This document shows, in pieces, positions 1 through 38,743 of a stretch of DNA of 38,743 nt (positions within the stretch are counted from its first letter, which is position 1; each line of letters begins with the position of its first letter). The translations under genes were made by a program, and so were the position numbers. Source of the stretch: Pseudolactococcus hodotermopsidis (GTDB lineage Bacteria; Bacillota; Bacilli; Lactobacillales; Streptococcaceae). The notes under the pieces were generated by a model. It saw only the letters and a program-made list of their open reading frames with translations, did not search any database and was not told where the DNA came from. The stretch spans positions 1 to 38,743 of the forward strand of contig NZ_BLLI01000013.1 of NCBI RefSeq assembly GCF_011170085.1. Reading direction: 5' to 3'.

Positions 1-2
1 AA

Positions 3-650
3 GAGTTCAGCGATTCAGAAGTAGATTCAGATTCGGACGAAGATAGTGATTCGGAACAGGATTCCAATTCTGAAGAATACAGCGATTCGGAGGAAGATTC
101 GATTTCCGAAGAGTTCAGCGATTCAGAAGAGGATTCAGATTCGGGCGAAGATAGCGATTCTGAAGAGGAATCGAGTTCAGAGGAACACAGTGATTCGGAG
201 GAAGATTCGATTTCCGAAGAGTTCAGCGATTCAGAAGTAGATTCAGATTCGGACGAAGATAGTGATTCGGAACAGGATTCCAATTCTGAAGAATACAGCG
301 ATTCGGAGGAAGATTCGATTTCCGAAGAGTTCAGCGATTCAGATGAGGATTCAGATTCGAGCGAAGATAGTGATTCGGAACAGGATTCCAATTCTGAAGA
401 ATACAGCGATTCAGAAGCAGATTCAAGTTCTGAAGAGTTCAGTGATTCGGAGGAAGATTCGATTTCCGAAGAGTCAAGTGATTCAGAAGTAGATTCAGAT
501 TCGGATGAGGATAGTGATTCAGAACAGGATTCCAATTCTGAAGAGTTCAGCGATTCAGAAGTGGATTCAGATTCGGACGAAGATAGCGATTCAGAAACAG
601 ATTCAAGTTCTGAAGAACACAGCGATTCTGAAGCATCAAGTGATCCAGAA
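3..650 (+). repeat. Coding tandem repeat, 36-bp unit (SD/SE-rich stalk)
   Basis: The in-frame tandem repeat has a 36-bp (12-residue) unit, with about 18 units visible before it decays near nt 650. There is higher-order structure: the block starting at nt 3 recurs almost exactly at nt 219, a 216-bp or 72-residue period. The two 6-residue half units, xxSDSE and xDSxSE, alternate. Such arrays commonly change length by recombination and can be collapsed in short-read assemblies. Confidence 0.9.
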
Positions 651-1604
651 ATAGATTTAAATTCCGAAGAACATAGTGATTCGGAGGTAGATTTTAGTTC
701 TGAAAAATTCAATGAATCAGATTCAATTGTGGGCAATTATTTTGATAATAGAGCTAGAAATATTATGCCAAATGAAGGTAATTCTGATACGACCAGTCAT
801 GATTTGCCAAATAAACAGTCTTTCGACATTGCCAGTGCAAATACGTCAAATGATGAAACGCCCACACCATATGGTTCTCTGTACCCAATCGTGTTACCGA
901 GAACAGCTAAACAAGCAGTAACAACAGTTGAGCCTACTTTACCAAGCAGTGCTAGCGCGGTTGAAGAGATTGTGAAAATGTTGCCAGCGCTAGGCGGTCT
1001 ATTTGTCGGTGTCGGTGGTACTGCTGCCTTTGCACGTAAGCGAGATATTTTGATAACGATTTCAACTGATGGTTATCTCAAGCGTAGCGCAACATCTGCA
1101 AATGCTGACACCATTAGAAATCGTGACACGATTACTTTTGCTGAAAAAGCGCGTTTATCTGATAAAATTTTAATTTTCACAAATTGTGGGAAAATGATTT
1201 ACCGACCAATTTCTGAAGTAAAAAACTTTCGACTTACTGAAAATGATGAAGGGCAACACATTAGTGAGTTGACTTCGGATATTTTACCAGATGAAAGAGC
1301 TATTTTTGCGAAAATTGTTGAGAGATGTGATTGTTCGGATAACGTTATTGTTGCGACCCAAAATGGTTTAGTCAAGCAGATTCCAATTAGTGATTTGGCG
1401 CCGAGACAAGACTATAAGAAAAATAGTCAAGAATATATCCATTTGTCAACTGATGACGAAGTAATTTGTGTTGCAAATGTGACAACTGAGACTTTTTTGT
1501 TCACAGCAGATGATGGGCAAACTATTTATATCAATCCAGAAGATATACCGATTGAAAGGGTTCATGATTCAGGTGTTCAGATTGAGGCAATAATCAAAGG
1601 GTAA
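3..1604 (+). CDS. Ser-Asp/Glu repeat surface protein with ParC-CTD-like tail (5' partial)
   Basis: The reading frame is open from the window edge, so the N-terminus is missing. The first ~215 codons are an acidic repeat with a 12-residue period (consensus E-x-S-D-S-E-x-D-S-x-S-E), like the stalks of Sdr-type surface proteins. A non-repetitive ~110-residue linker follows. At nt 981-1043 there is a sorting-signal-like segment: LPALGG, about 12 hydrophobic or small residues, then RKR. The remaining ~186 residues are not a normal sorting tail. They contain four GyrA/ParC C-terminal-type repeats ([59 protein letters not shown]) and closely resemble the streptococcal ParC C-terminal domain. A paralogous tail ends the protein at 32333-36229. 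A stem-loop at 1611-1645 follows the stop codon. A stalk exposed outside and a cytoplasmic tail are inferred. Confidence 0.85.
1035..1601 (+). other. ParC C-terminal beta-pinwheel-like domain (within surface protein)
   Basis: This sub-domain starts immediately after the basic RKR that ends the hydrophobic segment. Four repeated motifs of the type hydrophobic strand, small residue, G-x-hydrophobic-K/R are spaced as in GyrA/ParC C-terminal repeats. The strings LIFTN-G--IYRP and LAP---Y-K-S recall the streptococcal ParC tail, as I remember it, rather than GyrA; no QRRGGKG GyrA-box is present. Family membership comes from pattern recognition, not a search. Confidence 0.75.
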
Positions 1605-1610
1605 AAATCA

Positions 1611-1648
1611 GAAACCGTCATGTATAAATTACGAGGCGGTTTTTCGAT
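1611..1648 (+). terminator. Stem-loop terminator after surface protein
   Basis: AAACCGTC pairs with GGCGGTTT (one G-T pair) across a ~15-nt loop and is followed by TTTTTCG. It lies directly downstream of the stop codon at 1604. Confidence 0.6.
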
Positions 1649-1682
1649 TGTCTTATAAATAGGCAAAAAAAGCCATAAATTT

Positions 1683-1698
1683 TGCTATAATAGAGTTA
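1683..1698 (+). promoter_or_regulatory. Extended -10 promoter of rlmB (leaderless start)
   Basis: TGC-TATAAT, an extended -10, occupies 1683-1691. The rlmB ATG begins at 1698, about where transcription should start (7 nt below the -10). No Shine-Dalgarno is present before the ATG, so the transcript is probably leaderless. No good -35 is visible. Confidence 0.6.
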
Positions 1699-2465
1699 TG
1701 AATAAAAATCAAGGAAAAAATAGCGAAACAGAATCGGCAAATGATACAGTCTACGGTGTTCATGCCGTTATTGACTCACTTACTGAAAATCTTGGCAATA
1801 AACTTTATATTCAAGACGATTTGCGTGGTAAGAATGTTGACAAGATGAAAAGTCTTGCCAGCGAGAAAAAAGTCAATATTTCTTTTATTAGTAAAGAAAA
1901 GCTAAAAGAAATGGCTGATGGTGGTGTACACCAAGGCTTTGTCCTAAAAACGAGTGCTTATGCCTATCAGGAACTATCAGATTTGCTGAAACTGACAAAA
2001 AATGCGGAAAATCCTTTGCTTATCATCATTGATGGCTTGACTGATCCGCATAATCTTGGGAGTATTCTCAGAACGGCTGATGCGACAAATGTTTCGGGCG
2101 TTATCATTCCCAAACATCGTTCGGTTGGTGTGACACCAGTTGTCGTCAAGACGTCGACTGGCGCAGTTAATCATATTCCAATTGCCCGTGTGACCAATCT
2201 ATCTCAAACGCTTGACAAGCTTAAAAGTGCGGGTTTTTGGGTTTTTGGTACGGACATGAATGGCACACCGTACAGTAAGTGGAACACACAAGGTAAAGTG
2301 GCGCTCATTATTGGTGCAGAAGGTGCTGGTATTACGTCAAATATCAAAAAGCAAGTTGATGAAATGATTACGATTCCCATGAAAGGTCATGTTCAGAGCC
2401 TTAATGCAGGTGTTGCGGCAGGCATTCTGATGTATGAATGGGCGCGAAATTTCGGTGCTAAGTAA
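1698..2465 (+). CDS. rlmB: SpoU/TrmH-family 23S rRNA 2'-O-methyltransferase (RlmB-type)
   Basis: The 255-residue protein has the SpoU (SPOUT) fold and would methylate a ribose 2'-OH in 23S rRNA using SAM; RlmB acts on G2251. An N-terminal substrate-binding domain (VYGVHAVIDSL) is followed by the catalytic knot with its three motifs: DPHNLGSILRTAD with the conserved N and R, LIIGAEGAGI, and IPMKGHVQSLNAGVAAG. Motif 3 usually reads SLNVSVAAG; here it is SLNAGVAAG, a small deviation close to the cofactor loop. The ATG lies only 6 nt below a TATAAT and has no ribosome binding site. The gene stands alone upstream of ftsA. TrmH-type tRNA activity cannot be excluded, but the N-terminal domain favours RlmB. 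Confidence 0.88.
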   Translation: MNKNQGKNSETESANDTVYGVHAVIDSLTENLGNKLYIQDDLRGKNVDKMKSLASEKKVNISFISKEKLKEMADGGVHQGFVLKTSAYAYQELSDLLKLTKNAENPLLIIIDGLTDPHNLGSILRTADATNVSGVIIPKHRSVGVTPVVVKTSTGAVNHIPIARVTNLSQTLDKLKSAGFWVFGTDMNGTPYSKWNTQGKVALIIGAEGAGITSNIKKQVDEMITIPMKGHVQSLNAGVAAGILMYEWARNFGAK

Positions 2466-2777
2466 ATGAAGAAGCGACTTTAAGGAAATTGTCGAATGAT
2501 GCAAGTTTTGAAGGCAATAGCTTAAATAACACAACAGATAGTATAAAATCAATCACAGATTTATCTGACAATTATCTCAAATTTTAGTCATTGGCTTCTT
2601 GGAAGAGAATTTTATTGTAGAAATTGTCAAAATTAAATTAGCTAAGTGACATTGAGTTGAAAATAGTGATATAAGCCAATTAAAACAACGATTGTAACGC
2701 ATACAGGAGTAGGTATCATCATCATATTTTCGCATGGAAAAAGCAACTGAACTTAAATTCTACAAATATTAACAAAA

Positions 2778-2811
2778 AAATCACAGTAAATATCTTGTTT
2801 TACTGTGATTT
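2778..2811. terminator. Perfect 13-bp stem-loop between rlmB and ftsA
   Basis: AAATCACAGTAAA and TTTACTGTGATTT pair perfectly around an 8-nt loop. A-rich and T-rich flanks make it usable as a terminator on either strand, though it lies about 310 bp beyond the rlmB stop. Confidence 0.55.
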
Positions 2812-2874
2812 TGTGTTAAAATAAAAAAGAGTGTTTATGCCGAAAATCGGATACTAGGCAACTTTTTACATAAT

Positions 2875-2936
2875 TATACTCTCTAGCTAGAAAATTAAAA
2901 TACAAAAACTGCTAATTTTCTAGGTAAAAGAGTATT
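2875..2936. repeat. RUP/BOX-like small hairpin element upstream of ftsA
   Basis: An ATACTCT/AGAGTAT end pair encloses a perfect 11-bp stem (CTAGAAAATTA with TAATTTTCTAG), giving a ~60-bp near-complete hairpin flanked by T/A. Ends of the ATACTC/GAGTAT type are typical of streptococcal RUP and BOX elements and of IS630-like termini. It ends 43 nt before the ftsA start, so it could also act as a leader hairpin. Confidence 0.5.
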
Positions 2937-2978
2937 AACTAAAAATATGATGAAATGGAAATGGAAGGAGTCGCTTTA

Positions 2979-4358
2979 ATGGCCAAAAGTGGACTTTATA
3001 CGGGACTGGATATTGGAACTAGCACAATAAAAGTGTTGGTTGCCGAGTATGTCTCAGGAGAAATGAATATAATCGGTGTCGGAAATGCAAAATCTGACGG
3101 TTTAAAAAATGGTACAATCGTTGACATTGAAAAGGTAGCAAATGCAATTCGTAAGGCAGTTAATGCTGCGGAAGAACGTGCGGGTATTCAAATCACAGAG
3201 CTGAATGTTGCACTTCCTGCTAATCGACTCGAAGTTGATACTTGTCAGGGTATGGTAACGATTAATAGTGAGTCAAAAGAAGTGGTTGAAAGCGACATTA
3301 CGCAAGTCGTTTCGAGTGCTTTGATGCGGGGTATGATGCCTGAGCGTGAAATCGTTGCTGTCGAACCAAAAGAGTTCACAGTTGACGGCTTTTCTGGTAT
3401 TTCAGATCCGCGTGGCATGTTTGGTGTCCGCTTAGAGATGAAAGGGCAAGTTTATACAGCGCCGAAAACTTTGGTACACAACATTCGTCGAGCAGTTGAA
3501 CGTGCGGGTTATCATATCGAAAATATCGTGATTGCACCTTTAGCCTTGGCACATCATGTGCTAAATGAGGGTGAGCGTGAATTTGGTACGGTACTGATTG
3601 ATTTGGGTGCGGGACAGACGAGTGTGATTGCAGTGCGCGATCAAGAATTGCAGTTTGCCCACATTATTTCTGAGGGTGGCGATTACGTTACCAAAGATAT
3701 TTCAACTGTTCTCAATACATCGCTTGAACAGGCAGATAATCTTAAACTCAACTATGGCGAGGCAACAACAGAACGCGCAAGTCAAGATGAAAAATTTCTT
3801 GTTGATGTTGTTGGCCACACAGAACCTGTTGAAATTACGGAATATTATTTGTCACAAGTTATTGAAGCGCGCTTGGTTCAAATTTTTACACGTGTCCGCC
3901 AAGATTTGGAGCGCTCGCGTGATATTGATTTACCAGGTGGTATTGTCTTACTTGGCGGTGCTGCAGCAATGCCAGGCATAACAGAGCTTGCTACGCAAGT
4001 TCTTGGTGCCAATGTTCGCCTATATGTGCCAAATGAAATGGGACTTCGTAATCCAACATTTGCTCAAGTTATTTCGATTGTTGATTATGTTGGCAGTCGT
4101 TCAGACATTGAGGTTTTGGTGGCGAGTTCAGCAGTCGGTAATCTTGCTTTTGCAGAACCAATAGTGGATAATGTACCGATTTACAATGAGCCAACGCCTA
4201 CACCTACTTATATTGAAAATACTTACTCGCAAGATAGCGATGAACCAACTTATGTGTTACCAAAACCACAAGTTAGTCAGACGCCATCAGGAGAAAAAGC
4301 GCCACGTGAGGGTATTTTTGACAAATTGCGTAATGTTGTCAATAATATGTTTGATTAA
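2979..4358 (+). CDS. ftsA: Cell division protein FtsA
   Basis: This is the actin-like protein that anchors FtsZ filaments to the membrane at mid-cell. GLDIGTSTIKVLV near the N-terminus is the phosphate-1 loop, GTVLIDLGAGQTSV is the phosphate-2 region, and LLGGAAAMPG is the adenosine loop. The C-terminus GIFDKLRNVVNNMF is the expected amphipathic membrane-binding helix, after a Pro/Thr-rich linker. I chose the ATG at 2979 because AAGGAG sits 8 nt upstream and it gives the normal MAKSGLYTGLDIGTS start; an ATG at 2955 has no ribosome binding site. The length is 459 residues. ftsZ follows after 76 bp, and co-transcription of the two is expected. Confidence 0.96.
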   Translation: MAKSGLYTGLDIGTSTIKVLVAEYVSGEMNIIGVGNAKSDGLKNGTIVDIEKVANAIRKAVNAAEERAGIQITELNVALPANRLEVDTCQGMVTINSESKEVVESDITQVVSSALMRGMMPEREIVAVEPKEFTVDGFSGISDPRGMFGVRLEMKGQVYTAPKTLVHNIRRAVERAGYHIENIVIAPLALAHHVLNEGEREFGTVLIDLGAGQTSVIAVRDQELQFAHIISEGGDYVTKDISTVLNTSLEQADNLKLNYGEATTERASQDEKFLVDVVGHTEPVEITEYYLSQVIEARLVQIFTRVRQDLERSRDIDLPGGIVLLGGAAAMPGITELATQVLGANVRLYVPNEMGLRNPTFAQVISIVDYVGSRSDIEVLVASSAVGNLAFAEPIVDNVPIYNEPTPTPTYIENTYSQDSDEPTYVLPKPQVSQTPSGEKAPREGIFDKLRNVVNNMFD

Positions 4359-4434
4359 AACTGGACTTAGGTAATTTCAAGATAGTGTAGAAAATAGATA
4401 TTACCTTACAAAATAAATTTGGAGAAATTAAATC

Positions 4435-5727
4435 ATGGAATTTTCATTTGACGATGGGCTCATGCAAGGAGCTGTTATAAAAGTTATCGGTGTCGGTGGT
4501 GGCGGTGGCAATGCCATTAATCGGATGGTTGAAGAAGGCGTTTCAGGCGTTGAGTTTATCGCCGCAAATACAGATGTTCAAGCACTTCACGCATCTAAAG
4601 CAGATGTTGTGATTCAACTCGGACCAAAATTGACACGTGGTTTGGGCGCAGGTTCAAAACCCGAAATCGGTCAAAAAGCGGCGGAAGAATCTGCCGAAGT
4701 CATTGAGCAAGCCTTACAAGGTGCGGATATGGTCTTTATCACTGCTGGTATGGGCGGTGGAACTGGTACAGGTGCTGCGCCAGTTATTGCTAAAATCTCA
4801 CGTGAATTAGGTGCCTTGACCGTTGGTGTGGTTACACGACCATTTGGTTTTGAAGGCTCAAAACGTGGTTATTTTGCCTCAGAAGGTATCGAAATGCTTA
4901 AAACGGCAGTTGATACTTTGTTGATTATTTCAAATAATAACTTACTTGAAATCGTTGACAAGAAAACGCCATTGACTGAGGCACTTCGTGAAGCAGATAA
5001 TGTTTTGCGCCAAGGCGTGCAAGGTGTGACAGACTTGATTACCAATCCTGGGATGATTAACCTTGATTTTGCTGATGTGAAAACTGTTATGGCAAATAAA
5101 GGTGATGCGCTCATGGGTATTGGAACTGCATCGGGTGAAGATCGTGTGATTGAGGCAACGCGTAAAGCGATTTACTCGCCACTTCTTGAAACAACGATTG
5201 AAGGCGCTGAAAATGTTCTCTTGAACGTGACAGGCGGTATGGATATGAGTTTGACCGAAGCCCAAGATGCTTCTGAGCTCGTTATTCAAGCCGCTGGTAA
5301 TGACGTCAATATCCTTTTGGGTACATCAATTGATGATAGCCTAAGAGATGAAATTCGTGTTACTGTTGTTGCGACAGGTGTCTCTGATGATGAGTTACAA
5401 GCCTCATATCAAACAACATTAAATCAAACACAAGCCCAACAACAGCCGATGCATCAGCAGCAAGCACCAGTAGAAGAGCAACCACGTCGTCGTGTGCTTG
5501 GTGCATCAAATCTTGATTTATCCAATAATAATTTTGGCACACGTCAAGCAGAACCTGAAAGTTCTGCACCAGAATCAGCTTTTGGTAACTGGGACATTCG
5601 CAAAGGAAACAATGTGCGTCGTGCACCAGCTGAGCCAGCTAATCCAGCTGGTGTCAGCAGTTTTGGAGGTACAGCAACCTCGTCAACTAATGATGACCTT
5701 GATATACCGCCATTTTTGAGACGTTAA
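4435..5727 (+). CDS. ftsZ: Cell division protein FtsZ
   Basis: This 430-residue tubulin-like GTPase forms the Z-ring. [14 protein letters not shown] near the N-terminus and the tubulin signature GGGTGTG at about residue 107 bind GTP, and [11 protein letters not shown] provides the T7-loop region with its catalytic acidic residues. A Gln/Pro-rich variable linker (about residues 320-415) is followed by the C-terminal peptide [11 protein letters not shown], which binds FtsA, SepF and other partners. A GGAG lies upstream of the ATG. The next gene, ylmE, begins 3 bp after the stop, so the genes are co-transcribed. Confidence 0.97.
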
Positions 5728-5730
5728 GTC

Positions 5731-6393
5731 ATGCACATTTTTGAAAATGTCCAAGAGGTTTTGAAAAAGATTGCCACAGTTGAAGAAAGTTGCGGGCGCA
5801 AAACCACTGTTGTCGGTGTCACTAAGTCTGTTGACACAAAGGCTGCACGTGAGTTGGTCAAGTCGGGGATTGTAAATATCGCTGAAAATCGGACTGAGCT
5901 TTTCTTGGATAAATATAACAAGATGTCTAATCTTGATGTGACTTGGCATCTTATTGGTACCTTACAACGTCGTAAAGTCAAAGAGGTCATTAACTTGGTT
6001 GATTATTTCCATGCGCTTGATTCTGTTAAATTAGCACAAGAAATTGATAAGCGAGCCAAACATGTCATCAAGTGTTTTTTGCAAGTCAATGTATCGGGTG
6101 AAGCAAGTAAACATGGCTTTTCGCCAAATGACTTAGACCAAGTTCTAGCGGAAATAGCTGATTTGTCTCATATTCAAATCGTTGGTTTAATGACAATGGC
6201 ACCAATTAATGCAACAGATGCTGAGCTTGATTCGATATTTGCCAAGGCAAGCGCCTTGCAACGTCAAATTGCGGCTCAAAATTTAACTCATAGCCCTTGT
6301 ACAGAGTTATCAATGGGAATGAGTCGAGATTATCAACGCGCTATTCAACATGGTGCAACTTTTGTTAGAATCGGTAGTGAGTTTTTCAAATAA
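5731..6393 (+). CDS. ylmE: PLP-binding protein YggS/YlmE family
   Basis: The protein has 220 residues and the fold-type III TIM barrel of the YggS/PROSC family. It binds pyridoxal 5'-phosphate and buffers cellular PLP and amino acid pools without a known catalytic reaction. The PLP lysine is in VVGVTKSVD at about residue 32. HLIGTLQRRKVK, VNVSGEASKHGF, GLMTMAP and ELSMGMSRDY are the other family blocks, the last contacting the phosphate. It sits three bases after ftsZ, its usual place in Gram-positive division clusters (B. subtilis ylmE). No separate promoter is evident. Confidence 0.93.
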   Translation: MHIFENVQEVLKKIATVEESCGRKTTVVGVTKSVDTKAARELVKSGIVNIAENRTELFLDKYNKMSNLDVTWHLIGTLQRRKVKEVINLVDYFHALDSVKLAQEIDKRAKHVIKCFLQVNVSGEASKHGFSPNDLDQVLAEIADLSHIQIVGLMTMAPINATDAELDSIFAKASALQRQIAAQNLTHSPCTELSMGMSRDYQRAIQHGATFVRIGSEFFK

Positions 6394-6412
6394 AATAAGT
6401 AGGTAGAAATTA

Positions 6413-6979
6413 ATGGCTTTTAAAGACTTTTTAGAAAAAGCAAGAGACTTTTTTGTAATAGGAGATGAGGACGAAACAGTAGGACCGCAAGCGCAAGTCG
6501 CGTCTGCTCCAACCCCTCCAGTTGCGGCGCAACCTCAGATACAACCGAAACGCCCGCAGGTCGTGACAAATAGCGCACCAACTCCTGAACCTAGGCAAGA
6601 ACAAAAAAAGCAAGTGCGACCTGAACCAATGCCAAATCAAGGGCATTCAAATACACCAAAAAGGAAACTCCCTCCTCAAACTCAAGGTCTTACCCCAACG
6701 ATTGCGATAAGGGAGCCAGCTGCCTATGATAATGTCATGGAATCAGCTCGTGTTGTGCGCAATGGCGAGAGTGTTTTGCTCAACTTTAAAAATATGAGCG
6801 ATCAACAAGCACGTCGGTCAATTGACTTTTTGACTGGGGTAATCTTTACAATTGATGGTGATATTCAAAATGTTGGTGGGCAAATTTTCTTGTTGACACC
6901 AAACGGTATGGCTGTTGATGCTGAAAAAGAATTGAGTGTGCTTTCAGGTCGTAATTTTGAAGGTTTGGACAATTTTTAA
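6413..6979 (+). CDS. sepF: Cell division protein SepF
   Basis: The 188-residue protein has an N-terminal amphipathic membrane-binding helix (MAFKDFLEKARDFFVIGDEDE), a Pro/Gln-rich linker at residues ~25-90, and the conserved C-terminal SepF domain (VLLNFKNMSDQQARRSIDFLTG through GGQIFLLTP). SepF polymerises into rings, binds the FtsZ C-terminal tail and helps align septum synthesis, partly redundantly with FtsA. It starts 20 bp after ylmE in the standard gene order. Confidence 0.95.
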   Translation: MAFKDFLEKARDFFVIGDEDETVGPQAQVASAPTPPVAAQPQIQPKRPQVVTNSAPTPEPRQEQKKQVRPEPMPNQGHSNTPKRKLPPQTQGLTPTIAIREPAAYDNVMESARVVRNGESVLLNFKNMSDQQARRSIDFLTGVIFTIDGDIQNVGGQIFLLTPNGMAVDAEKELSVLSGRNFEGLDNF

Positions 6980-7008
6980 GGTCAGTTTTCTAAAAATTGG
7001 GGGGAAGA

Positions 7009-7257
7009 ATGATTATTTTCATTGATAGGCTACTCACACTTTATGAGTGCGTTTTGATTATTTATGCTTTGATGAGTTGGGTGCCTGACCTTGCATTTAG
7101 TGGTGTTGGTAGGTTTATAGAGCGACTTGTTCGACCCTATCTATCTATTTTTGAACGTCTGCCACTGAGATTTGCGGGTATTGATTTCACGGTTATTGCT
7201 GGTCTTTTGATTCTTGAAGTGGTGCAACGTCTGCTTTTTTCTCTCTTTTATTTTTAA
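7009..7257 (+). CDS. ylmG: YggT/YlmG-family membrane protein
   Basis: The 82-residue integral membrane protein of the YggT family has two hydrophobic segments, about residues 5-25 and 62-80. The central motif is the family's P-Y-L-x-x-F (VRPYLSIFERL). The exact role is unknown; it is always found in division clusters. I chose the ATG at 7009 with GGGGGAAG directly upstream instead of a TTG at 6997. Its TAA overlaps the ylmH ATG by one base (TAATGG), which indicates translational coupling. Confidence 0.9.
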   Translation: MIIFIDRLLTLYECVLIIYALMSWVPDLAFSGVGRFIERLVRPYLSIFERLPLRFAGIDFTVIAGLLILEVVQRLLFSLFYF

Positions 7258-8048
7258 TGGAGCAGACAAGTATTTATCAGCATTTTCGGGCGAGCGAGCG
7301 CAACTTTATTGAAAAAGTCAGCGATTGGGTGGTGCGCGTTTCTGAGACTTACACCCTTGTTGTGACTGACTTTCTCAATCCTCGGCAGATTTTTATCTTG
7401 ACGACTTTGGCAAATGCGGCAGAACTTCAGCTATTTACCAGTTCAGCTGTCGCTGAAACAGAGTATGTTAAGGCAATTTTAGCACCAAGTTATTATGAAT
7501 TAGATGTGGCAGATTTTGAATTGGCTTTATTACAAATTGATTTTGCAAGTCAATTTGTCACACTTAAACATTCGCAAATTTTGGGAACTTTCCTTGGCGA
7601 AACTGGCTTGGAACGTGCTAAAATTGGTGATATTGTGGTGCATGATAGCTTTGCTCAGGTGTTTGTTGAGGCTAAACTTGTGCCACTATTTATTGAGAGA
7701 ATCACGAAAATTGCGCGAAGTGGTGTTAAAATTCGAGAGATTGATTTGGCACAGTTTGTTCCGTCAGCTGAACTTTCGCTAATGAAACAAATCACAGTGT
7801 CAAGTTTGCGTTTGGATAAAGCTATTGCAGGTATTTTTAATATCTCTCGCAATTTGGCGCAAAATTTGATACAATCAAGTAAGGTAAAGGTTAATTATGT
7901 AGAAAATCTGCGTAATGACTTTGAGCTTGATGAAAATGATCTGATTAGCGTGCGTGGTTTTGGGCGTTTTAAGATTGTTCAAAATCTTGGGTTGACCAAA
8001 AAAGAGAAACTTCGAGTAGAAGTTAAACTCATTACAAGTAAAATTTAA
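7257..8048 (+). CDS. ylmH: S4-domain RNA-binding protein YlmH
   Basis: The 263-residue protein carries a C-terminal S4 RNA-binding domain (ISVSSLRLDKAIAGIFNISRNLAQNLIQSSKVKVN, then VRGFGRFKI). The N-terminal part (KVSDWV to FLNPRQIFI) matches the YlmH layout. YlmH has been linked to division-cluster function and, in B. subtilis, to rescue of stalled ribosomal subunits. It is translationally coupled to ylmG. Confidence 0.92.
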   Translation: MEQTSIYQHFRASERNFIEKVSDWVVRVSETYTLVVTDFLNPRQIFILTTLANAAELQLFTSSAVAETEYVKAILAPSYYELDVADFELALLQIDFASQFVTLKHSQILGTFLGETGLERAKIGDIVVHDSFAQVFVEAKLVPLFIERITKIARSGVKIREIDLAQFVPSAELSLMKQITVSSLRLDKAIAGIFNISRNLAQNLIQSSKVKVNYVENLRNDFELDENDLISVRGFGRFKIVQNLGLTKKEKLRVEVKLITSKI

Positions 8049-8089
8049 ATTACTAAAAAACGTTACATATAATAAGGAGGATACCACCT

Positions 8090-8791
8090 GTGGCATTAAA
8101 TAGTTTAGATGTTCAAAACAAAACATTTTCAACAAAATTACGTGGCTACAATAAAGGCGATGTTGATGATTTTCTTGATCTAATTGTTCGAGATTATGAT
8201 GATTTTGCAGCGAAACTTAAAGAACAAGACCGTGAGCTGAAAAGTTTGCGCGAGCGTGTGAATTATTTTGAGGGCATGAAAGATTCGCTCAATAAATCAA
8301 TCGTTGTGGCGCAAGGTGCAGCAGATAATTTGAAAGAGCAAGCCTCAAATGAAGCCAATACGATTACAAGTGAGGCAGGGCAAAAAGCTCAGTATATTTT
8401 GGAGGCTGCTAAGAAAGAGGCGGGTGGTATTCTCAACTCTGCCTCTGATGATGCACGCCGTTTGGTTAAAGAAACAGATGAATTAAAACGCAAGATGCGC
8501 ATTTATCATCAACGAATGACGTTAATGGTTGAAGCGCAACTTGAGGGTATCAAGTCTCATGAATGGGAAGATGTTTTGCGCCCGACTGCGACTTATATTG
8601 CTGATGGCGAGGATAAACTCAAAGAAATCATTGACGAGCATGATGGTAATACGGTTAAGATTAACCATTTTACAACTGAGGTGAAATCGGCACTTGATTC
8701 TGAGTTTGAAGCAGCAGCAACTCCGATTCAAGCAGAAGTTTCTAGCTTGAATGAGCAGAGTATTGCGCCAGAAGCTGATACTGAAAAATAA
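8090..8791 (+). CDS. divIVA: Cell division initiation protein DivIVA
   Basis: The 233-residue coiled-coil protein binds negatively curved membrane at poles and septa and recruits division and peptidoglycan factors. The N-terminal membrane-binding motif is intact (LNSLDVQNKTFSTKLRGYNKGDVDDFLD) and is followed by long heptad regions at residues ~35-130 and 140-200. Translation starts at a GTG (8090) with AAGGAGG 9 nt upstream. The C-terminus is acidic and variable. The next transcription unit is the ileS T-box leader, which starts just after the stop. Confidence 0.94.
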   Translation: MALNSLDVQNKTFSTKLRGYNKGDVDDFLDLIVRDYDDFAAKLKEQDRELKSLRERVNYFEGMKDSLNKSIVVAQGAADNLKEQASNEANTITSEAGQKAQYILEAAKKEAGGILNSASDDARRLVKETDELKRKMRIYHQRMTLMVEAQLEGIKSHEWEDVLRPTATYIADGEDKLKEIIDEHDGNTVKINHFTTEVKSALDSEFEAAATPIQAEVSSLNEQSIAPEADTEK

Positions 8792-8794
8792 AAC

Positions 8795-8998
8795 GATAAT
8801 GCGAAAATCAACAGATATTAACAGCGAGCAAGAGAATGGTGGAAGTCTTGTATTCCCTTTGTTGATGGACATCAGATTGTTTTGATGTTTTAAGTTTGGT
8901 CTCCTTTATCAGACTATTTGTGAGGCTTGTTTAGTATATCAAGTGAATTAGGGTGGTACCGCGGCTTTTCGTCCCTACGTCAAGCCTTTTTGTTTTTT
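8795..8998 (+). promoter_or_regulatory. T-box riboswitch (ileS leader)
   Basis: The T-box consensus AGGGTGGTACCGCG is at 8950-8963. It is followed by a terminator-like GGCTT/AAGCC hairpin and a T-run (CCTTTTTGTTTTTTT) ending near 8999. Upstream sequence has pairing potential for Stem I (for example ATCAACA with TGTTGAT). An ATC at 8871-8873 is a possible isoleucine specifier, but I could not fold the stem with confidence. Uncharged tRNA-Ile would stabilise the antiterminator. The only sense-strand gene downstream is ileS, about 0.9 kb away. Confidence 0.85.
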
Positions 8999-9080
8999 TG
9001 GCGCGATGACTTCGTTAGCTTTCAGCTCGTAGCCGTAAGGCTACTTCCCTTCAGCTGCCTTGTCCTCACGCCAAAAAAAC
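8992..9080. repeat. Perfect 12-bp inverted repeat around first tandem unit
   Basis: GTTTTTTTGGCG (8992-9003) and CGCCAAAAAAAC (9069-9080) are perfect inverted copies, 65 bp apart. The left arm includes the T-run of the T-box terminator. The interior holds a TAGCC-GTAA-GGCTA hairpin. Together they could form a long secondary stem in the leader RNA. Confidence 0.6.
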
Positions 9081-9610
9081 TCAAAAAAGTTTGTAAAATT
9101 TTTATCGCGATGATTTCGTTAGTTTTCATCTCTTAGCCGTATGGTATTTCCTTTCAGCTGACTTGTTCTCACGTCAAAAAAACTCGAAAAAGTTTGTAAA
9201 TTTTTATTGTGATGATGTCGTTAGTTTTCATCTCTTAGCCCAATGCTACTTCGGTTCAGTTGATTTGTTCTCATGACAAAAAACTCGAAAAAGTTTGTTA
9301 TCGCGATGATTTCGTTAGTTTTCATCTCTTAGCCGTATGGTATTTCCTTTCAGCTGACTTGTTCTCATGACAGAAAAACTCGAAAAAGTTTGTAAAATTT
9401 TTATTGTGATGATTTCGTTAGTTTTCATCTCTTAGCCGTATGGTATTTCCTTTCAGCTGACTTGTTCTCATGACAAAAAACTCGAAAAAGTTTGTAAATT
9501 TTTATTGTGATGATGTCGTTAGTTTTCATCTCGTAGTTGTAACAAAGGCTCGCTCGTCTTAGTAGCCTTGTCCTTACGTCAAAAAAGTTTGGAAAATTTT
9601 CTTGTCGTGA
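9003..9610. repeat. Six tandem ~100-bp non-coding units in ileS leader
   Basis: The units are anchored on T/GTCGTTAG-TTTCA at about 9011, 9115, 9217, 9311, 9414 and 9515, giving periods of 104, 102, 94, 103 and 101 bp. Each runs from GATGATTTCGTTAG through CTTAGCCGTATGG and CAGCTGACTTGTTCTCA to CTCGAAAAAGTTTGTAAA. Units 2, 4 and 5 are nearly identical; 1 and 6 are the most diverged. No open frame spans the array and it has no CRISPR-like spacer pattern. Function is unknown. Confidence 0.8.
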
Positions 9611-9620
9611 GAGGTTTGTT

Positions 9621-9767
9621 ATACTCATTTAACTGTAAAAAAACTTACGAAACTTTTGTGCTAGATTCGTCAATTCTAGGTGACAAGGCAAAGCGTACAG
9701 GTGTACGGTGAGAGTTGTCAACGACGAAGTGGCGAAAAGTGTTAGCTTTTTATAGTTAAACGAGTAT
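9621..9767. repeat. RUP/BOX-like small inverted-repeat element upstream of ileS
   Basis: This 147-bp element has imperfect 21-bp terminal inverted repeats (19 of 21 match) that begin ATACTCATTTAACT and end AGTTAAACGAGTAT, next to TA dinucleotides. It has no coding capacity. The interior contains GTAC-N4-GTAC and TGTCAACGACGAAG. The ATACTC/GAGTAT ends recall streptococcal RUP/BOX elements, thought to be mobilised by IS630-type transposases. It ends 129 bp before ileS. Confidence 0.6.
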
Positions 9768-9896
9768 AGTCACAGTTGTATCGAAAAAATGGACTTAAAA
9801 ACTTTAAAAACAGATAAAAACTATTCTGGTTTTAGAGTTGGTTGCCCGTACTAAATTGTTACCCAAATTGATAATAAAGAAAGTGAAGTTATTAAT

Positions 9897-12695
9897 ATGA
9901 AAATTAAAGAAACTTTAAATCTTGGCAAAACAGCTTTTCCAATGCGTGCTGGTCTGCCTAATAAAGAGCCACTCATGCAAGAGGCTTGGGATAAGGCTAA
10001 CCTTTATGCTTACCGTCTCAAAGAAAACGAGGGGAAACCGTCATTTGTTCTGCATGATGGTCCGCCGTATGCGAACGGCGATATTCATGTTGGGCATGCC
10101 TTGAATAAAATTTCAAAAGATATGATTATCCGTTACAAAAACATGGCAGGTTTTCGCGCACCATATGTGCCTGGCTGGGATACGCATGGCTTGCCGATTG
10201 AGCAAGTGCTGACTAAGCAAGGTGTCAAGCGTAAAGAGCTTGATCGTGCGGATTATTTGCGTCTGTGTCGGGATTATGCCCTATCGCAAGTAGCTATTCA
10301 GCGTAAAGGTTTCAAATCGCTCGGTGTTTTGGGCGATTGGGAACAGCCTTATATGACTTTGCAGCCTGAGTTTGAGGCAGCGCAAATTCGTGTTTTCGGT
10401 AAAATGGCTGAAAATGGTTATATCTATAAAGGCGCGAAACCGATTTATTGGTCGCCGTCATCTGAAAGCTCGCTTGCTGAGGCTGAGATTGAATATGAAG
10501 ATGTGCGTTCAGCATCAATTTTTGTTGCATTTAAAGCAACGGATACTAAGGGAATTTTGCCAGAAGATGTTGAATTTGTGATTTGGACAACTACGCCGTG
10601 GACAATTCCGTCAAATTTGGGAATTTTTGCACATCCTGACTATGATTATGTGGTTGTTGCTGTGAATGGACGTAAATTCGTTATCGCCTCAGAATTGCTT
10701 CATGCTGTGGCTGAAAAATTGGCATGGGAAAACTATGACGTCATCCAAACAGTTAAGGGAGCAGAACTTGACTTGATGACAGCCAAACACCCATTTTATG
10801 ACCGTGAAACCTTGGTCATGAATGCAGAATACGTTACGCTTGATTCGGGTACTGGGCTGGTTCACGTTGCACCAGGTCACGGGGAAGATGACTACATTTT
10901 CAGTCGGAAATATAAACTTGGTGTCTTGTCGCCAATTGATAATCGGGGTTATTATACGAATGAAGCACCAGGACTTGAAGGTCTTTTCTATGATGAAGGT
11001 AATAAAAAAGTTACAGAATTGTTAGAAGAAAATGATGCTTTGCTCAAACTTGAATTTTTCACGCATAGCTATCCGCATGACTGGCGTACTAAGAAACCTG
11101 TGATTTATCGCGCAACACCGCAATGGTTCGCCTCAATTGACAAATTTCGCGAGAATATTTTGAGCGAAGTTGAAAAAGTGGATTGGATTGTGCCATGGGG
11201 TAAAACGCGTTTATATAACATGATTCGTGACCGTGGTGATTGGGTTATCAGCCGTCAACGTGCTTGGGGCGTGCCATTACCGATTTTCTATGCTGAGGAT
11301 GGGACGGCGATTATAACACCTGAAACAACGGCACATGTTGCTGAACTTTTCGCTGAAAATGGTTCGGTTATCTGGTGGGAACGTGAGGCGAAAGACCTTT
11401 TGCCGACTGGTTTCACGCACCCAAGTTCGCCAAATGGGGCATTTACCAAAGAAACGGATATTATGGACGTTTGGTTTGACTCGGGTTCGTCTTGGCATGG
11501 CGTGCTCAATCAGCGGGAAGAATTGACTTATCCAGCCGACCTTTACCTTGAGGGTTCTGACCAGTATCGTGGTTGGTTCAACTCGTCTATCACGACTTCT
11601 GTTGCTGTTAATGGTATTGCGCCATACAAGGCGGTGCTGTCGCAAGGTTTCGTCCAAGATGCCAAAGGGCGTAAGTTTTCTAAATCTTTGGGCAATGGGA
11701 TTGCACCGAAAGACGTGACCAAACAGTATGGTGCAGATATTCTGCGCTTATGGGTTGCTAGCGTTGATAGTACGTCTGATGTGCGTGTTTCTATGGATTT
11801 GATTGGTCAAACTTCAGAAAGTTATCGTAAAATTAGAAATACATTGCGTTTCTTAATTGCCAATACCTCTGATTTTGATAAATCAAAGGATACGATTGCT
11901 TTTGCTGACTTGCATGGTTCTGATAAATATCTTTTGATTCGTCTGAATCAGGTTGTGACATCGGTGCGCGAGGCTTACGATCGTTATAATTTCATGGAGG
12001 TTTATCGGACGATTTTCAATTTCTTGACTAATGATTTGTCTGCTTTCTATCTTGATTTTGCTAAGGATATTGTTTATATTGAGTCTGAAAATTCTTTTGC
12101 TCGTCGTCGAATGCAAACGGTTATGTATGAGATTCTGGTTAAATTGACGAAATTGCTTGTGCCGATTGTGCCACATACTGCTGAGGAAATTTGGACTTAT
12201 CTGGAACAAGAAGAGGAGGCTTACGCTTATTTGGCTGAGATGCCAAATGCTACCGTTATTGCAGATGCAGATGAAATTCTTGATTTATGGTCAGCATTTC
12301 TTGACTTCCGCGCAGGCGTGCTAAAAGCGCTTGAAGTTGCGCGCGAGGACAAGGTTATCGGCAAGTCGCTTGAGGCTAGCGTAACGGTTTATCCTGATGA
12401 AGTGACCAAGGTGCTGATTGCAAGCATTGCTGAGCAAGAAGATGTTGCAACACTTTTGATTGTGTCTGAATTTGCTATTTCTGACGAGATTGCGCCTGAG
12501 GAGGCGGTAAAGCTTGATGAAATTGCAATCAAAGTTGCGCATGCTCATGGCGAGGTTTGTCAACGTTGTCGTCGTTTGGATAATACAGTTGGGGCAAATG
12601 CGAATCCGCATTTTGCTGAATTGTGTGACCATTGTGCGACGATTGTTTCTGCTGAATTTCCAGAAGTTGCGACTACTGGTTTTGAAGAAAAATAG
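9897..12695 (+). CDS. ileS: Isoleucyl-tRNA synthetase
   Basis: The 932-residue class I synthetase charges tRNA-Ile. The HIGH motif appears as HVGH in [17 protein letters not shown] and the KMSKS loop as [16 protein letters not shown] and [13 protein letters not shown] mark the CP1 editing domain, and [12 protein letters not shown] completes the active site. The C-terminal zinc ribbon is present as CQRC...CDHC near residues 880-910. Length is normal for the bacterial type. The ribosome binding site is weak (GAAAGTGAAG). Expression is probably set by the T-box far upstream unless a local promoter exists behind the repeat array. Confidence 0.97.
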
Positions 12696-12742
12696 ATATA
12701 GACGTGTTTAAGCACAAAAATAAAATAGATTTCGGCTAGTAT

Positions 12743-12770
12743 AAAAGCGCTCAATAAGGGCGCTTTTTGC
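12743..12770 (+). terminator. Terminator after ileS
   Basis: AAAAGCGC pairs with GCGCTTTT across a 9-nt loop and a T follows; it lies 48 bp below the ileS stop. Confidence 0.75.
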
Positions 12771-13016
12771 TTTATTTGGGAATTCAATGTGCCTGTTTAA
12801 ACAGGTAGAGATGGCTTAGGATATAATAGGCGAATGATATTAATGAGATAAACATTAGGTTTTCTTGTAGAGTTGAGGAGACTTCAATACGCCAAAAGTT
12901 GAGTTGGTAATGCCTAAAAAAACTTGGGATAACAAAACATAAAACTATTGTGAGCCAAACTGAAAATCGGAATTTTCGACGTTGCTTTGTCTGAAAAAAT
13001 AAAATGATTTGTTATT
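12771..13016. other. Intergenic region: 14-bp palindrome and 17-bp stem-loop
   Basis: No gene is seen. CCTGTTTAAACAGG at 12792-12805 is a perfect palindrome and could be an operator. A perfect 17-bp inverted repeat (12989-13005 with 13014-13030, 8-nt loop, arms beginning GTCTGAAAAAATAAAAT) overlaps the 3' end of the minus-strand pseudogene and probably terminates transcription. Confidence 0.55.
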
Positions 13017-13466
13017 TTATTTTTTCAGACAATAATCATCACGAGGATCAGCAAAAAGTAGGGTGATAAACACTGTAAAAAGTGAGAAATAACTGTGTTC
13101 TCGTCCGTTGATTTCGATGGTATTGATACTTTGCACAATCGGAAAGAAAAATAGATAGGGGATGACAAGGCAGATATTTGTTTTGAAAATCTGCCAAATA
13201 CTGATGTTTGGAATGACTTTGAGAATTTCTTGTGCTGCCTCTTTTGGCTGATTGCCAAAGAACCTTTCTGCTGAAATGCCGTCAAGTTCGGCGGTTTTGA
13301 GGTCATTTGCGATTTCATTTATTTTTTATTCAAGTTCAATGGGGGATTTAAAAAAAGCGTTATTTCGGAGGTAAATGGTTAAATTTAGCAGAAAATTTTT
13401 ATTGTTAAGCGTTAGAGTTTGACTGATTTTATCATTGTCGAGCGTGAGTTCTTTGAGAGTTGGCAT
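13017..13466 (-). pseudogene. Membrane protein of PadR-associated family, copy 3 (nonsense)
   Basis: Reading from an ATG at 13466 with AAGGAG upstream gives MPTLKELTLDNDKISQ and so on, in frame to a stop at 13017, but with a TAA at 13326-13328 inside the conserved stretch (ELE-stop-KINEIAND; the sister copy reads ELKINEIAND). After it come KTAELDGISAERFFGNQPK and two hydrophobic segments (LVIPYLFFFPIV and SLFTVFITLLF). The layout (helical N-terminus, N-D--A--DGISA---FFGN-P block, membrane C-terminus) resembles the DUF1129/HAAS-type proteins often found with PadR regulators; the family name is tentative. It is one of four related units in a row. Confidence 0.65.
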
Positions 13467-13471
13467 GGGTG

Positions 13472-14153
13472 TTACTCCTTATTTTTTAGAAAATGTTTGA
13501 GAATGTAGGAAGCGCCGATGATAACGAAGATAAAGCTGTGTATTGGTTTGATAACTGGTGGTAGTTCAATCTGCCAAAAGTAGCGTTGCCATTTTTCAAT
13601 CAATTGTGGCATGAACAGCCATAAGGCAACTGCTAAGCAAAATATTGCTAGGCTTAATAATTGATAACCTTGTCGATGTTTGGCGTTAAAAGCTGAAAGA
13701 TTGAGGCATTTATTGAGGATGAAAAAGAGAATTGCTGTGAAAATGAGGCAGATAATCAATGAGAGGACAGCAAAGATAGAGGTGCGTTTGACCGTTGATT
13801 TGTCGGGTGTAGAGTGTGGCGATTGGGAGGCTGTAAATGAGGAGAATTGACGTGAGAATAGTATTTTCTTTGATAAATTGCCAGTTACTTTTCTTGGGTA
13901 GGGCTTTGAGGAGTTCCTTTGTGGCGACTTTGGGTTGATTGCCAAAGAACTTTTCGGCGGAAATGCCGTTTGCTTGAGCGTTTGCGATGTCATTTGCGAT
14001 TTCGTTGATTTTCAGTTCGAGCGTTAATTTATCTTTGAAAGTTGCCAGTGTTGCCAGATGTAGTGCCAAATCGTTTACGAAAGTGGCGTTTTCTTCATCA
14101 AGTTGAGAGATGATTTTTTCTGTTTCCTTGGAAATTTGTTTAAGTGTTGTCAT
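13472..14153 (-). pseudogene. Membrane protein of PadR-associated family, copy 2 (frameshift)
   Basis: The start is the ATG at 14153 with AAGGAG 6 nt upstream (MTTLKQISKETEKIISQ). The conserved block NEIANDIANAQANGISAEKFFGNQPK is intact. After QING (near nt 13790) the frame continues as a non-hydrophobic, Cys/His-rich string, while the +1 frame gives the expected membrane segments (RTSIFAVLSLIICLIFTAIL, then LAIFCLAVALWLF and FIFVIIGASYIL) down to the stop at 13472. One indel therefore separates the domains. A functional short product from the first frame cannot be excluded. Confidence 0.65.
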
Positions 14154-14218
14154 GTCTTGCTCCTTTTTTGTAGCAAATGAAACGATAATAAGAAATATCA
14201 GCCAAACTAACGGAAATT

Positions 14219-14940
14219 TCAATTATCACAGCTTGTAGTACGTGCCATTTTAGTTAGTTTGGCTGACCTTTTAAAGAAGAAAAAGTGTATGAGAATAACG
14301 CTAAAAATTGATAAGGCAACTATGATAAAGTGTGTAAAACCGAGTACTTCAAAGCAGAGAAAGTGAAAGTCGTATCTGCTTGGTGGACTAAAGAGAATGC
14401 CAACAAAACCAACGATACTACCGATAAAATAAGCGATAGTCAGTAGTTTATAGTAAGTTTTGAATCTACTTTTGTTAAATGCTAGCAGATGAATCATTTT
14501 CATTATGATGACAATATGTAAGATGTAAAAAATGAGAATTATGATAAAAATGGGAGTGAGAAATAAGTCTGCACGACGCCATTGATTTCTTTGTCAAATA
14601 ATGTTGGCGTCAGGCTACTAATAAATAAGATGACGAGAGTTGGCAAAGCTTGTTTGAAAAGTTGTCTATTACTTGCGTTTGGCATGGCTTCGAGAATCTT
14701 GTCAGCTGTGATTTTAGGAGTATTACCGAAAAAATCGTAAGCAGAGATACCGTCCGCTTGCGCTGTGGCAATATCATTTAAAATTTCACTGACTTTATTT
14801 TGAAATAGACTTGTGTCTTTTAAATAGGCTTTTGTTGTTAGCGATACAAGCAGATTCATCGCAAATTTTATATTTTCTTTATTGAGCGTGTGGTTGATTA
14901 GGGAAATGATCTCAGATTCGAGCTTTTGGTTATGTGTCAT
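14219..14940 (-). pseudogene. Membrane protein of PadR-associated family, copy 1 (frameshift)
   Basis: It opens at the ATG at 14940 (MTHNQKLESEIISLINH) and carries the block SEILNDIATAQADGISAYDFFGNTPK at residues ~48-73. The frame ends at 14539 shortly after KEING, while another frame continues the membrane part from about 14560 (LFLTPIFIIILIFYILHIV, then further hydrophobic helices) to 14219. The break is in the same domain boundary as in copy 2 but with a different frame shift, so the two events look independent. Confidence 0.65.
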
Positions 14941-15091
14941 GAGTTTTTTTCCTTTTCAATTTTAGCAATAAAAGTATTTTCGGCGTGCCACGCAGATAAG
15001 CAGTCAGCGAGATGAAAAATTGTTGATTTTCCTTGTTTAAGTGCATAGCAAGCTGATCATTATCTGCTTTAACGTGACTTGCATTTGTCAT
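14930..15091 (-). pseudogene. N-terminal remnant of a fourth copy (53 aa)
   Basis: A GGAGGAAAGCC ribosome binding site precedes the ATG at 15091, giving MTNASHVKADNDQLAMHLNK followed by ENQQFFISLTAYLRGTPK and a Lys-rich end. The stretch LNKENQQFFISLTAYLR aligns with the N-termini of the three downstream copies (LNKENIKFAMNLLVSL and LNNKNFLLNLTIYLR), but the rest is missing. Its stop overlaps the start of copy 1 by a few bases. Confidence 0.5.
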
Positions 15092-15436
15092 ATGGCTTTC
15101 CTCCTTGTGTTAAATCTTCAAAAATGTTGATGAATTTGCCAAATCTGGCGATAAAATCTTTGGTTGCTTGCCTGCCGTCATTGGAGAGTGCGTAGTATTT
15201 GCGACTGGGACCTTCGGCAGATTTTCGTGTTTCGGTCGTTACTCAGTTGTTTTTTCAAATTTGGTCAATATTGGATAAATTGTGCCCATGGAAACGTCGT
15301 CAAAACCGATTGTCGCAAATTTTTGGGAAATTTCATAACCATAAAGGCTGTCAGATTTACCGATAATCATCAGTAAAAATCCCTCAACAATGCCTTTTCT
15401 CAGCTGACTTTCATTGATATAGTCGATTTTGCTCAC
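15069..15436 (-). pseudogene. PadR-family transcriptional regulator, frameshifted
   Basis: The first frame, from a GTG at 15436, gives the PadR winged-helix start: LRKGIVEGFLLMIIGK, SLYGYEISQKF, VSMGTIYPILTKFEK. It hits TAA at about 15239. A different frame then supplies the rest of a PadR wing and C-terminal helix, VTTETRKSAEGPSRKYYALS followed by NDGRQATKDFIARFGKF, to a stop at 15069. A single indel near 15240 would rejoin them. PadR proteins sense small compounds and repress adjacent genes; an 8-bp dyad at 15452-15472 lies just upstream. The start has a poorly spaced ribosome binding site. Confidence 0.75.
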
Positions 15437-15451
15437 TTCCTTTCTTGAATG

Positions 15452-15472
15452 CTATTATGCCTAACATAATAG
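15452..15472. promoter_or_regulatory. Candidate PadR operator dyad
   Basis: CTATTATG and CATAATAG are perfect 8-bp arms separated by 5 bp. The dyad is located 15 bp upstream of the padR start and 50 bp upstream of the importer-operon promoter, in the divergent intergenic region. Confidence 0.5.
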
Positions 15473-15522
15473 TGGAAAAGAAAAAAATGCAAAAGTTATA
15501 CGACTTAATTTGTAAAAAAGTA

Positions 15523-15551
15523 TTTACATTTCTGGAATATTATGTTATCTT
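15523..15551 (+). promoter_or_regulatory. Promoter of the importer/nitrogenase-like operon
   Basis: TTTACA at 15523-15528, a 17-bp spacer and TATCTT at 15546-15551. The transcript would start near 15558, leaving a short leader of about 32 nt before the TTG start at 15590. Confidence 0.5.
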
Positions 15552-15589
15552 TAAATAGTTACGAAATAAAAAATATTAGGAGAATTATT

Positions 15590-17182
15590 TTGAAGAAATT
15601 CATATCATTTATCAGTTTGTTAGTTTGTGCCTCAGTATTGGTTGCTTGTTCTGGCAAAAAGTCGGCAGATTCAAATCAATCGTCAATTCCTGCTACTGGT
15701 GCTGAAAAGATTGTCAAAATTGGTTGGCAAGATAGTGGCTTTTTGTCGCCATTTACATTTACGAAGGCGGGGCCTGGTGGCTACTTACGTAATAGTTTTA
15801 TTTTTGATGCTTTAACTTGGAAAGATGAGACGGGTGTGATTCCTTGGCTTGCTAGTGATTGGGAAATATCGGAAGATGAATTAATTTACACGTTTACGAT
15901 TGTTGACAATGCTAATTTTTCAAATGGTGAGGCTTTGACGGCATCGGATGTTGCATTTTCTTATGATTATTTCAAGAAATATGGTTATCAATGGAGTGCT
16001 GATATGTCTAAAATTGAAAAGACAGAAGTCATTGATAAAACACATGTTAAAATCACTTTAACAGAAAAATTTGTACCTTTTATTTCAGAAATTGCTGGTA
16101 TTTTACCTATTATTCCAGAATCAATTTGGAAAGATGTCACAGATCCTAAGCATTATTTGAAAGCAGACGCTTTGATTGGTTCAGGACCATTTGTCTTGAA
16201 AAAATATGATGAAGCTGCTGGTAATTATCAATTTGAGAAAAATTCTAACTATTTCAAAGGTAATGTAACGGTTGCAGGTGTTCAATATCTGGCTGTTCAA
16301 GATCGGATGTTGTCATTGACAAATAAGGAAATTGATGGAGGGATGACCTTTAGCCATGCGCAAAAAGTTGAGATGGAAAAGCAAGGGTTTACGGCTTTAG
16401 CAAGTGAGCCAACAGGTAGTGCTGTACGGATTGTTTTCAATCTTAACAAGAAACAATTTGCCTCTAAGGAATTGCGCCAAGGGATTGCCTATGCCCTAGA
16501 TCGGGCTGAGATTTCTAAAAAAGTATTGGGAAGCGATCAACCGATGGTCGGAAGTGCGGGGGTGATTCCACCAGACTCTGATTGGTATAATGAAAATGTG
16601 AAGCAATATGCCTACGATACGAAAAAAGCAGAAGAAATTTTTACTTCTTTGGGATATGAGAAAGTTGATGGGCATTATCAGGAGTTGAATCTGAAATTGA
16701 TTTCTAGTGGCGAATCAAAAGAGGCGTTGATCATGAAAGATATGCTAGCAAAAGTTGGTGTGACTTTGGAAGTTCAGGCGCTTGATGCGGCAGCATTTAA
16801 CCAAGCTTTGGCTGATAATGATTATGATATGGCGATTACAGGGCATATTGGTTATTCTGGCGATCCTGATTTCTTACGACTTTGGTTCTCAGGTCAAGCC
16901 TATAATACTTTTGCGGGCACTGCTGTTTTTGAAAATAAAGTTTATCAAGAGTTGGCAACTTTACAGATGTCACAATCAGACGAAAAAGCGCGTCACGAGA
17001 CGGTTAATAAAATGCAAGATATTTTAGCAGAAGAGTTGCCGACACTTTTACTTTATCATCGACCATTTTACTTTATGTACGATGCGACAGTCTTTGATGG
17101 TTGGTTTAATACAGCAAATGGTATTTCAGACGGTATTCCGTTGACGGATAATAAATTAGCCTTTGTTGATGTGACAAAATAA
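15590..17182 (+). CDS. ABC importer substrate-binding lipoprotein (SBP_bac_5, peptide/nickel type)
   Basis: The protein is an extracellular lipoprotein of 530 residues. I chose the TTG at 15590, with AGGAG 7 nt upstream, because it yields a proper lipoprotein signal (MKKFISFISLLVCASVLVAC) with the lipobox LVAC; an upstream ATG at 15542 overlaps the promoter. The mature part is a cluster C binding protein (WEISEDELIYTFTIVDNANFSNG, ALTASDVAFSYDYF, ELRQGIAYALDR), the fold used for oligopeptides, nickel chelates, haem and other ligands, so the substrate cannot be read from the fold. The permease gene follows after 22 bp. It heads a ten-gene operon ending with nitrogenase-like genes, so its ligand is probably linked to that enzyme. 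Confidence 0.88.
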   Translation: MKKFISFISLLVCASVLVACSGKKSADSNQSSIPATGAEKIVKIGWQDSGFLSPFTFTKAGPGGYLRNSFIFDALTWKDETGVIPWLASDWEISEDELIYTFTIVDNANFSNGEALTASDVAFSYDYFKKYGYQWSADMSKIEKTEVIDKTHVKITLTEKFVPFISEIAGILPIIPESIWKDVTDPKHYLKADALIGSGPFVLKKYDEAAGNYQFEKNSNYFKGNVTVAGVQYLAVQDRMLSLTNKEIDGGMTFSHAQKVEMEKQGFTALASEPTGSAVRIVFNLNKKQFASKELRQGIAYALDRAEISKKVLGSDQPMVGSAGVIPPDSDWYNENVKQYAYDTKKAEEIFTSLGYEKVDGHYQELNLKLISSGESKEALIMKDMLAKVGVTLEVQALDAAAFNQALADNDYDMAITGHIGYSGDPDFLRLWFSGQAYNTFAGTAVFENKVYQELATLQMSQSDEKARHETVNKMQDILAEELPTLLLYHRPFYFMYDATVFDGWFNTANGISDGIPLTDNKLAFVDVTK

Positions 17183-17204
17183 GGTAGAATGAGGCGTTAA
17201 ACAT

Positions 17205-18185
17205 ATGAAGCAGACAATCAGGTTTTATCTCATTATTTTTGCTAGTCTTATTGTTTTGCTCTTTCTTTTGCCAAGATTGCTTCCAGGAGGTCCTTTGGAT
17301 TTTATTTTAGGACGAGGTGATGGGCCAACGATGACTGCGGCGCAACAAGCAAAATTAATGAGCTACTACAATTTGGATAAATCAATTTGGCAACAGTTTT
17401 TGATTTATTTGCGTCATTTAGTACAGTTTAAATTTGGGGTGTCCTATTTATATCAGCAGCCAGTGATACAGTTGATTTTGACGAGATTGCCTTATACACT
17501 TGCTGTCGTTGGTATTTCTATTTTCTTTTCTTTTTTCATAGGTGTTTTATTGGGACTTTTTGTGGCAGATAAAAAAGAAACGCTAAGAAGTAAAGGCATT
17601 TTTATCGGGATGTTGACTTTATCGTCACTGCCAGAATATTTGATTGGTTTGTTACTTGTGATTCCTTTTTGTATTTTATTGAAATGGTTGCCGATGAGTG
17701 GCGCGCAAACGTCATTTTTAGAAAATGCATCAATTTGGTCTCAAATTAAAGATAGGCTGATACATGGCATTTTGCCTGTTTTAGCCTTGACTTTGGCAAA
17801 TGTACCAAGTATTTTCTTGATTGTTAGAAATCAAGCAAGGGAGATTTTAAAGCAACCTTATATTGAATTTGCTGAGATGAAAGGACTCAAACACCATCGA
17901 ATTATTTATCGGCATGTTTTTAGAAATATCTTATTACCAATTTTTACTTTGATGATGCAACGAATTGCGATTATCCTAACAGGAGCTATTTTTGTAGAGA
18001 CACTTTTTTCCTATCCAGGAATTGGTTTATTATTGCAAGAATCAATCTTATCACGTGATTATCCGCTAATGCAAGGCTTGTTTCTAATATTTGCCTTAGT
18101 TATTTTGAGTATTAATCTCTTGACAGATTTGTATTATCCAAAATTAGACCCGAGAATTGGAGGAAAAAATGTTGAAAAAATTTAA
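17205..18185 (+). CDS. ABC importer permease (DppB/NikB type)
   Basis: The 326-residue integral membrane protein has an N-terminal membrane helix, the large extracellular loop typical of DppB/NikB (GGPLDFILGRGDG to FGVSYLYQQPV), and five further helices. The coupling motif is EFAEMKGLKHHRIIYRHVFRNILLP, the EAA loop that contacts the ATPases. The ATG at 17205 follows the binding-protein gene by 22 bp. It overlaps the next gene by 17 bp, which argues for translational coupling. Confidence 0.9.
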   Translation: MKQTIRFYLIIFASLIVLLFLLPRLLPGGPLDFILGRGDGPTMTAAQQAKLMSYYNLDKSIWQQFLIYLRHLVQFKFGVSYLYQQPVIQLILTRLPYTLAVVGISIFFSFFIGVLLGLFVADKKETLRSKGIFIGMLTLSSLPEYLIGLLLVIPFCILLKWLPMSGAQTSFLENASIWSQIKDRLIHGILPVLALTLANVPSIFLIVRNQAREILKQPYIEFAEMKGLKHHRIIYRHVFRNILLPIFTLMMQRIAIILTGAIFVETLFSYPGIGLLLQESILSRDYPLMQGLFLIFALVILSINLLTDLYYPKLDPRIGGKNVEKI

Positions 18186-19674
18186 AGTTTCAACCTTTCT
18201 TTTTCTAATGATTTTGTTACTTAGTTTCTTTATGATGAAATTTTCGCCTTATGCACCTAATAGTATTGCATTTGAAATGTCAATGTTACCGAATCAGGCG
18301 CATTTACTTGGGACAAATGCAATGGGGCAGGATGTTTTGACTAGACTTGCGCATGCCACTTTTACAAGTCTCCTTTTTGGCTTGATTGTGTCCATGATTT
18401 CGACAGCTTTGAGTGCGATTTTAGGTTTATTAGCAGGTTTTCATCAATTATCAGATAAATTTATCAATGGTCTTGCTAATATTTTAATGGTTTTTCCAAA
18501 TTTGCTTATCATTTTGATTGTGGCAGCATTTACAGGTGGTGGTTTTCTTGAATTGATTCTGATGATGAGTTTTTTGACTTGGCCTGCCTATATGCGTCTG
18601 ATTCGCGCAGAAGTATTACAGCTCAAAGAAATGGCTTATGTTATTTCTGCTAAAAATTTTGGTGGCAGTATGTGGCATATTTTACGGCAACATATTTTGC
18701 CAAATATTAGTTCACTTGTCAAATCAAAATTTATTATCCAGTTTCGTGGGGCGATTATTGCTGAAACAGGTCTAGCTTTCTTAGGGATTGGTGATCCAAA
18801 CGTGATAACTTTGGGTAATATTATTAATGAGGGCTTTGTTAATAAACTCATCTTTTTAAATAACAGTTGGCTTTGGTTAGTTTTACCTGCTATTGTGATT
18901 TTGCTACTGACAACGATTTGTTTAACTTTTGCAAATGAACCTCAAAATAATCTTAAGATAACTTCAAACAAGAAGAAGTTGAAAAAGTCTCAAAATCCCA
19001 AAAATTATTTTGGAAATGCTAATTTGTGTGTGACTGATTTGACGCTTCAATTTGATGATAAACTAATATTAGAACAGGTGTCATTTGAAATGAAAGCGGG
19101 AGAAATCGTCAGTATTGTGGGGGCTTCGGGCGTTGGTAAAACGAGTTTTGTCAAAGCAATTTATGGCTTGTTACCGCCTGAAAATATGTCTGGCAATGTT
19201 CAAATAGCAGAGATTGATATGACAACGGCGGCTAAAAAAGAAGTCATCGGCAAGACATGCACCTACATTTACCAAGATGCAAATGCGGCATTTAATCCAG
19301 TTTTGACAATAGGCGAGCAGTTTTACGAGTATCAAAGTAATCGGCAAAAGGTGGCTGAAGCGCTTGAAAATGTTGGGTTAAATGAGACAATCTTGCAATC
19401 TTATCCGCATGAAAATTCAGGAGGAATGTTATCGCGCGCAATGATTGCTTTAGCGATTATCAATGAACCAGATTTTATTATCGCAGATGAATGTACGAGC
19501 GCTCTTGATCCGATATTGAAAAAAGAAATCGTTGACTTACTTGTCTCTAAAATCAAAAATCGTCAGATTGGTTTGTTATTTATTACACATGAATTAGAGA
19601 TTGCACATAGCATCTCAGATCGTATCTTAAGAATAGAAAATCAAAAATTTATTGAGGAGGTAGCGGTGATATGA
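18169..19674 (+). CDS. Fused ABC importer permease and ATPase (NikC-NikD type)
   Basis: A single 501-residue chain joins two subunits that are normally separate. Residues ~1-260 are a DppC/NikC permease (LGTNAMGQDVLTRLAHA, then an EAA-type loop AKNFGGSMWHILRQHILPN). From ~280 on it is an ATP-binding cassette with Walker A GASGVGKTS, Q-loop IYQDANAAF, signature NSGGMLSRAMIALAI, Walker B DFIIADE and H-loop FITHELE. A short Lys-rich linker joins the parts. I chose the ATG at 18169 (GGAGG 5 nt upstream) over 18157. It overlaps the next gene by 4 bp (ATGA). Confidence 0.88.
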   Translation: MLKKFKVSTFLFLMILLLSFFMMKFSPYAPNSIAFEMSMLPNQAHLLGTNAMGQDVLTRLAHATFTSLLFGLIVSMISTALSAILGLLAGFHQLSDKFINGLANILMVFPNLLIILIVAAFTGGGFLELILMMSFLTWPAYMRLIRAEVLQLKEMAYVISAKNFGGSMWHILRQHILPNISSLVKSKFIIQFRGAIIAETGLAFLGIGDPNVITLGNIINEGFVNKLIFLNNSWLWLVLPAIVILLLTTICLTFANEPQNNLKITSNKKKLKKSQNPKNYFGNANLCVTDLTLQFDDKLILEQVSFEMKAGEIVSIVGASGVGKTSFVKAIYGLLPPENMSGNVQIAEIDMTTAAKKEVIGKTCTYIYQDANAAFNPVLTIGEQFYEYQSNRQKVAEALENVGLNETILQSYPHENSGGMLSRAMIALAIINEPDFIIADECTSALDPILKKEIVDLLVSKIKNRQIGLLFITHELEIAHSISDRILRIENQKFIEEVAVI

Positions 19675-20396
19675 AATTGATTCAATGTGACAATTGTAGT
19701 AAATTTTTTGATGGCATATGTGCTTTTGAAGCGATTGATTTTTCGATTAATCGAGGTGAAATTATCAGCTTGATCGGAGAATCAGGGAGTGGCAAATCAA
19801 CGATTGCGGAATGTATCAGTGGCATCAAAAATCTGACAACAGGTAAAGTGACGAAAATTGCCAATTTGAAAATGCAGTATATCTTTCAAAATCCAGGTCG
19901 CTCTTTTAATCCAAAGTGGCAGATGGGAAAATCCTTGTTAGAGCCTTTGAAATTGTCGAAGAAACTTGAAAATAGCACTCAAATTGACGTTTATCTTGAC
20001 AAATTGAAGTTGGATAAACAGTTATTAACACAATATCCGCATGAATGTTCAGGTGGTCAGAAACAGCGTTTGGCGATTATTCGAGCGATTTTATGCGAAC
20101 CTGATTTGATTATTGCTGACGAGGTTACTTCTGGTTTGGATAGTGAAAATGAACAAGAATTACTGAAGATTTTTAAAGAAATCAGTCTGTCAGGTGTTGC
20201 GATACTTTTTATTACACACAATATTAAAACGATTGAAAATTTTTCAGATCAAGTTATTGTCTTAAAGCAAGGTAAAATTGTCGAAAAAGCGATAACGAAA
20301 ACGATTTTAGATGCCCCTAAACAAGACTATACTCAAAAATTATTGGCAGCTAGTCATTATTTTACATCAAGGAGAAAAGAATTTGTCAGAATTTAA
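19671..20396 (+). CDS. ABC importer ATPase (NikE/DppF type)
   Basis: The 241-residue ATP-binding cassette has Walker A GESGSGKST, Q-loop IFQNPGRSFNP, signature CSGGQKQRLAIIRAI, Walker B DLIIADE and H-loop FITHNIK. It would pair with the cassette of the fused NikC-NikD protein to drive import. The start (GGAGG upstream) overlaps the previous stop by 4 bp, and the end overlaps the next gene by 14 bp. Confidence 0.9.
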   Translation: MKLIQCDNCSKFFDGICAFEAIDFSINRGEIISLIGESGSGKSTIAECISGIKNLTTGKVTKIANLKMQYIFQNPGRSFNPKWQMGKSLLEPLKLSKKLENSTQIDVYLDKLKLDKQLLTQYPHECSGGQKQRLAIIRAILCEPDLIIADEVTSGLDSENEQELLKIFKEISLSGVAILFITHNIKTIENFSDQVIVLKQGKIVEKAITKTILDAPKQDYTQKLLAASHYFTSRRKEFVRI

Positions 20397-20997
20397 CAAA
20401 ATAATCCAGTTATATCCCAATAATGCCTTTGCAATCAATCAAGTTGTTGCACCATTTATTGATTTAGTGGATCAGTATGCGTTTGATTTTAATGATTTGT
20501 CGCATTACCAAGTGCTTTTGATAACGGAATTTGTGGATCAGGAGTTGTTATTTAAACACAAAGAAGCCATCTCTCAATTTCTTGATGAGAAAAAAATTGT
20601 TATCTATTGTGGTCAATTATTTCGAGATTTTATTCCCGGTGCGACTTTATTTATGCCTAAGAGATTGATTAGTTATCATGATTATGAGATTAAAATTGCG
20701 ACAAATTCTAGCATTTTCAAAGGTGTTAAGGCAGATGATTTGACTTATAATAAAGGCGTTGCAGGTTTTAATGCGCGTGGCTGGTATTTACCACCCAAAC
20801 ATGCTGAAATTTCCTTGACTTTTAAAACAGGTGGTGTGATTTCATATATTGACCGCGAAACGACTAAAGGGACGATTTTGGTACATGCAGGCCGTCAATT
20901 ATTTGGCTATAAAAATCAAGATAAATCAACGGATGTCATCTCTGTTAATGTTGCAAAGTGGGTAGAAGATGAACTCACAAGATTAGAGGGGAAATAA
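20383..20997 (+). CDS. Protein of unknown function, GATase/ThuA-like fold suspected (paralogue 1)
   Basis: The protein has 204 residues from a TTG at 20383 with AAGGAGA 7 nt upstream, overlapping the ATPase gene. I do not recognise a named family. The pattern YPNNAF, a Rossmann-like strand VLLITEF, an helix-rich K-EAISQFLDEKKIVIYCG stretch, and GVISYIDRETTKGTILVHAG looks like a class I glutamine-amidotransferase/ThuA-type alpha/beta fold without an obvious catalytic Cys-His-Glu triad. It is clearly related to the next gene (shared NAF, VVxxxG, GVIxYxD blocks). The operon context suggests a role in handling the importer's substrate or a product of the nitrogenase-like enzyme. Confidence 0.7.
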   Translation: MSEFNKIIQLYPNNAFAINQVVAPFIDLVDQYAFDFNDLSHYQVLLITEFVDQELLFKHKEAISQFLDEKKIVIYCGQLFRDFIPGATLFMPKRLISYHDYEIKIATNSSIFKGVKADDLTYNKGVAGFNARGWYLPPKHAEISLTFKTGGVISYIDRETTKGTILVHAGRQLFGYKNQDKSTDVISVNVAKWVEDELTRLEGK

Positions 20998-20998
20998 A

Positions 20999-21604
20999 TT
21001 GAGAAAAATAGGCGCATTGTATGCAGGAAATGCTTTTCATTATAAAACATTGAATGAACCAAAATTTGCACAGTTCATAGAAAAGATAATTTATTTGCCG
21101 GATTTGGCGGAGACTTCCTTGGCTGATTTGGCGGTGCTTTGGATTCCTTCTCAGTTACCGCTAGCTTTATTAGAAAAAAATAAAGAAAAAATTCGAGATT
21201 TTGCTGATAATGGTGGAACAGTTGCTGTTTTTGGTCCTCAACCGATTGACTTAGTCCCTAATTTAACTTGGCATGATGGGGTGACAAATTTTTGGTGGTG
21301 GACACAAGAGAATCCTGATAGCGGTTTGAAGATTGAGACACCTAGCTATCCGATTTTTAATTATTTGACTTTGGCAGATTGTACTTGGCATCAGCATGGT
21401 CATTTTGACTTACCAAAAGGAGCGGTTAGTTTGATTTCCAAAGATGATAGTGGTGTTATTTTTTATGTGGATAAGTTATCCAGTAAAGGAAATTGGGTTG
21501 TGACTTGTTTAGATCCTGACTACCATTATGGTGCTTACTTTATGCCTGCGACCGAGCGAATGCTTGAAGGCATGTTGTTATGGTTGGCTTATGGAGAGAT
21601 TTAG
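20999..21604 (+). CDS. Protein of unknown function, paralogue 2 of the preceding gene
   Basis: The protein has 201 residues from a TTG at 20999 with AGGGGAA upstream, one base after the previous stop. It aligns with its neighbour: YAGNAFHYKTL against YPNNAF, LEKNKEKIRDFADNGGTVAVFGPQPIDLVP against KHKEAISQFLDEKKIVIYCG, and GVIFYVDKLSSKGNWVV against GVISYIDRETTKG. Unlike the neighbour it has His/Tyr-rich stretches (WHQHGHFDLP, DPDYHYGAYF) that could bind metal or a cofactor. The function is unknown. The methyltransferase begins immediately after its stop. Confidence 0.7.
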   Translation: MRKIGALYAGNAFHYKTLNEPKFAQFIEKIIYLPDLAETSLADLAVLWIPSQLPLALLEKNKEKIRDFADNGGTVAVFGPQPIDLVPNLTWHDGVTNFWWWTQENPDSGLKIETPSYPIFNYLTLADCTWHQHGHFDLPKGAVSLISKDDSGVIFYVDKLSSKGNWVVTCLDPDYHYGAYFMPATERMLEGMLLWLAYGEI

Positions 21605-22354
21605 ATGACAGACAAACAAAAACCAGGCTATGTTTTTTTAACGGAAATTGGTAAAAAACGTCTGCGACCAGGCGGTATTGTGGCAACAAACTGGTTGTTT
21701 GAGCGAGGTAAATTTTCTAAGGATAAGAAAATTTTAGAAGTTGCTTGTCATCAAGGCGATACAGTGATGGAAATTGCTGAGAAATTTGGCAGTCAAGTTA
21801 TCGGTATTGACCTTGATTCTGAAGCCATTAAGCGTGCTAATTTTGCTATCAATGAAAAAAATTTGACGAACTTGGCATCAACTCAAGTTGCTAATGCCTT
21901 AGATTTACCTTTTCCTGATAATTATTTTGATTGTATCATCAATGAAGCGATGCTGACAATGCTAGATGAAGATGAGAAACAACAAGCTTTGGCAGAATAT
22001 TATCGTGTTTTGAAGTCTGGTGGTAAATTATTGACCCAAGATGTTTGTTTCAAGGTAAAAAATGAACAGACTAAAAATAAGTTACGACAAACAGTTAATA
22101 TGCCAATTTCCCCCTTGTCAATTGGTGAGTGGCGTGCGCTTTTTGCTAAGACGGCTTTTAAACATGAATTTCAAGTTGGTAAGTGCTCTTTGCTTAGTTT
22201 TTCTGGTTTACTACGAGATGAGGGCATTAGTGGGACAGTTCGGATTCTGAAAAATGGTCTAAAAAAGGAAAATCGTGCGCAACTATTGAAGATGATTCGT
22301 TTTTTTCAACGACAGAATAACGTGTGCTATATTGTAAATCATATGGAAAAATGA
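21605..22354 (+). CDS. Class I SAM-dependent methyltransferase
   Basis: The 249-residue protein has a Rossmann methyltransferase core: [16 protein letters not shown] is motif I (binding SAM; G-x-G is altered to C-H-Q-G), VIGIDLD is motif II with the acidic residue for the SAM ribose, [21 protein letters not shown] is motif III, and [13 protein letters not shown] is the UbiE-like post-IV region. The substrate is unknown. The gene directly abuts its neighbours (21604/21605), so it acts in the same pathway as the reductase genes downstream. A small-molecule or metal-cofactor substrate is an inference from context. Confidence 0.82.
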
Positions 22355-22377
22355 TAATATTAGAAAGGAATGTTAAA

Positions 22378-23157
22378 ATGTTAAAAATTGCAATTTACGG
22401 TAAAGGTGGCATTGGCAAATCAACAACATCCTCAAATATATCAGCAGCATTATCTGAAATGGGACTTAGAGTGATGCAAATTGGTTGCGATCCAAAGGCC
22501 GATTCAACGACAAATCTTTGTGCTGGCAAGCCAGTGAACACTGTTTTAAATATGCTCCGTGAAAAAGGTGATGAGATTGCGTTAGCTGACATTGTAAAAG
22601 AAGGCTATAATGGTGTACTTTGTGTGGAGGCTGGTGGTCCGACACCAGGTATTGGGTGTGCAGGTCGAGGGATTATTACGGCGTTTGATAAATTAGAAGA
22701 ACTTGGTGCTTATGAGATTTATCAGCCAGATGTTGTTTTGTATGATGTTCTTGGCGATGTTGTTTGCGGTGGCTTTGCTATGCCGATTCGTGGCGGTTAT
22801 GCTGAGCATGTGTTTGTTGTTAGTTCAGGTGAAAAAATGGCAATTTATGCGGCAGCCAATATTGCCTTAGCAATCAAAAACTTTAAGGGGCGTGGCTATG
22901 CCAAAATGCAAGGCATTATTTTGAATGCAAGAAATGTTGCCAATGAAATTGAGCTGGTCAATGAGTTAGCACAAGAAATCGAAACCAAAGTGACGAGAGT
23001 TTTACCTCGAAGTGCAAGCGTACAAGAGGCAGAAGAAAAGGGACAGACAGTGATTGAGGCCTTACCAGATTCTGAGATGGCTGATGAGTACCGTGCCTTG
23101 GTTAAACAAATTATGGAGGTGTGTGAGTATGTGCCTGAGTCTTTGTGCCTTAAATAA
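22378..23157 (+). CDS. NifH-like dinitrogenase-reductase family iron protein
   Basis: The 259-residue P-loop ATPase carries one [4Fe-4S] cluster shared between two subunits and passes electrons to the NifDK-type partner. Visible are the P-loop [13 protein letters not shown], the switch region GCDPKADST, and both cluster cysteines in the conserved settings PGIGCAGRG (about residue 93) and [12 protein letters not shown] (about 128). The dinitrogenase-reductase layout is complete. The ATG at 22378 has AAAGGA upstream and was preferred to an ATG at 22324. It overlaps the next gene by 29 bp. Length and motifs fit the wider nitrogenase-like superfamily (BchL/ChlL, CfbC, and uncharacterised groups), and no classical nif gene accompanies it. 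Confidence 0.92.
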
Positions 23158-24394
23158 GAAACCCTCATCAAGATTAGGCTATTCTTCCCCAGCGCATGGA
23201 GATTGGGGAATTGTTCGAGTTGGGATGTTGGTACCAGAAATTCATCAACTTTTTGTTTGTCCGTCGGCTTGTGGTCGTCACGGCGCAATAGGCGCTATTT
23301 TCCACGGTTATAAGGAGCGATTGTCTTATTTGTATTTGGATGAAGCTGATATTATTTCAGGTGGGTATGAAGAGGCTTTGCTTGAAAATATTGGCGAATT
23401 ATTACGACTTTTACCAGTTCGCCCTAAAGGGGTATTAATTGTTGTCAGTTGTATTGATGACTTGATGGGGACAGATGTTGACAGCTTACTTGATGAGTTA
23501 CGTGAGCAACAACCAGATATTGCTTTTAGTATGGGTCACATGAATCCAATTCAAAGTGATTCTAAATTACCACCAGCTGTCAATATTCAAAAAACAATTT
23601 ATAGTTTTTTGACGTCACAAGATATGACAGAAAAAACAATTTTGTTGTCAGGTATTAATGTTAAAATTGACGAGAAATCAGAATTGTATGAAGTGCTTGG
23701 TAATGCTGGTTTTCAACTCAAGCATATCAGTGATTGCAAGACGTATCAAGCCTATCAAGAGTTAGCAAAATCGCAGCTCAATCTACTTCTATCTCCCCTT
23801 GGAAAAATGGCGGCAATAGATATGACACAACGATTAAAAATGCCTTATTTTCAATTTAATTTTAGTTTTTCGATAAAAGAAATATTAGAAAATTATAAGC
23901 GATTGTTCGACACACTTGGCATAGCCAAAGTAGATTTTTCAAAACAGGAGAAAAGTCTTAGTCATAAAATAAAGCAAGCGCGTGAGATAGTCGGGCAGCG
24001 AGAGATTGTCATTGATGATACGGCAACATTTAGACCTTTTGGTCTGGCACGTTTTTTGTATGAAAATGGCTTTAATGTCAAGGCAATTTGTCTTGATCAA
24101 CTCAGAAAAATTGATCAGGAAGATTGTGACTGGATAAGTGATAATACTGAGATTCAACTTTATCTTCATAGTCAGTTTGATGCGCCACTCAAGCGTACAG
24201 AACAAGCTGAAATGCTTGCGATTGGCTTTGAAGCAGGCTATTATTTCACGTCAAATCATTTGGTTGAGCAACAATTAGACGAGGGCATGTTTGGGTTTCA
24301 GGGGATTGAAATTTTGCTTGATAAGATGATTCAAGCGAGTCTTAACACAAGCAGTCTTGAAATTGAAATTCATAGAGCAGGATTGGTGGTGTGA
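23129..24394 (+). CDS. NifD/NifE-like subunit 1
   Basis: The 421-residue protein belongs to the NifD/NifK/BchN superfamily by pattern: [12 protein letters not shown] matches the GPxGC ligand loop, [16 protein letters not shown] matches DIVFGG-KL, and [14 protein letters not shown] matches the -ECPVGLIGDD ligand segment. Two cluster cysteines of the P-cluster-type set are therefore present. The C-terminal half lacks the Cys and His that hold the Fe-Mo cofactor in true NifD. I chose the ATG at 23129 with GGAGG 9 nt upstream; it overlaps the NifH-like gene by 29 bp. It is probably a partner of the next gene in a heterotetramer. Confidence 0.8.
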
Positions 24395-24395
24395 A

Positions 24396-25493
24396 ATGAG
24401 TCAATTATGTGTCACATTGCCACCATTTGCACCAGATTATTCAGGTGTTTGTTCGGCTTTATTTGAATTGGGTGGTTTGATTGTCATCCATGATGCCTCG
24501 GGTTGTACGGGCAATTATACTGGTTACGACGAACCGCGTTGGTATAACTCAAAAAGTTTTGTTTATTGTTCAAGATTGCGTGAAATTGATGCGGTATTGG
24601 GCGATGATGAAAAATTAATCCAAAAAATAAAAGTAGCTGCAGAAGCCCTAAAACCAGAGTTTATTGCTATTTTAGGCTCACCTGTTCCTATGTTAATTGG
24701 GACAGATTTCACAGGCATTGCAATGGAAATCGAAGAACGCTTGGGGATACCGACCTTTGGCTTTGATACCACAGGACAATTGTTTTATCATCAAGGAATT
24801 AGTCTGGCGTTAGTCGCTTTGGCTAAAAAATATATCAAAGCACCTGAACAAAAAAAGAAACAACAGCTTAATATTTTAGGTGCTAGTCCGCTAGATTTTG
24901 GTATTAATGATAATATAACTCAGATTAAAAGTTTTTTTGTAGACAATAATTATGAAATCGGCGCTTGTTTTGCAATGGGAACAACAATTGATGACATAAA
25001 AAATGCCGCAACGGCAGCCTTAAATGTTGTGATAAGTCATTCAGGATTAGCACTTGCTAAATTAATGGCAAGAAAATATGACATTCCCTATATTTGTGGT
25101 ATACCAATCGGAGCGGGGACGACGCTTCTTAGAAAAATGACAACTTTGGTGGCTGAACCACTTGAGCTTGATGTTGAGAAAGAAACGCTTATCATTCATG
25201 ACCAAATCATTGCAAATTCAATTCGAGAAAGTTTAGCATGCCCTAAAAAAGTTGTTGTGGCATCTTGTTTTGATTTAGAACAGACTTTAAAAAGTGAGGG
25301 CGATTTTGTGATGAAGACAGAAAAAGAAATTATGACAGCTGTCAATGCCGGTTATAAAAGAGTAATTGGCGATCCATTAGTTTTAAGTTTGATTAAAGAT
25401 GAGACTGTTGAAAAAATCGCCTTGCCTCATGAGGCGGTTTCAAGCAAAATTTATCGCAAAGATTATCCAATTTTTAGAAATTTTAAGTTATAA
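24396..25493 (+). CDS. NifK/NifD-like subunit 2
   Basis: The 365-residue protein starts one base after the previous stop. Its N-terminus reads as a NifK-type ligand region (YSGVCSALFELGG, then HDASGCTGNYTGY), with EIDAVLGDDEKLI as the FGG-KL equivalent. The third ligand position seen in NifD (ECPVGLIGDD) is SPVPMLIGTD, so the cysteine is lost. No FeMo-cofactor ligands are seen in the C-terminal half. With subunit 1 it would form the [4Fe-4S]-bearing catalytic part that the NifH-like protein reduces. The substrate is unknown. Confidence 0.78.
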   Translation: MSQLCVTLPPFAPDYSGVCSALFELGGLIVIHDASGCTGNYTGYDEPRWYNSKSFVYCSRLREIDAVLGDDEKLIQKIKVAAEALKPEFIAILGSPVPMLIGTDFTGIAMEIEERLGIPTFGFDTTGQLFYHQGISLALVALAKKYIKAPEQKKKQQLNILGASPLDFGINDNITQIKSFFVDNNYEIGACFAMGTTIDDIKNAATAALNVVISHSGLALAKLMARKYDIPYICGIPIGAGTTLLRKMTTLVAEPLELDVEKETLIIHDQIIANSIRESLACPKKVVVASCFDLEQTLKSEGDFVMKTEKEIMTAVNAGYKRVIGDPLVLSLIKDETVEKIALPHEAVSSKIYRKDYPIFRNFKL

Positions 25494-25502
25494 ATTCTTT
25501 TG

Positions 25503-25545
25503 AAAAACTCTGTGATGCGCATAATGACGTATCACAGAGTTTTTT
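25503..25545 (+). terminator. Terminator of the nitrogenase-like operon
   Basis: A perfect 14-bp stem (AAAAACTCTGTGAT with ATCACAGAGTTTTT) with a 14-nt loop and a T-run begins 10 bp after the last stop. Confidence 0.9.
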
Positions 25546-25631
25546 AGGCAATGGTGTATTGATTATTAGAAGAATTTCATAAAATTTTTGTAAAAAATAT
25601 GATAGTTTATTACAAAAGTATTTTTCCAATG

Positions 25632-25647
25632 TGGTATAATTAAATAA
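25632..25647 (+). promoter_or_regulatory. Extended -10 promoter of tex (leaderless start)
   Basis: TGG-TATAAT at 25632-25640; the ATG begins at 25647, about the expected transcription start. No Shine-Dalgarno is present upstream of it. A weak GGAAAAG precedes a second in-frame ATG at 25659. Confidence 0.6.
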
Positions 25648-27812
25648 TGGAAAAGAATATGCAAAACGAACAGATTACTAAAATTTCAGTGTCGCTTGAT
25701 GTGACACCTAAGCAAGTCAATACGGTGCTTGAGCTGACAGCCGATGGGAATACGATTCCCTTTATTGCGCGTTATCGTAAGGAGGTAACGCGCAATCTTG
25801 ATGAGGTTGAAATCAAAAATATTGTTGATGAACATGAGAAGTTGATTAAACTTGATGAGCGTAAAACTGCGGTTTTGGCTAAAATCGAGGCGCTTGGCAA
25901 ATTGTCGGATGAGTTGCGCAACAATATCTTGGCAGCTGAGAAATTGTCTGAAGTCGAAGAATTTTATCTGCCTTATAAGACGAAACGTCGCACGAAAGCT
26001 ATGATTGCCAAGGAGCGTGGGCTTTTTGGTTTGGCTAAACTCATCATGCAAAATGGTGATGTGGCTGGAAAAGCTGCTGAATTTTTAAATGAAGAGGTAC
26101 CAAGCGCTAACGATGCGATTGCGGGAGCGCTTGATATTTTAGCTGAGGCCATTTCCGAAGATGTCAAGATGCGGGCTTGGGTGTTGAACGAAATCAAGAC
26201 AAATTCTCGTTTGGCAACCGTTGAAAAAGATGCCAGTCTTGATGAGAAAAGTGTTTTTCAGATTTATTATGATTTTTCGGATCAAATTTCTGAGATGCCG
26301 AATTATCGTGTGCTTGCGGTCAATCGTGGCGAGAAACTCGGCATTTTGAGCGTTAAATTTGACAATAATTTTGACAAAATGGTGTTGATGTTTGAAAATC
26401 GCTACAATGCCAAACATAATCCTTATCTGAAAACAGCGATTAATGAGGCGCTGAAATCAAAAATTGTGCCTGCTATGGAACGCAATGTTCGGGCAGAACT
26501 CAAAGAACGTGCCGAAGATGGTGCGATTGAGACTTTTGGCAAAAATCTGCGGAATCTCTTGTTGGTTGCGCCATTGAAAGGCAAAGTTGTGCTTGGCTTT
26601 GACCCTGCTTTCAGAACGGGTGCGAAAATTGCCATTGTTGATAAGACAGGCAAGATGTTGATGACGACTGTTATCTATCCTGTTAAACCTGCCTCATTGT
26701 CACAGATTGAACAAGCTAAGAAAGATTTAGCGAAACTTATCACAGATTATGAAGTTGAGATGATTGCGATTGGCAATGGCACAGCCTCGCGTGAGAGTGA
26801 GCAATTTGTCGCTGACGTGATTAAGGCGAACAATTTGTCGGCAAAATACGTTATCGTCTCTGAAAGTGGGGCGTCCGTTTACTCGGCAAGTCCATTGGCG
26901 CGGGAAGAGTTTCCTGATTTGACAGTTGAGAAACGTTCGGCGATTTCGATTGCGCGGCGTTTGCAAGATCCGCTTGCAGAACTTGTCAAAATTGAACCCA
27001 AAGCGATTGGTGTTGGGCAATATCAGCATGATGTGTCTGAGAAAAAGTTGACGGATAATCTTGATTTTGTTGTCGAAACGGTGGTCAATCAAGTCGGTGT
27101 CAATGTCAACACGGCAAGCAGCAGTTTGCTTTCCCATGTTGCGGGCTTGAATGCGACCATTGCCAAAAATATCGTGGCGTATCGTGAGGAAAATGGTGTG
27201 ATTAAATCGCGCGCAGAAATCACGAAAGTGCCACGTCTTGGTGCTAAGGCGTTTGAACAGGCGGCTGGTTTCTTGCGCATTCCAAATAGTGACAATATCC
27301 TAGATAATACAGGCGTTCATCCAGAATCTTACAAAGTTGTGGCTGATTTGTTTGCGGCGTTTGGCATTTCTGAGCTGGATGAGGCGGCGCGTGTGAAACT
27401 TGAAAAAGCTGATTTGCCGAAATTGGCTGAAAAACTGGCGGTTGGTAAGGAAACATTGCAAGATATTATTTCTGATTTGCTCAAACCTGGTCGTGATTTG
27501 CGGGATGATTTTGATGCACCGATTTTGCGGTCGGATGTCTTGTCAGTCAAGGATTTACGTGTTGGTCAAAAACTGGAAGGTGTGGTCAGAAATGTTGTTG
27601 ATTTTGGCGCATTTGTGGATATTGGTATTAAAGAAGATGGGCTGGTTCACATTTCTCGGATGTCGAAAAATTTTGTTAGAGATGCCTCAAAAGTCGTTGC
27701 TGTTGGTCAGATTGTGACGGTTTGGGTTTATCAAATTGACCAAAGTCGTGGCAGCAAGGTCGGCTTGTCGATGGTTGCGCCGAAAGATTTACCAGAAAAT
27801 GATGACAAGTAA
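25647..27812 (+). CDS. tex: Tex-family RNA-binding protein (S1 domain)
   Basis: This is a 721-residue Tex protein. Its layout is an N-terminal helical region (TPKQVNTVLELTADGNTIPFIARYRKE), a YqgF/RuvC-like domain (VLGFDPAFRTGAKIAIVDKTG and VIYPVKP), a helix-hairpin-helix segment (NVNTASSSLLSHVAGLN, then PRLGAKAFEQAAGFLRI), and a C-terminal S1 RNA-binding domain at residues ~635-715 (GVVRNVVDFGAFVDIGIKEDGLVHIS). It is a nucleic-acid binding factor acting in transcription. The promoter places the ATG at or next to the transcription start. The sprT gene overlaps its end by 14 bp. Confidence 0.95.
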   Translation: MEKNMQNEQITKISVSLDVTPKQVNTVLELTADGNTIPFIARYRKEVTRNLDEVEIKNIVDEHEKLIKLDERKTAVLAKIEALGKLSDELRNNILAAEKLSEVEEFYLPYKTKRRTKAMIAKERGLFGLAKLIMQNGDVAGKAAEFLNEEVPSANDAIAGALDILAEAISEDVKMRAWVLNEIKTNSRLATVEKDASLDEKSVFQIYYDFSDQISEMPNYRVLAVNRGEKLGILSVKFDNNFDKMVLMFENRYNAKHNPYLKTAINEALKSKIVPAMERNVRAELKERAEDGAIETFGKNLRNLLLVAPLKGKVVLGFDPAFRTGAKIAIVDKTGKMLMTTVIYPVKPASLSQIEQAKKDLAKLITDYEVEMIAIGNGTASRESEQFVADVIKANNLSAKYVIVSESGASVYSASPLAREEFPDLTVEKRSAISIARRLQDPLAELVKIEPKAIGVGQYQHDVSEKKLTDNLDFVVETVVNQVGVNVNTASSSLLSHVAGLNATIAKNIVAYREENGVIKSRAEITKVPRLGAKAFEQAAGFLRIPNSDNILDNTGVHPESYKVVADLFAAFGISELDEAARVKLEKADLPKLAEKLAVGKETLQDIISDLLKPGRDLRDDFDAPILRSDVLSVKDLRVGQKLEGVVRNVVDFGAFVDIGIKEDGLVHISRMSKNFVRDASKVVAVGQIVTVWVYQIDQSRGSKVGLSMVAPKDLPENDDK

Positions 27813-28263
27813 AGATGACCAACTCTTAGCCTTTGTCAAATGGGTGTCAGAAACTGATTTTGGTCAACCTTTTGAGCATGAGGTGCGATTTAACGGGCGT
27901 TTGCGCTCAACAGGTGGGAGATTTTTCCCGAAAGATTTGCATTTGGATTTTAATGAAAAAATGTATGACCAATTTTCTGAAGACGTTTTTCGGCAGATTG
28001 TGCAACATGAATTGGTACATTATCATCTGTATCGTGCGGGACGTGGCTATAAGCATGCGGATTCTGACTTTAAAAATCTATTGGCACAGGTTGGTGGTTT
28101 GCGGTTTGCACCGACATTGCCTGATAGTCAGCACTTGACTTATGTGTGTCAGACTTGTGGTCAGATTTATCTGCGCCGTCGAAAGTTGGCTGTTGACAAC
28201 TATCGTTGTGGCAATTGTCATGGGAAATTAGCATTAGAGAGAAATCATTGTGAAAAAATCTGA
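27799..28263 (+). CDS. SprT-like zinc metallopeptidase-fold protein
   Basis: The 154-residue protein of the SprT-like family has the catalytic motif HELVHYH (about residue 69) with a later H/D set, and a C-terminal zinc ribbon CQTC---CGNC at about residues 115-138. It is expected to bind nucleic acid or act as a protease on DNA-bound substrates, by analogy with Spartan/SprT. In Firmicutes it commonly follows tex. The start is one of two consecutive ATGs (27799 or 27802) and overlaps tex by 11-14 bp, so it is coupled to it. Confidence 0.88.
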   Translation: MMTSKDDQLLAFVKWVSETDFGQPFEHEVRFNGRLRSTGGRFFPKDLHLDFNEKMYDQFSEDVFRQIVQHELVHYHLYRAGRGYKHADSDFKNLLAQVGGLRFAPTLPDSQHLTYVCQTCGQIYLRRRKLAVDNYRCGNCHGKLALERNHCEKI

Positions 28264-29059
28264 GCAGAAAAAGTTACTTAAAACAGGTAGGAAATTTTAC
28301 AAGAAGCTGACTAGAAGGCAACAGTTAGTTGTTGCAGTTGTTGTTTTGATTGGCTTGGCGGTTTATTTTCTGCCTAGTCAGTTTGGCGATTTGAAATCGT
28401 TTTCTAATCAGAATAGTCAGGCTAATTCTGATTTTCTTAAACTTAAATGGGCTGGTTCAGATGATTATTTTACTGAGGTTAATGGTGGTAGGGCAACTTT
28501 TACGCAAGAAGAGTTGCGTCAGGATTCTGAGGAAGATTACTGGCTGACATTTTCAGCGCTAGATGCTTTAGATAGAGCGCAGCAAGCCAATGCTCGTCTG
28601 AGTTATGATCAATATATGGCAGTTAAAACCATGAAGCGACCGCGTATCCCGAACGATCCAATCGGTTGGTATCACGATGGCAAGTCCAATAATCAGGAGA
28701 TTTATTTTGGTAATGGCTTGGTTACGTTATATAATCGTAGTCATTTGGTGGCGTGGATGTTTTCGGGCGATGCAGGTAGCAAGGAGAATCTGGTAACAGG
28801 GACACGAGCGATGAACTCGCCTGGTATGCAGGAATTTGAGACGGCTATTTCAGATGTTTTGTACTATGAGCGGCTGCATGTGCGTTATCAGGTAACGCCG
28901 ATTTATGAGGGGGCTGAACTTTTACCACGTGGGGTACATTTAATGGCAAAGTCGATTGAAGATGATGGTAAGGCTTGTGATTTCAATGTTTATGTGTTTA
29001 ATGTGCAGCCAAATTATACGATTGATTATGCAACTGGAGTTGGGACTTTTAAGGGTTAG
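28250..29059 (+). CDS. Membrane-anchored DNA/RNA non-specific endonuclease
   Basis: The 269-residue protein starts at a GTG (28250) that overlaps sprT by 14 bp. An N-terminal basic stretch and a single membrane helix (residues ~24-42) place the nuclease domain outside the cell. The fold is the beta-beta-alpha-metal nuclease family: YNRSHLVAW (catalytic His, about residue 164) replaces the more common DRGH, followed by SKENLVTGTRAMN with the metal-binding Asn. This resembles streptococcal surface DNases and EndA, which degrade or take up DNA. The last frames suggest coupling to sprT, but a functional connection is uncertain. Confidence 0.85.
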   Translation: MKKSEQKKLLKTGRKFYKKLTRRQQLVVAVVVLIGLAVYFLPSQFGDLKSFSNQNSQANSDFLKLKWAGSDDYFTEVNGGRATFTQEELRQDSEEDYWLTFSALDALDRAQQANARLSYDQYMAVKTMKRPRIPNDPIGWYHDGKSNNQEIYFGNGLVTLYNRSHLVAWMFSGDAGSKENLVTGTRAMNSPGMQEFETAISDVLYYERLHVRYQVTPIYEGAELLPRGVHLMAKSIEDDGKACDFNVYVFNVQPNYTIDYATGVGTFKG

Positions 29060-29090
29060 ATATTTTTAGGTTGAAAGAATTGATAAAAAT

Positions 29091-29205
29091 AATGATACTG
29101 AAAGCGGTGCGCGTAGCGCAAACTTACGTAGAAAAATAGGAAATTGACGGTTCTGCGCTGGCGCAGGTTCTGCAAGTTATCTTTTTTCTACGTAAGTTAG
29201 CTTGA
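29091..29205. repeat. Nested inverted-repeat element between nuclease and adenosine deaminase
   Basis: Perfect 16-bp arms AACTTACGTAGAAAAA (29121-29136) and TTTTTCTACGTAAGTT (29183-29198) enclose a perfect 6-bp hairpin CTGCGC-TG-GCGCAG (29153-29166). GCGC-GTA-GCGC lies just outside. It ends 22 bp before the next GTG start. It may be a bidirectional terminator or a small mobile element. Confidence 0.7.
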
Positions 29206-29226
29206 AGTTCAAATAAGGAGTAAAAA

Positions 29227-30867
29227 GTGAAAACTTCAATTCAAGAAATTAAGCAAATACCAAAAATTGAGCTACATTGTCATCTTGACGGCTCAATTTC
29301 GATGAAGATGATTCGCACTTTGGCGAAAAATGCTGGGATTAAAATTCCTTTGTTAGATACTGAATTGCAAAAAAGATTGACAGCACCGACAGAGGGGCAT
29401 GATTTGAGGAGTTATCTCAAGCCTTTTGACTTTGTTTTGCCCTTGCTTCAAACGGAGCAGAATCTTGCGCTTGCAGCTTATGATGTGATTGAGCAGTGTG
29501 TGGCAGATGCGATTCGCTATATTGAGATTCGTTTTGCGCCAACTCAGCATTTGGCGGGTGGGCTTACGATGATACAGGCTGTTCAGGCTGTGGGGCGTGG
29601 TTTGGAAGCGGGTAAAATTCACTATGGTATTCAGTCAAACCTGATTTTATCAGGGATGCGCAATGAGCCAGTTGCTTCTGTTATGCAGTTGGTTGATGGC
29701 ATTGTTGATGGGACTTTGACAAATGTTGCTGGTTTTGATTTGGCTGGGGAAGAAGTTGCTGGCTTTGTCAGTAAATTTGCGCCTGTTTTGGAGAAAGTCA
29801 AGGCAAACAACATTCCCTTGACTTTACATGCGGGAGAATGTGGCTGTGCGCAAAATGTACTAGACTCAGTTGCTGCTGGTGCAAGTCGGATTGGTCATGG
29901 TGTTGCTATCAATGCGCACCCAGAAACTTGGGCAACGCTTGCTGAAAATAAAACGACTTTTGAATTGGCACCGACCTCTAATTTTCAGACTGGGGCTGTT
30001 GATAAGCTAGAAAATTATCCCTTTAAGAAATTGTTTGATGCGGGTGTTAGAGTGACGATTAACACGGATAATCGAACGGTTTCAGGCACAACGCTCAATG
30101 ATGAATATCTCAAACTTGCCGAATGGTATGATTTTAATGAAATTGATTTTCGGCAAATGAATAACTATGCTTTTGAAGCAAGTTTTATGTCAGATGAGTT
30201 GCGAACGGCTTTGGGCAAGGAATTTGGTGCGGTTGTCAAGGCTGAAATGCCGACTTTGGAGATTGAAGAGAGGATTGACAGGTTGGATGCGGTTTTGGCT
30301 CAGAAAGTTCTGGAAGCTAAAAAGGAAGTTTTCAATCGTGCAAAATTGACACGGAAAATTCACTTTATTCGCGCAGAAGGTAAGTCAATGAGTGTTTATC
30401 TGACCAAGTATTTGATTAGCTCAATCGTCAAATTTATTGTTTTTGGTGCAGCAGCGGGTGTGGTTATTATCAATTTTGCGCTGATGATTTTTGGTTCGAT
30501 TAAAGGGCCCTTGGGGGAGAAAACTTTTGCTAAGTTGATGGCGAAAAACCCGATAAGTGGTTTTATCAAAGGGCTTTCTAATCATGAAACGCGTTTGCTT
30601 GGTATGGTTGGTTTAGTTATTGTTGGGATTGTTTTAGCTTTTGCGCTTATCAAACTTTTTAAAATGTCCTTTAAAATTAATGCAACGGATGATTATTTGG
30701 TTAAATATTCTTTCCACAAGCGGACAGCTTTTGCAGCAGAAGTCAGAGCTTTGCTTGAAAAACAGGATTATTATGATTTAAAAGCCAATAGAGAGGCGTT
30801 ACAAAAAAAGTTAGAACCAGTGGACAAAGCTTTTCAAACGGGGGGAAGTTTTGAAAGTCAGGATTGA
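29227..30867 (+). CDS. Adenosine deaminase-family enzyme fused to a C-terminal membrane domain
   Basis: The 546-residue protein starts at a GTG with AAGGAG upstream. Residues 1-345 are an adenosine deaminase-type TIM barrel: ELHCHLDGS (HxH, metal), LTLHAGE (about residue 201, proton transfer), RIGHG (about 225), and NTDNRTVSG (Asp about 281, metal). It would convert adenosine (or adenine) to inosine (or hypoxanthine). The rest is unusual: a charged helical stretch (EEERIDRLDAVLAQKVLEAKKEVFNR), one membrane segment at ~395-421 (VKFIVFGAAAGVVIINFALMIF), a second at ~456-478 and a cytosolic tail. Family members are usually ~340 residues, so about 200 residues are extra. The gene stands alone, after an inverted-repeat element. 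The membrane part could localise the enzyme. Confidence 0.85.
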   Translation: MKTSIQEIKQIPKIELHCHLDGSISMKMIRTLAKNAGIKIPLLDTELQKRLTAPTEGHDLRSYLKPFDFVLPLLQTEQNLALAAYDVIEQCVADAIRYIEIRFAPTQHLAGGLTMIQAVQAVGRGLEAGKIHYGIQSNLILSGMRNEPVASVMQLVDGIVDGTLTNVAGFDLAGEEVAGFVSKFAPVLEKVKANNIPLTLHAGECGCAQNVLDSVAAGASRIGHGVAINAHPETWATLAENKTTFELAPTSNFQTGAVDKLENYPFKKLFDAGVRVTINTDNRTVSGTTLNDEYLKLAEWYDFNEIDFRQMNNYAFEASFMSDELRTALGKEFGAVVKAEMPTLEIEERIDRLDAVLAQKVLEAKKEVFNRAKLTRKIHFIRAEGKSMSVYLTKYLISSIVKFIVFGAAAGVVIINFALMIFGSIKGPLGEKTFAKLMAKNPISGFIKGLSNHETRLLGMVGLVIVGIVLAFALIKLFKMSFKINATDDYLVKYSFHKRTAFAAEVRALLEKQDYYDLKANREALQKKLEPVDKAFQTGGSFESQD

Positions 30868-30936
30868 CTACTGATATTCTTTTGAAGATTATTTCTTTTT
30901 TGATACAATAAAATGTGGGGACGTTTTCAGAATGGT

Positions 30937-30969
30937 TAGTATTTTTTATAGCTTATAAAATACTATAAT
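30937..30969 (+). promoter_or_regulatory. Promoter with overlapping dyad upstream of the Rgg-like gene
   Basis: TAGTATTTT (30937-30945) and AAAATACTA (30957-30965) are a perfect inverted pair. TATAAT at 30964-30969 overlaps the right arm. The arrangement suits autoregulation or repression. Confidence 0.45.
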
Positions 30970-31014
30970 TTTCAATAAAAAGCATAAGGAATGTTTGAAG
31001 AAGAAGAGGAGAAA

Positions 31015-31989
31015 ATGATAAATAACATTGATAAGTTTGAATACTATCGCCAGGAAAAAAAGATTAAGATAAGAGAAATTGTTGATAAAGGTATTTCTCG
31101 CTCAAGGTATCATCGTTTAACGACAGGCAATGCTAAATTAACGCCAGAAGATGCTGTGATTTTGACCCAGATATTGAATTTGACACCTTATGAGATTTAT
31201 TCGTCTGAATATTTGAAACTAGATTGGTTTGATATGTCACATCAAGCATCGCCTTATGAGACTTATGATATTATCAGCGTTCATGTGCAGATTTTGTCAG
31301 CTTACCAGTTTGTGGGGAATTATCCAAGTGCTTACAAGGAAGTTTTCAATACTTTTCGGACTAATCACTATATCAAGGAATTTTTTCCCTTGACGATTTT
31401 ACTGATGAAAATCTTGGAAGATGAGATTGCAGGTACAGATGTTTCAGATTTGCTTGATGAACTCTATCAGCAGTTAATGAAGCGAGATTTATGGACGAGT
31501 TATGAAGTTATGGTTATTTTTTCGCTTGCGGAGGTCAAATCTTTCAAGGAAATTAACTTGCTTGACAATTTGTATGATGTCCTAGATGATCGCTCGATTA
31601 TTGAATACGATGATAACTATATGATTAGCATTATCACGATTTTTCGTTATTCTTTGTTTGCTAAAAGTCTTGCATTGCGTGATGTCGCACGGATTAAGAG
31701 ATTTTATACGAAAATACAAGCATCGCGACATAATATTTTGACTTTGCAGGTATCGGTAATTCAGCGTTTGTCTGAGATTATTTACATGGAGCTAACTGGT
31801 GAGTATGCCAAAGCTGCCGTCAATCTCCAAAAGTTGTTGCTTGTTTCGGAGTTCGTCATTGAAAATAACAAGGTTCTTGGTAATCGTGATAAACTTTATG
31901 CAGAAGATGATTATGACCTTAGTCATGAAGAAATTGCTAAATGGCGTGAAGAACTCGGTGTGTCGCAAGATTATGATTTACTTACTTAA
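31015..31989 (+). CDS. Rgg/GadR/MutR-family-like transcriptional regulator
   Basis: The 324-residue protein has an N-terminal helix-turn-helix (KFEYYRQEKKIKIREIVDKG followed by RSRYHRLTTGNAKLTPEDA) and a long C-terminal all-helical domain. This is the RRNPP-type architecture of Rgg regulators, which respond to small peptides in streptococci and lactococci. I chose the ATG at 31015 (GAGGAG, 3 nt spacing); an ATG at 30991 in frame has no better site. It is followed by 343 bp of non-coding DNA with two dyads and then the giant adhesin gene, which is the likely target. A peptide pheromone gene was not seen nearby. Confidence 0.78.
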   Translation: MINNIDKFEYYRQEKKIKIREIVDKGISRSRYHRLTTGNAKLTPEDAVILTQILNLTPYEIYSSEYLKLDWFDMSHQASPYETYDIISVHVQILSAYQFVGNYPSAYKEVFNTFRTNHYIKEFFPLTILLMKILEDEIAGTDVSDLLDELYQQLMKRDLWTSYEVMVIFSLAEVKSFKEINLLDNLYDVLDDRSIIEYDDNYMISIITIFRYSLFAKSLALRDVARIKRFYTKIQASRHNILTLQVSVIQRLSEIIYMELTGEYAKAAVNLQKLLLVSEFVIENNKVLGNRDKLYAEDDYDLSHEEIAKWREELGVSQDYDLLT

Positions 31990-32332
31990 TAAAAAGATTA
32001 TATTTATAAAATAAAAACAAAACGACTAAAGGTTGAAAAAATTTTATAATTCAAATTTCTTCGCTGTTGTGACTCGAAAGAGTTATGATTGCGTTTTTTT
32101 TGTGTTCTTGTGATTAAAGACTAGCGTTAAGAATAATGTCTCAAAATCAAACATTTTTGCGTTTCTAAAAAAATAACTGATAAAATTGATTGCATCAAGT
32201 TTATTGAAAAATTATCAAAAAAAGTGTCCCAAAATCGAACACTTTTTAACTTTTTGAAAAATATTTGATAAAATATTCTTATAATGAATGAATAATATGG
32301 CAGATTTATAAGGTAAAAAGAAGAGGAATGTG
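31990..32332. other. Regulatory intergenic region upstream of giant adhesin
   Basis: Apart from the paired dyads and the TATAAT at 32280-32285, nothing coding is seen. The ATG at 32333 has AGAGGA about 5 nt upstream. The -35 is unclear (TTGAAA at 32254 would leave a 20-bp spacer). Confidence 0.5.
32135..32245. promoter_or_regulatory. Two related operator-like dyads, 88 bp apart
   Basis: Site 1 is AATGT-N11-ACATT at 32135-32155, site 2 is AAAGTGT-N11-ACACTTT at 32221-32245. Both keep the same asymmetric core CAAAATC between the arms (TCAAAATCAA and CCAAAATCGA) and are followed by T-runs. This is a good candidate binding pair for the Rgg-like regulator encoded just upstream. Confidence 0.6.
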
Positions 32333-35300
32333 ATGATAAAAGCGTTTAAATTTAATCGTATTTCGTGGGGGAAGCGAAATAAAGGGGTTAGTTTGCTTTC
32401 AGGGAGGCATAATAAGGGACTTGCTTTTGGCGTTACTGGTAAACATACACCATTAGAAAAAGTATCACTTGGGCGGTATGAGCGTGTTTATAAGTTGAAT
32501 CGGTTGACGAAAGAGTTGAAAAAAACGCATTACCGTTCATGGAAATCTGGTAAGCAATGGTTTTATGCGAGTTCGGCTTTGGCGATTGTTGCAACAGCAG
32601 CAACGGTTGTGCATGGTAGCGGTTTATCAGCGCGTATTAGCAAAAAAATGGTTAGTTTTGCAAAAGGTATAACAACTTCTGAGTTGGCAAGTGCTGAACC
32701 ATTGGCTGGTGAAATTCTTTTACCAGATTCAAATGTCTCTTGGATGAATTTTACAGTAGAACCAGATATTGCAAATGATTTCAGGCATAATGTTTCAGAG
32801 TCATATGACTATACTTATGCTTTAGGTGGCGCTTTTGAATGGCGTGGTAATACGCTTGTGACTGGTACAAAAGGTAGTATTGTTGCAGGTTTTAACCAAG
32901 CAATTGATAGTGAACAAGACTTTAGTTTTTCAACGAATGTCAATGCACAAAATGCAGAAATGCCAGCTGCAGGTTTTTTTGTGTCAAATGTACATCCGTC
33001 AAATCTTGGCAATGAATTAGGGAAAGAAGATGGTAATGGGGAAGGCTCAGCAGGGTCCTTGGCGGATGGCGATGCACCAGGGAAATACATGTATTTTGTT
33101 GGTCTTCACAATGAGGGTGCTTATGTTGCTATTCTATCAAGTGGTGCGCTTTCTATCAAAATGGACGGTGGTACAAGTGGTCGTTATGCTGACCAAAACT
33201 ATACAGATATAGCTGCTAATGCTTTTACAGATGTTACAATATCAGGTGACTATAATCATACGACACATATTTTGACGATGAAATATCAGATTAACCAAAA
33301 TCGAGTTAATCGTGTTAATCCGAATGTTTATACAGGTGGTATAGGTTCTGACCGTGGCAATTGCCAGACAGTTAGGTATAAAATTCCAGAAAATTCAGCG
33401 GTTTATCTTGGCTATGTAGGAGATGGAGATGGTGGTTTGGGACGTCGAAATTCTGCGAATATTACGCTTGAATCTTTGTCTGGTTCTTATTTGAAAACAG
33501 TTGCAACTGTTAAGTTTGAAGATGATGCTGGTAATAAACTCGCTAATAATGCAACAGTTATAATTCCTCGTGGTGCTAAGATGGCTGTTGGTAATGAAGA
33601 TGAAAATGCTGGTGTTTACTATAATGCACCAGATTTAGGGTTATCAGGTTACCATTATGATAAAATTTTGAATCCATCTAAAACGGTTTTTGATATAGAT
33701 CCAAACTTGTCTGTCAAATGGCAACGTGATTTGCAACAATTTAAAAATTTCCAAATTAATCAAACAACTGAAAATACTGTTGTAGAGGGGAATTTAACGG
33801 ATACAGTTACCAAGGCGGTATCTGCGCAAGTGCAAACAGTTGCAGCTGGCTACTATTTTACGGGTCAACAAATAGGAACAGGTATTTCAAATGCTGTCTA
33901 TCAGTCTGATGGGTCAAGCGTTAATTTTAACTTTACAGCTGACAATACGTCAAATGGTTTTGGTTTGCTTGATAGTGTGCCACAAGAAAATAAATTCTAT
34001 GTTTTGCCGTCTGTTCAAAAGCGTATTTTGACGATTACGAAACCTGATGGCGCTGTTGTGACTAGAACACAAACATCAACAACAGGGATTGATTTTCCAA
34101 CACTTGGTGGTGAGTTTGTGATTCCTGGTTATCGTGCTAGGATTGATGGCGTACCGGTTGCGGATAATCAGATTAATTTAGGTATTCCTAGTGAGCCAAC
34201 AGATACTACTAATAACTTGAAATCAACAGATGATAGTGTGCCACAAGTTCATAATATTACATACGTTGGTGAAATGCAGAAAGCTAGAATCATTTACAAA
34301 GACATGACGGCTGGTGGGACGATTTTACTGACTGATACACCTCAGGATGGCGGGAGTGGCTCGGTTATTAATTACACGACGGCTGATAAACTTGCCAATT
34401 TTGAGACTCAGGGTTTAACGGTTAGCGCTAATTCTTTCGTGGATGGTGTGACGACCTTTGATACGGATGGCACGATTGTGCAAGAGTTTATCGTTGAGCT
34501 GGTTCACAAATCTCAAATTGTGACGGAGACGAAACGTCTTTTTCATGAGGTAATCTATAGGTATGCTGATGATGATCATTTTTCATCAGCAGAACTCTTG
34601 CCAGATAACTATACCATGACAGCTGAGGTTACTTATACTTATTATCGGGATATGACGAAAATACTGGGAAGTTCAGATGAGAAAATCACGGCAAATTTTG
34701 CTGATTATGCGGGTAATCCTAAGGCACCAGAATATACGTTAGATAGTGCTGCTATTGGTAATGGTGTAACAGTTGATGCAGTTGGTAATGTGACATTCCC
34801 AGCCCCTGATGTTATAATAGTCCCTAAGTACAAGGTTGAGCAGGCGGAAACAATTGCTAATACTAATAACAAAATAAATTTTAATGATGTTTCAAATAAT
34901 GATAAGACGACGAGTGTTGTGACTTATCATGAGGACTGGGTTTCTGATTCGTTGTGGGATTCTGATTCTACTTTTGACAGTGATTCATTGGAAGACAGCG
35001 ATTCATTGGAAGACAGTGACTTATTGGAAGACAGTGATTCTAAAGATGATGATATTGACGGCGACGGTATTCCAAATGATAAGGATAAAACACCTGATGG
35101 CGCGACTGATTCTAAGGATAATGGTTACCATGATGGCAATTTGACGACACCAATTAAAGGGCCAACAGATGTTGATGGCGATGGCATTCCGAATCAACAA
35201 GATCCTGACATTGATGGCGACGGTGTACCGAATGCAATAGACGATGATATTGATGGCGATGGCATTCTCAATGACTTTGATAAGACACCAAATGGCGATC

Positions 35301-36229
35301 AATCAGGGACGGCTATTCCTGATAATACATATGAAAATGGCGATAGGACTAAACCAATTGCTAATCCTTACGATGTAGATGGTGACGGTATTCCTAATAG
35401 TAAGGACGATGACATTGACGGTGACGGCATACCAAATGAGCGTGATGCTGATATTGATGGCGATGGTATTCCAAATGAAACGGATCCAACACCTAATGGG
35501 GCACCTGACCCAGTCATTCCAGAGGTTTTGCCAAATACAGATACGTTGGAAGAAATCGTTGAGAATTTACCTGCTCTCGGTGGCTTACTTGCGGGTATTG
35601 GCGTGACAACATTTTTGGCTAAAAAGCGAGATATTCTTGTGACGATAACGGCTACTGGTTGCATTAAGCGAACAACAGCAAGTTATCTGACAAGAGATGA
35701 GTATCTTACATTTAAATCTAATAAATCTATTATCTTTTCTGAAAAAGCCTGTCGCACGGATAGCCTCATGATTTTCACAAATCTCGGTCATGTGATTTAC
35801 AGATCAGTTACTGAGTTGAAAAATCTTCCTCTTGTTGATGAAAATGATTCTGGTAATCATATCAGCGAGCTTGTTTCTAATGTCGTTGCTGATGAAAAAG
35901 TTATCTTTGCGAAAATCTTTGACAAACTAGATGAGAAAAACAAAATTGCCATTGCGACTAAAAATGGTTTTGTTAAACAGGTCAAACTTTTAGAATTAGC
36001 ACCAGAAAAGGCGTATCGGCAAGTTAGCCAAGTCTACAATCTCTTACTTGATGACGACGAAGTTATTTTTGTCAATGATGTTTCAAAAGATACGCTCCTT
36101 TTTACCACAGAAGCTGGGCAAGCAGTAGTTTTTAAAGCCTGTGATATGCCTCTCAAGTTATCCACTGAATTAGGTATTAGAATGCCAGATTTAGGCGAAA
36201 GTGATAAATTGTCACATTGTTATAATTGA
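32333..36229 (+). CDS. Giant lectin/MucBP/thrombospondin-3 adhesin with ParC-CTD-like tail
   Basis: The 1298-residue protein starts at ATG 32333 (AGAGGA upstream). Residues ~66-96 are a KxYKxGKxW-type signal (YRSWKSGKQWFYASSALAI). An L-type lectin-like domain spans about 135-385, followed by MucBP-like repeats (~392-855), an SD-rich patch (SDSLEDSDSLEDSD, ~871-905), and thrombospondin type 3-like calcium-binding repeats DxDGDGIPN (~905-1060). The region LPNTD, then EEIV-N-LPALGG (1079-1084), a short hydrophobic stretch and KKR (to ~1099) is a degenerate sorting-signal-like segment. The last ~199 residues are ParC-CTD-like: DILVTITATGCIKR, LMIFTNLGHVIYRS, IAIATKNGFVKQ, LLFTTEAGQAVVF. It is paralogous in its tail to the protein at 3-1604. 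Confidence 0.88.
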   Translation: MIKAFKFNRISWGKRNKGVSLLSGRHNKGLAFGVTGKHTPLEKVSLGRYERVYKLNRLTKELKKTHYRSWKSGKQWFYASSALAIVATAATVVHGSGLSARISKKMVSFAKGITTSELASAEPLAGEILLPDSNVSWMNFTVEPDIANDFRHNVSESYDYTYALGGAFEWRGNTLVTGTKGSIVAGFNQAIDSEQDFSFSTNVNAQNAEMPAAGFFVSNVHPSNLGNELGKEDGNGEGSAGSLADGDAPGKYMYFVGLHNEGAYVAILSSGALSIKMDGGTSGRYADQNYTDIAANAFTDVTISGDYNHTTHILTMKYQINQNRVNRVNPNVYTGGIGSDRGNCQTVRYKIPENSAVYLGYVGDGDGGLGRRNSANITLESLSGSYLKTVATVKFEDDAGNKLANNATVIIPRGAKMAVGNEDENAGVYYNAPDLGLSGYHYDKILNPSKTVFDIDPNLSVKWQRDLQQFKNFQINQTTENTVVEGNLTDTVTKAVSAQVQTVAAGYYFTGQQIGTGISNAVYQSDGSSVNFNFTADNTSNGFGLLDSVPQENKFYVLPSVQKRILTITKPDGAVVTRTQTSTTGIDFPTLGGEFVIPGYRARIDGVPVADNQINLGIPSEPTDTTNNLKSTDDSVPQVHNITYVGEMQKARIIYKDMTAGGTILLTDTPQDGGSGSVINYTTADKLANFETQGLTVSANSFVDGVTTFDTDGTIVQEFIVELVHKSQIVTETKRLFHEVIYRYADDDHFSSAELLPDNYTMTAEVTYTYYRDMTKILGSSDEKITANFADYAGNPKAPEYTLDSAAIGNGVTVDAVGNVTFPAPDVIIVPKYKVEQAETIANTNNKINFNDVSNNDKTTSVVTYHEDWVSDSLWDSDSTFDSDSLEDSDSLEDSDLLEDSDSKDDDIDGDGIPNDKDKTPDGATDSKDNGYHDGNLTTPIKGPTDVDGDGIPNQQDPDIDGDGVPNAIDDDIDGDGILNDFDKTPNGDQSGTAIPDNTYENGDRTKPIANPYDVDGDGIPNSKDDDIDGDGIPNERDADIDGDGIPNETDPTPNGAPDPVIPEVLPNTDTLEEIVENLPALGGLLAGIGVTTFLAKKRDILVTITATGCIKRTTASYLTRDEYLTFKSNKSIIFSEKACRTDSLMIFTNLGHVIYRSVTELKNLPLVDENDSGNHISELVSNVVADEKVIFAKIFDKLDEKNKIAIATKNGFVKQVKLLELAPEKAYRQVSQVYNLLLDDDEVIFVNDVSKDTLLFTTEAGQAVVFKACDMPLKLSTELGIRMPDLGESDKLSHCYN
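35044..35510 (+). other. Thrombospondin type 3-like Ca-binding repeats (within adhesin)
   Basis: At least seven DxDGDGIPN-type units are visible (DIDGDGIPND, DVDGDGIPNQ, DIDGDGVPNA, DIDGDGILND, DVDGDGIPNS, DIDGDGIPNE, twice). They bind calcium in known family members and typically form a rod. Confidence 0.85.
35627..36226 (+). other. ParC C-terminal beta-pinwheel-like domain (within adhesin)
   Basis: The region starts directly after the KKR, and four pinwheel-type repeats are visible. Close similarity to the tail at 1035-1601 (EEIV--LPALGGL--G-G-T---A-KRDIL, FTN-G--IYR, KNGFVKQ--LLELAP). Evidence is by reading; no structure prediction was made. Confidence 0.72.
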
Positions 36230-36248
36230 GACAAGTCTATGACAAAAA

Positions 36249-36271
36249 ACTTGGGTTCATGAAGCCCAAGT
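36249..36271. terminator. Stem-loop after adhesin
   Basis: ACTTGGG (36249-36255) pairs with CCCAAGT (36265-36271) around TTCATGAAG, shortly after the stop. Confidence 0.55.
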
Positions 36272-36307
36272 AAAACTAAATTTCATGAATAGTTACACAT
36301 CATTCAT

Positions 36308-36332
36308 CTGTGTATTTCCCTCAAATACACAG
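36308..36332. other. Perfect 10-bp stem-loop
   Basis: CTGTGTATTT and AAATACACAG, loop CCCTC; no T-run. It may be a structural element between two terminators. Confidence 0.5.
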
Positions 36333-36333
36333 A

Positions 36334-36375
36334 AAAAAGGTGGTCTCCCCCTCATTTTAAGAGACCGCCTTTTTG
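36334..36375. terminator. Strong bidirectional terminator
   Basis: AAAAAGG-T-GGTCTC pairs with GAGACC-G-CCTTTTT (one G-T), 13-nt loop. A- and T-rich flanks serve both strands, converging genes on each side. Confidence 0.85.
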
Positions 36376-36407
36376 ATGTTTATTTTTGGAATAAGTGATG
36401 CTATCAA

Positions 36408-36442
36408 AAAAAGCTTGCCCCAATTTTGGTGTCAAGCTTTTT
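36408..36442 (-). terminator. Terminator of rpoY-rnjA
   Basis: AAAAAGCTTG pairs with CAAGCTTTTT; loop CCCCAATTTTGGTGT. It lies just beyond the rnjA stop on the minus strand. Confidence 0.8.
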
Positions 36443-36448
36443 ACTTAT

Positions 36449-38146
36449 TTATTTCTTATCAGGTGTTAAAATCATGGGAATAATAATCGGATTTCGCTCT
36501 AATTCACGATAGAAGAATGGTTTGATTGCCTCGGTCATGGCGCGAGAAACGCTAGCCTCGTTAGCATTTTCATCATTCATCGCCTTACGAATCGCATTAA
36601 ACAAGACACGTTGACCCGAACGAATCAAATCGCCAGATTCACGCATGTAGATAAAACCACGGCTCAGCATATCTGGACCAGCCAAAATCATCTTTTTCTT
36701 GAAATCAACAGTCGCAACGGCTAGAACAACACCGTCCTCAGACAATTCATGTCGATCACGCAAAACAGCGTTACCAATATCGCCAATGCCATTGCCGTCA
36801 ACATAAGTATCTTGTGCATTGAAATGACCAGCAGGACGTGCCGAATTAGCCGTCAATGCAAGAACATCTCCATTTTCAAAAATGAAACAGTTTTCCTTTG
36901 GCACGCCAGTGTCTTGGGCGAGACCTGCATGAATTTTTAGCATGCGATACTCGCCATGAACAGGCATGAAATACTTAGGCTTAATCAAGCGCAACATCAG
37001 TTTTTGCTCTTGCTGACCGCCGTGACCAGAGGTATGGATATTGTTCATCTTGCCGTAAACAACTTTAGCACCAGCCTCGGAAATTCTGTTAATCAGCTGA
37101 TTAACACCATGCGTATTACCAGGAATGGCATTAGACGAAAAGACAACAGTGTCGCCCATTTGCAAGGTCACAAAACGGTGCATGCCGTTTGCAATGCGTG
37201 AGAGTGCAGCCATTGGCTCGCCTTGCGAACCTGTACACATAATCAACAGTTCATGAGGCAGATATTGGTTGACCTCGCCAGGCTCAATAAACGAGCCTTT
37301 TGGTGCTTTGATATAGCCAAGCTCGATCCCATTAACAATAGCTTTCTCCATTGACCGCCCAAAAACAACGATTTTACGCCCAGTCTTGACCGCCCCCTCA
37401 ACCGCTTGTTGCAGACGGAAAATGTTTGAGGCAAATGAGGCGAAAATAATCCGACCGTCAATCCGTTCAAATATCTTCTGGATTGACGCACCAACAACTT
37501 TTTCAGAATGAGAGAAAGTTGGAATCTCAGCATTTGTTGAATCGGAAAGGAGCAAAAGAACGCCCTCGTCCCCAAGCGCAGCCATGCGGTGCAAATCAGC
37601 AGGCTCGCCAACGGGTGTGAAGTCAAACTTGAAATCACCGGTTGCAACAATCTTTCCTTGTGGCGTGTCAATGACCATGGCAATTGGTTCAGGAATTGAA
37701 TGCGTTGTGCGGAAAAATGACAGGCTCAAATGTTTGAACTTGATGGTATCATCGGGATGAATTTCAAAGAGTTTGGCATCACGCAACAAACCATGTTCTT
37801 CGAGTTTGCCACGAATCAGCGCAAGCGACAATGGCCCAGCATAAATCGGCAGATTGGCTTGCTTGAGCAAAAATGGAATCCCACCAATGTGATCCTCGTG
37901 ACCATGTGTGATGAAAACGCCCTTAATCCGATCTTGATTTTCAACAATATAGCTGTAATCTGGGATAACGTAGTCCACGCCGAGCAAGTCGTCCTCGGGG
38001 AATTTGATACCCGCATCAACGATGATAATCTCATCTTGATACTCAATACCGTAAGTGTTTTTCCCGATTTCACCTAGTCCGCCAATGGCGAAAACCGCGA
38101 CTTCATCGGGTTTGATTTTTAAATTTGTGTAACTGTTATCAGTCAT
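36449..38146 (-). CDS. rnjA: Ribonuclease J1
   Basis: The 565-residue metallo-beta-lactamase/beta-CASP ribonuclease has both 5'-exo- and endonuclease activity in Firmicutes mRNA decay. Its motifs are GGLGEIGKN, the metal-binding [35 protein letters not shown] and HTSGHGGQ, and PVHGEYRML, which is the J-type pattern. I chose the ATG at 38146 ([23 protein letters not shown]) over 38203 because the normal N-terminus starts here. The upstream neighbour is rpoY, with which it forms the usual operon. A stem-loop at 36408-36442 ends the transcript. Confidence 0.95.
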
Positions 38147-38218
38147 AAGTCTCTTTTCTATTTGTATTTTGGGTATGATTAAAAAACTTGTGACAAATCT
38201 CACAAGTTGTAAGGGTCA

Positions 38219-38494
38219 TTAAAATGTTGTAATGGCAAAGCTCGCAGATTCTTTTTCATATTCTGCTTGTTCATCACTAATGGCGTCAATAAATTCGACA
38301 TGATAGTCAGTGTTGTTGCGCATCACATCGCGAGCTTGAATGACACCGTTACGAGTACGAACAATCATTTTTTCAGCATCCGTTAGATTATCGTCAGTAA
38401 CTTCAGGCACATCGAGGTTTAAAAAGAGCGAGTGTGTTGTTTCACGTTTAGGGCTACGTTTTTTTGTTTCTTGATAAAAGACTTTGAAAAGCAT
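38219..38494 (-). CDS. rpoY: RNA polymerase epsilon subunit
   Basis: The 91-residue protein of the RpoY (DUF1447) family is a small accessory subunit of Firmicutes RNA polymerase. MLFKVFYQE, TKKRSPKRETTHSLFL and NLTDAEKMIVRTRNG give the typical N-terminal core. A GGAGAAAA site lies upstream of the ATG (38494). It is co-transcribed with rnjA, 72 bp downstream, a conserved pair. It is slightly longer at the C-terminus than many homologues. Confidence 0.92.
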   Translation of the reverse strand: MLFKVFYQETKKRSPKRETTHSLFLNLDVPEVTDDNLTDAEKMIVRTRNGVIQARDVMRNNTDYHVEFIDAISDEQAEYEKESASFAITTF

Positions 38495-38568
38495 GTTTTT
38501 TTCTCCAGTTTATTGTTTATTTTTACAGGTGCACCTAAAAATTAGGTCGCATTATTGCAATTATCTCT

Positions 38569-38597
38569 ATTTTATCATAAAATGGTAGTAGTTGCAA
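38569..38597 (-). promoter_or_regulatory. Promoter of rpoY-rnjA
   Basis: On the minus strand, TTGCAA (38597-38592), a 17-bp spacer, and TAAAAT (38574-38569). A hairpin ACCTAA-AAA-TTAGGT (38533-38547) lies in the predicted leader. Beyond it, 38600-38743 holds no recognisable gene. Confidence 0.55.
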
Positions 38598-38743
38598 TGT
38601 AATCTACTAAAACGGCCACGGTCGTTTCATAAATTTAATTTATCAAACAACATCACAAATTTCCAATAACAGCACACAAAACACGCTCATTTAACAAGCA
38701 CTGTAAAAGATTTTGTTTCACACTTTTCTTCTTGTTTTTCTTT

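Follow-up and report, generated by a model that had tools for sequence, protein, structure and literature searches.

The window analysed here is a stretch of 38,743 nucleotides of Pseudolactococcus hodotermopsidis (contig NZ_BLLI01000013.1, positions 1 to 38,743), and it carries an open reading frame of 1,299 codons that could start at a GTG as well as at the ATG chosen in an earlier note on this sequence (Table 1). That note had described the product as a giant adhesin with a signal peptide and with lectin and MucBP-like parts. The signal is of the KxYKxGKxW type (aa 65-86) and scores 26.2 bits against a curated cut-off of 18 with TIGR03715, and 20.2, below the cut-off of 23.6, with the Pfam model PF19258. 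The MucBP-like part corresponds to a MucBP_2 domain that clearly exceeds its cut-off of 23.4 bits, and the lectin part was not recovered by Pfam or by a PDB sequence search of positions 32693-33640. The DxDGDGIPN repeats matched Pfam TSP_3 with an E value of only 0.094, and a promoter and terminator scan gave nothing informative.

Table 1. Features of the tail-bearing surface genes in the window
Feature	Position	Strand	Basis or remark
Second tail-bearing surface ORF	3..1604	+	5' side lost at contig end
Hydrophobic segment of second ORF, then RKR	978..1034	+	sequence
ParC-CTD-like tail of second ORF, 186 aa	1044..1601	+	sequence comparison
Surface adhesin gene with ParC-CTD-like tail, 1,299 aa	32330..36229	+	start GTG 32330 or ATG 32333
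KxYKxGKxW signal peptide motif	32522..32587	+	TIGR03715 above cut-off
MucBP_2 domain, aa 650-726	34277..34507	+	PF17965, 44.4 bits
DxDGDGIPN (TSP3-like) repeats	35035..35490	+	by sequence; limits approximate, drawn by eye
LPNTD, LPxT-like sorting motif without G	35528..35542	+	sequence, aa 1067
Hydrophobic segment NLPALGGLLAGIGVTTFLA	35564..35620	+	mean Kyte-Doolittle 1.46
Basic cluster KKR	35621..35629	+	sequence
ParC C-terminal-domain-like tail, 199 aa, truncated pinwheel	35630..36226	+	profile, PDB and fold matches

Sortase-type surface proteins of the textbook kind end a few residues past their membrane segment. The window protein has LPNTD in place of the LPXTG of sortase substrates and then, as in such substrates, a hydrophobic segment (19 residues, NLPALGGLLAGIGVTTFLA) and a basic cluster (KKR), but it continues for 199 residues more instead of ending within a few residues of the cluster. 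The order of hydrophobic segment, KKR and 199-residue tail, already given in the earlier note, is read in the translated sequence; the LPxT-like motif ahead of it was absent from that account.

The tail is homologous to the ParC C-terminal domain and has a predicted pinwheel fold. Within the whole protein, the TIGR01061 model (parC_Gpos) matched the tail with an E value of 5.9e-22, and 1wp5, an experimental structure of the ParC C-terminal domain, did so with an E value of 3.8e-14, in agreement with the origin and the fold that had been proposed before; the top match was not to a known wall-associated family. The domain is incomplete, since the tail aligns to chain residues 2-201 of 323, so that it covers roughly the pinwheel's leading two thirds and lacks the final third. 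No match to the topoisomerase N-terminal cleavage core was found in the window protein, and the genome's own ParC is encoded by an ORF of 821 aa at C56. In a tree, the tails grouped with Streptococcaceae ParC, and those of copies C103 and G003 paired. The tail domain seems to have been taken once from ParC, long ago. The tails may or may not be sister to the genus's own ParC: keeping them together gave a p-AU of 0.22, with a long-branch warning.

The architecture occurs in eight copies on seven contigs of the genome and once in a sister species, with tails that extend 183-199 residues past the basic cluster; the layout first described stands, and what had been overlooked is that it belongs to a multi-copy family. 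Because of the eight recurrences in the genome and the one in the sister species, the architecture is not due to chance. An isolated fusion or an assembly join was likewise rejected, the window copy lying inside its contig. Most copies carry Ser/Asp-rich repeats, and adhesive Pectate_lyase_5 domains are found in the C30, C34 and C41 proteins, LED repeats in the C32 protein and a MucBP_2 domain also in the C30 protein. The C103 and C13a tails stop some 10-16 residues before the others, and in C103 the similarity continues beyond the stop, so that this copy may be eroding.

Tails outside ParC and GyrA were not found in a scan of the contigs of 84,980 species; this set may lack records close to that of the window, and the 11 loci obtained were read as GyrA/ParC. 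The core motif PHGD was present in 8 of these 11 frames, and the other three, of which two are truncated on the 5' side, resemble gyrase frames. Protein searches returned 117 matches, all of them PF00521 proteins of 722-991 aa, and later searches returned the query's own protein only and then none; these searches restrict the length of candidates and need shared words, so that they could overlook a distant tail if the protein carrying it differs in length. No viral contig with the tail was found, and 11 plasmid records matched; among the eight listed, six are annotated parC or gyrA and two are unannotated at the match.

The LPxT motif is present in seven of the nine tail-bearing proteins (as LPNT or LPTT), with LPSS in C13a and IPST in C103, and none of the nine has LPxTG; the hydrophobic segment and the basic residues are retained across the family. 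For the tail-less ends, 28 candidates were read and 13 dropped (four without a stop in the stretch and nine without a hydrophobic end), and the addition of four host-genome proteins (C10, C44, C44a and one on C68) gave a set of 19; the stretches had been placed arithmetically and may in some cases not include the end of the gene. The C68 row is doubtful, its signal and end lying in different frames, and without it the count is 12/18, with one FPETG scored as LPxTG. Within the host genome alone, LPxTG was found in 0/8 tail-bearing versus 1/4 tail-less proteins, a difference that is not significant, and the species may therefore simply tolerate LPxT without the G. A specially weak hydrophobic segment in the tail-bearing proteins was also considered and rejected, because the summed hydropathy values of the nine overlap those of five tail-less proteins. 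The segments of the tail-less C10 and C44 proteins are equally weak, and the tail is thus not required for the stop of transfer.

The tail seems to end inside the cell as a folded domain. Its cytoplasmic side, suggested in the earlier note, is supported indirectly by the KKR that follows the hydrophobic segment and by a cysteine contrast based on nine hand-picked "cytosolic" ORFs, four of which lack an identification. The core of the fold is kept and the surface charges are variable: in a first column count, the kept cells were 476/573 hydrophobic, 64/152 basic, 58/124 acidic and 123/215 other polar. A net charge of -8 or lower per 200 aa was observed in five of the nine tails versus none of 117 GyrA/ParC domains (the protein-search matches, many of them near copies of one another), the window tail lies within the range of these domains, and the C103 and G003 tails are basic (pI 9.41, net +7). 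When the tails were compared with 26 ParC rows, the net charge gave a p value of 0.03, with two tails on the basic side. Retention of basic columns was 0.39 in the tails versus 0.48 in 77 GyrA/ParC domains with a comparable level of identity (Mann-Whitney p 0.0013), although 52 of these 77, many being near copies, fall in the range of the tails, and the genus's own GyrA retains 0.36 of the ParC basic columns (5 rows). Given the truncation, the acidity of five tails and the somewhat lower retention, a DNA-wrapping function of the tail as it had been put forward is not supported. The controls, on the other hand, weaken the case that DNA binding disappeared with the basic columns, and we therefore do not claim such a loss.

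Like the LPXTG surface proteins of Gram-positive bacteria, these proteins combine a signal, a giant repeat-rich ectodomain, an LPxT-like motif, a hydrophobic segment and a basic cluster, but they lack the G and have a folded domain instead of the few terminal residues. With the KxYKxGKxW serine-rich repeat adhesins they share the TIGR03715 signal, the repeats of most copies and the adhesive domains, and they differ by the ParC-derived tail and by the lack of an accessory SecA2 over the TIGR03714 cut-off in the genome (97 percent complete), where one SecA-type match reached an E value of 1e-100 or better in a search that also matches the ordinary SecA of control genomes. The MucBP_2 adhesins have their domain in common with the window and C30 proteins; the tail and, in other copies as well as C30, the Pectate_lyase_5 domains or LED repeats set the family apart. 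Compared with ParC itself, the tail (homologous over aa 1096-1295) stands without the topoisomerase core, is fused to a membrane-spanning adhesin and has altered surface charges.

The explanation that we prefer, with slightly less than even confidence, is that these giant adhesins swapped the short sorting-signal end for a folded cytoplasmic domain derived from ParC, and are probably uncleaved, retained and docking proteins. The KxYKxGKxW signal would export the adhesin and, once the C terminus is freed from the ribosome, the tail would fold in the cytosol as an open pinwheel, whose length suggests about four blades. The folded tail and the basic cluster would be unable to pass the translocon, and the weak hydrophobic segment would consequently be held in the membrane; because their motifs are LPxT-like without the G, most copies are probably not cleaved. 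The adhesin would then be a single-pass membrane protein retained by its cytoplasmic head, which probably docks a cellular partner; neither a partner gene, in the loci read by eye, nor a docking site for the tail was found, and docking is something that we infer. A selected, folded, topoisomerase-derived domain on the apparent cytoplasmic side of several different adhesins would represent a new anchoring mode for giant surface proteins or a direct link from outside contact to a cytoplasmic partner. The tail comes from an essential housekeeping enzyme and has kept its fold despite drifting surface charges, which makes it a clear example of domain capture as well; it is also small enough to be purified, so that direct testing is feasible.

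A new transmembrane class in which adhesion is coupled to a topoisomerase-derived head, and attachment of the cell positions, tethers or signals to the nucleoid through binding of the head to DNA or to a protein of chromosome handling, appears unlikely. The same holds for the nucleoid tether in its simple form, as raised in the earlier note, where DNA binding by the cytoplasmic pinwheel has persisted and links the adhesin and its membrane site to the chromosome: the tail is genuinely homologous to a DNA-wrapping domain, whose fold it is predicted to share, the paired C103 and G003 tails are basic, the charge of the window tail is ordinary for GyrA/ParC and the genus's GyrA retains as few basic columns as the tails, but the strongly acidic majority, the lower retention and the missing final third of the domain weigh against it. 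If the head instead bound a cytoplasmic partner such as an SMC-type protein or a subunit of topoisomerase IV, adhesion might alter chromosome handling or transcription. ParC C-terminal domains do dock proteins elsewhere (a solved MukB-topoisomerase IV complex, 4mn4 by its title, is among the fold matches), and a conserved core with drifting surface charges would suit such a role; however, MukB is not expected in a lactococcus-type cell and no partner gene was noticed beside the copies, whose loci were read by eye and not systematically, which makes this sensor or competitor quite improbable.

It is also rather doubtful that sortase cuts at LPxT and passes the adhesin to the wall, the tail being a stop-transfer brake that is discarded and degraded. 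The conserved LPxT, hydrophobic segment and basic residues, the five sortase genes of the genome and the tail-less C44 and C44a proteins, which likewise end in LPxT without the G, are consistent with cleavage, but LPxTG is absent from all nine proteins, a few K/R residues suffice elsewhere, and a brake needs no conserved fold of about 200 residues. Least probable is a functionless fusion accident spread by recombination. Over their last 462 bases the C30 and C68 tails match at 455 positions, and they diverge upstream, which indicates that the copies recombine, one family copy is decayed and C103 is possibly losing its end; nevertheless, the architecture is retained in two species and all nine tails are open with dN/dS values well below 1, and the layout is thus kept by selection.

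The earlier note had placed a ParC-like domain behind a membrane segment and a KKR cluster in the window adhesin, and profile searches bore this out. The protein begins with a KxYKxGKxW signal (TIGR03715, above cut-off) and contains a MucBP_2 domain and weakly scoring TSP3-like DxDGDGIPN repeats; the lectin part also claimed for it was not confirmed. Towards its C-terminus, LPNTD (at residue 1067) is followed by a hydrophobic segment of 19 residues and then by KKR; the remaining 199 residues (the tail) matched the Gram-positive ParC profile with E 5.9e-22 (model positions 493-689 of 737, with the whole protein as query) and the crystal structure of the ParC C-terminal domain (1wp5) with E 3.8e-14. 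The gene directly 5' of the adhesin encodes an HTH regulator (HTH_3 below its cut-off).

Positions of the features in the window and in other stretches of the P. hodotermopsidis genome
Feature	Stretch	Position	Strand	Remark
C13a tail site	window	3-1601
Nitrogenase-like operon	window	15542-25493	+
Methyltransferase	window	21605-22354	+	nitrogenase-like operon
NifH-like protein	window	22324-23157	+	TIGR01287 E 4e-104, below cut-off
HTH regulator gene	window	30991-31989	+
Adhesin ORF	window	32330-36229	+	1,299 aa
Tail of window adhesin	window	35630-36226	+
Decayed ParC-like tail	L106 (C44)	about 9709-9948	-	other frame, with stop
Split-frame KxYKxGKxW gene	L116 (C68)	920-3329		LPDAST-type end in other frame

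A search of the P. hodotermopsidis genome itself (2.30 Mb, 138 contigs) yielded eight tails reaching a stop codon, two of them on the window contig (the adhesin and C13a) and one each on contigs C30, C32, C34, C41, C68 and C103, and a ninth is known by its last 36 aa only, at the start of C65. Ahead of each of the eight come an LPxT motif (the C13a variant is LPSS, the C103 one IPST), a hydrophobic segment and then two to four K/R. Four of these genes (the window adhesin, C30, C34 and C41) are complete from signal to tail, and the other four are cut on their 5' side by a contig end. The C103 and C13a tails stop some 10-16 residues before the others, and in C103 the similarity runs on beyond the stop codon. 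Over the last 462 bases, the C30 and C68 tails (L014 1561-2265, L016 2365-3066) are identical at 455 positions, and further upstream they diverge; therefore, the copies still recombine, and the pattern is a sign of recent gene conversion. The genome's own ParC and GyrA ORFs are located elsewhere, on C56 and C36; the gene order on C36 (L011/L115) is gyrA, a gene that we take to be ApbE-like, and a sortase.

The same genome contains 14 KxYKxGKxW signals (E 0.001 or better). Four of them belong to the complete tail genes and three to proteins with a tail-less end (one on C10, two on C44), whereas seven lie in ORFs running off their contig. On C44, the ORF of a 532-aa KxYKxGKxW protein ends in LTRKRDFDN, and a decayed ParC-like tail is found at its stop codon and beyond it. 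A fifteenth, weaker signal was found on C68, in a gene that looks frameshifted because the signal part and the tail-less end lie in different frames.

Tails were found in only two of the 12 genus genomes, P. hodotermopsidis and its sister species G003, where the single tail belongs to a 3,260-aa KxYKxGKxW protein with LPNTEG, a hydrophobic segment and RRK. G003 has ten KxYKxGKxW signals (E 0.001) on several contigs, and the open frames that carry them reach 7,008 aa; among the nine proteins other than the tail-bearing one, the ends of four lay outside the stretches examined. At E 1e-12, the 196 family genomes gave nine matches in P. hodotermopsidis (eight tails and ParC), two in G003 (tail and ParC), and one or none in every further genome. 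At E 1e-42, where ParC itself is lost, P. hodotermopsidis stood alone among 395 order and 398 class genomes, samples that evidently do not include G003. Within their limits on candidate length and shared words, contig, protein, viral and plasmid searches listed ParC/GyrA, matches lacking annotation, or the query protein.

In a 40-row tree, for which the program warned of long branches, the nine tails were united in a single clade with support of 100/100, set off by a long branch; the split that placed Streptococcaceae ParC with them, and Ligilactobacillus ParC and GyrA on the other side, had 82/82. A position as sister to the genus's own ParC gave p-AU 0.22, under the same warning. The tail closest to that of G003 is C103 (40% identity; 93/85 in the tree). 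The G003 tail gene adjoins a gene read by eye as thrS, as does an N-terminal fragment on C72, which, of 14 N-termini, gave the best match to residues 1-1,000 of the G003 protein (40% over 1,031 columns); the two thrS products are 93% identical over 348 aa. We infer that the thrS site already carried a tail-bearing gene before the split of the two species, and our guess is that the C72 gene has its end in C103. When residues 1-1,000 of the window and G003 proteins were compared, the match was limited to 46 aa of the signal region, and C30, C34 and C41 carry a Pectate_lyase_5 adhesive domain; thus, the tail is found on at least two unlike ectodomains.

The positive-inside argument for a cytoplasmic tail holds for the window copy, with its KKR. 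Cysteine makes up 19 of 1,759 tail residues versus 7 of 7,751 ectodomain residues outside the repeats (Fisher 2e-9); the figures are 15 of 4,420 (0.34%) in nine other window ORFs taken as cytosolic and 7 of 4,903 (0.14%) in the matching region of 24 ParC, and thus the tails (1.1%) are richer in cysteine than ParC itself. Close to the stop, at a distance of one or two residues, five tails (the C65 fragment among them) have an S[HKR]C[FY] motif. Together, the K/R cluster and the cysteine contrast support, rather than prove, a cytoplasmic tail.

In a textbook sorting signal, the motif, which sortase cuts between T and G, is accompanied by a hydrophobic domain and a tail of positive charge (PMC3297441). 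LPxTG was present in none of the nine tail-bearing proteins versus 12 of 19 proteins of the genus that have a KxYKxGKxW signal and a membrane end but no tail (Fisher 0.003, some rows being doubtful); the P. hodotermopsidis figures (0/8 versus 1/4) carry no weight by themselves. Because LPxTG is absent, most copies probably remain in the membrane. Most likely, the tail would fold inside the cell, in the cytosol, and together with the K/R cluster would hold the C-terminus of the giant adhesin inside, acting as a retention body and probably also as a docking head of a membrane-held adhesin. The tail might instead be a mere stop-transfer brake ahead of cleavage by one of the five sortases of this genome, in which no SecA2 was found above cut-off.

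About equal in weight to such a brake is tethering of DNA by the tail. The hydrophobic columns of ParC are conserved in 476 of 573 tail cells and its basic columns in 64 of 152; retention of the latter is 0.39 in the tails versus 0.48 in 77 GyrA/ParC domains of similar identity (p 0.0013) and 0.36 in the genus's own GyrA, which does not amount to a clear loss. Net charge per 200 aa ranges from -13.0 to +7.7 in the tails and from -6.0 to +8.1 in 117 GyrA/ParC domains from protein-search matches, many of them near copies of each other, with values of -8 or below in five of nine tails versus none of the 117. The window tail has -2 with KKR and -5 without, and the C103 and G003 tails are basic. 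Therefore, a net basic surface cannot be the basis of a function that all tails share; single copies may bind DNA. Sensing via the tail ranks below both tethering and the brake. Among the open-access matches listed, no title dealt with a gyrase, ParC or topoisomerase IV domain on an LPXTG, KxYKxGKxW or membrane-anchored protein, or with a sorting signal extended C-terminally into a cytoplasmic domain.

The nitrogenase-like operon of the window, in a lactococcus-type genome, also encodes two NifE/D-like proteins and an oligopeptide/nickel-type ABC transporter, and among the 12 genus genomes P. hodotermopsidis alone gave a NifH-like match (E 1e-30).
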